From Tubulanus polymorphus (Eukaryota; Nemertea; Palaeonemertea; Tubulaniformes; Tubulanidae), in the NCBI RefSeq assembly GCF_964204645.1, contig NC_134032.1, positions 16,613,572 to 16,677,571 of the forward strand: a stretch of DNA of 64,000 nt. Direction: 5' to 3'. The notes beneath the pieces were generated by a model, which was not told where the DNA came from, made no database searches, and was given only the letters and a program-made list of their open reading frames with translations. Each line of letters starts with the position of its first letter. The first letter of the stretch is position 1. Made by a program: the position numbers and the translations under genes. This document shows, one piece after another, positions 1 to 64,000 of this stretch.

Positions 1-1705
1 TATACACAGAACCAACACCAGCGACATTTCAATGATTCAACCACCACAAAGCTATCGATGGATAGCTGTTTTGAATATTTATACATTTAAAACGTAAAGT
101 CGCAATAAGGACGATCAGGAAACATAATCAGTCCCAATTCACCGACATATATTACAATATATACACAGGACCAACACCAGCGACATTTCAATGATTCAAC
201 CACCACAAAGCTATCGATGGATAGCTGTTTTGAATATTTATACATTTAAAACGTAAAGTCGCAATAAGGACGATCAGGAAACATAATCAGTCCCAATTCA
301 CCGACATATATTACAATATATACACAGAACCAACACCAGCGACATTTCAATGATTCAACCACCACAAAGCTATCGATGGATAGCTGTTTTGAATATTTAT
401 ACATTTAAAACGTAAAGTCGCAATAAGGACGATCAGGAAACATAATCAGTCCCAATTCACCGACATATATTACAATATATACACAGAAGCAACACCAGCG
501 ACATTTCAATGATTCAACCACCACAAAGCTATCGATGGATAGCTGTTTTGAATATTTATACATTTAAAACGTAAAGTCGCAATAAGGACGATCAGGAAAC
601 ATAATCAGTCCCAATTCACCGACATATATTACAATATATACACAGAACCAACACCAGCGACATTTCAATGATTCAACCACCACAAAGCTATCGATGGATA
701 GCTGTTTTGAATATTTATACATTTAAAACGTTAAGTCGCAATAAGGACGATCAGGAAACATAATCAGTCCCAATTCACCGACATATATTACAATATATAC
801 ACAGAACCAACACCAGCGACATTTCAATGATTCAACCACCACAAAGCTATCGATGGATAGCTGTTTTGAATATTTATACATTTAAAACGTAAAGTCGCAA
901 TAAGGACGATCAGGAAACATAATCAGTCCCAATTCACCGACATATATTACAATATATACACAGAACCAACACCAGCGACATTTCAATGATTCAACAACCA
1001 CAAAGCTATCGATGGATAGCTGTTTGAATATTTATACATTTAAAACGTAAAGTCGCAATAAGGACGATCAGGAAACATAATCAATCCCAATTCACCGACA
1101 TATATTACAATATATACACAGAACCAACACCAGCGACATTTCAATGATTCAACCACCACAAAGCTATCGATGGATAGCTGTTTTGAATATTTATACATTT
1201 AAAACGTAAAGTCGCAATAAGGACGATCAGGAAACATAATCAGTCCCAATTAACTAATATATATTACAATATATACACAGAACCAACACCAGCGACATTT
1301 CAATGATTTAACCACCACAAAGCTATCGATGGATAGCTGTTTTGAATATTTATACATTTAAAACGTAAAGTCGTAATGAGGACGATCAGGAAACATAATC
1401 AGTCCCAATTCACCGATATATATTACAATATATACACAGAACCAACACCAGCCACATTTCAATGATTCAACCACCACAAAGCTATCGATGGATAGCTGTT
1501 TTGAATATTTATACATTTAAAACGTTAAGTCGCTATAAGGACGATCAGGAAACATAATCAGTCCCAATTCACCGACATATATTACGATATATACAATGTA
1601 CCAACACCAGCGACGTTTCAATGATTCAACCACCACAAAGCTATCGATGGATAGCTGTTTTGAATATTTATACATTTAAAATGTTAAGTTTTAATGAGGA
1701 CGATC
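1..1705. repeat. Satellite A array, 159-bp unit (first block)
   Basis: Successive copies of TATACACAG start at 1, 160 and 319, giving a 159-bp period with very high identity between units. Each unit carries a perfect 7-bp hairpin, AGCTATC-GATG-GATAGCT. The block holds about ten and a half units and ends where the A tail changes into the GCATAACTCGCCC transition at about 1711. Confidence 0.95.
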
Positions 1706-3009
1706 AGGAAGCATAACTCGCCCAAACTCAATATCACCCCATAACAGAGTGTATTAATTAACACGCAGCAGCAAGCTGCAGTATTAAAGGAGCCCATCAG
1801 TGTTGTAACACACTGACAATTCAGTTTGTTTGTCACGTTTCTACATGACAATTGAAGAAGGAAGGAGGAGACTCCTGCACTCAATATCACTCCAAAACAG
1901 AGTGTATTAATTAACACCCAGCACCAAGCAGCAGTATTAAAGGAGGTCATCAGTTTTGTAACACACTGAAAATTCAGTTTGTTTGTCACGTTTCGACTTG
2001 ACAGTTGAAGAAGAAAGAGGAGACTCCTGATTTCAATATCACCCCAAAACAGAGCCAGCAGCAAGCAGCAGTATTAAAGCAGGTCATCAGTGTTGTAACA
2101 CACTGACAATTCAGTTTGTCACGTTTCTACATGACAGTTGAAGAAGGAAGGAGGAGACTCCTGAACTCAATATCATCCCAAAACAGAGCCAGCAGCAAGC
2201 GGCAGTATTTAAGGAGGATGATTTATGATGTTATAATGTTTAATGTAATTAGTCTTTTTGTAATAATGTTTAATGTAATAATTCAAGAAGTTCAGGGAAA
2301 GAGGTAAGAATTAACACGCACCAGCAACGTGCAGTATTGAAGGAGGCCATCAGTGTTGTACCAAACTGACAATTCAGTTTGTTTGTCACGTTTCTACGTG
2401 ACAACTGAAGAAGGAAGGAGGAGACTCCTGCACTCAATATTACCCCTGGACAGAATGTATTAATTAACAACCAGCACCAAGCAGCAGTATTAAAGGAGGC
2501 CATCAGTGTTGTAACAAACTGACAATTCAGTTTGTTTGTCACGTTTCTACATGACAGTTGAAGAAGGAAGGAGGAGACTCCTGAACTCAATATTACCCCA
2601 AAACAGAGTGTATTAATTAACACCCAGCAGCAAGCAGCAGTATTAAAGCAGGTCATCAGTGTTGTAACACACTGACAATTCAGTTTGTTTGTCACGTTTC
2701 TACATGACAATTGAAGGAAGGAGGAGACTCCTGCACTCAATATCACCCCTGAACAGAATGTATCAATTAACACGCAGCAGCAAGCAGCAGTATTAAAGGA
2801 GGTCATCAGTGTTGTAACACACTGACAATTCAGTTTGTTTGTCACGTTTCTACATGACAGTTGAAGAAGGAAGGAGGAGACTCCTGAACTCAATATTACC
2901 CCAAAACAGAGTGTATTAATTAACACCCAGCAGCAAGCAGCAGTATTAAAGGAGGTCATCAGTGTTGTACCACACTGACAATTTAGTTTGTTTGTCACGT
3001 TTCTACATG
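1706..3009. repeat. Satellite B array, 153-bp unit (first block)
   Basis: The ACTCAATATC landmark recurs at 1726 and 1879 and about every 153 bp after that. Each unit contains a 7-bp hairpin (TCAGTGT-TGTAAC-ACACTGA) and a purine stretch GAAGGAAGGAGGAGA. At about 2213-2330 the array is interrupted by an AT-rich spacer containing a duplicated TAATGTTTAATGTAAT. The same spacer recurs in the third B block at about 7229-7345. Confidence 0.93.
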
Positions 3010-3115
3010 ACAGTTAATAACCTCCAAGTGCAAGGAACCAAAGTGAAGCTATCAAACAATAGCATCTTTGAGTATAACACCTTTAAAATCCGTAATATAA
3101 TAATAATTTGCTGCT
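3010..3115. repeat. B-to-A junction segment (also at about 4788-4905, 7730-7835, 8248-8365)
   Basis: This ~106-bp non-tandem segment begins after ACATGACAGTTAATAACC, includes AAGTGAAGCTATCAAAC, and ends at the first ATATATAC of the next A block. Four nearly identical copies stand at the four B-to-A transitions, which makes it the diagnostic connector of the higher-order repeat. Confidence 0.9.
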
Positions 3116-6100
3116 ACAATATATACACAGAACCAACACCAGCGACATTTCAATGATTCAACCACCACAAAGCTATCGATGGATAGCTGTTTTGAATATT
3201 TATACATTTAAAACGTAAAGTCGTTATGAGGACGATCAGGAAACATAATCAATCCCAATTCACCGACATATATTACAATATATACACAGAACCAACACCA
3301 GCGACATTTCAATGATTCAACCACCACAAAGCTATCGATGGATAGCTATTTTGAATATTTATACATTTAAAATTGTAAAGTCGTAATAAGGACGATCAGG
3401 AAACAAAATCAATCCCAATTCACCGACATATATTACAATATATACACAGAACCAACACCAGCGACATTTCAATGATTCAACCACCACAAAGCTATCGATG
3501 GATAGCTGTTTTGAATATTTATACATTTAAAACGTAAAGTCGCAAAAAGGACGATCAGGAAACTAGTCAATCCCAAGTCACCGACATATATTACAATATA
3601 TACACAGGACCAACACCAGCGACATTTCAATGATTCAACCACCACAAAGCTATCGATGGATAGCTGTTTTGAATATTTATACATTTAAAACGTAAAGTCG
3701 CAATAAGGACGATCAGGAAACATAATCAGTCCCAATTAACTGATATATATTACAATATATACACTGAACCAACACCAGCGACATTTCAATGATTCAACCA
3801 CCACAAAGCTATCGATGGATAGCTGTTTTGAATATTTATACATTTAAAACGTAAAGTCGCAATAAGGACGATCAGGAAACATAATCAGTCCCAATTAACT
3901 GATATATATTACAATATATACACTGAACCAACACCAGCGACATTTCAATGATTCAACCACCACAAAGCTATCGATGGATAGCTGTTTTGAATATTTATAC
4001 ATTTAAAATGTTAAGTTGTAATGAGGACGTTCAGGAAGCATAACTCGCCCAAACTCAATATCACCCCATAACAGAGTGTATTAATTAACACGCAGCAGCA
4101 AGCTGCAGTATTAAAGGAGGTCATCAGTGTTGTAACACACTGACAATTCAGTTTGTTTGTCACGTTTCTACATGACAGTTGAAGAAGGAAGGAGGAGACT
4201 CCTGCACTCAATATCACCCCAAAACAGAGTGTATCAATTAACACGCAGCAGCAAGCTGCAGTATTAAAGGAGGTCATCAGTGTTGTAACACACTGACAAT
4301 TCAGTTTGTTTGTCACGTTTCTACATGACAGTTGAAGAAGGAAGGAGGAGACTCCTGCACTCAATATCACCCCTGAACGGAATGTATCAATTAACACACA
4401 GCAGCAAGCAGCAGTATTAAAGGAGGTCATCAGTATTGTAACACACTGACAATTCAGTTTGTTTGTCACGTTTCTACATGACAGTTGAAGATGGAAGGAG
4501 GAGACTCCTGCACTCAATATCACCCAGGAACAGAATGTATCAATTAACACGCAGCAGCAAGCAGCAGTATTAAAGGAGGTCATCAGTGTTGTAACACACT
4601 GACAATTCAGTTTGTTTGTCACGTTTCTACATGACAGTTGAAGAAGGAAGGAGGAGACTCCTGAACTCAATAGTACCCCAAAACAGAGTGTATTAATTAA
4701 CACCCAGCAGCAAGCAGCAGTATTAAAGGAGGTCATCAGTGTTGTACCACACTGACAATTTAGTTTGTTTGTCACGTTTCTACATGACAGTTAATAACCT
4801 CCAAGTGCAAGAAACCAAAGTGAAGCTATCAAACAATAGCATCTTTGAGTATAACACCTTTAAAATCCGTAATATAATAATAATTTGCTGCTACAATATA
4901 TACGCAGAACCAACACCAGCGACATTTCAATGATTCAACCACCACAAAGCTATCGATGGATAGCTGTTTTGAATATTTATACATTTAAAACGTAAAGTCG
5001 TTATGAGGACGATCAGGAAACATAATCAATCCCAATTCACCGACATATATTACAATATATACACAGAACCAACACCAGCGACATTTCAATGATTCAACCA
5101 CCACAAAGCTATCGATGGATAGCTGTTTTGAATATTTATACATTAAAAATTGTAAAGTCGTAATAAGGACGATCAGGAAACATAATCAATCCCAATTCAC
5201 CGACATATATTACAATATATACACAGAACCAACACCAGCGACATTTCAATGATTCAACCACCACAAAGCTATCGATGGATAGCTGTTTTGAATATTTATA
5301 CATTTAAAACGTAAAGTCGTTATGAGGACGATCAGGAAACATAATCAATCCCAATTCACCGACATATATTACAATATATACACAGAACCAACACCAGCGA
5401 CATTTCAATGATTCAACCACCACAAAGCTATCGATGGATAGCTGTTTTGAATATTTATACATTTAAAACGTAAAGTCGTAAAAAGGACGATCAGGAAACA
5501 TAATCAATCCCAATTCACCAACATATATTACAATATATACACATAACCAACACCAGCGACATTTCAATGATTCAACCACCACAAAGCTATCGATGGATAG
5601 CTGTTTTGAATATTTATACATTTAAAACGTAAAGTCGCAAAAAGGACGATCAGGAAACATAATCGATCCCAATTCACCGACATATATTACAATATATACA
5701 CAGGACCAACACCAGCGACATTTCAATGATTCAACCACCACAAAGCTATCGATGGACAGCTGTTTTGAATATTTATACATTTAAAACGTAAAGTCGCAAT
5801 AAGGACGATCAGGAAACATAATCAGTCCCAATTAACTGATCTATATTACAATATATACACTGAACCAACACCAGCGACATTTCAATGATTCAACCACCAC
5901 AAAGCTATCGATGGATAGCTGTTTTGAATATTTATACATTTAAAATGTTAAGTTGTAATGAGGACGATCAGGAAGCATAACTCGCCCAAACTCAATATCA
6001 CCCCATAACAGAGTGTAGTAATTAACACGCAGCAGCAAGCTGCAGTATTAAAGGAGGTCATCAGTGTTGTAACACACTGATAATTCAGTTTGTTTGTCAC

Positions 6101-9100
6101 GTTTCTACATGACAATTGAAGGAAGGAGGAGACTCCTGCACTCAATATCACCCCAAAACAGAGTGTACCAATTAACACGCAGCAGCAAGCTGCAGTATTA
6201 AAGGAGGTCATCAGTGTTGTAACACACTGGCAATTCAGTTTGTTTGTCACGTTTCTACATGACAATTGAAGAAGGAAGGAGGAGACTCCTGCACTCAATA
6301 TCACCCCAAAACAGAGTGTATTAGTTAACACCAAGCAGCAAGCAGCAGTATTAAAGGAGGTCATCAGTGTTGTAACACACTGACAATTCAGTTTGCTTGT
6401 CACGTTTCTACATGACAATTGAAGAAGGAAGGAGGAGACTCCTGCACTCAATATCACTCCAAAACAGAGTGTATTAATTAACACCCAGCAGCAAGCAGCA
6501 GTATTAAAGGAGGTCATCAGTGTTGTAACACACTGACAATTCAGTTTGTTTGTCACGTTTCGACATGACAATTGATGAAGGAAGGAGGAGACTCCTGCAC
6601 TCAATATCACTCCAGAACAGAGTGTATTAATTAACACCCAGCACCAAGCAGCAGTATTAAAGGAGGTCATCAGTGTTGTAACACACTGACAATTCAGTTT
6701 GTTTGTCACGTTTCGACATGATAGTTGAAGAAGGAACGAGGAGACTCCTGATTTCAATATCACCCCAAAAACAAAGCCAGCAGCAAGCAGCAGTATTAAA
6801 GCAGGTCATCAGTGTTGTAACACACTGACAATTCAGTTTGTTTGTCACGTTTCTACATGACAGTTGAAGAAGGAAGGAGGAGACTCCTGCACTCAATATC
6901 ACCCCTGAACAGAATGTATCAATTAACACGCAGCAGCAAGCAGCAGTATTAAAGGAGGTCATCAGTGTTGTAACACACTGACAATTCAGTTTGTTTGTCA
7001 CGTTTCGACATGACAGTTGAAGAAGGAAGGAGGAGACTCCTGATTTCAATATCACTCCAAAAACAAAGCCAGCAGCAAGCAGCAGTATCAAAGGAGGTCA
7101 TCAGTGTTGGAACACACTGACAATTCAGTTTGTTTGTCACGTTTCTACATGGCAATTGAAGCAGGAAAGAGGAGACTCCTGAATTCAATATCACCCCAAA
7201 ACAGAGCCAGCAGCAAGCAGCAGTATTTAAGGAGGATGATTTATGATGTTATAATGTTTAATGTAATTAGTCTTATTGTAATAATGTTTAATGTAATAAT
7301 TCAAGAAGTTCAGGGAAGGAGGTAAGAATTAACACGCACCAGCAACGTGCAGTATTGAAGGAGGCCATCAGTGTTGTACCAAACTGATAATTCAGTTTTT
7401 TTGTCACGTTTCTACGTGATAACTGAAGAAGGAAGGAGGAGACTCCTGCACTCAATATCACCCCTGAACAGAATGTATCAATTAACAACCAGCACCAAGC
7501 AGCAGTATTAAAGGAGGCCATCAGTGTTGTAACAAACTGACAATTCAGTTTGTTTGTCACGTTTCTACATGACAGTTGAAGAAGGAAGGAGGAGACTCCT
7601 GAACTCAATATTACCCCAAAACAGAGTGTATTAATTAACACCCAGCAGCAAACAGCAGTATTAAAGGAGGTCATCAGTGTTGTAACACACTGACAATTTA
7701 GTTTGTTTGTCACGTTTCTACATGACAGTTAATAACCTCCAAGTGCAAGGAACCAAAGTGAAGCTATCAAACAATAGCATCTTTGAGTATAACACCTTTA
7801 AAATCCGTAATATAATAATAATTTGCTGCTACAATATATACACAGAACCAACACCAGCGACATTTCAATGATTCAACCACCACAAAGCTATCGATGGATA
7901 GCTGTTTTGAATATTTATACATTTAAAATGTTAAGTTGTAAAGAGGACGATCAGGAAGCATAACTCGCCCAAACTCAATATCACCCCATAACAGAGTGTA
8001 TTAATTAACACGCAGCAGCAAGCAGCAGTATTAAAGGAGGTCATCAGTGTTGTAACACACTGACAATTCAGTTTGTTTGTCACGTTTCTACGTGACAGTT
8101 GAAGAAGGAAGGAGGAGACTCCTGAACTCAATATTACCCCAAAACAGAGTGTATTAATTAACACCCAGCAGCAAGCAGCAGTATTAAAGGAGGTCATCAG
8201 TGTTGTACCACACTGACAATTTAGTTTGTTTGTCACGTTTCTACATGACAGTTAATAACCTCCAAGTGCAAGGAACCAAAGTGAAGCTATCAAACAATAG
8301 CATCTTAGAGTATAACACCTTTAAAATCCGTAATATTATAATAATTTGCTGCTACAATATATACGCAGAACCAACACCAGCGACATTTCAATGATTCAAC
8401 CACCACAAAGCTATCGATCGATAGCTGTTTTGAATATTTATACATTTAAAACGTAAAGTCGTAATGAGGACGATCAGGAAACATAATCAATCCCAATTCA
8501 CCGACATATATTACAATATATACACAGAACCAACACCAGCGACATTTCAATGATTCAACCACCACAAAGCTATCGATGGATAGCTGTTTTGAATATTTAT
8601 ACATTTAAAACGTAAAGTCGCAAAAAGGATGATCAGGAAACATAATCAGTCCCAAATCACCGACATATATTACAATATATACACTGAACCAACACCAGCG
8701 ACATTTCAATGATTCAACCACCACAAAGCTATCGATGGATAGCTGTTTTGAATATTTATACATTTAAAACGTAAAGTCGCAATAAGGACGATCAGGAAAC
8801 ATAATCAATCCCAATTCACCGACATATATTACAATATATACACAGAACCAACACCAGCGACATTTCAATGATTCAACCACCACAAAGCTATCGATAGATA
8901 GCTGTTTTGAATATTTATACATTTAAAACGTAAAGTCGCAAAAAGGACGATCAGGAAACATAATCAATCCCAATTCACCGACATATATTACAATATATAC
9001 ACAGGACCAACACCAGCGACATTTCAATGATTCAACCACCACAAAGCTATCGATGGATAGCTGTTTTGAATATTTATACATTTAAAACGTTAAGTCGCTA

Positions 9101-11370
9101 TAAGGACGATCAGGAAACATAATCAGTCCCAATTCACCGACATATATTACGATATATACAATGTACCAACACCAGCGACGTTTCAATGATTCAACCACCA
9201 CAAAGCTATCGATGGATAGCTGTTTTGAATATTTATACATTTAAAACGTTAAGTCGCAATAAGGACGATCAGGAAACATAATCAATCCCAATTCACCGAC
9301 ATATATTACAATATATACACAGGACCAACACCAGCGACATTTCAATGATTCAACCACCACAAAGCTATCGATGGATAGCTGTTTTGAATACTTATACATT
9401 TAAAACGTAAAGTCGCGATGAGGACGATCAGGAAACATAATCAATCCCAATTCACCGATACATATTACAATATATATATATACACAGAACCAACACCAGC
9501 GACATTTCAAAGATTCAACCACCACAAAGCTATCGATGGATAGCTGTTTTGAATATTTATACATTTAAAACGTAAAGTCGCAATAAGGACGATCAGGAAA
9601 CATAATCAGTCCCAATTAACTGATATATATTACAATATATACACTGAACCAACACCAGCGACATTTCAATGATTCAACCACCACAAAGCTATCGATGGAT
9701 AGCTGTTTTGAATATTTATACATTTAAAATGTTAAGTTGTAATGAGGACGATCAGGAAGCATAACTCGCCCAAACTCAGTATCACCCCATAACAGAGTGT
9801 ATTAATTAACACGCAGCAGCAAGCTGCAGTATTAAAGGAGGTCATCAGTGTTGTAACACACTGACAATTCAGTTTGTTTGTCACGTTTCTACATGACAAT
9901 TGAAGGAAGGAGGAGACTCCTGCACTCAATATCACCCCAAAACAGAGTGTATCAATTAACACGCAGCAGCAAGCTGCAGTATTAAAGGAGGTCATCAGTG
10001 TTGTAACACACTGATAATTCAGTTTGTTTGTCACGTTTCTACATGACAATTGAAGGAAGGAGGAGACTCCTGCACTCAATATCACCCCAAAACAGAGTGT
10101 ATCAATTAACACTCAGCAGCAAGCTGCAGTATTAAAGGAGGTCATCAGTGTTGTAACACACTGGCAATTCAGTTTTTTGTCACGTTTCTCATGACAATTG
10201 AAGAAGGAAGGAGGAGACTCCTGCACTCAATATCACCCCTGAACAGAGTGTATTAATTAACAACCAGCACCAAGCAGCAGTATTAAAGGAGGTCATCAGT
10301 GTTGTAACACACTGACAATTCAGTTTGTTTGTCACGTTTCTACATGACAGTTGAAGAAGGAAGGAGGAGACTCCTGCACTCAATAGCACCCCAAAACAGA
10401 GTGTATTAATTAACACCCAGCAGCAAGCAGCAGGATTATAGGAGGTCATCAGTGTTGTAACACACTGACAATTCAGTTTGTTTGTCACGTTTCTACATGA
10501 CAGTTGAAGAAGGAAGGAGACTCCTGCACTCAATATCACTCCAAAACAGAGTGTATTAATTAACACCCAGCAGCAAGCAGCAGTATTAAAGGAGGTCATC
10601 AGTGTTGTAACACACTGACAATTCAGTTTGTTTGTCACGTTTCTACATGACAGTTGAAGAAGGAAGGAGGAGACTTCTGCACTCAATATCACCCCTGAAC
10701 AGAATGTATCAATTAACATCCAGCAGCAAGCAGCAGTATTTAAGGAGGTCATCAGTGTTGTAACACACTGACAATTCAGTTTGTTTGTCACGTTTCTACA
10801 TGACAGTTGAAGAAGGAAGGAGGAGACTTCTGCACTCAATATCACCCCTGAACAGAATGTATCAATTAACATCCAGCAGCAAGCAGCAGTATTTAAGGAG
10901 GTCATCAGTGTTGTAACACACTGACAATTCAGATTGTTTGTCACGTTTCTACATGACAGTTGAAGAAGGAAGGAGGAGACTCTTGCACTCAATAGCACCC
11001 CAAAACAGAGTGTATTAATTAACACCCAGCAGCAAGCAGCAGGATTATAGGAGGTCATCAGTGTTGTAACACACTGACAATTCAGTTTGTTTGTCACGTT
11101 TCTACATGACAGTTGAAGAAGGAAGGAGGAGACTTCTGCACTCAATATCACCCCTGAACAGAATGTATCAATTAACATCCAGCAGCAAGCAGCAGTATTT
11201 AAGGAGGTCATCAGTGTTGTAACACACTGATAATTCAGTTTGTTAGTCACGTTTCTACATGACAGTTGAAGAAGGCAGGAGGAGACTCCTGAACTCAATA
11301 TCACCCCAAAACAGAGTGTATTAATTAACACCCAGCACCAAGCAGCAGGATTAAAGGAGGTCATCAGTTA

Positions 11371-11530
11371 TGATTTAGCAGTTATTTACCCATCGTGTTC
11401 TGTAGCACTTAACTTTCATCACTACCGATTGATTTAGCAGTGATTTACCCACAGTGTTTTGTAACACTTTACTTTCATCACCACCAATTGATTTAGCAGT
11501 AATTGATCCATAGTTTGAAATGCGCTGCAT
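11371..11530. repeat. 59-bp tandem repeat at satellite edge
   Basis: TGATTTAGCAG recurs at 11371, 11430 and 11489, a period of 59 bp. Related degenerate copies lie at about 12160-12260, where AGTGTTTT, TAACTTTCAT and TTGATTTAGCA appear in the same order. Confidence 0.8.
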
Positions 11531-11639
11531 TCAATAAGCAATTTCAAACTTTTCTATTGAGGAAACCACAGCAAAGAACTAAATGTATACAAACAATACG
11601 TGTCTTATTTAATTGTTGATGAGAGAGGAGAGAGAGAGG

Positions 11640-11850
11640 AGAGGAGGCATGTACACCTAACACAACGTTTAAAACTCAATATCACAACCAAAACAGAGTT
11701 GAATGATAGCAAGCATCAGCGACATGTAGTTTTTCAAATAAGGAAGTAATCAGTATTGTAAGTCACATCTATTTGACAATTCAAGAAGGCAAGGGAGGGA
11801 GAAGAGACTCCAAAACTCAATATCACCCCTTAAACAGAGTGTAATGAGCA
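11640..11850. repeat. Diverged satellite B relics
   Basis: The sequence keeps the order of B-unit landmarks (AACTCAATATCAC, CAGAGT, GTAATCAGTATTGTAA, TTTGACAATTCAAGAAGG, GAAGAGACTCC, then AACTCAATATCACCCC) but with many substitutions. It is an old, unhomogenised flank of the array. Confidence 0.75.
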
Positions 11851-12585
11851 ACATGCAGTAGCAAACAACAGTATTTGCCGCAGTAGCAAACAGCAGTATT
11901 TGCCGTTTTTAAAGGAGAAGAAAGGAGTATCTTCTGTATTTGATACTCATTTGATGTCATAGCAAGGCCATTACCGGGAGTTATAGAGAACAAAAGGAGA
12001 AGCCATGCCACCACAAGATTTTAATTGTCTATGATTTTGATATTGTATATAAAAATGGCACGATATATCACCTCGTAGCAGAGGAAGGAGGTATAACAAC
12101 CGCAAGATCAGTACATCTATCAATGTTTCATTATATTTATCATTGTTTCAAGACACCAACTTTCAGTGTTTTGTAACACTTTAACTTTCATTACCACCAA
12201 TTGATTTAGCAAAAATTCATCCACAGTGTTTTTATAACTCTTAACTTTCAGATTTGTGTCTTACTTTTTTCGTGATGAGAGAGGAGAGAGAGAAGTCTTG
12301 TAGGAAATGTAGCGATACACCTATCAAAGCTTTTTTACAAATGCAAATCAGTCTATTCTAGACTATGGACGTTTGTTGCTGGAGGAGACAAACTGTATTC
12401 CAATCGAAACCCTTTTAGCTTTTTCTTAGAGAGATCGAACCCACAAGACGTCTGGCAAAGGCTTCAAACATTTTGATAACTGTTAGCGCAGAGCCAATGA
12501 TAAAATCAGCATTTATCATCATGAAAACCAAAGCTGAAAACTGCAAACCAGTGAAGGGAAGTATGCACAATCGATGAGATGATTG
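11851..12585. other. No gene seen
   Basis: AT-rich sequence with short duplications, such as CAGTAGCAAACA..CAGTATTTGCCG at about 11865-11905 and the 59-bp relics. I see no open frame with family resemblance and no RNA gene. Confidence 0.5.
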
Positions 12586-12819
12586 TTAATTTAATGTAAT
12601 GGTATCAATGCTACGAATGTATGTAAAAAGTGAACGTAATAGTTTGAAACCAAGATTGAATGCATTCATTTTGTTGTATTGAATAAAGTGTGTTCCGATG
12701 AAAATGATTAAAATCGCCTCTAAAATAGTTTCAATTAAAAAATATTCCGGAATGTAATATACAGAAAAAATTAAAATCATAAATATATATATATATACAC
12801 TAATAAAAAGAAATGGATT

Positions 12820-13058
12820 ACTATTTACAAATCTACAATATCTACAAGAAAAATAAAAACTACTATTTACAAATTTACAATATCTACAAGAAAAATAAAA
12901 ACTACTATTTACATATTTACAATATTTACAAGATAGAAATAAAAACTGCTATTTACAAATTTACAATATTTACAAGAGAAATAAAAACTACTATTTACAA
13001 ATTTACAATATTTACAAGAGAAATAAATAATACTATCTACATATTTACAATATTTACA

Positions 13059-13060
<2 letters not shown>
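12820..13060. repeat. 42-bp tandem repeat
   Basis: CTATTTACAAAT recurs at 12821, 12863 and 12905, a period of 42 bp, with about six copies. The counterpart in the right duplication copy lies at about 16017-16220. Confidence 0.9.
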
Positions 13061-13093
<33 letters not shown>

Positions 13094-13392
13094 GGAGAGA
13101 GAAAGAGAGAGAGAGAGGAGAGTGTTGAGAGAGAGAGAAGGGAGAGAGAAGGGAGGAAGGAGAGCGGTGAGAGGAAGAAAGGAGAGGAGAGAGTTAGTGG
13201 GTTAGAGAAAGAGGAAGAGAGTTAGTGGGTTAGAGACAAAGGGAAAGAACATAGAGTGGGAAAGGATAGAGACAGAGAGGGAAAGGATAGAGACAGAAAG
13301 GGAAAGGATAGAGACAGAAAGGGAAAGGATAGAGACAGAAAGGGAAAGGATAGAGGTAGAAAGGGAAAGGATAGAGGTAGAAAAAGAAGGGG
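13061..13392. repeat. Purine-rich GA tract grading into a 21-bp tandem repeat
   Basis: An almost pure A/G strand of (GAGA)n and GGAGAGAGAA runs from 13061 and turns into a 21-bp unit GGGAAAGGATAGAGACAGAAA from about 13258. The right duplication copy has the same tract at about 16219-16550. The strand asymmetry extends over ~330 bp. Confidence 0.9.
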
Positions 13393-13905
13393 TTAAAAAG
13401 AGGCAGTTTAACGTCATACCACAGGACAAATAGATAAAAATCACTGATAAAATGTATGGATAAAACGTATTGTTAAAAAGAGGCAGTTTAACGTCGTACC
13501 ACAGGACAAATAGATAAAAATCACTGATAAAATGTATGGATAAAACGTATTGTTAAAAAGAGGCAGTTTAACGTCGTACCACAGGACAAATAGATAAAAA
13601 TCACTGATAAAATGTATGGATAAAACGTATTGTTAAAAAGAGGCAGTTTAACGTCGTACCACAGGACAAATAGATAAAAATCACTGATAAAATGTATGGA
13701 TAAAACGTATTGTTAAAAAGAGGCAGTTTAACGTCGTACCACAGGACAAATAGATAAAAATCACTGATAAAATGTATGGATAAAACGTATTGTTAAAAAG
13801 AGGCAGTTTAACGTCGTACCACAGGACAAATAGATAAAAATCACTGATAAAATGTATGGATAAAACGTATTGTTAAAAAGAGGCAGTTTAACGTTGTACT
13901 ACAGG
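13393..13905. repeat. 80-bp tandem repeat
   Basis: TTAAAAAGAGGCAG recurs at 13393, 13473, 13553, 13633, 13713, 13793 and 13873, exactly 80 bp apart and almost identical. Only one full unit plus a partial unit remains in the right duplication copy (16553-16665). Confidence 0.95.
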
Positions 13906-14329
13906 ACAACTTGTAAACAGAGGAACACTAGCTATACTACTTATATGTTACTAGGTATTTTAGACAATTCTATAAAATTCTATAATTATTTCAACCTCTG
14001 CAATTTTAATTCTACAAGTCATCTTTGAAAACGTTTATATGAGATAAACTAACAAAACATAACGTAGCATTGAATTAATATTAATGTAATCAGGAGCTGT
14101 AAATCTGAAATCAACCATCATCCATAAATGAGGAGGCGGGACTAATGCAATGAAATAATATCAATGCTCCAAGGTTAAAATGTCGTTAAAACAATAGATG
14201 CAACAAGTGATATCCGGATCAAACTAAGATTGGATGTTGTTTTGAATACTAAAATTATTCGATAGAATTAAAAATATTAATTATCAATTAAATCTATATC
14301 AAAATTTGAGCAAACGTGATGAAGTAATT

Positions 14330-14722
14330 TGCCAGCATCTGTATACATGGAACCACCACCCGAAGATTGATATATTTATGTAGCTATCACAGGACAGCAC
14401 GTTTAAAACGGAAAATCGCAATTATGCAAACATGATTGAGTATCACGATTTGCCAGTATACATGGAATCACCAACTGAAGATTTAAGATATATCACAGGG
14501 TGACTGTATATTCAAATATAATGATGAAAATGTGAATGTTTTACATTTTCACATACACCAAAGGAGAGATGTAGTTTATGGCAGTTATCAGCGACGCCAA
14601 TGAGATGCAGTCAGTAATCACCCGTAATCAACTAAAGCAGCAATCAGTGTTGTTTGTCACCAACAATTCAGTAAATGTCACATTTATTTACACTTGAAGA
14701 AGGTAAAGGCAGGAGTGAGAGG
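14330..14722. repeat. Highly diverged satellite A and B relics
   Basis: At 14340-14520, A-like landmarks appear twice (GTATACATGGAACCACCAC, AGCTATCACAGGACAGC, CGTTTAAAACGGAAAATCGC). At 14575-14720 a B-like unit follows (CAATCAGTGTTGTTTGTCAC, CAATTCAGT, ACACTTGAAGAAGG). Both satellite families therefore once extended to here. Confidence 0.65.
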
Positions 14723-14724
14723 AA

Positions 14725-15515
14725 AGTATGCACAATCAATGAGATGATTGTTCATAGCTGCAACCAATGGAGTGAACTGTAACCAGTAAGGGAAAGTATG
14801 CACATTCAATGAGATGATTGTTCATAGCTGCAAACCATGGAGTGAACTGTAACCAGTAAGAGAAAGTATGCACAATCAATGAGATGATTGTTCATAGCTG
14901 CAAACAATGGAGTGAACTGTAACCAGTAAGGGAAAGTATGCACAATCAATGAGATGATTGTTCATAGCTGCAACCAATGGAGTGAACTGTAACCAGTAAG
15001 GGAAAGTATGCACAATCAATGAGATGATTGTTCATAGCTGCAAACAATGGAGTGAACTGTAACCAGTAAGGGAAAGTATGCACAATCAATGAGATGATTG
15101 TTCATAGCTGCAACCAATGGAGTGAACTGCAACCAGTGAGGGGGAATTATATCGCAAACCAGTGAGGGGAAAGTATGCACAATCAATGAGATGATTGTTC
15201 ATAGCTGCAACCAATGGAGTGAACTGTAACCAGTAAGGGAAAGTATGCACAATCAATGAGATGATTGTTCATAGCTGCAACCAATGGAGTGAACAGCAAC
15301 CAGTGAGGGGGAATTATATCGCAAACCAGTGAGGGGAAAGTATGCACAATCAATGAGATGATTGTTCATAGCTGCAACCAATGGAGTAAACTTCAACCAG
15401 TGAGGGGGAATTATATCGCAAACCAGTGAGGGGAAAGTATGCACAATCAATGAGATGATTGTTCATAGCTGCAACCAATGAAGTGAACAGCGAACAGTGA
15501 GGGGAAAATTTGCAC
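14725..15515. repeat. 70-bp tandem repeat
   Basis: AGTATGCACAATCAATGAG starts at 14725 and 14795 and continues at 70-bp spacing. Some units later in the array are lengthened by a GGGGGAATTATATCGCAAACC insert. A single ancestral-looking unit stands at about 12560, next to the left segmental duplication copy. Confidence 0.92.
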
Positions 15516-15723
15516 AGTCATTTACAAACAAGTGATGGTTAAATACACTTGCAAGCTAACAGATCAGAGATCACAGGAAGCAACATCAATCCAATCCTTA
15601 TTTCTTGACATATGATATAAAATGCTCTTCAGCCTGTGACAAAATGTCTTCGATGTAATACGCTTATTACTATATGCTTAACTAGAATCTTCTTTCAAAT
15701 ATTAAATCAAAAGGAGGAGGGAC

Positions 15724-17084
15724 TAATTTAATGTTACGAATGTATGTAAAAAGTGAACGTAATAGTTTTAAACCAAGATTGAATGCATTCATTTTGTTGT
15801 ATTGAATAAAGTGTGTTCCGATGGAAATGATTAAAATCGCCTCTTAAATAGTTTCAATTAAAAAATAAATATTTTAAGTTTGAAAATTTTAAACGTTTTC
15901 TTTAAAATGTACAAATAATTGTTTAAAAAAGAAAATATTCCGGAATGTAATATACAGAAAAAATTAAAATCATAAATATATATATATATATATATACACT
16001 AATAAAAAGAAATTGATTACTATTTACAAATTTACAATATCTACAAGAAAAATAAAAACTACTATTTACATATTTACAATATTTACAAGAGAAATAAAAA
16101 CTACTATTTACATATTTACAATATTTACAAGAGAGAAATAAAAACTACTATTTACAAATTTACAATATTTACAAGAGAAATAAAAACTACTATCTACATA
16201 TTTACAATATTTACAAGACAGAGAGAAAGAGAGAAAAGAGAGAGAGAGGAGAGAGAAAGAGAGAGAGAGAGGAGAGTGTGGAGAGAGAGAGAAGGGAGAG
16301 AGAAGGGATGAAGGAGAGCGGTGAGAGGAAGAAAGGAGAGGAGAGAGTTAGTGGGTTAGAGAGAGAGGAAGAGAGAGTTAGTAGGTTAGAAAAAGAGGGA
16401 GAGAGTTAGTGGGTTAGAGACAAAGGGAAAGAACATAGAGAGGGAAAGGATAGAGAGAGGAAAAGGATAGAGACAGAGAGGGAAAGGATAGAGACAGAAA
16501 GGGAAAGGATAGAGGTAGAAAGGGAAAGGATAGAGGTAGAAAAAGAAGGGGTTAAAAAGAGGCAGTTTAACGTCATACCACAGGACAAACAGATAAAAAT
16601 CACTGATAAAATGTATGGATAAAACGTATTGTTAAAAAGAGGCAGTTTAACGTTGTACTACAGGACAACTTGTAAACAGAGGAACACTAGCTATACTACT
16701 TATATCTTACTAGGTATTTTAGACAATTCTATAAAATTCTATAATTATTTCAACCTCTGCAATTTTAATTCTACAAGTCATCTTTGAAAACGTTTATATG
16801 AGATAAACTAACAAAACATAACGTAGCATTGAATTAATATTAATGTAATCAGGAGCTGTAAATCTGAAATCAACCATCAGCCATAAATGAGGAGGCGGGA
16901 CTAATGCAATGAAATAATATCAATGCTCCAAACTTATAGGTTCAAATCTCGTTAAAACAATAGATGCAACAAGTGATATCCGGATCAAACTAAGATTGAA
17001 TGCATTCATTCTGTTGTTTTGAATATTAAAATTATTCGATAGAATTAAAAATATTAATTATCAATTAAATCTATATCAAAATTT
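15724..17084. repeat. Segmental duplication, right copy
   Basis: Second copy of 12586-14308 in direct orientation, with the same order of 42-bp array, GA tract, 21-bp repeat and 80-bp repeat, then the same tail (AGGAACACTAGCTATACTAC through CTATATCAAAATTTG). The arrays differ in copy number while the unique segments are nearly identical. Confidence 0.9.
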
Positions 17085-17548
17085 GCACTAAAATAGTTCG
17101 ATTTGATGTATAGATATTATGAAGTTTAGAAAATTAAAAAGGTTTTTAAAAGATCATATTTGAAATAATCATTAAAATCCAAAGTTTGACAGATATCTAA
17201 AAAATATAAACAAATAGAACTCAAAATCAATGAAAAATCTAAAAAGAAATATTATATATACAAATAAAAAGCTATTCAAAAAGTTACATTACGTACAAGT
17301 ATAGTGTTAGTCCAGATAAAATGTGTCGATCATTTTGATGAAATATCATATATATCAATCATAATGGGAACCCAAGTGATTTCAGATTGGAATAACTGGG
17401 CCAGGCCAATCACTCACTCGATGATCACCAATTACTGGTACTACACAACCACAGAAAGAGTGGTTTTTACCGCGCGGTATATTAGGCCAGGTGCACCTCC
17501 CACCAATAATGCTGCCTATTATGTTTGGCTTTTTGTGTGTTGATATGT
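17085..17548. other. No convincing gene; 79-codon open frame only
   Basis: AT-rich sequence followed by a more GC-balanced stretch (17300-17545) with an open frame of 79 codons on the plus strand. The predicted product resembles no family I know. The stretch directly abuts the foldback repeat, so it may belong to that element. It is not called as a gene. Confidence 0.35.
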
Positions 17549-17910
17549 ACATCGATACATCCTCAATCACCAGGGTTTTATTGTCGCCCACCGGCACTCA
17601 CGCTTACACAAACCCTGGTTACAAACCCTTCATTGGTCTCTGACATTGTCCAAGATATCTCGGGTCGACAGGTTGCTGCTAAGCGGCCACCAATCTTTAT
17701 ATCTAGTCAATCAGATGTGTAGCGAAACTGCCGGCGAAAAACAACGCATCTGATTGACTAGATATAAAGACTGGTGGCCGCTCAGTGGTAACCAGTCTAC
17801 CCAAGATATCTTGAGCAATGTAATAGACCAATGAAGAGTTGGCAGCCGGGGTTTATGTTGGCATGAGCTTCGGCAGACAACAATTAAAACCTGGCAAGTG
17901 AGGATGATAT
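17549..17910. mobile_element. Foldback (long imperfect inverted repeat) element
   Basis: The left arm (about 17555-17718) and right arm (about 17746-17905) are reverse complements with some divergence, separated by a loop of roughly 25 bp. The inner ends are nearly perfect: CTTTATATCTAGTCAATCAG on the left returns as its complement on the right. The outer parts share CTTCATTGGTCT and CAAGATATCT at matching positions. The structure is that of a MITE or foldback element, or of a head-to-head duplicated repeat. I see no coding capacity. Confidence 0.85.
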
Positions 17911-18210
17911 TGATATTGAATGAAAAAGCTGCATGAAATGTGTACGAGAACCTTGATAGCAGTGAAAAAAGATAAAAACAAGGGGTGCAGGAAGACCATG
18001 CCCTAGATCCTTAAAATTAAGCTAACATTAAAGATTATATATCAATGACTTGAGAGTTAATTCATTACTAATTAATCTAATTAAGACAGTGCAAGTTCAT
18101 CTAACAATAAAAATTAAATCATCTATTCTATAACTCCTGATGTAATTATCAATAACAAGAAAACAGGGGGTAATTGAAACTGGTGTTAACGCTAAAATAT
18201 TTTAAACATT

Positions 18211-18770
18211 CATTGTTTTAATGATGATCCTGAGAGTGATTTCAACAATGATGAATTTACCCTCAGTTCATTCATTGTTTTAATGATGATCCTGAGAGTG
18301 ATTTCAACAATGATGAATTTACCCTCAGTTCATTCATTGTTTTAATGATGATCCTGAGAGTAATTTCAACAATGATGAATTAACCCTCAGTTCATTCATT
18401 GTTTTAATGATGATCCTGAGAGTAATTTCAACAATGATGAATTTACCCTCAGTTCATTCATTGTTTTAATGATGATCCTGAGAGTGATTTCAACAATGAT
18501 GAATTTACCCTCAGTTCATTCATTGTTTTAATGATGATCCTGAGAGTGATTTCAACACTGATGAATTTACCCTCAGTTCATTCATTGTTTTAATGATGAT
18601 CCTGAGAGTAATTTCAACAATGATGAATTTACCCTCAGTTCAGTCATTGTTTTAATGATGATCCTGAGAGTAATTTCAACAATGATGAATTCACCCTCAG
18701 TTCATTCATTGTTTTAATGATGATCCTGAGAGTAATTTCAACAATGATGAATTTACCCTCAGTTCATCAC
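18211..18770. repeat. 62-bp tandem repeat, about nine copies
   Basis: CATTGTTTTAATGATG recurs at 18211 and 18273 and continues at 62-bp spacing. The array is homogeneous, with only scattered substitutions (GAGAGTGATT versus GAGAGTAATT). Confidence 0.95.
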
Positions 18771-20100
18771 ATTCTAAGATGTTACTATTTTATTCAGTGA
18801 AAATCTCTGAACTGCATAAAATAATGAGATCTTAAACGGGATTATTGATTAATAACCTGAGTGTAACTTATCATATCATAAGATAAATTGACGCTCAGTT
18901 TATCAGAGGTTTATACGTACTTTAAGTTAATATCAATAGTTACAACTTGATCAACTTGACCTAAACGAACTTAAACTTAAACTAAACTAGAGTTAAATCA
19001 ACTGGAACAAATTAAATCTAAAACAGCGAAAATTAATAAAATGACTTCACAAAAACCAACTAATCTAAACTAAGGCTAACTTAACACTAGTGATTAATTA
19101 TAAACGTGTCGTGCTCACAATTTAACAAATCCCAGTTCAACAGTTGTGCAATTGTATGTATTTAAATTCTTGTATCCAAATCAAACTGTGGAACTGAGCA
19201 CGGTTTTGTATGGAACGAAATAAATAAAATAAGAAAATCCGAGTGTATTTTTCATATGATGTTTTCAGCGACATATTTTGTTATGATGACAACAAATTAG
19301 CTTTGATTTATTTCATTTCTAAAAATACTATAGATTATCATTACGTTCAAAGACTAGTTTTGAAAAAGCCGAGATGACGTCCAATAAAAATAATAACATG
19401 ACTGCTAGCATTTAGGCTAGAGGAAGTTCTAATTCAAAGATAGTATTGGACTTTACTACTATTTGTATATTGTGCAGGAAAATAAAGTTTGTCTGTTGTA
19501 CTACAAGTGGTTATATTATTATATTTATCTGATGTCATTGAAAAATAATCTGACACGCCACCTAGTAGTGATTTTGTGAATCTACGCTTCAATAATCTAT
19601 GTCAATTTCATACGTCGAGATGCTGAAAATATCATATGAAAAATACACTTGGACCGTTTTTTTTTATTTATCGCATTCCATTATTGTGAAACGCCGACTG
19701 AAAATGAGTGGATTTTCTGTAGCTAATAGAAAATTGAAAAAAAGCTATAAGAAAAAAGGTAAAGAAAGTATGAGAAAAAGTTCTCAATCACATTTCATAT
19801 TTACTAAGCCTATATCAACTACGAGTAAAAGCTCTTTATGCGCGCACTATATACAGCATGGGCCTTTTATATAACCACTATTTATATCTGTGTTGTGGAC
19901 CACGTAATTGTGTCAAAGAGTATTGGTGATAAAACCTGGACCTTCAGTTATTCCATTCTCATAAAATCACTGGGGTTCGAATATACACAGTGATTGTCAA
20001 ATATAAAATATTTCATCAAATTGATCTTTTAGTTAGTATTGAAATACAAATAAATCATTGTTCTAAAAGGAATATATACAAATAAAATAGTTTTTAAATA
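18771..20100. other. No gene seen; one short inverted-repeat element
   Basis: AT-rich, gene-poor sequence. The only structure noted is a small inverted-repeat element at about 19131-19199, whose ends are CCCAGTTCAACAGTT and AACTGTGGAACTGAGC. It belongs to the same end-sequence family seen at 31450 and 56786. A 91-codon frame at 19599-19874 is lysine/serine-rich and not convincing. Confidence 0.5.
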
Positions 20101-20149
20101 TATACAAATAAAATAGTTTAAAATGATACTTTGAGATAAAATATATACA

Positions 20150-20480
20150 AATGAAATAGTATAAAATTCGGATTAGATAGTTTTTAGATATCATAGGTAC
20201 TTAAAATTCAGATATGAAATAGTTTCTTTAATAGATTAAAATTCAGATAAAACAGTTTTTTGATATCACAGGTATTTTTAAATTCAGATATAAAATAGTT
20301 TCTTTAATAGATTAAAATTCAGATAAAACAGTTTTTAGATATCACAGGTATTTTTAAATTCAGATATAAAATAGTTTCTTTAATAGATTAAAATTCAGAT
20401 AAAACAGTTTTTAGATATCACAGGTATTTTTGAATTCAGATATAAAATAGTTTTTTCAATCTTTTTAAAATTGAGATAAA
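20150..20480. repeat. 76-bp tandem repeat, about four copies
   Basis: TTTCTTTAATAGATT recurs at 20223, 20299 and 20375, a spacing of 76 bp, in very AT-rich sequence. Confidence 0.88.
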
Positions 20481-21549
20481 ATAGTTTTACATATTATGGA
20501 TACTTTGAAATTGAGATAATTTAAAATACTTTCTAGAATTGTCTTAAAAATGCGGGTAAAATAGTTTTTAGAGTGTTTTCAGAATTACTAGTTTAGAAGT
20601 ATCAATGAAATGTTTGCAGATATGAATAATTCATAATTTATACCAATGAAATAGATTTAGATGGATCACCTTGATCAATCATAATATCAAACCAAAACAT
20701 CATTGAAAGAATCCAATAATAGCGATAATAATTCACATAAAATATGATTTTGGGCAATAGTAAAAAATGAAACCAGGAAAATAATTAATCATATTTTGCA
20801 GATATTCAAAAACCGTAATTAATTTTGAGAACTGGACTGAAATCTTCACCAAGAGATATATTAGGAAAAATTCAAACTTTTGGAAAGTTAAGATTAGGAA
20901 ACTCGTAGTAAATTGGAATTTCAATTGAAATCGGGAAATAGGAAATTTGTAGTAAATTGGAATTTCAGCACTGAAGGACTCAAAGTTTGGGAATTTTGTT
21001 CTATCTTGGAACATGAGAAACTGGAACCACAAAAATACAACAAACTGTTCGACATGAGCAGTATGACCGGGTCTCAGTCAGTAGAAATCTATTAATGATG
21101 CTGGTTTTAGTTTGGATTTTGTGACCTCTTCACAACAATAATTGCAAAATGGCTGAGAAACTACAAATAGCCTCTTTTCATGTAATCAATTAGTAGGTTA
21201 TATCACATACTTTGATACAACTTATGCCATTTTTGGGGACGAAGGAAGCACCTGAGAACCTGATCTGATTAACTGCAATATGAGTAACCGACCTCTTGAA
21301 AACAACTTCAGCGTAGATTTCTTAAATCTATTGATAATTCACTCTCAACAGCCATTTATCTGACGTGTGTTTTATGCATTGCTCGCCTACATGGAAACAA
21401 TTCCACGCTCTATCAACCATATTTCCATGGCTAAATGCAATTCCTGCAAGTTAGACCCCAATCGAGGACTATGAGTTACTTTATCAGAGCGGTGTCTATT
21501 ACTGAATTGCTCGATTGTTATGAACTTAACAATTTTCCTTTTAGACCAT

Positions 21550-21748
21550 CTCCTCTATCATATCTCTCTAAACTCCACTATCATATCTCTCTAAACTCCT
21601 CTATCATATCTCTCTAAACTCCTCTATCATATCTCCATAAACTCCTCTATCATATCTCCATAAACTCCTCTCTCATATCTCCATAAACTCCTCTCTCATA
21701 TTCCCCGAACCTCCTCTCTCGTATCTCAGACCTCCTCTCTCATATACC
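21550..21748. repeat. 23-bp pyrimidine-rich tandem repeat
   Basis: TATCATATCTCTCTAAACTCC repeats at 23-bp intervals and then degenerates into CTCTCATATCTCCATAAACTC. It forms a pyrimidine-rich strand of about 200 bp. Confidence 0.85.
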
Positions 21749-22073
21749 TTATTGTTTTCAACAAGAGATTAATGAAGACTATCTATTAACAAGAATGTTG
21801 AACTCAACCGGGAACCCTTGATCCTGGTGATCGTTAGAATCAGTAGAGATCAATATCAATCCATAAAACCTGATCACTGATGTGATAACAACAAACTTTC
21901 CAATCCAAGATCTTTATTTTCTTTATCAGCGATTCTCAATCATTGCATTTTTGCAGATTTTTGCATTTTTCTATTCTATCCTTTGTTCAATTATGAACTC
22001 ATAAATTCATGCATTGATCACCGATCCAGATGGTGATGGTTTCACACCTTAGAAATGAAATGAAATTGATTAC

Positions 22074-22441
22074 CGTAGTCTTTGCAGTGGTTTCCTTTCT
22101 CGCGCAATTTTTTCCTTTCTTGCGCTCGACAGCGGGGAAGGTGGTGGCCCCGCTGGAGCGCCCGATGTCGATGCCTGGGCGGGCGTCTGAAGGCGTCTGA
22201 AGCTGTGGCGCCTCTGCCGGGGTCACCACTGCAGGGGCGACCTCCTGCTCCACATTTACGGGAGAAGCAGGGTCCACCTTCTGCAAAGGAACCAACTCAA
22301 AAGGTGGAACGATTTCTGGAGGAGTTGGTTCCTTAGGCGCACAGATAGATGCTAACCTTTTATAAGTATCTCGTAATGCTGGAAGTGCTCTGCGGGCTGA
22401 TTCAGACTGGTCGTTTTGGATGTTTTCAATGATGTCTAAAT
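22074..22441 (-). CDS. Candidate coding exon of an unrecognised minus-strand gene
   Basis: On the minus strand an open frame follows a strong acceptor: a run of about 11 T, then CATTCCAG just above 22441. It continues for about 123 codons to a possible donor ACG|GTAATC at 22073; without that donor the frame reads through to a stop at 21999. The stretch is clearly richer in G+C than its neighbours, which favours coding use. The peptide starts DLDIIENIQND, is rich in Pro, Ala and Glu in the middle (PTPPEIVPPFELVP), and becomes Lys/Arg-rich near the end. No family is recognised. A possible 5' exon of a minus-strand gene lies far upstream at 29487, but a link is speculative. Confidence 0.4.
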
Positions 22442-24025
22442 CTGGAATGAAAAAAAAAAACATTAAGGATCATGCATATTACACATAAATGACATAATGA
22501 CATGTTCGCATATAATTATCATATTTCTAGATATTAACCTATAAAATGATGCAGTTATCCAATAGGTGAATGTGACGTGATGGAAGAACGAACAAAGTAG
22601 GGTAAGAAGGGTCATTTGAATGTTTGGAAGCAATCGTAAGCTTATTTTGTGAGAAGTGATCATGTCACTGGTTGTACGATACGGTTGTACGACTAACGCT
22701 GTTGTAACTACACTTTTTACCGCTCTCATAATTTGCATCACCCATTACATAATAACGATAAGTCGACAGTATATCATCAGTGAGGCTGATGATTGAATCT
22801 TTCAATACAATTTTTAATAATGGTATTTCTATGTCTTATATACTTATATGTTTCAGAACCAACGCTGTATGTGGACGGGTACTTTGCTAGTTGCTGGCGA
22901 CTAACACTTTTGTTAATTCATTACTGGAACTACTGATTGTAATAAATTACATCCTACAATTACCGACAATCAATTTTGGTAGCAAATCATGAATCAAAAA
23001 TACACTTGATTTTTGTCTGGGGGGTGATGACGTACCAGGTTCCAGGTGACAAAAACTATACATTATGATGAATAATCAATGGAATTGTTACCCATGACCC
23101 TTGTTTTCAAAATCTGGGAACCTCTTTGGAATAACACGCATGATAACTTTTCATTTATCAACCAATTGAAATGGAAACTTTGCAACGATAAAAGATCTAA
23201 TTTAACACAGATGTCGCGCTGTAAACAAAAAATTGATCGATAATCCCTTTTATTCAGTAATTACTTTTCAATTGGAGGAGTGAAAAATTTGTCCACACTT
23301 CAGAAATCTATTCAATTATTTTGTAGAACACTTTTTGATTGCATACAGGGCCACACTCCATCCACGATAAGTGGGAGAATTTGCATTTTATTTCCTCTGA
23401 ACATGAGGCAAGTGTGTATAACATATTATATTTTGTCAAAAATGAAGATAAAATTATGACTGATTTTTTAACATTTTATTGTTTAAACTATTTGCAGCAT
23501 GAATTAAAACAGAAAAACGACAAATAATTTCACTTCGCTGAATCTAAAACCAGTAAAAACCATTTCACACAACATTGCCCACTACTGCACCTTCAGAAAC
23601 AACACTCACTACAAATATAATACATTCATTTTGAAGAACAATATTTCACTATCAACACAAATGGCTGTAATTCATTATTCCCAATAGAATATTCATTGTC
23701 AGCAATAGGCCTATCGGTACTCCACATATTCATTACATAACTTACCTAGAATGTACAATTCATCTTACACCAACGATTGATTTATTCAGATCAACAAAAT
23801 TCCATGCACAGCCATTTTAAAGTGGTATTCATTATGCAGTAGACTCCGCCTAATAGGCTACAGTTTGGCACCTTCATTTTCATACCTAATCAGGCAGTTA
23901 CCGGTTTTTAAGAATTGCAAAAATCAATTGATGAAAAGATTTATTGAGCCTAATAGCGGTCAAAATGATCAATTTCTTTGTATTGTATACAATCTGACCA
24001 TGTAGTGAATCCCCAAATTCCTTCT
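22442..24025. other. No gene seen
   Basis: Intergenic or intronic AT-rich DNA. No tandem array, RNA gene or coding frame is supported. Confidence 0.4.
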
Positions 24026-24029
24026 ATAA

Positions 24030-24672
24030 CTCTTTCAGTGCCCAGTCAACTTTCGTCTACAGATTATTTCAGGTCGTACAGTGCCCTGTCGACTTTCATC
24101 GACATTTCTTATAGCAGTTTAGTCGCATAGAATTCAGCGGAGAAACCTGCCGCTAGATGGCTTGATTAAATGATAGTAAGTTTTTATGATGCGTTTTTGT
24201 GGTGTTGCTATTCAAAATATTTGAGTTTTTTGCGTTTGAAAGTAGCGGGTACTTATCCGGAGGTCGTGTGATTTACTTATTAGCTCATTTACTAATTATA
24301 ATTACCAAAAAAATGTATATTTGTGACCGTAGACATAGAATATTCCATTGTCAGCTTTTAGCTGAGGCTTCATAACCGATTTGTTCATTTTGATACATGA
24401 AACTTAGGGGGTTATCAAATAAATAAGTCACCCATTATAATTCATGCAAATTAGCTCATTTGCATAGGACGTCACTTTCAGTAAGAAAAATTACCACCAA
24501 AATTATCCAAGGGTCATTCATACCCTACAAACTTTTCAATTACCATAAAGCTCTATCTCTTACAGTTTTCACTCTACGGAGCTCCAAAGTTTCTATTGAT
24601 TTTCCTACTTTTTAGGTAACAATGATGGGCACTCTGAGGGTTTTCTCTTATTACACATGGGCACTGAAAGAG
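24030..24672. mobile_element. Non-autonomous DNA transposon with 15-bp perfect terminal inverted repeats
   Basis: The left end CTCTTTCAGTGCCCA (24030-24044) is the exact reverse complement of the right end TGGGCACTGAAAGAG (24658-24672). Outside both ends stands ATAA (24026-24029 and 24673-24676), a likely 4-bp target-site duplication. The left end also has an internal echo, CAGTGCCCTGTCGACTTTCATC, about 45 bp inside. The 643-bp interior has no long open frame, so the element depends on a transposase elsewhere. The superfamily cannot be fixed from the ends alone. Confidence 0.8.
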
Positions 24673-25464
24673 ATAATATACTAGACACAAGTCCTTCAAT
24701 AGACTGGACATTTCATGTTTCTTTATCCCGCAACATTTTCCTACGATTCAATTCACTTGTGATGTCCTCTTTGAGTAATGGAAATTATGACCAATTTAAG
24801 TCATGCGTGTGCATTAATAGAACATAAGGCCTAATCACTTACAGCAAAAATAAAGATGTTCTCATGTTTTTATGTATTTTTGCTAACAGAGATAGAAGGT
24901 TGATAGTACATACATGTATTCTAAAATCTGGTCTCAGAACGAAATGAATCACACAGTTACTGACTAAACTGTCATCCGGATACTGAGTAAACCACTGTAT
25001 GGGACCGTATGCTTTGATGCAGCTGAAAAGTAGCTATATTTTTTTCAGAATTTCGCTATATTTATTTTGATTGAATATTTCAGAATTTTGGATAGATCGA
25101 TCTGTATATACAGTACTTATGGTATATTACATGTTGATTTTCCTACACAAAGTTGGTGCGACCTATTTAAAATCAGACGAATATAAAGAAGAAAGTTAAA
25201 AGATAAAGTGAATGTTGACGTTCTGACAAAAAGAGGAAGCATAAATCAAAAATAGCGATTTTGTGAATGATTCTCTCAGTACAGAGATTAGAGTGTTACT
25301 GGCACTTATCCGATCCAGTGGCAACATCTGTGCTAATCGCAACTTCCACTCACACCGTCCGATCGCACACCGTCCGATCGCACACCGTCCATGAGATGAT
25401 AAGCTGATACTTGTGTAGTTTTTAATATAGAAATAAAGCAGCAATTCAGTTTAGTAAAGAATCA

Positions 25465-27470
25465 ATGGATTGCATATCGTCACTTAGTCAGCTCTCTGCA
25501 AAACTTCATTCCTTGTCACAACCAACAGTAGTATTATTTTCATGGATGGGTGAGCCCTCTGAAGGTGAAGCCATTCGGGCAGAACTGAAGAAACAACCAC
25601 AACAAAGTTTATCATCGACATCTGAAAAAATGTTGAGAAAAATGGAGCACTCCTCAAAGAAGATATCGACGAAAAACAAGTTACAGTTCTTGAATCGTTG
25701 TTGGAGGAATTTAAAGAACCGTACAAGAAAATTCTAGTGATAATCGAGAGAATTGAAGCAACTTTAGTCTAGAATCCGCAAGCGGTGAGGATTATGAAAA
25801 AGAATCGACAGAAATTGTTGACCACCGAACCACCACAAGAACAGTGCTACTTGATTTATCGATCAACAGGATGCTGAACCTATCAAAAAGAAATGGAAAG
25901 TAATATCATGATTCACACATGTAAAAAAGATATGACGATTGAGGACAAAGTAACGAAAGGAAACGTTCTGTCAAAATGATCATCGATATTTGATCCTTTG
26001 GAGCTTAGTAGGATCGTTGCACCATGAAAGCCCTTATGATTAAGCAATGGACAGAGAACATTGAAAGGGACGAAGAGTCAAAACGGGCGAATGGACAAAG
26101 ATCAGAAATTCCTTCAAACGTAGTAACGAAATAGTGATGGGGAATAGCAGTGTTTCCAATAAGAGCCAGGTCACAGGTCTCAGACCCGTCAGTCGTTTTT
26201 TTAAGGACTCGCCTGTTTTTTCAAACCAGCTTTCGTTTCAGGTACTGTGACATATTATGGGACCCTCCTGTTTTTCGAAGGGACCTGGCTTGTTAATTTC
26301 TTACTAAAAACACTGGATAGACGATTTGTTTTTGACCCACAACGAGAAGCGGAAATTGTGATCTTCACTGACGCATGTCCTGAAGTTGTAATCGGCCGCA
26401 TCAACTACAAACTACAGATTCGAAATATAAAAAGTAAATGTGACGGTACCTAGGAAAGAATAACAAGCAATGTTAAGGCATAGAATATAGCGAGCTAATT
26501 ACCGACACATATGGATCTATATATCCAAACATGAATGTTGGATTTGGTTCAGAAATATTGAAAACATTCGTACACAATAGAATGGAAAAGATAAAAGCGT
26601 TAACAAATGTTTCTGATTGGAATTCGCAGTCCAAAGGAGACTATCATGGCTGCTGGTAGTTAATGTCACTCGCAGTCCAAAGGAGACTATCATGGCTGCT
26701 GGTAGTTAATGTCACTTGCAGTCCAAAGGAGACTATCATGGCTGCTGGTAGTTAATGTCACTCGCAGTGTAAAAGGAAACCGTCATGGCTGCTGGTAGTT
26801 AATGTCACTCGCAGTCCAAAGGAGACCGTCATGGCTGCTGGTAGTTAATGTCACTTGCAGTCCAAAGGAGACCGTCATGGCTGCTGGTAGTTGATGTCAC
26901 TCGCAGTCCAAAGGAGACCGTCATGGCTGCTGGTAGTTGATGTCACTCGCAGTCCAAAGGAGACTATCATGGCTGCTGGTTGTTAATGTCACTCGCAGTC
27001 CAAAGGAGACTATCATGGCTGCTCATAGTTAACATCACTCGCAGGGTAAAAGGAAACCATCATGGCGTAAGGATGATTGAAACTGAACCAGTGATGTTGC
27101 AGACGATTCATTGATGAATACGTGTCATGGCTGCTGGTAGTTAATGTCACTCGCAGTCCAGAAGGAAACAAGGAATCTTGGGCGTTTGTAAAAACTCACA
27201 GATACACCATTGAAGAATTCTATGGCAGCTGGGCGTTATTATGGCAACAAATGTAGGCACAGACGGGATGATCTGCTCAGCTAAAGTAAGAACCACGTCC
27301 TGCGGAAGGTCACAACTAGAGTGACTCAGTACGAGGCGCCAACCATTGACCGTAATAATGAATCCGTTAGAAATAAATCGTGTGTAAACTCTATTTACCG
27401 CAAGGCCACAATATCTAGGATTCGCCAACAATTAGACGATGAAGATTCAGACTATGAGCCGAACTAGTGT
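25465..27470 (+). pseudogene. Decayed retroelement-like coding remnants
   Basis: Several short plus-strand stretches look like broken polyprotein. From about 25650 a frame gives LKEDIDEKQVTVLESLLEEF before a stop near 25773. The theme then resumes one frame over with ESASGEDYEKEST, a gag-like acidic/helical style. At about 26300-26400 a stretch includes REAEIVIFTDACPEV, loosely like a retroelement RNase H start. At about 27250 DGMICSAKVRTTS resembles the end of an integrase region of BEL/Pao-type elements. Frameshifts and stops separate the pieces, and a 46-bp minisatellite interrupts them. Family assignment is tentative. Confidence 0.3.
26625..27075. repeat. 46-bp tandem repeat, about ten copies
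   Basis: CGCAGTCCAAAGGAGAC recurs at 26625 and 26671 and onward at 46-bp spacing. Each unit ends TGGCTGCTGGTAGTTAATG. A detached unit lies at about 27125-27170, past a short non-repeat stretch. Confidence 0.93.
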
Positions 27471-27849
27471 ACGACATTCCTATCAAACATCTTATCCGTA
27501 GTTCAGATCTAGTATAAACATTGAGTGGGTGCGGCTTGAGACTAGTTCGCAGATAAGCTCATGATAACAGTCGTGAGATATACCTCCTTCCTGCCATAAT
27601 CTCGGGATCTCAAAATGTTGTGAGCAACTACCTAGAGATATGAAAAACGAAGTTTAACCAATAAATTAAAATAGTGATCCTGAATTTCCTGACGATTGAT
27701 CAATGATTAATAAAGAGAAAATCACATGTTGTCGAATCCTGGAGTCGTACAGAAAAACGAAAGTACCGTAAATACTAGTGCTACATTTCAGCGGTATCTA
27801 AAAAGTTGGTCCCATAATGTGATGGGTATCTGGATACGGACTAAACAGC

Positions 27850-28070
27850 TGTCCGGTTCCTGACTAAACTATCAGCTAAACTGCAGTCCAGTTATTGACT
27901 AAACGATGGACTACAGCGCAGTCCAGTTATTGACTAAAATATGGACTACAGCGCAGTCCAGTTATTGACTAAAATATGGACTACACCGCAGTCCAGTTAC
28001 TGATTAAAATATGGACTAAACTGCAGTCTGCTTACTGACTAAATGGACTGAACCGCGCAGTCCAGTTACT
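27850..28070. repeat. 35-bp tandem repeat
   Basis: GCAGTCCAGTTATTGACTAAA is repeated at about 27916, 27951 and 27986 (35-bp spacing), with more degenerate units on both sides. Confidence 0.88.
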
Positions 28071-28760
28071 TGATTTATTAAACATAAATCAGGATTTTCC
28101 ATCAAGTGCATTGGTCTGGAGGCCTAGACAGTTTAAACTGTTTATGTTGTAACTTATCTCTATTGACTGGATACAGCATTGCATATGAAAAAACATGATG
28201 AATATTTCAAAATTTCGGTGCAATTTCGACGATATTTGAAAACCAGAAACCAGGAAATGAAGTTACTTCCTCAAGTTCATTCACATCCACCAGAACCTCT
28301 ACTCACTATTCAATTCAATTCAAACTTTATTCACCATTAGAATTAATAGCAAATTAAATTGAGTTTAAGTTGAGTAATTTAGAATAGAATAAAAGACTAG
28401 AAACATAAAATGATATTTTCAAAATAAATTGAAATGAAATCAGTGTGAGACATAAATTGAGTTTTCCGAAATTAAAAAGAGGATTGGAATAAATTGACAT
28501 TTGATGATAGAAGATTGAGACAATTTGAAATTTAGTATCCAATAATGCGGAGATTTGAGATAAAATAATTGTGAATTTGAGATCAAATAATTTCAGATGT
28601 TGGAAATCAAATAATTTTAGATGCTTGTCACTAGAAATAATCGAGAATTTGATGAAGTAGAGTTTGTACTTACTCAAATCACAAAACGCGCCGAGGGATA
28701 AAGGATTGTGTCAGGACCTCGGCGATATTGATATTCAAAGTTGAATTTCCAATGTAGTTT
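28071..28760. other. No gene seen
   Basis: Very AT-rich; a minus-strand frame of 107 codons (28354-28677) is composed of F/I/L/K/S and is best explained by base composition. Confidence 0.4.
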
Positions 28761-28761
28761 T

Positions 28762-28862
28762 ACTGCTACTGTCACGTAGTTGGTCTGCTGCTGTCTCGTA
28801 GTTGGTCTGCTGCTGTCTCGTAGTTGGTCTGCTGCTGTCTCGTAGTTGGTCTGCTGTGCTGC
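28762..28862. repeat. 22-bp tandem repeat
   Basis: CTGCTGCTGTCTCGTAGTTGGT occurs about four times head to tail. The first copy is degenerate (CTGCTACTGTCACG). Confidence 0.88.
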
Positions 28863-29486
28863 TGTAATGTAAAAACAATGTTATACAAATCAAGAAAATC
28901 GAAAATTATTGATTCTAAGAAATAGCTAACTCGAGTTTCTATTAAATAATAATAATAATAATTAACATTAAATAATTGGGTATCATTATTTTCTAAATAT
29001 TAAATATAGAAGCCACCAGAATTAAGTTGAACGACGCTTCGAATGAAAGGTTTCTATGGATTCGAGTCATGGTTGAATAGACTGAGCTGTCTGTGTATTA
29101 CACCTAGGCATGTCAACTAGCCGCTTTAGCGGTAGAATTGAACAGCAGAAAAACTGGTTCCGAAAACTTGATAAACGGATTTAATAAATGTCCTCAATAA
29201 AATCGCAATAGCGTCCTCGTTATTACCAGAGCGAAATTGAAAATCAAATGTTGTAATTAACTTAAAAATAAAAACACAATTTGGACAATTTTGAGCAAAA
29301 AGAACGTCACAATGGAAATGTCATAATTAAACACCTATATAATATAATCCGAACTTTCGGAACTTAGGAAATTGTCTTACATAAAGCCGTATGCGAAACC
29401 TAAGGTCTATGTATACAATTTACAAGTAAGATTAATAAATAAATTTCATCCAAAGAAATAAAATAAAACGGATGACGTTTGCTTAC

Positions 29487-29570
29487 CTGAAAAATGGCCG
29501 AACTGGAAGGAGGGATCAGCTGACCTGAGTTTTTATACTGACATTGTGACGTCACTGATCCTGACCAATG
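29487..29570 (-). promoter_or_regulatory. Candidate minus-strand core promoter with CRE, TATA and first-exon splice donor
   Basis: Read on the minus strand, this stretch contains in order an inverted CCAAT box (29565-29569), a perfect palindromic CRE TGACGTCA (29547-29554), a TATA box TATAAAAA (29530-29537), a likely start region about 25-30 bp further (CCTTCCAGTTCGG), and then TTTTTCAG|GTAAGC, a good splice donor with the exon edge at 29487. Order and spacing fit a real RNA polymerase II promoter with a very short non-coding first exon. The gene it would drive extends to lower coordinates and is not identified. Confidence 0.5.
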
Positions 29571-29839
29571 AAAAGTACCAATATTACCGCCAAGTTTAGA
29601 AAATAATTTTCTGATGGGATTCGAACCTGATCAACGCCACAAAAAAGTCCATTTTGTTCGAATCCACGCAAATTCAATTAATATCACACTGGTGTGTCCT
29701 CAGTTTACCCCAGTTATCTGTTTAATTTAATCCGTTTGACAAAATGTTTAAGATTCATTCTGAAAATCGATTTTAAGCAAACTGAACACATACGAAATCA
29801 CATACGAGACAAACTGACACACCCGAGTTATTACCACCG

Positions 29840-29912
29840 ATCTATGGTCTAGCGGTTAGAATTCCCGCCTGGTAAACCGGAGACCACAGTTTCGAGTCCT
29901 GCCGGCACACAC
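29840..29912 (+). repeat. tRNA-derived sequence (SINE head or tRNA pseudogene)
   Basis: Contains an internal polymerase III A box (TGGTCTAGCGGTTAGA) and B box (TTTCGAGTCC) at tRNA spacing. The anticodon and T stems have mismatches and the acceptor ends (ACCGATC against GCCGGCA) pair poorly. It therefore does not fold as a functional tRNA and is better read as a SINE head or pseudogene. Confidence 0.55.
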
Positions 29913-30360
29913 GCTTCTTTATTTCACGGGACTTTGTAAGTTGCCCCAAGTCTTTTTCTTTTTTTGATATTTCAGATTGTGATGAGGGGTTGGCCTATTC
30001 GGTGATATTGATTTGAAGATGAAATAATTTAGTGGATAATGAATTTAGGAAAAAAGGTTACAGCACCACTGACCCATGTTTAAAACCTACAGAAATATTT
30101 CAGATGATGGATGTAATTTCAGAGGGTATAATTTGAAACGCCAATAAGAGCAGCCCCAAATTGTGATCAGTAGTGTGAGTGAGTGAACTCTGTGATGGCT
30201 CTCACTCTTAATTACGAATCTATTCAATTCTTATTCAATTCTTTTTATTCGTTTTTCTTGGTTTCAGTTGGTTTTCCTTTTAATCAGTATACATCTCTCC
30301 TCGGAATAAAACTATATTCTAGTCGCTGTCGCTGTTTAATTTTAAAATTTTCGTGTACAG

Positions 30361-30536
30361 AACTGAGCCCAAAAGATAACATGGAGACCTTTTGTCGTAC
30401 ACGCTACAAACAAATCTATCAGAGACCAGAGTCACATAAAATGGTTTTTCTTTATGACAGATATGATGAAGAGGGGGATGGAGATGACTCGTTCCAACGG
30501 GTGACCATTGACGAAAACAATTCTCAGCTCGTTTGA
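30361..30536 (+). CDS. Candidate terminal exon or small acidic protein, unrecognised
   Basis: A frame open on the plus strand contains METFCRTRYKQIYQ (ATG at 30381) and ends in an acidic tail (YDEEGDGDDSF, then NNSQLV) and a stop at 30536. A plausible splice acceptor (TTTTCGTGTACAG) lies just before 30361, so this may be the last exon of a gene rather than a free 51-residue ORF. The upstream continuation of the frame is hydrophobic and of poor quality. The 105-bp inverted-repeat arm begins 30 bp after the stop. No family is recognised. Confidence 0.3.
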
Positions 30537-30567
30537 GAAATAGATTTCATTAAGAATTGGTGTTTTC

Positions 30568-30672
30568 GTTTAATCTAGAGATGACTGACTGTTTCTGGGA
30601 CATTGAGGTTGGCTCTTAAAAGTGCCGTTTAACAATCGAGTTGAATCGTGTTTTGATTCAGATGCGTGATTC
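30568..30672 (-). repeat. Left arm of 105-bp inverted repeat
   Basis: Reverse complement of 31326-31430 with only two mismatches. A third, more diverged relative lies at about 33640-33720 in the orientation of the right arm. Confidence 0.95.
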
Positions 30673-30965
30673 TGGTCATGATCAGTAACTAGTAATTATT
30701 TAATTACAACCCTTTGATCAAATAGTGAGCACCATCACCTTAACTAATTAACAATTGATCACTTGACTCTCCTTTGATCTTCACTAATTACTAATTAATT
30801 ACTGATCACAAATTTTCCCTTAATCTTTTTCTAAAACAATAGAATAAAAGATTAAAGATTCTTTGATGTTTTCAAATAAAAGTATTTAATTAATGAGTTC
30901 AGTAATTAGTGTTTGAGGTTGATGTATAAATATCCGTGATTTCTGAATATTTTCAACATTGTAAA

Positions 30966-31340
30966 ATGGAACGTCAAACCGTTAACGACAAGAGCAGCTC
31001 CTCCATCTTCCTACAACAGAATTCTATAGACCAGATGAATGTCGATGATACAGTTATGAGTTTACAACGAGTTGAAATGAAGTTTCTTCGAGCAGCTCGT
31101 CAAATAGCGATACTGGAGAGGAAAGTTCATCAGTTCAGTGAACGTTATGAACGTATGAAGGAATTGAACACCGGGTACTCGGCGAGGATTCAATGGTTGT
31201 CACTCGCCAGTACGAAAGATGCTTTCTATTTGTACGCGCAGAATAAAACTACAGAAATTCACATGTTAAAACGACATCTCGGCGAAATACTCATCAATGA
31301 ATCTACTGATTCACCTCATATCAGTGAATCACGCATCTGA
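30966..31340 (+). CDS. Predicted coiled-coil protein of 124 residues, unrecognised
   Basis: Intronless frame. I chose the ATG at 30966 (context AAAATGGAAC) over one ten codons upstream because the extra residues add nothing recognisable. Residues about 30-70 (MSLQRVEMKFLRAARQIAIL onward) have heptad-like hydrophobic spacing with many charged residues, so an alpha-helical coiled coil is likely. There is no signal peptide or membrane segment. The last four codons and the stop lie inside the right arm of the 105-bp inverted repeat, and the left arm sits ~290 bp upstream of the start. The ORF is thus enclosed by a near-perfect inverted repeat. It may be a small gene trapped between two repeat copies or the cargo of an element. 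I do not recognise the family. Confidence 0.45.
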   Translation: MERQTVNDKSSSSIFLQQNSIDQMNVDDTVMSLQRVEMKFLRAARQIAILERKVHQFSERYERMKELNTGYSARIQWLSLASTKDAFYLYAQNKTTEIHMLKRHLGEILINESTDSPHISESRI

Positions 31341-31430
31341 ATCGAAACACGATTCAACTCGATTCTTAAACGGCACTTTTAAGAGCCAACCTCAATGTCC
31401 CAGAAACAGTCAGTCATCTCTAGATTAAAC
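31326..31430 (+). repeat. Right arm of 105-bp inverted repeat
   Basis: Starts GAATCACGCATCTGAATC and ends CTCTAGATTAAAC. The two-mismatch identity with the left arm implies recent duplication or gene conversion. From here to about 32045 the sequence continues as a dispersed repeat that is shared with about 33640-33965, with two later insertions (31450-31558 and about 31684-31905). Confidence 0.93.
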
Positions 31431-31449
31431 CCAATCTGTTTATATCTCT

Positions 31450-31558
31450 GGGTCCAGTTCCACAGTTCCGAGTTAAGATTTCACTCTGAGATAACTCATT
31501 GAAAATGAACTAACTTAAACTCATGTGAACTCTAACTCACAACTGTGGAACTGGGCTT
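31450..31558. mobile_element. MITE with CCAGTTCCACAGTT ends
   Basis: About 109 bp with terminal inverted repeats: CCAGTTCCACAGTT at the left and AACTGTGGAACTGG at the right. It is absent from the otherwise matching repeat at about 33735 (TATATTTCTGATATGAAG), which gives an empty site and shows that it is an insertion. The interior matches the reverse complement of 56786-56898. Confidence 0.85.
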
Positions 31559-31699
31559 GATATGAAGAGAAAACCTCCTTAAACCAAAGCAATCTTAATC
31601 TTTGGTGAGATCTAGAAGGGAGTTTCGATCTATTGGGCTAATAGCAGCGTCTAGTTGTAGAATCCACAATCACGAGATCAAACTTATATAATCGGGGAA

Positions 31700-31864
31700 A
31701 TCCCACAATTTGAATTTTTTACACGATGTAATTTATTGAAACGAAACCACAACGTTTCGGCTGTTGACTAACAGCCATCATCAGGTAGAATGTTAGTCAA
31801 CAGCCGAAACGTCGTGGTTTCGTTTTAACGAATCATTTCATATATAATTCGAATTGTGGAACTT
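31700..31864. mobile_element. Foldback element with Penelope-type hammerhead-like core
   Basis: A near-palindrome: CCACAATTTGAATT at the left returns as its complement at the right (AATTCGAATTGTGG), and inner arms of about 35 bp flank a ~20-bp loop. It lies within a ~220-bp segment missing from the related repeat at 33640, so it is an insertion. The paired GAAACGT..GTGGTTTCGTTT motif and the CTGATGA box match the minimal hammerhead motifs known from the flanking repeats of Penelope-like retroelements. Confidence 0.65.
31740..31784 (-). ncRNA. Minimal hammerhead-ribozyme-like motif
   Basis: On the minus strand CTGATGA (31778-31784) is followed by a 7-bp hairpin GGCTGTT-AGTC-AACAGCC (31759-31776), then GAAA (31755-31758), and a 3-bp helix ACG..CGT closing a 9-nt loop, ending in GTT as the possible cleavage triplet. 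That is the order of the hammerhead catalytic core with a very short stem III, as described for Penelope-like elements. One extra T lies between CTGATGA and stem II, which departs from the consensus and may weaken or abolish activity. Confidence 0.45.
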
Positions 31865-32490
31865 CTTCGATTATCTGCAGTGTACACGGATTAGAGTTTT
31901 TCATTCGAACTCAAACTTATATATAAAATTTCCAATTGTTTCAAAAGGATTTTTTTTTTGAAATAAATCCTCTTAAGACGGGCAATACACTTTTGGCCAG
32001 AAATATTAGAAAATATATAAGTTTTGATTTTGTCTAAACTGGTTTCAATGGATAATTTCTTTATCAAAGTCAACAGTCGATGAGTTTGAAGAATTATAGA
32101 GAAAGAAGTCATGAAACGCGCATAGTTTAGCTTAAGCTTTACCACTACAAACCGTGACTTGAAGTCGCACAGTTTTGATATCAATAGATCAGGCGAACGC
32201 GAGATTTGTAAAATGTTTTATCAATCCTGTACAGCATGATTCCCTAGAATGTACACCCCTGTGAATATGCCTGTAACGCATGTTTTAGAAAATAAATTAC
32301 AGGCTTTGTTGCACGGTAAACTGTGACGTAGCCGGGTAGAGAAAATTACAGGCATCATTTACAGTGCAAAATATGATTACATACTTCAGACCTTAATGTA
32401 GAAACTACTCTCAAGTCTTACATCAGAGTTCAACATTCACAGCTGACACGAGAGAGTATCGGCTTTAGTTGAATCGCAACGACAAAAACG

Positions 32491-33522
32491 ATGATAGTAA
32501 ATGAAACAGCCGCAGATCCTGCGCTGATTTGTTGCGGTAAATTCTGTGACGGTTCGGGCACGCTCTTAACATACAAGACGATCATGACATTAACTCGTGG
32601 CATATTTTATACAATCGGTATCATCTCAAACTGTCTCGCGTTTATCGTTATTCATCTGATGAAACTTAGAGGTAGCAGTATTCTATATTTGGAGATGTTG
32701 GCTGTAGCTGATTGTGTAAACTGTCTGACCGGTTTGTTCGGACGCGAGTTGATGATCGTTTCTTCCTCGTTGGAATTTATTCGCTACAATCACATTTATC
32801 AACAATACTTTCGTCATATTTATCTTTACGTGGACGCCATCTTCCAAATGACGACGACCACCAGTTCGTGGTTACTGTTCGCGTTGAGTTTAGACCGTTA
32901 TGTAGCTATTAGATTCCCACTGTCTGCTAGGAATATTTGCACGATTCGAAATGCATTTCGTGTTTCTGTTGCAATTTGGATTCTAACTTTTATTTCCGAT
33001 TTACCGACAATTTGGGATCTAGAAACATACTTTACGATGCCCGATCAGCCTTGTAAATATGTTGTACAAAGGAAATTCTTGCTTCAGAATAAAGAATACG
33101 CTTTGTATTACGATTTTGTATTCGGTAAAGTAGTGTTGAAGTTTATTCCGGGTTTGATTGTTTTAGGTTGTAATCTACATATGGCGATATTAGTTCGGTT
33201 GGCGGCTCGTCTGAGACACAAACTTCAACAAATCGACGTCAAAGATGAAGCTTCGACAAATAGTAAACAAGGACGACAAATAACTCTGACAATATTGGCT
33301 TTAAATATAGTATTTATGGTTGAATATGGAATGTCTTTAATAAACACATTTATACCGGCGATTTTACCCGATGGATACACATATCGCCCGTATCATTCGG
33401 GGCAGTTGTTACACGCTATTAATGCTATGATAAATTTATTCGTTTATTTAGGAATTCGAAGAGGTTTTGGAGAAACTTTAGTTTGGTTTTTGAGTTGTCA
33501 ACGTTTAGGAAACCGAGTGTAG
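32491..33522 (+). CDS. Class A (rhodopsin-like) G protein-coupled receptor, orphan
   Basis: Intronless, 343 residues, with seven hydrophobic segments. Class A landmarks: GIISNCLAF in TM1 (Asn47), LAVAD in TM2 (Asp74), SLDRYVAI at the end of TM3 (DRY 135-137), Trp163 in TM4 and Pro220 in TM5. The N-terminus carries a possible N-glycosylation site (NET) and no signal peptide. It departs from type: TM6 (ILALNIVFMVEYG) lacks the CWxP motif, TM7 has NLFVY (315-319) in place of NPxxY, and no Cys precedes TM3, although extracellular loop 2 has Cys188. Single-exon receptors of this kind are common in lophotrochozoan expansions of peptide-receptor-like GPCRs. The ligand cannot be inferred. The start at MIVNE is the only ATG that gives a complete extracellular N-terminus. 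Confidence 0.9.
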   Translation: MIVNETAADPALICCGKFCDGSGTLLTYKTIMTLTRGIFYTIGIISNCLAFIVIHLMKLRGSSILYLEMLAVADCVNCLTGLFGRELMIVSSSLEFIRYNHIYQQYFRHIYLYVDAIFQMTTTTSSWLLFALSLDRYVAIRFPLSARNICTIRNAFRVSVAIWILTFISDLPTIWDLETYFTMPDQPCKYVVQRKFLLQNKEYALYYDFVFGKVVLKFIPGLIVLGCNLHMAILVRLAARLRHKLQQIDVKDEASTNSKQGRQITLTILALNIVFMVEYGMSLINTFIPAILPDGYTYRPYHSGQLLHAINAMINLFVYLGIRRGFGETLVWFLSCQRLGNRV

Positions 33523-33639
33523 TTGATAAACAGGATAAAAGATCACAATACAAAAACTGAAATTGGTAGGTCGAACCCAGGACACCCCTGTACGTCATCT
33601 ATGCTGAGACTCCTGGAAAAAAAATTCAGCATTGACTTC

Positions 33640-33965
33640 AACTCGATTGTTAAACATCACTTTTAAGAGCCAACCTCAGGGTCCCAGAAACAGTCAGTCA
33701 TCGCTAGATTAAACCCAATCTGTTTATATTTCTGATATGAAGAGAAAATCTCCTTAAATCATAACCATTTTAGGTCAGGTCTGATAAAGAGATTTTGTCT
33801 AAATAAAGCTGTCTTTAGTTGTAGAACCCATGATCCTATGCTTACAAATCCAATATTTCCAGTTGTTTCAAGAGAATTGATTTGAAATCTGAATTCTCTG
33901 ACAATGGGCCCATATATATTGCGCCCAAAATGTTAGAAAATATGAAAGTTTTGATTCTGTCTGTC
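33640..33965 (+). repeat. Dispersed repeat, third copy
   Basis: Shares with 31360-32045 the segments CACTTTTAAGAGCCAACCTC, CAGAAACAGTCAGTCATC, GATATGAAGAGAAAA, and the far end GTTAGAAAATAT..GTTTTGATT. It lacks the two elements inserted in the other copy. Confidence 0.85.
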
Positions 33966-34189
33966 TGCAGGGGAAGCAAGAATGTCGATTTTACACATTT
34001 GATCATTGATAGCAAATAGACAAATATATGCTATATATAAAAGCTTATGTTGGTCACTAGGTATTAGTATCAAATAGACCGGATTCGAATCCGGGACAAT
34101 CCTGTCTCTATTCAACATCAGGAGCACTCAGAATCACAATCTCAGTAGTACAAGACCGGAGATTGCATTCGACGAATTAGATGATGACA

Positions 34190-34285
34190 AAAAAAGATAT
34201 ATCGAATGCAACCCTCACGGGACTTGAACCTACGACCCATTACATGCCAGACGTACGTGCTAACCACTAGACCGTATATCCCGAT
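34190..34285 (-). repeat. tRNA-derived SINE
   Basis: On the minus strand, A box (CGGTCTAGTGGTTAGC) and B box (GGTTCAAGTCCC) are at tRNA spacing with an imperfect tRNA fold. They are followed by a tail holding GCATTCGA..TCGAATGC as an inverted repeat around a T-run. The non-pairing acceptor stem argues against a functional tRNA. Confidence 0.6.
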
Positions 34286-34315
34286 TGGGTGTGTGAAAGG
34301 TTGGGTAGTCCTTAT

Positions 34316-34505
34316 AGTCAGTGGTGACCAGCAAGCTGCGTGGTGACTGGTGACCAGTCGAGTGTGGTGACTGGTGACCGGCAAGCTGCGTGGCGACTGG
34401 TGACCAGTCGAGTGTGGTGACTGGTGACCGGCAAGCTGCGTGGCGACTGGTGACCAGTCGAGTGTAATGACTGGTGACCGGCAAGCTGCGTGGCGACTGG
34501 TTGAC
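34316..34505. repeat. 50-bp tandem repeat
   Basis: GCAAGCTGCGTGG recurs at 34331, 34381, 34431 and 34481, exactly 50 bp apart. Each unit contains two CTGGTGACC motifs, so a ~25-bp sub-period is visible. Confidence 0.93.
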
Positions 34506-35084
34506 AATACACCATCATTCAAGTTAATAGTCCAACCATGGAAATACAAACTAAACTAATGTTGTTTACGCCCATGATCCAACCATAGACAACGAAGTCT
34601 ATAGCCCAACCATGGACTCTTAAACGTGGGAGTCCATGGCTCCTGCACTTAATACGTATCACTTTGGGGACTTGTCATCGCATAGTAGATTATTTTCGAG
34701 CGCCCTCCAACATCAATAATCACACTCATTACGATATCAATTTGTTTTGAGTTAATTGTTTGCCAGTTGACGAGATTTTGACAATGGGATAAAATCCAGG
34801 ATCGAATTACTGTTTTTATGACGTTGTAAGAGTTTCTACCTCAAGAACTATTTCACCAGATAATAGAGTTAAACCAAACACAGATAATTATCCGATAAAA
34901 ATATTGTATATTTTTTTCATATAAGATAAAATACAATGTAAATCGATACAATGGCTGGGATTGAGAACGAGATTATTATAAAACATATCACTGATTACTG
35001 GAGGAATATTCGTTATAACAGTCACCACTTTCTTTTCATATCAAATCGATGATTTGAATCAACAGGTGGATCAGTGGATAGTAA

Positions 35085-38000
35085 CTAGGTGGATAGGTGG
35101 ATAATATCTTCCTCTTGTATATCCCATTGAGTTAAATCCGAACCTGCACGAAAAGAAAATATAGATTAAAATGAAAGTTTATTCAAATATTTGACAGTTA
35201 TTTCCATAATAACGAGGAAAATATTTTAACGGTTGTTATTGTTGTTACCTGTACTGTATCTGTTACTAAGCGTTTGAGATGATAATGTATTCTGAAAGGT
35301 TGTCATTGTGTCATTAAAATGCTGACGATCTCGCGCCTGAAATTACAATCACAGATTTATGAGGGTCTTACGTTTGATTTAGACCGAGCTGAGCTTTAAA
35401 ATCTGTCCAGGGGCCGGTTTCATGAAATAGTATAAGCTTATCGGTTAAGTTTGAATTGTTGAATTGAAGTAACCAATAGCAATTACACCAAAAATTTTAG
35501 TTTAAATTTGTCCTGAAACTGGGCCCTGGGGTTAAAATTTTTACCTTTTTTGAACTGAGTTCATTAATTGCTGACAAAATCTGTTTTCGTGGTTCGCGTT
35601 TTGAAATACCAAGTTCTTTCAGATCGTTATCAGTTAACGTCAGGAACGCTTCCATATCAACCTTCAAACAATAACAAACAAACAAAACATTAAATCAATT
35701 TGCCGAGATTCACCGGATCTCGTCACCTAGACAGTGGAACCTCATCACAATCAACTTTAATAGACTTTATCTGTTCATTATAACCGATAGTTTGTTTGTA
35801 TCCAGTATGAAATCACTAAAATTCTCCTATATGGGACAAAATTTTAGGTTTGTAATAACCAATGATTTGTTAAACCGATATCATTATAACAAGTTTACGC
35901 TGTTTCAGTTCAAAGAGTTGGAGGTCGAAAAATCTACATGAATTTTAACATGATTATTTGCTCGGACATACTGACTGACCTCTTGTTCCTCAAATATAGG
36001 CTGGTATTTCTCTAGAGACAGTTGTTTTAGAATTCCACCGAGATCATCTACAAATAATCAATATACGGCAAACACAAGAGTCAAATATAGTAAATATTCC
36101 CTATTAGAGGGAGAGAGGGGAGATAGGGGGAGATAGAGGGAGAGAGGTCGACCAGAGGCAGACGCAGGAAAACTCTGTTAGCCTAACCGTGGTTAGTGCT
36201 TATGTAACAGGAAGAAATATCTGTCCTTCCTGAGATTGGAACTCTCGATGCCTGGCGTCCAAGGCAGACGCTCTACCGCTGAGCCAAAGGGAATATTCCC
36301 GCTAGCTGGGCTAGTAGGAACGTTGTTATACAGCCTGTCACACTTATCCATGGTTAGGCTAACCAGCTTGATATAGAGGCCACACGAAGACAATGGTTGG
36401 GTAACAGCGTTTTCCTGACCCATTTATGCCTAACCACAGTGCACTAACCACGGTTAGCACTAACAGGGTTTTCCTTCGCCAGCCTCAGGTTTACGGTAGA
36501 CCCACTGTTTACCCTGGATGGATTATCACTTGCCCCGGCTGGGCATGGATTATCACTTGCCCCGGCTGGGCATGGATTAACACTTGCCCCGGCTGGGCAT
36601 GGATTTTCACTTGCCCCGGCTGGGCATGGATTATCACTTGCCCCGGCTGGGCATGGATTATCACTTGCCCCGGCTGGGCATGGATTATCACTTGCCCCGG
36701 CTGGGCATGGATTATCACTTGCCCCAGCTGGGCAAACGAGGAGTCTACTGTATTCACATACAATACATTCATTCAGTCCTTACCATCAGTTTGTTCAGTA
36801 GAATTTTCAACCGATTCTAATAACACAGAATCCTCTGTAGCCTGAAAATTATGTAAAATGTACAATAAATGAAATTCATATTCACAGAAAATGTTTTTTT
36901 CTCCATTGGCGCCTTTTCAAGGCTTTACTTTTCAAAAGCAGGCTTCAATTAACTGCAGACCCAGATCCACAGTCCACAGTTGCAGAGTCTAATGTTTGAT
37001 AGTGAGGTTATTCTGGACTACAGCAGGTCACAGTTCATTTTTCTCGATTATGTTCTTGTATTCCAATGAAATTTTAACAATTTAATGATTTTCATTAACG
37101 TATCCTTTCTTTCGTAAAGAGCTATTGATTATTTTGCAGTATAGCGCTACATAAACAAATCAATCATTACTATTACAACTATCAATACTCAGGGCTGCCA
37201 ACCTCTGAAAAGTGCTATCAGTAACAAATTGAATTTATTTCAGTAACATTTCATTGAAATATGAACGAAAATGTTCAAATTAATCAGTAATCAACAGTAA
37301 GACCCTCAGTAACATGTTTCATATTTCTGTTCAAATTAATCAGTAATCAACAGTAAGACCCTCAGTAACATCTTTCATATTTCTGTTCAAATTAATCAGT
37401 AATCAACAGTAAGACCCTCAGTCACATCTTTCACATTTCTGTTCAAATTAATCAGTAATCAACAGTAAGACCCTCAGTAACATCTTTCATATTCCGTATG
37501 CATCAAACAAATCAAATCAGTATAAATCACTATAAAAGAGTAACAAATACTGAAAATCAGTAACAGTTGGCAGCACTGAGTAACTCAGATCTGTGAAATC
37601 AGGTTTAGAAGAAAGGGAACTCTGTACGTCGAACAAACCTTTGGTGTTGGAGAAGGTGAAGGGGTTAATGTAGAAGCAGTTGATCCTATAGATGAATGAT
37701 GAGCTCGTGAATGAATACGAGGTGTAATTGAAGAACTTCCACTCGTTGAACCGTTCGGAGACGTCGTTAAACTCGACCGCGTCGTTAACCTTGACATTCT
37801 AGAAAAATATTCAACGCTATTCAATTCATGAGTTTTAGGGAACAATAACATCCCCTATAACATCACCAATTACCACAAGACCAGTTCCACAAATTTCCAC
37901 AATTCATGAGTTTTAGGAACAATAACATCCCCTATAACATCACCAATTACCACAAGACCAGTTCCACAAATTTCCACAATTCACGAGTTTTAGGAACAAT

Positions 38001-41000
38001 AACATCCCCTATAACATCACCAATTCCCACAAGACCAGTTCCACAAATTTCCACAATTCACGAGTTTTAGGAACAATAACATCCCCTATAACATCACCAA
38101 TTACCACAAGACCAGTTCCACAAATTTCCACAATTCATGAGTTTTAGGAACAATATCATCCCCTATAACATCACCAATTACCACAAGACCAGTTCCACAA
38201 ATTTCCACAATTCATGAGTTTTAGGAACAATATCATCCCCTATAACATCACCAATTACCACAAGACCAGTTCCACAAATTTCCACAATTCATGAGTTTTA
38301 GGAACAATAACATCCCCTATAACATCACCAATTATCACAAGACCAGTTCCACAAATTTCCACAATTCATGAGTTTTAGGAACAATATCATCCCCTATGAC
38401 ATCACCAATTACTACCAGACCAGTTTTAAATGTCCACAATTGATTTTAATTTCAGTAAAACAGGTCTATTAAATCAGGATGTTATATATAATTCACAGAA
38501 TCCTCTGCTGTATAGTCTATAGAGGGATTGGTTATGGAACCAAGATGGTGTTTGTCACAACTGGTCGTCACACTCACCTGAGTTGATGAGTCAGATAGTT
38601 GTGATGTTGCGGACGGATTGAAGGCTGCTGATTGGTCGAATGAATCGGTTCCGAGTATGTACTCAGAGGATACGACGACGATATTGATTTTTTTCTGTAT
38701 GGTTCGCTGTGTATGTTCGTAGGTAACGTGCGAGCGGTAAGACTACTAGCGCCACCTGATGAGCCGGGACTCGAATTATTGTAATTATTCGAGTTCGAAG
38801 GACTGGTGTTTGTACCGATGAACTTCAACGGACGGACGGCTGTTCTCTGCTGTAACAGATACAAACAGTTTTACAATCAGTTTCTAACTGACCGGAAAAC
38901 TTTAATCATTAGTTCCAATTTCACAAACAATGCGTTTTAATACTTACCCCTAGAGAACTGTCGTCACGGCAACCCGAAGGTCCCTTCCTCAATGCACCGG
39001 GCATTTTGCGACTAGATTCGGTGAGGTCAAATGAGGGTAACGGGTGAAATGGAGGAATCACTGGTTTCAACGTGTCACTCATTAAACTACTATTCATTGT
39101 AGTATTCATATCCTAAATATCAGAATTATATCATATCAGAAAAACTTTTAATATCAGATATACCCTAAATATCAGATATAACCTAAATATCATAAATACC
39201 GGGGTACCCTAAATATCAAAATAACTTAAATAATACAAATATCTTAAATATCAGATATACCCTACATATCACAAAAATACCTTTAATATCACATCAGAAT
39301 TGCGATCACTATCAGACCTTACCAGGGTAAATACTGGCGTAGTTTCCTTCGCTTGTTCAAAGTTGACTTTTTCATACGAATTTGAAGATTTTAAACTCGA
39401 CTTTGTTTCGGTCGTCAGTTCTTCAACTGGTGTTGTGTTGATACCTTCAATATCCTATCAAATACATATCACGCATCGATTAAACTGGATACAAATTCAA
39501 ACATCTCACAGCAAACTCTCTCACTTAAACCCTTTAGTCGAAGAACTGTGTTAACTGAGTTATATTTGAGTTAAAACTTCAGAATCGGGTTCAGTTTTTC
39601 TGTTAAATAAATAAATTACCCGTGCACTGATTTTTGTAGATTTGGTCAAGGTCACCTGGTCATCGTCGCTAGCAGCAGCAGACGGAGTTAATCGATTCGT
39701 TTGCATCGTAAACGTTTTACCGAGTTTTAAATATCGGAATCTATTTGACATTCGACTCCACCAAGCCTGTTCACGCCGTGCGCGCGCAAGTTTGAAAATA
39801 GAACAATCAATACACGTTTGAGAAATCAAATCTTTCATTTTAGTTGCTTTATTAGTTACATACAACATTCGAACTTACTTTCAAACCACTTTTAGGCTGA
39901 TTTTCGATTCTGAAATAAAACAAATATACATGAAACAAATCTATGAAATAATTCGAAACAACCTATAATATGAATACATACATTTCGGTAGAAGTCGAAT
40001 TAGTGTTTCCATTTTTAGGATGTTTTGAAGTTGTCCAACCAGATTTTGGTTTATCCTGACCTTTCACTGGCATCACTTTAGAAGCTAAAATCCTCAATAA
40101 TTCGGTATCTACATCATCTAAAACACCAGAGATTATAATTCGGATTAACTTCAAACAAGTTCGAGCGGAACTGTGCATTATCGATTCAAACTCCAAACAG
40201 CCACACATGATTTTGAGAGAAAAGTCTCTTATTTTTCTTTAGCGGTTTTAGAGCCTCTGAGGGCCCAGTTCCATAGTCATGGCTTAGACCAATTTAAGAC
40301 CATCTTAGTTCTATAACCAATACAACAATTTAAGACCAGTCTCAAAAGTTAAGACCATTTTTGGAGTTAAGTCTCAACTGAGGAACCAGCCCGTGAGGCT
40401 CAGCGGATATTGGCGGTACTTACCGATAAGATAAGCCAAGTCAAATGCAGTACATCTATTTTTAGCTTGTATCGTCACATCAGCGCCGATAGTTATCAGA
40501 TATTTCGCTACATTCTTTTTCCTGAAAAAAAAAATATCAACTTCAAATTTTCTAAGAATATCATCCCCTTGCACTTAAGACACCAGATAAGATGAATTTG
40601 ACCTTTAAAGTGCAAAAATGGATGACATTTGAATGCAGTTGAAGGTAATGGATGACAACCTTTTATATCTTGGTTATTTGTTGACTTACCCGTGGTAAGT
40701 AGCCTGCATTAACGCAGTCCAACTACTTATCATATCCTGTCTGTTAATATCGCATCCTTTTTCTACGAGTAACTGAGCCATGTCTAAACGACCGTTCATT
40801 GCCGCGAACATCAGCGGGGTGGCTCCGTTGTGTGAGCAGGCGTCTCTTTGAGTTATATCAGCTTCTAGAATCTCTTTCATACGTTCCATATCACCTGATA
40901 TTAAATCATAAATATCAAATATAGTAGACACTGTTTGCGCACGTAAATAATAGACGACGGTTGACAATGAAATTTCTAAAGATGAAAATAAACTGACCAT

Positions 41001-41984
41001 TTGTCGCTGCTTCAATGATATCCAACTTCACCTCTTCAGGTTCTGAAAAATAAACACAATTAATAAGTAATAAAGTAAGATGGAGAGCTCCTGTGGCGAG
41101 TGAGTGAATGGAGTACTCCTGTGGCGAGTGAGTAAATGGAGTACTCCTGTGGCGAGTGAGTAAATGGAGTACTCCCGTGAGAGTGAGTGAACGGAGTACT
41201 CCTGTGGCGAGTGAGTGAATGGAGTACTCCCGTGAGAGTGAGTGAACGGAGTACTCCTGTGGCGAGTGAGTTTACCTGTTTTTCTACGTTTCGTTGTTTT
41301 CCGTTCGAGATACGCGACTAAATCTTTACGATTTCTCGTCGCCGTGGCGATATCTAACGCCGTCCAATCGCTGGCGTTCGTTAGATTGACGTCTGCTCCC
41401 GATTCGACGAGCGTCTGAACGGTGGTCACATGACCGTTTAAAGCGGCTAACATCAACGCGTTGAGTCCGGCGGACGGAGTGCGATAATTAACGTCCGAGC
41501 CGCGGTCCGAGAGGAACCGTACGATCGTATCGTGTCCGTATTGAGCGGCGGCCATTAACGGAGTGAATTCACACCACGTTCCGGAGCTGTTCATATCGAC
41601 CCCGTTCTCTACGAGGTATCTAACGGTTTGTAGATGCCCCCCGCGAGCCGCCACGGTCAACGCCGACGAATTCAATCGATTCCTCGCGTGAATATCGGCG
41701 TTATTCTGCAACAATAGAGAAACTACGTTAAAATGTCCGTATCGAGCGGCTTGCATGAGCGCCGTCCAACCGAACGTGTTCTGTACGTCTAACGCCGCTC
41801 CTTTCATCAGTAATAACCGTACAACTCGTTCCTGTCCGTTCGCCGCCGCCATTTGTAACGCGGTATTCTCATCGGAATCGCGAGAATCGACCGGTAAACC
41901 TCGGTCCAGGATTCCTTCGACTGTTGATTCATTACCGCGGGAACAAGCTTCCAGTAATTGTTGTAATAGTTGACGGTGATCCAT
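35085..41984 (-). CDS. ANKS6: ANKS6 (SamCystin) orthologue, ankyrin repeat and SAM domain protein, 16 coding exons
   Basis: Proposed exons, 5' to 3' on the minus strand: 41276-41984, 40998-41042, 40690-40894, 40424-40521, 39982-40117, 39879-39909, 39620-39766, 39323-39454, 38948-39112, 38578-38849, 37639-37798, 36784-36841, 35980-36047, 35545-35661, 35249-35336, 35085-35143. All have GT..AG borders and compatible phases. Total 2490 nt, 829 residues, close to the ~870 of vertebrate ANKS6. Residues ~1-350 are ankyrin repeats ([17 protein letters not shown] and others). The middle has the conserved [16 protein letters not shown] followed by a Ser/Pro/Thr-rich linker. A SAM domain spans ~719-781 ([19 protein letters not shown], then [20 protein letters not shown]). 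A short conserved tail ([15 protein letters not shown]) follows. In vertebrates ANKS6 joins NEK8, inversin, NPHP3 and ANKS3 in the inversin compartment of primary cilia; loss causes cystic kidneys. Introns hold MITEs, a SINE and minisatellites. Confidence 0.93.
35406..35528. mobile_element. MITE in ANKS6 intron 14
   Basis: Terminal inverted repeats CCAGGGGCCGGTTTCATGA (left) and TCCTGAAACTGGGCCCTGG (right) bound a ~120-bp AT-rich element. It begins about 15 bp beyond the donor of the exon that encodes the second half of the SAM domain. Confidence 0.75.
36200..36300 (-). repeat. tRNA-derived SINE in ANKS6 intron 12
   Basis: On the minus strand TTTGGCTCAGCGGTAGAGCG (A box, intact D arm) and GAGTTCCAATCTC (B box) are at tRNA spacing. 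The anticodon stem is mismatched and the 3' side runs on as GGAAGGACAGATATTTC instead of a tRNA acceptor end. The inverted pair TGGTTAGGCTAA / TTAGCCTAACC flanks the area at about 36177 and 36351. Confidence 0.6.
36516..36738. repeat. 27-bp tandem repeat in ANKS6 intron 12
   Basis: TGGATTATCACTTGCCCCGG is repeated about eight times at 27-bp spacing with almost no divergence. Because 27 is a multiple of three, long frames appear on both strands (such as WIITCPGWA). They overlap the intron and the adjacent exon antisense and are not genes. Confidence 0.93.
37270..37495. repeat. 56-bp tandem repeat in ANKS6 intron 11
   Basis: TGTTCAAATTAATCAGTAAT recurs at 37272, 37328, 37384 and 37440 (56-bp period), four near-identical copies. 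Confidence 0.92.
37830..38440. repeat. 77-bp tandem repeat in ANKS6 intron 10
   Basis: GAGTTTTAGGAACAATAAC recurs every 77 bp from 37830 through about 38440, nearly eight copies. Each unit includes ACCAGTTCCACAAATTTCC, which resembles the end of the CCAGTTCCACAGTT MITE family. Confidence 0.93.
40257..40393. mobile_element. MITE in ANKS6 intron 4
   Basis: Ends GGGCCCAGTTCCATAGTCAT and (reverse complement of the right end) GGGCTGGTTCCTCAGTTGAG form imperfect terminal inverted repeats around ~100 bp of AT-rich DNA. It is related to the CCCAGTTCCACAGTT end family. Confidence 0.65.
41085..41270. repeat. 28-bp tandem repeat in ANKS6 intron 1
   Basis: GAGTACTCCTGTGGCGAGTG recurs at 28-bp spacing (41111, 41139 and on), with a shorter variant lacking the GGC. 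It abuts the donor of the first ankyrin exon at 41275. Read-through of this intron is what lengthens the apparent minus-strand frame past the exon. Confidence 0.9.
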
Positions 41985-42001
41985 TATTTCCCGGCCTTAA
42001 C

Positions 42002-42135
42002 CCATTACTGGGTAATCCTGTGGTAATCCTCTAATTGTGGTAATCCTCTAATTGCGGTAATCCTCTAATTGTGGTAATCCTCTAATTAATTGTGGTAATC
42101 ATCTAATTGTGGTAATCCTCTAATTGTGGTAATCA
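42002..42135. repeat. Short degenerate tandem repeat upstream of ANKS6 start
   Basis: GGTAATCCTCTAATTGT is repeated about six times just upstream of the ANKS6 ATG, in the presumed 5' leader or promoter. Confidence 0.85.
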
Positions 42136-42248
42136 TCTACACGTGTGGTTCATTCATATCACTTCCTATCAATATGATCACCCTGAAGATAAATAAATTC
42201 CTGTAAAATTTCAAACAAGGAACTTCTTCAAAACTTCAGACCAACATT

Positions 42249-42452
42249 TTACAAGTAAGAAACTTTTTTGCCAAGAAGTTCAAAAAGTTTTTTATCGATC
42301 TGCTCAAACTTTGTAACGATTAAAAAAATTGCCACCAACACAAAAATGATGAAGAAGTTAGGATAAATACGCACCATTATCTCTCTGAGCGTCTTACTGG
42401 ACAGATTAACAGTTAAATTACCCTGCCTTTTTTTCGGGCCAAAAAATGACAT
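42249..42452 (-). CDS. Candidate 67-residue single-pass membrane protein
   Basis: A minus-strand frame begins with MSFFGPKKRQGNLTVNLSS (ATG in AAAATGTC context at 42452), followed by a basic/polar stretch. One clear transmembrane segment (NFFIIFVLVAIFLIV, residues ~32-46) and a charged tail ending KKVSYL complete it. The order (short cytosolic-like N-terminus, one membrane span, amphipathic end) looks like a genuine microprotein rather than composition noise. On the minus strand AGATGGCAGC, close to a YY1 element, lies upstream at about 42485-42500. It stands 265 bp upstream of the ANKS6 ATG on the same strand, so it could be a separate gene or an upstream ORF of the ANKS6 transcript. I do not recognise its family. 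Confidence 0.45.
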   Translation of the reverse strand: MSFFGPKKRQGNLTVNLSSKTLREIMVRIYPNFFIIFVLVAIFLIVTKFEQIDKKLFELLGKKVSYL

Positions 42453-42499
42453 TTTCAAGATTTTTCCAAAATTGACCGGGAGGTGCTGCCATCTGGCCA

Positions 42500-43820
42500 G
42501 CTGTCATGGAGCGTCTCACAATTTTAAAATAATTTTAAATTAGCTCGCCGGCGTCATTAAAAATACATATTGTATCACCAGATTTATTATAACATCCATA
42601 ACAACCCCTCAGAAGAACAATTTATGACTGTCACGCTTGTCTATGCGGTACTTAAATAGCGTTTCAAATATCCGAACCATTGAGATGGTCCCTGAGATGG
42701 CGGTTGGGATGAAAAAGATGCGCGAGGATGGGCGGATGCAGTCGCAGCCGTTTCGTGATATAAATACCAATGATCACACTGTATGGTATTGCTATTGCAT
42801 GTAAAGTTCGGTTGTTCATGTTTGCTTTTATTTCATAAGCTTGTAAAAATGATGTTAAACGGGAGGCTGATCTTCACGTGCCGCAGTATACTTCCGAGAT
42901 ATTGTAGGTGGAAGCAGTGCGCGGTTAGTCTAATAATTTAATGTCCCAGCGGGCCGGGTACCTTAATATATCATATCATCTCACCAAAGAAGGCCATTCA
43001 TTCTCTAATATTGGTGTCTTGAATGATATAGATACTCAAAGTACCTTTAGATATTATAACTCAATATTTTAATGATTCCAAAATCCAAGTGGATATCTGT
43101 TCAAGCAAAAAAGCATTAATTAGAAACATATAGGAAATGAATTAAGTGGACAAATTTATCTGATTTCTAAGATTTAGAAATATTACCTATTCAAGATTGC
43201 CTTCACTGTAAATTGAGTTCAAATTGGATTCAATTCTGTTGCAATAATTTGTAAATCTTATTAACGCATGAGAATTTAAATGAGTTTGTTTCCATGCCAA
43301 CAAATGAATTATGTATTGAACGATTAATAGTGTTAGGTATCGTCTAATTTTGAATTTCAAATTTTCATTTATTCAATTTTTGATAGCGCTTTGTAGTTTC
43401 ATTGTAACCATCCTTTGCCTGATATTGGTCATGATTTGAATCTAAGATCATTTTTAACCAATCTCATTAATTGAGACCAAATTGAATGTTTCAAGGTCAT
43501 GAATTAAAAAGCTTTGAGTATAAAGAAATGTGGAAATATCCAATATTTAGAGACATTATAAGCTCTCAACTATTTTGTTATGAATTTTGATTTTCTGATA
43601 TCCTTACGTTTTCAAGATAACTGATTACTAGAAACCTGACCTCAAAATAAACGTTCTTAGCTATTTATAAATATCGTCGCCGCGGTGATGCGTCTGCACT
43701 AATGCATCGTGGGTAAAGTCTAGAGTCGTCTGCTCTAACGACGACGAATAATTTATTGATTTATATTATTGATTTTTGTTTTGTATGTTCCAAACAGGGA
43801 GTTGTACGCGCTGGCTGTGT
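42500..43820. other. No gene established
   Basis: The part at 42640-42960 is richer in CpG and contains GAGATGGCGG at about 42692, another YY1-like motif. It could be a promoter region between ANKS6 and the synapsin side. The rest is AT-rich, with no supported exon. Confidence 0.35.
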
Positions 43821-43827
43821 ACGGAAC

Positions 43828-43828
<1 letters not shown>

Positions 43829-43860
<32 letters not shown>

Positions 43861-43862
43861 AC
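43829..43862. repeat. CTG trinucleotide tract
   Basis: About eleven CTG units with one TTG interruption. A possible non-coding exon (acceptor TTCCAAACAG near 43797, donor CATCG|GTAACC near 43927) surrounds it, but this is unproven. Confidence 0.85.
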
Positions 43863-43989
43863 ATTGTTACCACGTTAACACATCACAGACCGTGTTCACT
43901 GCATCCTCCGCTGCTGGTCGTCATCGGTAACCTCCTCCTCCTCCTCCTGCTAAATTCATCTCACCCCGTTTCGAGGTAGGAATGTGATT

Positions 43990-45050
43990 CACGCGAAATC
44001 GGAATTAGATTAAAATTCTACTCGGATTTTAATGCTGCGAAAATCTCAATTCTACGTAAGTTCAAATTTAGGTGGATCGAATTTAGTTGAATTTTGTAAA
44101 AATTAAAGAGTAACATTTTCTCTGAATTATGAACTATGCTCCCGGTATACTGAGTTAGGAGTTATACAGAGTTAGTTCTGTTTTTGTTTAATTGAGCAGT
44201 TCTAGGGTTGTGAAGTCATTTGTTTTAATTAAACTCAAAAATTAGAATTAGTTCAACTTAAATTAGAAGCTTATTTTATAATCAACGACTCGCGAATAGC
44301 TTTATTAATAATTAAACTATTTGGTGCAGAAATTTTCTCGGAAGATTGAGGTATTTTTAGTATAGATGATAGTGACCGGTGCTGCTGCTGCTGCTGCTGC
44401 GTGCCAGGTTGTCGGGGGTGGGGTGAATTTATTAGCACTGATCAATAGTCACGCACGCGCTATGCCTTTGATTTGCTGGGCTAATAAGCGTGAGTGAAGA
44501 TATCGCTACGGTAACTGGGCACAACAATAGCGGTTGTTGAATTCGAATGAATCATTGCGTCTCGCACACCTTTACTCATCTCACGATCAATTGATTTTTT
44601 CGAGCTTCCGCATCTTTTAAATAATGTAACACCTCATCGTTCACACGATTCACTGAATCGTGATTCGTAACGCGTTGATTCGTGAATCGGTCCCCCGGCG
44701 ACGATGGTATTCTCGCAAACAAATCAACAAACAAATCGGTTAAATTCAAACACGCTTGAATCTAGCACCAAGAAAACCTTTCACATCAGAACTCTTCGGG
44801 TGCAAAACAATTTTGGATCTTGTTTTAAAAGCTTTAGAGAAAGCATTGATGACTCCATCACAGTACTACTGGTACTCGGGGAATCGGTTCTACATTGTGT
44901 GTTACATCTCTGACTATTTGACTCTCTAAAGTCCACAGTTCCACTCAGTTTTGAACTCAGACTTGGTTAAGTTGTGGTAGTTATCATCATTTTGATGACT
45001 TATCCAAATGTTAACTTAATATGATTACAAATGGATTTTCTGGGAAGATT
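43990..45050. other. No gene seen; short CTG tract and palindromes
   Basis: Contains (CTG)7 at about 44380-44401 and clustered GATTC/GAATC palindromes at 44645-44695 (for example CACGATTC-ACT-GAATCGTG). No coding exon supported. Confidence 0.4.
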
Positions 45051-45055
45051 CCTCT

Positions 45056-45455
45056 AATGCTAGTGCTGCTGCTGGTGCTGGTGCTTCCAGTGCTGCTGCT
45101 GGTACTGCTTGTGCTGCTGCTGCTGCTGCTGCAAGTGTTGCTGCTGCTGCTGCTGCTGGTGCTGGAGCTGGTGCTGCTGCAAGTGTTGCTGCTGCTGGTG
45201 CTACCAGTGCTGGTGCTACCAGTGCTGGTGCTGCTGCTGCTGCTGCCGCCGCTCCTGCTGGTGCTAGTGTTGCTGGTGCTACCAGTGCTGGTGCTGCTGC
45301 TGGTGGTGGTGGTGCTGCTGCTGGTGGTGGTGGTGCTGCTGCTGCTGCTGCTAGTGTTGCTGGTGCTGCCAGTGCTGGTGCTGCTGCTGGTGGTGGTGGT
45401 GCTGCTGCTGCTGCTGCTAGTGTTGCTGGTGCTACCAGTGCTGGTGGTGGTATTG
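45056..45455. repeat. Large degenerate CTG/GTG triplet array
   Basis: About 400 bp built almost entirely of CTG, GTG and CCAGTG triplets with the C-rich strand complementary. Long frames on both strands (poly-Leu/Val on plus, poly-Ala/Pro on minus) follow from the triplet periodicity and are not called as genes. Confidence 0.93.
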
Positions 45456-45479
45456 TATCATCCTCCAATAGTAGTACAT

Positions 45480-46450
45480 TCAGTAATCTAGTCAGAGATT
45501 AAGAGGCTGCAGAAATTGATTGCATCTGGGAATTGAATACTCGTTGTTGCAGCAGTTCTCTTCGCTGGACATAAATAACTAACATTGCTGCATGCTGGCC
45601 ATTTTATAGTCACTAGTAAAATAAGACATTAAGGGTAACCTTCACAAAACCGACTGCACAGTTTCACATCCATGATTACAAACTTTAATTTCCAAAGTTA
45701 TCCCTAAGGATAAATCCTTAACCTCGGCCCGGTTAAAAGACTTGGTATGAAAATTATTCCTAGGATCTGAGTCGGCTTTCATGGAAGTTATCTAAAGGGA
45801 TATAGATGTTTTATCAATACTGCTACATTAGCGATGATGAACTATATTGAAAATGTGAATAAATTATTCACAAAATTTTGCAATGTTGCCTTGTGTTTGA
45901 ACTGCTGTATAAACATTGGTTCCTTAGTTATTGATATCAACTATATATAATACACCTGCTGTAGAAGAGTTGGAGTTTTCAAACATGTTTGTTTGCATTG
46001 AACCCTGTTAAAACGCTGCTTCAATTCAAACATGCCTGATTTAATCAACATAGAAAATCTTGCGAGAGGCTTTCAATTAAACATGAAATGTTACTTCAAG
46101 CTCTCAATGATTATTTTGTGTTCAGTTTTGTTTGTTGCGAACGGTAAAATTTATTTGAAAATCTCAGAGTCTTCGAAAAGAACGCTCTGAAAATTGAATA
46201 AGGTTAAAAGTGACAGTCTTCCTTCCTGCTTCACCTGAGACATTTCTAATTGTAAATGAACTACAAACACCAGACATTAGACATTTCACTTCAGCTCACT
46301 TTCACAAACTGATCATCCACACTTCACAATAGTGAATGATAGAAGGAGGTTCAAGTTGCAGGAAATCTCCAGTATCATAAAAATGAAGCGCTGAAAAGGT
46401 TTCCAAGGTGAAAAAATCCTGATGATGAAAGGAGTATTTAAGTGGGTGTT
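45480..46450. other. No gene seen
   Basis: Noncoding-looking. One solitary unit related to the 57-bp repeat of 49080-49710 lies at about 45695-45770 (AAAGTTATCCCTAAGGATAAA). Confidence 0.4.
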
Positions 46451-46452
46451 AA

Positions 46453-46748
46453 GAGGGAATCACTGAGGTTGACGTACATGGTTCGTTGTATGTTGTACCG
46501 GTTTCATTTCAACCTCACAGTTTTAGAGGGAATCACTGAGGTTGACGTACATGGTTCGTTGTATGTTGTACCGGTTTCATTTCAACCTCACAGTTTTAGA
46601 GGGAATCACTGAGGTTGACGTACATGGTTTGTTGTATGTTCTACCGGTTTCATTTCAACCTCACAGTTTTAGAGGGAATCACTGAGGTTGACGTACATGG
46701 TTTGTTGTATGTTCTACCGGTTTCATTTCAACCTCACAGTTTTAGTTT
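46453..46748. repeat. 73-bp tandem repeat
   Basis: GAGGGAATCACTGAGGTTGA recurs at 46453, 46526, 46599 and 46672 (73-bp period), four near-identical copies. Confidence 0.93.
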
Positions 46749-47790
46749 TATATCATTCGCAACCGAAACAGAATTGATTATATTTCCATTGCTAATGTTC
46801 GTCGTCGTCGGCGACCAGGCCATTCGTTATTCCGTATCGCCGAGTTGTCATGGTGATACGTTTCATGGTCCATTTCCTCGCGGGACTTTCAGGAATGTAG
46901 TTTCGATGATGATCGCGTAGTGTTACGTATATTGAATCATCTGTAACAGTTCTGCCTCAGTGAATATTGATACTGCTGTTGTTGTGGGGGTCACGTTATG
47001 GGCGCTATGAAGTACCCTCAAACTCCGTTCAGAAAACTCCACAACCACCGTTTACAATATTTCCATAGTTTTTTTAATCGTGGTACGTAGTTACCATGGT
47101 AATTGGCTGTTTGATTTATTTCTAGGGCTGATGTACTCTACGGTCTATCGAGTCCCTGGATTCTGTTGGAACCGAGGATATATTTTACAAATTTATCAAT
47201 TTGATAATCGAATTCGAAAAACAAACTTTTTTTTCATGCTTTTTGAAAGCTTTGTCTTAAACAGGGTAGGGCCAGTTATCTGGAAATCAGAGTATTTTCT
47301 TTTCTTGAAAAAAGTAATAATCATGAAATTATGTAAAAAAGCTAAGAATTAGGGATAAGTCAGGGAAAAATGTTGAGATTGCGCGGTATAAAATCAAACA
47401 GTTTCTGTCAATGTGTTATGTATTTGACTGTGTGAGTATATCAGATTCTTAGCAGATCAAGTCAGGGAAAACAATGTACATGTCAGGGAATAATCAGGGA
47501 TAAAGCGAGTCAAATATTAGAAGACGCCCCGTTGAAGCTGAATGGTTCAAATGAAATTTTTTTAAAGAATATTAGCTTTTTAAAAAATGTCTCTTTTTGA
47601 ATTTCGTTGCAGGTTTCCAATTGATCGGTGTGTAATGATTCAACAACCGGACACCAGTCTCTAGCGCGGCAACCAGTCCAAGATTGATCTATCAGACGGA
47701 TATAACGTATTTATTAATTTCTGTGGCTCCACGTTTCAAACCGCCAAAATTTCGTTCTCAAATTTCCGCGACAGTTTTCAAACGAAGACC

Positions 47791-48245
47791 ATGAACTATT
47801 TACGTCGGCGATTCAGCTCGTCCGATCTCCAGGGCGACTTGAAAGACGAAGAGGAGACGTCGATTTTGAGTTTCGCGACGAGGAAAGGTCCGTCGCCGAG
47901 CGCTCCGAGTTCTCCGTCTAAAAGTAGCGCCGCCGGCATTACTAGGGGACTATTTTCTTCAGCGACGGCACAAATACGTAGTAGTACGCAACCTGCTTAT
48001 AATAAAGATAGATGTAAATCATTATTGGTTATAGACGATCCACACACAGATTGGTGAGTACCCCCCTCCCCCCTTACCCCCCCAAATAGCTCACAGATTG
48101 TTGAGTCCCCCCTCCCCCCTTACCCTCTCCCTGTAGTTCACTGATCGGTAAGTAATCCCGCAGCAGCGGCGGCGGCGGCGGCGGCGGCGGCTGCTGCTGC
48201 GGCGGCGGCTGCTGCTGCTGCTGCGGCTGCTGCTGCTGCTGCTGC

Positions 48246-48290
<45 letters not shown>

Positions 48291-51200
48291 GGCTGCGGCT
48301 GCTGCTGCTGCTGCGGCTGCGGCTGCTGCTGCTGACGTTATCAGTTATCATAGTTGTGATGATCTTTATGTTGACTACTTATTCAAATGAAAACTTACAC
48401 TTAGTAAATTGTAAGTAATTGAATCAGAAATTGACAAATTGGGACTAAACAATATAGTAACGACTTGTGTGATAATATATAATCACATCGTTAACCTTGA
48501 AAGAATATCTTCAGCAATATCACTTTGCTGCAGTCAGGTGGAAGGGGACAGCAATAGAAATATTTTTGAATACAATCATTAAAATCCTCGGAATCTCAAA
48601 ATGAAATGAGAATCTCGAGTCTTATTAACCCAGATCATCTTGAAACGGTTGATATAGTAAATCAAGCACTATTCATTTTTATATTCACATCTGTTATTGT
48701 TATTATTCAATCTCACACAACGTCTCAAACTTCATACCGTAAATATTCACTCTATTCACTTCTCGCTATTAATTAATGATTTTCTGATGCAGATGAAAAA
48801 AGTTCTACAAATACAATGAAAACACACACGAGATATAGAGATATTGTCAGTCGTCACATATGTTCGAATATTAATTGCCTGTGTATGAGAACCTGATATA
48901 GATATAACTCATTACTCAGTCACCAGATACAGATACTTCAGTCTCATCTGATACTACAGTCAATCTCGTAAATAAATAATATCAGTTGACATCGCTTTAT
49001 AAAACGTGCACTTGAAATTACGTGTGTCTTTTATTGCGTCATCAAGTACAACCATTTTCAGGGTTGGAAAAACCTGGCTCCAGTTTTATAGACCGGGTAT
49101 CAAAGTTATCCCTAAGGGTAAATCCTTAACCTAGGCCAGGTTTTATAGACCGGGTATCAAAGTTATCCCTAGGGGTAAATCCTTAACCTAGGCCAGGTTT
49201 TATAGACCGGGTATCAAAGTTACTCTTAGGGGTAAATCCTCAACCTGGCTCCAGTTTTATAGACCGGGTATCAAAGTTATCCCTAGGGGTAAATCCTTAA
49301 CCTGGCTCCAGTTTTATAGACCGGGTATCAAAGTTATCCCTAGGGGTAAATCCTTAACCTGGGCCAGGTTTTATAGACTGGGTATCAAAGTTACTCCTAG
49401 GGGTAAATCCTTAACCTAGGCCAGGTTTTATAGACTGGGTATCACAGTTACCCCTAGGAGTAAATCCTTAACCTGGGCCAGGTTTTAAAGATTGGGTATC
49501 AAAGTTATCCTTAGTGGTAAATCCTCAAACCAGGCCCGGTTTTGTAGACTGGGTATCAAAGTTATTCCTAGGCGTAAATCCTTAACCTGGGCCCTGTTTT
49601 ATAGACCAGGTATCAAAGTTATCCCTAGGGGTAAATCCTTAACCTAGGCCAGGTTTTATAGACTGGGTATCAAAGTTACTCCTAGGGGTAAATCCTTAAC
49701 CTGGGGGACATCTACCACAATGAGAAACTATGATCCAGTTCCGCAGCTGTGAGTTAGAAATTTGAAACTGCGGCGAACGTGGTTCAGGTGATGAATCTGC
49801 AGCCTGCAATCTCCATCATCCGGACTTGAAAATTACTCTTGTGTCACTGAAGCCGAGCGCGAGAGCAATGATCAAAAAACACTAAGCTCCGTTACAAATC
49901 CATTTGATCTGATACAAATTTGATTGAGTCGAGTCTAGAGACTGAATTCAAACTGTAATCATTAGTTACACGACTGAACCAAGTCAACCACCACTGAACA
50001 TAGCACTGAATTAGTGTAATACTGAACATAGCACTGAGTGTGCAGGGAACTGAAATATCCATATCAGTTTGAAACCTTTATAGATACATTTCAATGAAAG
50101 TAGAAATAGATTTTGTTTCAATAAGAGGGTTTTTTTAGAACCCTCTTGGCCAGTTCCACGTCACGGTGGATTTTCTCTCGTGAGATGAAATGACCTATCC
50201 TGTATATCCTGCAAACAAAACTAACTGGAACCAGTTGCTTACACATCAGTTAACTGGATAAAAATACCATAGTTGTAGTGAATTTATTTGGCCAAGTATG
50301 TCAAGTTGTCAATGAAAAAAGAACGACCACTTTTTGAGTTTGAATGGTTTATTTCCAATTGAATTTACTAAACGCAAGTCATCACAACTTCAGCAGCAAG
50401 TTTAACTGGGTGACGCTGAAATCATTAAGCTTGTCCAAAATTTGTGTTGTTTCTAGTTTTTGTCTCGAGTCTTTTCACCTTTTGATACTGAGTTTTCGTC
50501 GGCCTCAGGAGAACTGCGAAAACAACCGACTTATCTTAGGATAATCCCAGGGTCCACCAGTGAACTGCTGTCAGATCAGCTTTACTGAAACTAGATGCAA
50601 GGTTTCAGGATTCTATCCGAGTCCCTCAAGAGGAAATCCTTGATTCTCTGAGAAACCAGACATCAGTCGAAGCGTCACGTGATCAATGATCAATATTTTA
50701 TTACTCTTAACAATCGGTTCGGTTACGCGTCTCCGAAGCAGTTGCTATAGCAACGTAGATGCGTAGTGGATTGTGCACTTTGAAGTGTTTGCGATAGATA
50801 GAAAGTTTATTAGCCTTGATTTAATGAACGCTTGAATTATTGATTGAATTATGTTCCGTGTTCAGTTCATGATTTGTTTTGAATTTGTAGTAATTTCGAG
50901 AAAAAAAATTCAGGACAACTTAAAACCACGTTAATTCTATAGTCAGTGAGATATCACTATCTTACTGATACAGATATCACAATCTCACAATCACTATTCT
51001 AACTCTAGCTCACAATCACTATTTTAACTCTAGCTCAGGGAAGTATCGCTATCTTACAGATACAGATATGAGTAGTTGTGTATGTTAATGCTATTCATAC
51101 CTCATAAAACCAATGAATTGGTCCCGTCTGATGCCTTTTAGTCATTTGTAATAAACTCTGATTTTTATGTTTTATGTGTACAGTATGAAGCTAACTGCGG

Positions 51201-54200
51201 CAGGTAAGATAACGACTGGTTATTGCCGCGGCTCCGTCGTTTTATAGACCGTGTTGACTTTCATTGGCTAATAAATACCCGTATCATAATAACACCAAAC
51301 AATGTATTATTGTCGCTATAACGATATCGGGAATATTTCTAGCGTTGATTGTTTGAAAAATTATCGACAACATGACATTCTCCAAGATTCAGTTCCACAG
51401 TTCTGAGGTTCCACAGTTCACCACAGTTCTTTCTCCAGTTCCACAGTTCTGCAGTTCACCAGTTCCACAGTTCACCAGTTCCACAGTTCTTTCTCTAGTT
51501 CCACAGTTCACGAGTTCTTCCTGCAGTTCCACAATTCTGCAGTTTTTGGGTTTGATAGAGTTGAACCAGTTTCAATAAGTCGCTGCCTTATGAATAAATC
51601 TGAACCGAGGGCTTCAGCATTAGATTCAATCGTCATTTTGTGTTTAATTACCAAACCCTGGAGTCAACTGAAAAACTGGATCCACGATCCACTTGCATCC
51701 ACAGTACTCTGTTAGCAATTAGTTTTTAGAGTTAAATTAGTTAATTATAATGTTTCGACCGTGGGCCATTCAGTTTCACGAAAATCTCCTAAATCAGTTT
51801 AAGATGACTGGAATTAATGGAGAGATTAGCTCGGTTTAAGAGTTACACATTATTGTGACTTCAAATCAAAAAACTGGGAAACCGTGAAACCGGGTAACCT
51901 GGGAACCTGGAGATTGTTGTCCTTCAGGTAAATCTATCTCGTGATAAGTCTAATGAAAGTTGAATGAAGCTGACAATACTGTACGCTCTGTTATAATGTA
52001 AAGCCTCTCAGCGATCGGACCCTAGATGACGGATTACTACGTGACGTGTCACATTTCACGCTATTATTCAGTGCTGTCTGCATCGACAAACTGCTGCAGC
52101 AACAGTTTTAACAAACGAAACAGTTACTGATCAAATTTTGAATATGAAGTGACACAATAATAACGTGTATTTAGGATATGATGAAATATCTTTTGGTTTC
52201 CGCCAATGAAAAATCAGTTATTCAAAGAAAAAACTGATGATTCAAAATGTCTGATCCTAGTAAGACTTGGATTAGAATCCTAAATGGCACATTGAAGTGA
52301 TGGCTGATCAAAATCTAATTTGAACTGTAGCGCACTAGTTGGTATAAGAGAGACATAATCCAGTAGTTCTTACTACTTTGAAAGGGGGAAACTTGTTAGG
52401 ATTCAACTGGTTTCAAAATACCTAAGTCACCATGTAGTTTAACACAGTCAGTCGCACCCATAAAAGATTAAATATTTTGCCCATAAATAGCCAATCATGC
52501 ACGGTTAGTGTTTAAGGCGTATTTGAAGTGTTTTGTAAGATTGGTAGGGGACACTCTGAGGAAGCTGAAGAAGGCCATTGGATCATAGATATTCCTGTTA
52601 CTAACTACTTATCCATTGTGGCACATTGCTGTGCGCTGCCACGTAGTAAGAGGGAGAGAGAGAGAGAGGGAGAGAGAGAGTGTGATGTAGTGTCATTATT
52701 TGTATTCTAATCAGTAGGAGACAAAATATCCGAGTGGAAAATCTATCAGTTACTCATGGGTCTAATTTCCGAACTACTTGATGTATCGATTCACCCAGAG
52801 ATGCTCTCATAGCTACTGCTACAATAGCTGCTGCTGCTGCTGATGTAGCTGGTGCTGGTGCTGTGGCTGGTGCTGGTGCTGTGGCTGCTGCTGCTGCTGC
52901 TTGTGCTGGTTACGGTGCTGGTGCTAGCACTGCTGCTGGTGATGCTACTTGGTACCCAGGCACTCATGGAGAGCGTGACACCAGCTACTACTGACTAACA
53001 GTCATTTCAATCCCACTAGTAAAATATATCTAACTCCCGGCAAAAAACAGTATCAGTATTGAGAGGTTGTTGAAATGTTGATAGGTTCCTGGGTCCTCGG
53101 TTGTGATATCTGTTTTGGTTTTCTAAGAATCTAAAAGGATCATCGTTATTGTGCTCTGGGAGGTTTCTAGAAATTAAATTCCATAGAACATTCTGATCTT
53201 CCAATTAGAATTCTATAAAGATTCCAAAAGGCCTGGTTTTTTGGTGTCAGATATATAATGGAATATTTCATGTACAGCTGCCCTCTAGGTGTACCCCCAC
53301 TGCACCAAGAATTCCCTCTAGGTGTACCCCCACTGCACCAAGTATTCCCTCTAGGGGTACCCCCACTGTGACAAGTACATTACACTAGTAAGGTACTTTA
53401 AAGTCTGGTATATGTCTCTAAATCTTATCATTTCCTTTTTTCAGGTCAAAATATTTCAGAGGTCGAAAAATATTTGGTGATTGGGACATAAGAGTGGAAC
53501 AGGTAGGTTAGTAACCACGGAAACACATGCTATAACCATGGCGATGATTTGAAAATATGTAATAGCGGTAACGATTGTTGTAGAAATGAGATACGAACGT
53601 GAAACTTTATTTTTGTATCGAGGCAAAGGAGTCGTGTTCATGGAATATATGAATGTTTTAGTAGAGATGAGGTGGGGTTAGTCTATTACAATAAATCTGT
53701 CGACAAAACATTGAGAATATTATCCCTTGGGAAATGTATTTGTTATTAGATGATGAAAAATTGCCTTCTGTTTTATGATGTTTTCATATTAATTTTACCC
53801 TGCGGATATCATTTCAAATACTCCTTAAAAATGATTATCTAAAATCAATGATTTTTGGTTTACCTTTGTCAGCGATATGAAGTTGGCATTGAGCCAATTC
53901 ATGTAAAATCGCGGTACGTTTTTTTATGTGAGCATTTGTTTCATTGGTTCTCGGTTTAAACGACGTATAATCGATGCGATTGAAGACATGGCGAACCTCC
54001 GTCGATGACATGGTCAACTTTGTTAAAATTCTACGAAAAACTGTTTTTGGCGGGAAAATTCTTAGCTCTCGCGTATAAAATTGCAATGACCTCGATTGGG
54101 GGGCGTTGTCTCTACGAGCGAATGTGATTGGCTGTTTTTGGGATATACGGGGATTCCGGCGCTACTAAAATAATTATGGGAAAGCCGGAATGGCGAACGT

Positions 54201-57200
54201 TTCATTGGACTAGGTGCCGTATACATGCAAATTTCAAATGCTCATTGCTGATGAGAATGTAATTATTATCCACCATAGGTAATGTTTCATTTTAATACCC
54301 GGAGATTGATTTGATTGACACTGAAGTACAAGCGAACATTCACTTACACAAGGCCTCCACGTGCGCGCGGAGTGCTATAGACTGTTGCATACACAAACAG
54401 ACGCTCGTACAGTATACACTACTATAGTGATACTGTAAACGCTGCTTGCTGGCGCGTCTGACATTTCATCAACAGAAGATGAGCGCTATGTTTTCTGTTT
54501 GATATAATTTATAATAAATTGTAATTTCTTGTGACCTGAAAATATTAAGCAGAAAACTACAAGTATAGGTCGAGGTCTGAATATTGTAGTAGTAAATTCC
54601 AGGATTTAAAACGATCTAATACGCCAATTTCTTACTGCGCCGGTTTAGATTCCGCGGCCATACATTGCAAGAGGTTTCCAAGACTAAATATTCAGCCACC
54701 CTCTGATATGTGACACCATGTGAATTTTGTTTGAATATTTTTTCATATTTTGAAAAATATTTCTTTGAACATATAAAATAGTTTCCGTGCCGCGCCTACC
54801 TGTACCCTACGAAATGTATCTTTTTGGTCTTATTTGACAACAAAATAATTCTTTGAGAAAGATGAAATACAACATAGAACTTTGAAGTCACGAATTAAAA
54901 AGATTTTTCAAGCAATGCCATTACCCCAAACAACCTCTAGCTTTCAAGGTAAACCACACTTTGCCCATGGGCAATTTATTATCATATGTTATTGATTTTT
55001 TTATAGATTTTTGTCATTTAACTTGAATGTAAAAAGACCCGAGACTTAAAGCGTGTTTTACAAACAATTCCTTTTAGGTTTTAGTGATTTAGATAAAAAC
55101 TATCGTTAATCATTAAGTGAGGATGTTTTGTTTCTTGAATATTTCAGGCTGAATTTAAAGAAATTAATCTAGCTGCTTACTCAGATTCAGGGACCATGGT
55201 AGACATACAAGTCAACAGAAATGGTACTAAAGTAGTCAGGTATGTAAATCAAACCCCCTTCCCCCCCCCTTCCGGATGTTGACTCCCTCAATAGGAACAG
55301 ATACACTGGCTGATTGTGTCCACTGGTTTAGGTACCAGTTGCTCAAAATTTGGTTCATGTTGCTTAGCCTTAGGTGGACAGAGGATAACAGATTATACAA
55401 AACCCGAATCTAAGAATAATCACAGCCTGAAATGTTTCCTCGAGGCAAAAATGATTTATTCAATATTTCGACTGTATCCTAATAGTTACCTTCAGGAATT
55501 CTGGCTCAAGTTGCGCAGTCATTAGATACTGTAAACTCCTACACTTATGATTAAAACAGTCCAGAATGTTTCCTTGAGCTAATGGTTTTTTTGACATTAT
55601 GAACATATCCTTATAGCAAGATGACTATTACGATAAAGGCGTCAAATAGATATTAGTAGTTCAAGGAAAAGTTTTAGACACTTTTCATCTTAGTATAGGA
55701 TTTTGTATTATGTTTAAAGAGTGTTTCATCCTGATGGTTATACAGGTTTATACAGATTGTCATCTATGTAGGTAAAGGACTGATTGGTTTCTAGCTGTGG
55801 TCTAGATTCTGAGATATAGACTGTGGGGGTTCTGACTGCGACAGTCGGAGAAAGAATAATGTGTTTCCTGTATTAACGCGTGTCAATTAGTTTTATTACC
55901 TGCGCACGTTGGGGGTGGGATACAGAAATATCTTCAGTTGCAGCCACAGCCGTGTGCGTGGAGCGAGAGAGTGAGTGTGATATCAATCGATAGATCAATC
56001 AATATATCTGAGAGAATACAATGAAATATCACCACACACACATATATATATATATAAATCAATGATATCAACTCAATTCTCGAATATATCCAGCACTAAT
56101 TGAATATCGAGTCAATTCAGAGAATTCTCAACGGAGACATTTTGAATATATTCCACATAAATGATTTCTTATATTTCATCTATTGTATAAACACTGCTGC
56201 TTCAGAAATGGCTGTAGAAGTTGGATATGGTAAAAATAAATTGATTCAATTCGGTCTCTAAAATCTTCAACTGAGTTTAGAAATGGGGTTAAATATAACT
56301 GTAGAACACTAGACAACAGGGGGTTGGTTTCACAATCTAAAGAAACATGACCCAAATCGTAACTGAAAACTGTGGAACCGGGTTCTGGGTTCCACAGATT
56401 CATTTCTTTCATTCGTTAATTCCAGTTGTTTTTTTTTCTTGTGAATATTTTCAGGTCGTTTAAGCCTGATTTAGTATTAATTCGTCAACATGTCCGAGAC
56501 GCCAACGAGGACTGGAGAAATATCATTTTAGGATTAAAATATGGAGGAATTCCTAGCGTTAATTCTCTACATTCCATGTATCAATTTCTAGATAAACCCT
56601 GGGTGGTAAGTATTTCACTTTTACAACTAGAAACAAAAATATTTTGAATATCGGATTTGAGTAGAAAAAGTGTTTGCAGTTCCACTTCACTTGCATGTGG
56701 ACCTGCACCAGTTCCAGACTCACAACTGTGGAACTGGGTCCAGAGTTCAGAGTTAACTCTAACTCGCAACAGTGGAACTGGATCCTGGATCCAGTTCCAC
56801 AGTCGTGAGTTAGAGTTAACTCTGAGTTAAAGTTAGTTCATTTTCGATGTTTTAACCCAGGGTCAAATCTTAACTCAGAACTGTGGAACTGGGCCCTGGA
56901 GTCAAAATCAATCAAGAACTGTAAAACTGAGTTAAAAAATATTCTGTTTTTCTGATAATATCTTCCCGTGCTACATGGCTGTCGGGATATTGGATTCACC
57001 TCGAGTAGAAGAAAACCGGCAGTGACACTTAACTCTCACGTCGACCTGGAACAGCTTAGAATTATTGAGCTCGAACGATTTAGTCTTAGCTGGCTGGTGA
57101 AGGTGCTGGTTGCTGGAGGTGCTGGCTGATGAAGAGATTGCTATTGACTGCTGGCTGATGAAGGTGCTGGCTGATGAGGGTGCTGGCTGATGAAGGTGCT

Positions 57201-60200
57201 GGCTGGTGGAGGTGCTGGTTGCTGGAGGTGCTGGCTGAGGAAGAGATTGCTATTGACTGCTGGCTGATGAAGGTGCTGGCTGATGAGGGTGCTGGCTGGT
57301 GAAGGTGCTGGCTGGTGGAGGTGCTGGTTGCTGGAGGTGCTGGCTGATGAAGAGATTGCTATTGACTGCTGATGAGGGTGCTGGCTGATGAAGGGCTGGT
57401 GGTGCTTGCTGATGTAGTTGCGATGTTGCTGGCTGATGAAGGTGCTGGCTGATGTAGGGATTGTTGCTATTGACTGCTGGCTGATGAAGGCACTGGCTGA
57501 TGAAGAGATTGCTATTGACTGCTGGCTGATGAAGGGCTGGTGGTGCTGGCTGGTGAAGGGGTTGGCTGATGACGTTGCTAGCTGATGAAGAGATTGCTAT
57601 TGACTGCTGGCTGATGAAGGGCTGGTGGTGCTGGCTGGTGGAGGTGCTGGCTGGTGGTGCTGGCTGATGAAGGGCTGGTGGAGGTGCTGGCTGATGGTGC
57701 TGGCTGGTGAAGGTGCTGGCTGATGGTGCTGGCTGATGAAGGGCTGGTGGTGCTGGCTGGTGAAGGTGCTGGCTGATGGTGCTGGCTTGTGGTGCTGGCT
57801 GATGAAGGGCTGGAGGTGCTGGCTGGTGAAGGGGTTGGCTGATGACGTTGCTAGCTGATGAAGAGATTGCTATTGACTGCTGGCTGATGAAGGGCTGGTT
57901 GTGCTGGCTGGTGGAGGTGCTGGCTGGTGAAGGGGTTGGCTGATGACGTTGCTAGCTGATGAAGGGATTGCTATTGACTGCTGGCTGATGAAGGGCTGGT
58001 GGTGCTGGCTGGTGGAGGTGCTGGCTGATGAAGGGCTGGTGGAGGTGCTGGCTGGTGGAGGTGCTGGCTGATGGTGCTGGCTGGTGGTGCTGGCTGATGA
58101 AGGCACTGGCTGATGAAGGGATTGCTATTGACTGCTGGCTGTGTGTGAATCAGGAGTGTTAATATAGATCGGGGATTTAAGTCACTTTCATCTGCTCTCC
58201 ACTCGGTTCTCTCGGCTCGGTTCTCTCGGCTCGGCTCTCTTCGCTCGGCGCGAGTCTCAATATCTAATTACCCGGAAGCGACGTACAAGAATTTGTATCT
58301 GATAACGGTGTAAAGCTTCACGCAGGAGTCAATATGGCTTCCATTGTCTACATCAGTACAGTGACCTTCAGTGGAGGAATCTTGTGAAAAATGAGGTAAT
58401 TAGAGTATCCCACGCGGTTCCACAGTTAAGAGTCAATTAAAATGAAAAGATTTTTCCCTTTGCCCCGTCTGAAACGTGAGACTAGTTACAGCTAGTAGAA
58501 TTACACATCAGTTCAATGTGTGTCTCTAGATTTAGGTATTCCTCCTCTTTCCATTATCTCTTTTTCCAGTTTTTAAAATTGCATCCTCCACCATTAATTA
58601 TTTGAAAAGTTTGAATTCATGAAACATTATTGTGGACTTCATGGGCTGCTTGCATTTACACTAACGCTATCGGAACTATATATCGAGCGCTCCCTTGGTC
58701 TAATATATATCATAGATATTTTGAAGCTTTTGCCTATATTCACACAGATCACAACCTTTGTGCTTGAAGACATTTCGATTTCTTTGATCTTATGGAGCTA
58801 TAATGAACTGATGCTGAACATATACATGGTCCAACATCTCGGAGAGATGTTTTGAAACTCGTCTTTGGTCACAGATCAAGTCTTTAGTGCTTAAAGAAGC
58901 TGTATATTCTTTGGTCGTTTATCATAGATGTCATGGAGCTTTAAGAAAATATTGCTGAGCACTTGCTCCAATAGGTCGCTGTTTTGAAACTGTAAGGAGC
59001 TGTTTTGAAGCTGTAAGGAGCTGTTTTGAAGCTGTAAGGAGCTGTTTTGAAGCTGTAAGGAGCTGTTTTGAAGCTGTAAGGAGCTGTTTTGAAGCTGTAA
59101 GGAGCTGTTTTGAAGCTGTAAGGAGCTGTTTTGAAGCTGTAAGGAGCTGTTTTGAAGCTGTAAGGAGCTGTTTTGAAGCTGTAAGGAGCTGTTTTGAAGC
59201 TGTAAGGAGCTGTTTTGAAGCTGTAAGGAGCTGTTTTGAAGCTGTAAAGAGCTGTTTTGAAGCTGTAAGGAGCTGTTTTGAAGCTGTAAGGAGCTGTTTT
59301 GAAGCTGTAAGGAGCTGTTTTGAAGCTGTAAGGAGCTGTTTTGAAGCTGTAAGGAGCTGTTTTGAAGCTGTAAGGAGCTGTTTTGAAGCTGTAAGGAGCT
59401 GTTTTGAAGCTGTAAGGAGCTGTTTTGAAGCTGTAAGGAGCTGTTTTGAAGCTGTAAGGAGCTGTTTTGAAGCTGTAAGGAGCTGTTTTGAAGCTGTAAG
59501 GAGCTGTTGCTGCCCGATCTCTGGGATCCATCTCTACTTCATTATGAGCGGTGGAGACTGATTTCTGAATGTATCGACATGTCGTCTCCTATAATAGAAT
59601 GTGTGTATAATCATGAGGATCATTAAGTAGGTTTTCGATGCTGATTAATATTCCCGTCCCGAAGAAGACGTTGATGTTCTCCCGATCTCGTTTGATGAAC
59701 TGTTGATGAAATTCCGTCGTCGTCGTGGTTATATCAAAAGATTCTGCTCAGTGTCTGTCAACTCGTCGTTGATTGTCTATTTCTTTATGAGACCCGACGA
59801 CTGATGTTCTTGTTACCAACATCTGTTTTTTGTACTCTTTGTGAAACTGGTTGTTTGATCGCCGAAACGGCCCTCATTCGTTCGGGGTTACCTGTCTCTG
59901 GTCTATACTTGTGGTTCCACGGTTATGTGGCTTTAATTTGACTCTGGATCCAGTTCCGCAGTTACGTAGGGGTTACCTGTCGCTGGTCTATACTTGTGGT
60001 TCCACGGTTATGTGGCTTTGATTTGACTCTGGATCCAGTTCCGCAGTTACGTAGGGGTTACCTGTCTCTGGTCTATACTTGTGGTTCCACAGTTACATAG
60101 GGGTTACCTGTCGCTGGTCTATACTTGTGGTTCCACGGTTATGTGGCTTTGATTTGACTCTGGATCCAGTTCCACAGTTACGTAGGAGTTACCTGTCTCT

Positions 60201-61445
60201 GGTCTATACTTGTGGTTCCACAGTTACATAGGGGTTACCTGTCTCTGGTCTATACTTGTGGTTCCACGGTTATGTGGCTTTGATTTGACTCTGGATCCAG
60301 TTCCGCAGTTACGTAGGGGTTACCTGTCTCTGGTCTATACTTGTGGTTCCACAGTTACATAGGGGTTACCTGTCGCTGGTCTATACTTGTGGTTCCACGG
60401 TTATGTGGCTTTGATTTGACTCTGGATCCAGTTCCACAGTTACGTAGGAGTTACCTGTCTCTGGTCTATACTTGTGGTTCCACGGTTATGTGGCTTTGAT
60501 TTGACTCTGGATCCAGTTCCACAGTTACATAGGGGTTACCTGTCGCTGGTCTATACTTGTGGTTCCACAGTTACATAGGGGTTACCTGTCTCTGGTCTAT
60601 ACTTGTGGTTCCACGGTTATGTGGCTTTGATTTGACTCTAGATCCAGTTCCACAGTTACGTAGTTTACCTGTTAGAAATGAATTTGAATGTCTAAAGCTA
60701 TGATAAACTCAAAACTGTGAGGCTTTAGCCGGTTTAGTTCCAGTTCGTCGCTTGCTATCAGCTGGTTTTTTTTCTGATGTCAGTAATTGAAGTGGTTTTG
60801 GATTTGTTGAACAAACGCCAGTCTCAGGCTCATCATCATTTACACTCGAGTCCTCAATTTATCACGTTAATCAGTGAAATCACCTCCCGTAGGCACATTA
60901 AACATTCTCATCGGTTTACCTTTCAATTCGATGCTCTCTAAATATCTAGTTGTTCAAACTTGAGATGTGGCTGCTGCTAACATGGGCGCGGGCGCGGGCA
61001 TGGACCTCACTTTTCAGTATTTATTGTGTTTGTGTAATACTGGATTCAGTACCAGCAGCATACTGGGTTGAATATGACAGATATATTTGAGCGTTACTGT
61101 GGGTCTTACCCCCATTGATACACATTAATTTACATGTAAATGTGAATGGTGTTACTGAAGGTCTTCGGTTAAGTTGAAGCCCAGTCACTCTCGATATACT
61201 AACTTTCTTTATTTTTCAAATTGAACGTTAATACTAGCTTTCTTTATTTTCTAAATTGAATGTTAATACTAGCTTTCTTTATTTTTCAAATTGAATGTTA
61301 ATACTCTCTGCGAAGATATTTATTTAACTCCTGAAATAATCTGTATATATTTCAGTTTTCTCATCTGATACAAATACAGCGACGACTCGGTAAAGATCAC
61401 TTCCCGTTGATTGAACAGGCGTATTACCCGAACCATAGGGAAATG
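47791..61445 (+). CDS. SYN: Synapsin, 5' half (first five coding exons; truncated by window end)
   Basis: Proposed exons: 47791-48053, 53445-53502, 55148-55239, 56455-56605, 61356-61445. All have GT..AG borders and phases that join exactly (654 nt, 218 codons). Exon 1 encodes the diagnostic N-terminus [12 protein letters not shown], with a protein kinase A site (RRFS) as in vertebrate synapsin domain A, then a Ser/Pro-rich domain B-like stretch. From [19 protein letters not shown] the actin-binding/ATP-grasp domain C begins. It continues through [37 protein letters not shown] and [18 protein letters not shown]. Synapsins tether synaptic vesicles to the cytoskeleton and to one another and control their release on phosphorylation. 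The ATP-binding remainder of domain C must lie beyond 64000. A possible acceptor at about 47612 suggests an upstream 5' UTR exon. Introns 1 and 4 are long and minisatellite-rich. Confidence 0.95.
48161..48335. repeat. CGG/CTG triplet array in synapsin intron 1
   Basis: (CGG)n followed by interrupted (CTG)n with CGG interruptions, about 175 bp, starting ~105 bp after the exon 1 donor. The intervening stretch is a C-rich tract (CCCCCCTCCCCCC, twice). Confidence 0.93.
48360..49065. other. Synapsin intron 1, no further feature seen
   Basis: AT-rich intronic sequence; no exon, RNA gene or array supported. Confidence 0.45.
49080..49712. repeat. 57-bp tandem repeat in synapsin intron 1
   Basis: TATAGACCGGGTATCAAAG recurs at 49087, 49144 and 49201 and onward at 57-bp spacing, about eleven copies. 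The divergence is moderate (CCCTAGGGG, CTCCTAGGGG, CCTTAGTGG variants). Confidence 0.92.
49713..51375. other. Synapsin intron 1, no gene seen
   Basis: Contains a fragment with the CCAGTTCCGCAG end motif at about 49733. A possible 20-nt micro-exon (GTACAG before it at 51184, AG|GTAAGA after it) was considered but would break the synapsin frame. No other support. Confidence 0.4.
51388..51548. repeat. Degenerate short tandem repeat of the GTTCCACAGTT motif
   Basis: CAGTTCCACAGTTC is reiterated about ten times with variable spacers. The core is identical to the end sequence of the MITEs at 31450 and 56786. Confidence 0.85.
52826..52935. repeat. CTG/GTG-rich tract in synapsin intron 1
   Basis: About 110 bp of interrupted CTG triplets mixed with GGTGCTGGTGCTG; CTG again lies on the synapsin sense strand. 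A short (GA)n tract stands at 52650-52680. Confidence 0.88.
53281..53378. repeat. 33-bp tandem repeat, three copies
   Basis: CCCTCTAGGTGTACCCCCAC starts at 53281, 53314 and 53347, ending ~70 bp before synapsin exon 2. Confidence 0.92.
53864..54011 (-). CDS. First coding exon of an unrecognised gene nested antisense in synapsin intron 2
   Basis: The minus-strand ATG at 54011 opens [18 protein letters not shown] and continues [20 protein letters not shown] to ADK, where a good donor AAAG|GTAAAC ends the exon at 53864 (49 codons plus one base). The peptide is hydrophilic and balanced in composition, unlike the chance frames around it. A strong promoter-like arrangement stands directly upstream. 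The next exons would lie at lower coordinates, within synapsin introns 2 or 1, and I could not identify them. No family is recognised; the E2F/CCAAT promoter suggests a cell-cycle function (inference). Confidence 0.5.
54046..54131 (-). promoter_or_regulatory. E2F site and paired CCAAT boxes upstream of nested gene
   Basis: A consensus E2F site TTTGGCGGGAAA lies at 54046-54057, 35 bp upstream of the ATG at 54011. Two CCAAT boxes on the minus strand lie at 54095-54099 and 54127-54131, exactly 32 bp apart. A third is at 54204-54208. NF-Y sites at 31-33 bp spacing together with E2F are the hallmark of cell-cycle gene promoters in animals. Confidence 0.5.
54140..55147. other. Remainder of synapsin intron 2, no exon seen
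   Basis: Upstream flank of the nested minus-strand gene, with some CpG and an E-box-like CCACGTG near 54358. Otherwise unremarkable. Confidence 0.4.
55240..56454. other. Synapsin intron 3, no gene seen
   Basis: AT-rich intron with a short (AT)n stretch near 56045 and a fragment bearing AACTGTGGAACCGGG near 56370, related to the MITE end motif. Confidence 0.45.
56786..56898. mobile_element. MITE in synapsin intron 4 (same family as 31450-31558)
   Basis: Starts TGGATCCAGTTCCACAG and ends CTGTGGAACTGGGCCCTGG. The interior (GAGTTAGAGTT, AAGTTAGTTCATTTTC, AAATCTTAACTC) matches the reverse complement of the 31450 copy over its whole length. Further partial copies precede it at 56705-56785. Confidence 0.85.
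57090..58140. repeat. Degenerate GCTGGCTGATGAAG minisatellite in synapsin intron 4
   Basis: About 1.05 kb of variable units built from GGTGCTGGCTGATGAAGG, GGTGGTGCTGGCTGGTG and an occasional longer insert GAGATTGCTATTGACTGCTG. Higher-order grouping is visible, because the GATTGCTATTGACTG insert recurs about nine times. No gene. Confidence 0.92.
58972..59506. repeat. 21-bp tandem repeat, about 25 near-perfect copies
   Basis: GCTGTTTTGAAGCTGTAAGG recurs every 21 bp with one substitution (AAAGAGC near 59250). The period is divisible by three, so the minus strand reads TAPYSFK over and over; this is not a gene. Confidence 0.95.
59888..60668. repeat. Composite tandem repeat (long and short units) in synapsin intron 4
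   Basis: Units begin GGTTACCTGTCTCTGGTC. A long form (~85 bp) includes GACTCTGGATCCAGTTCCGC. A short form (~45 bp) lacks it and passes straight to CCACAGTTACATAG. Long and short units alternate. The segment unique to the long form contains the CCAGTTCCACAGTT MITE end. Confidence 0.9.
61203..61310. repeat. Short tandem repeat before synapsin exon 5
   Basis: ACTAGCTTTCTTTATTTTC..AAATTGAATGTTAAT is repeated three times, ending ~45 bp before the exon 5 acceptor. Confidence 0.85.
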
Positions 61446-61724
61446 GTGAGTAATTTATGGGTGAGTTTACTTCATTGCTTTTTAGTCTTTTGGCTTCATG
61501 TCCTGTGCACACATTCATCAAACTTGATCTCATCATTATTTATCAATCAATATATACGATCTTCTTATGATCTTTTGATTAGTTAATTAGCACGCTAATT
61601 AGTAATTGTTGAAACTTAATCGTTGACAGTACTCGTCAATCGACTTGATATTTCACGTATTGATATATTCTTAGTTCTTTGAGAATTTGGTAACAGTTCT
61701 TATTTAGATTCAACTTTTAATCCA

Positions 61725-62062
61725 GTTCCACAATTTGACTCTGGATCCAGTTCCACAGTCGTGTGGGTTCAATTTGACTCTGGATCCAGTGGATCCAGTT
61801 CCACAGTTGTTTGGGCTCAATTTGACTGTGAACCAAGTTCCACAGTCGTGTGGGTTCAATTTGACTGTGAACCCAGTTCCACAGTTGTGTGGTTTGAATT
61901 TGACTCTGGACCCAGTTCCTCAATTTCGTGGGTTCAATTTGACTGTGAACCCAGTTCCACAATTTTGTGGGTTTAATTTGACTGTGGATCCAGTTCCACA
62001 GTTGTGTGGGTTTAATTTGACTGTGGATCCAGTTCCACAGTTGTGTGGGTTTAATTGACCCA
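61725..62062. repeat. 39-bp tandem repeat in synapsin intron 5
   Basis: TTTGACTGTGGATCCAGTTC is repeated about eight times at roughly 39-bp spacing. Each unit contains CCAGTTCCACAGTT, the MITE-end motif. The frames seen on both strands derive from the periodicity. Confidence 0.92.
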
Positions 62063-62064
62063 GT

Positions 62065-63890
62065 TCCACATTTATCATTTGATCAATTAATGCTTTGAGT
62101 CTCGTGTGAAAAATATCTCTCTTATTCCATTGCGTTATTAGCTGCAATTTTCTGCGCGTCGAGACAAAAATGAGAAAAAAGAAAAAATTGATTAGTTCAT
62201 CTCGCGATTAGGGTTTTTATTCTGTGCGTTACCATAGCGACTTTAAATAGGCAGAAACGATCTTATTCTTTATTGTTTAATTTCAAAAAGATCTTTTGCA
62301 ATGTTTAGAATTTCGTTAAAAATATATATTTGATGAAAAAGATATCAGATATTTTGAAAAAAAGCTCAGAAAATTAAAATGCTTTCCTCTGTTTTTCGAT
62401 TTGTTATTTTTAAAAGTTTATATTTTAATCATTTCAACGATTGAAAAAAGTATTCCAAACATTTTTATCATTGAAACTCAATTTGTAGAGTGATATCTGA
62501 GTTGGATGGTACAGCAGTCTCAATTCAGATGTGGCAAATGTATGTCTGATTTGACAGTGATATCTGTGAGTTGGTCAGATCCAACTCGAGTCAACTGTAT
62601 GTACAAAGAGAGAGAGACTGCAGGTACATGTTGTGTGTGGCAGAGATTGTGTGCGACATGTTGATAAATGCAGCTGCTGCTGCAGCTGCTGCTGCTGCTG
62701 CTGCTGCTGCTATGAGCTTACAGTATATAATAACATCACGACTGTATTTGAAGTGTTTATACTGTTGTAATCTACTGCTATGATTGATGTGTTGTTTAAT
62801 CCCGGACTAACTCTACCGCTGCCACTGTTGTCGCGCGTGTATGAATTTATTCCGGAGATAAACTCAAAATTTTCGCCATCGAGGTTGATAATAATCTGAT
62901 GTTGCTATGGTAACGGTTCCTCGGATCGCTTTGTTTCTTCGGAAAGTTGTAAATCTTTTACTATGTAAATTGTTGCGTCGTCGAGGAGTGCGATTTAAGA
63001 TTGAAATCATTCCCGTAAATATTCAACATTTCTTTGAAAATGATGAGAAAAGAAGTAGCAGTTAATCTGCATATGACACTTCATTAGCATATGTAAATTA
63101 AGTGGATTTATTTCAAAATGTTACATGTGTTTCTTTCAAAGAACAGACTTTGATATTGTTTTTGTAACAGGATGGCTGTCTATAAACGTCATCATGATTT
63201 CACCAGTTAAACCTAGTAGGAGTAAATTCTTCTTGAGATGTTTATGTCGGTTTGTCGATGTTCGTTTTAGTTTTGAGTTTAGATTTAAATCGATCAAGTT
63301 GAATGTGTTCACAGGTCATTGCATGTATCACTCACAATTGATTAAAACAGTAATGAACTCAGCCCTCGCAAATTAACACGAGAATTCGCTTCCAGAAATT
63401 ACGGTCAAGCTTCCACAAACGTGTCCTCAAATGTTTTAACGGGTGCTCCTGTCGACGAGAATCTTTTGATATGGATTTTTGATTTCTAATTTCAATTCTT
63501 ACTTTCACTGGAATCAAAATTGTTTTCGGGACAAAAAGATTTTGATTCGTATAAAAACTGTTAATTACTGGAAGGATAAAATGTAGTGTATGTATTTATC
63601 AGATAGCATCCTCTCGCACAAACAGCAAATATATTACACTGATCACACGTTCCCCCCGGTAAATATATGAATTTTGTTTTCATCAAAATGATGTAAAGTA
63701 GCTGAAAACTACAGTTATAGTGTAATCTAGTTATTCAATCTTCCGCTAGAGGTCAGCGTGTGATGGTTACATCAGTAGTCCCCTATATGTCGATAATCGT
63801 TGAGATGTAGAGATAGTTTATAGATCGACTGATTGATTGGAATTAAAAAACATACAGTAGACAGTAGAAACTAAATGAGACCAGAGAAGT
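62065..63890. other. Synapsin intron 5, no exon seen
   Basis: AT-rich. Contains an interrupted (CTG)n tract at about 62671-62711. I looked for the next domain C exon and for a TIMP-like nested gene on the minus strand and saw neither. Confidence 0.45.
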
Positions 63891-63897
63891 TGAATGA

Positions 63898-64000
63898 TAG
63901 GGACTTGATAGGGACTGGAGTGGAGAGGGTTAATATGGACTGGAGTGGATAGGGCTGGAGTGGAGAGGGTTAATATGGACTGGAGTGGAGAGGGTTAATA
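63898..64000. repeat. Tandem repeat at window edge
   Basis: GACTGGAGTGGAGAGGGTTAA recurs about four times and continues out of the window. Confidence 0.85.

Follow-up and report, generated by a model that had tools for sequence, protein, structure and literature searches.

A composite satellite of two repeat families within a dispersed duplicated segment near the chromosome ends of Tubulanus polymorphus

The tandem array described in this work clearly belongs to a known kind, the composite subtelomeric satellite lying within duplicated segments, and it is an unusually readable one. On sequence comparison it lies inside a unit of roughly 34 kb that is dispersed near chromosome ends, and as part of that segment the array has been copied to ten or more of these ends. 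Our explanation as a whole is that of a two-family composite satellite in a dispersed ~34-kb unit, derived from an ancestor of the form C-A-B, altered by unequal exchange and without a sequence-specific task. We hold this to be likely, and set out the evidence below.

The window, by which we mean the whole stretch of 64,000 nucleotides that was analysed, is the right end of contig C8, because C8 is 16,677,571 bases long. At its start a 159-bp repeat (A) and a 153-bp repeat (B) alternate along the array, as judged by Tandem Repeats Finder and by monomer mapping. Tandem Repeats Finder places the 159-bp arrays at 1-1716, 3115-4043, 4892-5980 and 8353-9764, and the 153-bp arrays at 1725-2188, 2309-3015, 4053-4792, 5990-7206, 7972-8253 and 9774-11368; for the 153-bp array that begins at 5990, overlapping rows reach 7730. 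When consensus monomers are mapped back, the block order is A14-B-C-A6-B-C-A7-B-C-A1-B-C-A9-B, where C is a connector and the count of 14 takes in three A monomers immediately left of the window. The array begins outside the window, 485 bp to its left, at C8:16613087, and spans 11,853 bp to window position 11368. In window coordinates, with + for the plus strand, the features are:

1-1716 (+), running 485 bp further left: A block 1, 159-bp monomers, ending at A position 134 (Tandem Repeats Finder, monomer mapping)
1726-3015 (+): B block 1, 153-bp monomers, ending at B position 128
2218-2299 (+): module between B68 and B21, with an overlapping 15-bp ATGTAATAATGTTTA repeat (2228-2282)
3017-3114 (+): connector C copy 1, which was probably once the left boundary of the A array
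3115-4043 (+): A block 2
4053-4792 (+): B block 2
4794-4891 (+): connector C copy 2
4892-5980 (+): A block 3
5990-7730 (+): B block 3, with a B68-91bp-B31 module at 7236-7326
7732-7829 (+): connector C copy 3
7830-7963 (+): A block 4, one partial monomer, A1-134
7973-8253 (+): B block 4
8255-8352 (+): connector C copy 4
8353-9764 (+): A block 5
9774-11368 (+): B block 5, with the array end at B position 76
11371-11514 (+): 59-bp repeat; similar sequence adjoins the array at other loci
11750-11876 (+): decayed B-like sequence to the right of the array and outside it
11369-30026 (no strand assigned): right flank of the duplicated unit, limit approximate

The changes between families occur at fixed points. 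In the window each of the five A-to-B steps leaves A at position 134 and resumes nine bases later at position 1 of B, and each of the four B-C-A steps leaves B at position 128 and enters A at position 1 (monomer mapping). The connector is 98 bp long, its later copies being 98-100% identical to the first. The original prediction, that families of 159 and 153 bp alternate at fixed phase through five identical A-to-B edges and four identical B-to-A connectors, is therefore borne out on each of these points, with a connector of 98 bp rather than ~106 bp, a length that depends on where its edges are placed. The A block at 7830-7963 is a single partial monomer. A third recurrent feature consists of B positions 1-68, a further 82 or 91 bp (at 2218-2299 and 7236-7326) and then B from position 21 or 31 to 152. 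The right end of the array is also similar from locus to locus, falling at B76 in seven of the 11 loci compared and at B77-80 in the other four. No relation was found between A and B, whose best local score is 14, against up to 28 in 300 shuffles. The likeness of C to A is weak and not significant (score 29; 300 shuffles, mean 17, highest 31) and maps to A positions 55-104; to the diverged A monomers of contig C6 it is stronger (BLAST E 1.4e-5).

Alignment of the C8 locus with two loci on C3 shows homology that extends far past the array on both sides. With flanks from C10, C9 and C1 added, the unit runs from about 4.1 kb before the window to about window position 30026, beyond which shorter pieces continue to 30241; its length is roughly 34 kb. 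Its edges are ragged, the limits of homology varying from pair to pair. A marker from the right flank (window 11480-11880) finds at least 29 strong loci (311-428 bp, at least 88% identity) on eight of the twelve long contigs, namely C1, C2, C3, C5, C8, C9, C10 and C11; the best 40 of 235 candidates were scored with a query from a chromosome end, and the counts are lower bounds. Weaker loci are found on C6, where there are ten, and at C2:25.8 Mb, where there is one. A far-right marker (window 22000-22700, about 10.5 kb further right; best 40 of 108 candidates scored) lies within 13 kb at 28 of the 29 strong loci. At C8:14.3 Mb this marker is inverted and only 2.6 kb off, at C2:31.18 Mb it is not among the matches listed, and at C1:31.52 Mb it stands alone. 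The left marker (L001:8200-8800; best 40 of 87 candidates scored) is near 27 of the 29 strong loci, counting only matches listed, C5:1.22 and C2:3.44 Mb being the two without one, and some of its matches lie away from strong loci. Queries with A, B or C also hit arrays at C1:28.56, C2:1.93 and C2:29.69 Mb, none of which the right marker hit.

The strong loci lie mostly towards chromosome ends: 23 of the 29 are no more than 1.6 Mb from a contig end, and 15% of the twelve long contigs falls in this zone. They occupy at least ten ends of eight long contigs, the farthest being 4.87 Mb inward and the nearest 52 kb from the end of C8. The binomial value for this enrichment, 1.3e-14, is descriptive only, as the 1.6-Mb limit was set post hoc and the loci are related by descent. 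A run of TTAGGG was not seen in the last 1,500 bases of C8. Within the right flank, similar 42-bp, AG-rich and 21-bp minisatellites occur twice, at window 12819-13383 and 16018-16542, about 3.2 kb apart, and this pairing suggests an internal duplication of the flank.

Are the junctions of the window also found at other loci? Identical junctions at many loci had been put forward as support for a satellite family, and this is what 13 dispersed stretches contain. In these, A is left at position 134 in 38 of 38 A-to-B steps, of which 36 enter B at position 1, one at position 3 and one at position 41 (C2:25.8 Mb). Steps from B to C leave B at 128 in every case (32/32), and those from C to A always enter A at position 1 (33/33). 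Direct joins of B to A are absent from the 13 dispersed stretches and were seen only in the two C6 stretches read, out of ten C6 loci, where the junctions are different ones and equally fixed: A105-108 to B58 in five of five cases and B134 to A112 in three of three. These two, read at C6:2.07-2.15 Mb and C6:3.89-4.08 Mb (loci L043 and L040), hold A/B arrays of their own.

Two loci are useful for reconstructing the origin of the composite. At C6:3.89 Mb the flank is followed by one C, eleven A monomers and then B, while at C2:25.8 Mb two composites follow the flank, the first made up of C, one A and B, the second of C, four A and B. In both, C stands at the left edge of an A block without a preceding B block. 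As this arrangement is seen at two diverged loci, the ancestor was probably of the form C-A(n)-B(m), and from the same two layouts C may be what remains, after decay, of the A block's left border. The C6:3.89 Mb layout also indicates that A and B were probably adjacent tandem blocks before the composite was duplicated. It had been proposed that a composite was amplified and that its halves then expanded independently; the amplification and the variable block sizes (A counts of 14, 6, 7, 1 and 9) stand, and the proposal is refined in that the two blocks were probably neighbours beforehand. A different reading of the left edges has to be weighed. Among the 13 dispersed stretches, six arrays start with B, four with A lacking C, two are cut and only that at C2:25.8 Mb starts with C; at C6:3.89 Mb, C has a 40-bp piece resembling B to its left, at a distance of about 470 bp, and the first C at C2:25.8 Mb is partial, matching connector positions 32-97 only, at 79%. 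Given these observations, a leading B block may have been lost secondarily at both loci.

We propose that a single C-A(n)-B(m) layout was ancestral. One head-to-tail duplication, with a break in B at position 128, would have joined B128 to C. Misaligned exchange between composites would have multiplied the composites, and misaligned exchange between monomers would have altered the block sizes. The unit itself would have spread by duplication and by exchange between the ends of non-homologous chromosomes, whether through crossing over or through gene conversion. In this model A and B most likely have no sequence-specific task, and their repetitiveness would mainly provide the substrate for that exchange.

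The distances between copies bear on how the arrays are homogenised. Connectors differ by 0.8% within loci against 5.5% between them (31 copies, 11 loci); the corresponding values are 4.6% against 6.6% for A and 5.3% against 5.9% for B. Long-period copies exist within arrays, e.g. with a lag of 4267 bp at C3:0.80 Mb. The organisation is therefore of a higher order, with two families joined through the same junctions and a larger unit homogenised within the array. Connector and flank distances are only moderately correlated (Spearman 0.40), and subfamilies span chromosomes: the locus at C8:16.61 Mb groups with C3, and that at C8:14.95 Mb with the right end of C1. Followed in 300-base steps, the C8 unit switches its closest relative several times along its length. 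For example, C3 is 98-99% identical to it at 11369, 88-89% at 11669, where units elsewhere reach 95-96%, and 99-100% at 12269. The C8 unit thus looks as if it had been pieced together from units of other chromosomes, which points to exchange or conversion between non-homologous ends. A further reading, which we regard as doubtful, is that the A/B array acts as a platform for recombination, driving the unit's spread and shuffling a short-exon gene family between subtelomeres, the junctions recording the rounds. If true, array length and homogeneity would let chromosome ends swap whole units.

Could A or B act as RNA or encode protein? Against Rfam, nothing in the window reaches the gathering score, and 1-12000 yields only three weak matches, far below the cut-off. 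Plus-strand A (window 312-460) folds well below its shuffles (z -4.19, 0/200) and minus-strand B has a z of -2.19 (6/200); the other two of the four strands folded are not below theirs. There is hardly any covariation, with double-change pairs at 0/3 and 1/27 for A and at 0/9 and 2/22 for B, in alignments that draw on 15 loci (84 rows for A, 90 for B), with the consensus row included and at most six of the most divergent full monomers taken per locus. Consensus folding energies are better than those of column shuffles, of which 1, 0, 0 and 0 in 60 did as well; this control does not preserve neighbouring bases. Variation is uneven along the A monomer, and together with the plus-strand fold this could reflect constraint. 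The RNA-structure reading of A and B is left unproven. On the minus strand B has an open frame of up to 392 amino acids, which we rejected as coding, since there is no clear codon periodicity (summed variation 1.95, 1.33 and 1.90 by position class; 212 monomers, 11 loci). The neutral reading of the array appears the most likely.

The unit surrounding the array may nonetheless hold a gene, judging by exon-like open stretches. All six left flanks examined have minus-strand pieces that end in SHESELTINQ or near variants before a GT donor. At L001:8129-8287 and L001:8669-8770 on the minus strand, to the left of the array, SHESELTINQ stands directly before GTA donors. The array could accordingly be an intron or spacer in a minus-strand multigene family with short repeated exons, kept for its action on the gene, and we consider this unlikely. 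The first of the L001 pieces speaks for such a family, with 35 of 56 substitutions at third positions and neither frameshift nor stop in eight aligned sequences; however, it was picked from a list of ORFs ranked by that very share (271 of 629 ORFs tested). The second has 13 of 20 substitutions at third positions, but frameshift gaps and stops in five of eight sequences. The exon-like pieces have no Pfam match, no gene model spans the array, and the B frame on the same strand is without clear codon periodicity. Heading the ranked list is a 38-codon open stretch on the minus strand at window 11833-11946, with 22 of 26 substitutions at third positions and neither indels nor stops in six aligned sequences, which may be an exon.

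A large mobile element would be another way to disperse a ~34-kb unit, moved by its own or borrowed enzymes and with the array as internal repeats, as in some Helitrons and giant elements. Dispersed single units in both orientations would suit it, the right flank facing the nearest end in 16 units and facing away in 13, and so would the recurrent order of left marker, array and right markers. However, none of the 13 distinct ORFs inside the unit that were compared with Pfam (among 20 inputs) reaches the curated cut-off, and no ORF longer than 156 amino acids is listed there, low-complexity frames aside. Pairwise homology stops at differing points, relatedness along the C8 unit is a patchwork, and the relatives on C6 are in tandem, seven at 3.89-4.08 Mb with a spacing of 28-34 kb and three at 2.07-2.15 Mb with a spacing of 36-38 kb. 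We judge such an element to be rather improbable.

The original prediction called such an architecture typical of centromeric or heterochromatic satellites. Centromeric repeats usually fall in a range that includes monomers of 153-159 bp, as A and B do, and the loci found on C3, C5, C8, C9, C10 and C11 are confined to a single end, as could be expected of acrocentric chromosomes. That A/B arrays carry or flank kinetochore chromatin, in a centromere or pericentromere, is still very unlikely. Loci lie close to both ends of C1 and of C2, and C4, C6, C7 and C12 are without a strong locus among the best 40 of 235 candidates. The arrays are short, 1.6-15.9 kb in the 15 stretches read (three of them cut by the stretch edge), and sit at several separate places per arm. 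The short arrays, the loci at both ends of C1 and C2 and the setting in a duplicated segment speak against the centromeric reading. Tandem arrays are the usual site of collapses and misjoins, but an assembly artefact is scarcely credible as the source of the alternation, as identical junctions recur in 13 dispersed stretches whose loci differ by several percent, connectors from different loci diverge by as much as about 11% (11 loci compared), and an array of ~12 kb is short enough to be within the reach of long reads.

The composite subtelomeric satellite that we favour can be compared with known systems. D4Z4-like macrosatellites and primate subtelomeric duplicons consist of kilobase units near chromosome ends that are common to several chromosomes, and it is in this general description only that we liken our units to them. 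As reviewed in PMC5615363, subtelomeric satellite DNA likewise forms tandem repeats near non-homologous chromosome ends, with several subfamilies, and recombination between such ends may form new satellite families. By comparison, the array here combines two monomers of unrelated sequence in a constant order and is embedded in a long duplicated unit, and its loci lie up to 4.9 Mb from an end. The same review treats higher-order repeats, e.g. primate alpha satellite, in which neighbouring repeats are likewise amplified and homogenised as a larger unit (PMC5615363); here, in contrast, the families are two and unrelated, block numbers vary and arrays are kilobases long. The A/B repeat is not described in those parts of the literature on such satellites that we covered, which is no proof of its absence.

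Higher-order satellites are usually seen only once repeated homogenisation has masked their beginnings. The interest of the present case is mainly that early stages seem to be still present: judging from the layouts, arrays of one, two and many composites look as if they coexist in one genome. These coexisting stages, together with the variant breakpoints on C6, make both the first steps of higher-order satellite formation and exchange between non-homologous chromosome ends directly testable in one assembly.

Some observations concern neighbouring sequence and the wider genome. A rhodopsin-type GPCR in a single frame (Pfam 7tm_1) lies at window 32473-33519 and has 29 matches, some of them partial, on many contigs. 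We rejected it as a part of the unit, since, apart from the window's own copy, only one of these matches adjoins a unit, that at C3:1.04 Mb, and the rest are elsewhere. To the left of the unit, L002:5026-6528 on the minus strand is a single open frame of 501 amino acids with a full cytochrome P450 match. A let-7 match scored 51.1 bits, below the curated cut-off of 53.5 (E 1.3e-7); this match and the TTAGGG runs described next suggest a bilaterian animal. Near the right end of C1 there is a TTAGGG run at C1:32058194-32058271 (L003), followed by other sequence (3.7 kb read), and the contig ends 5.3 kb later. Three separate TTAGGG runs, at C4:25817-64566, are found in the first 65 kb of C4.
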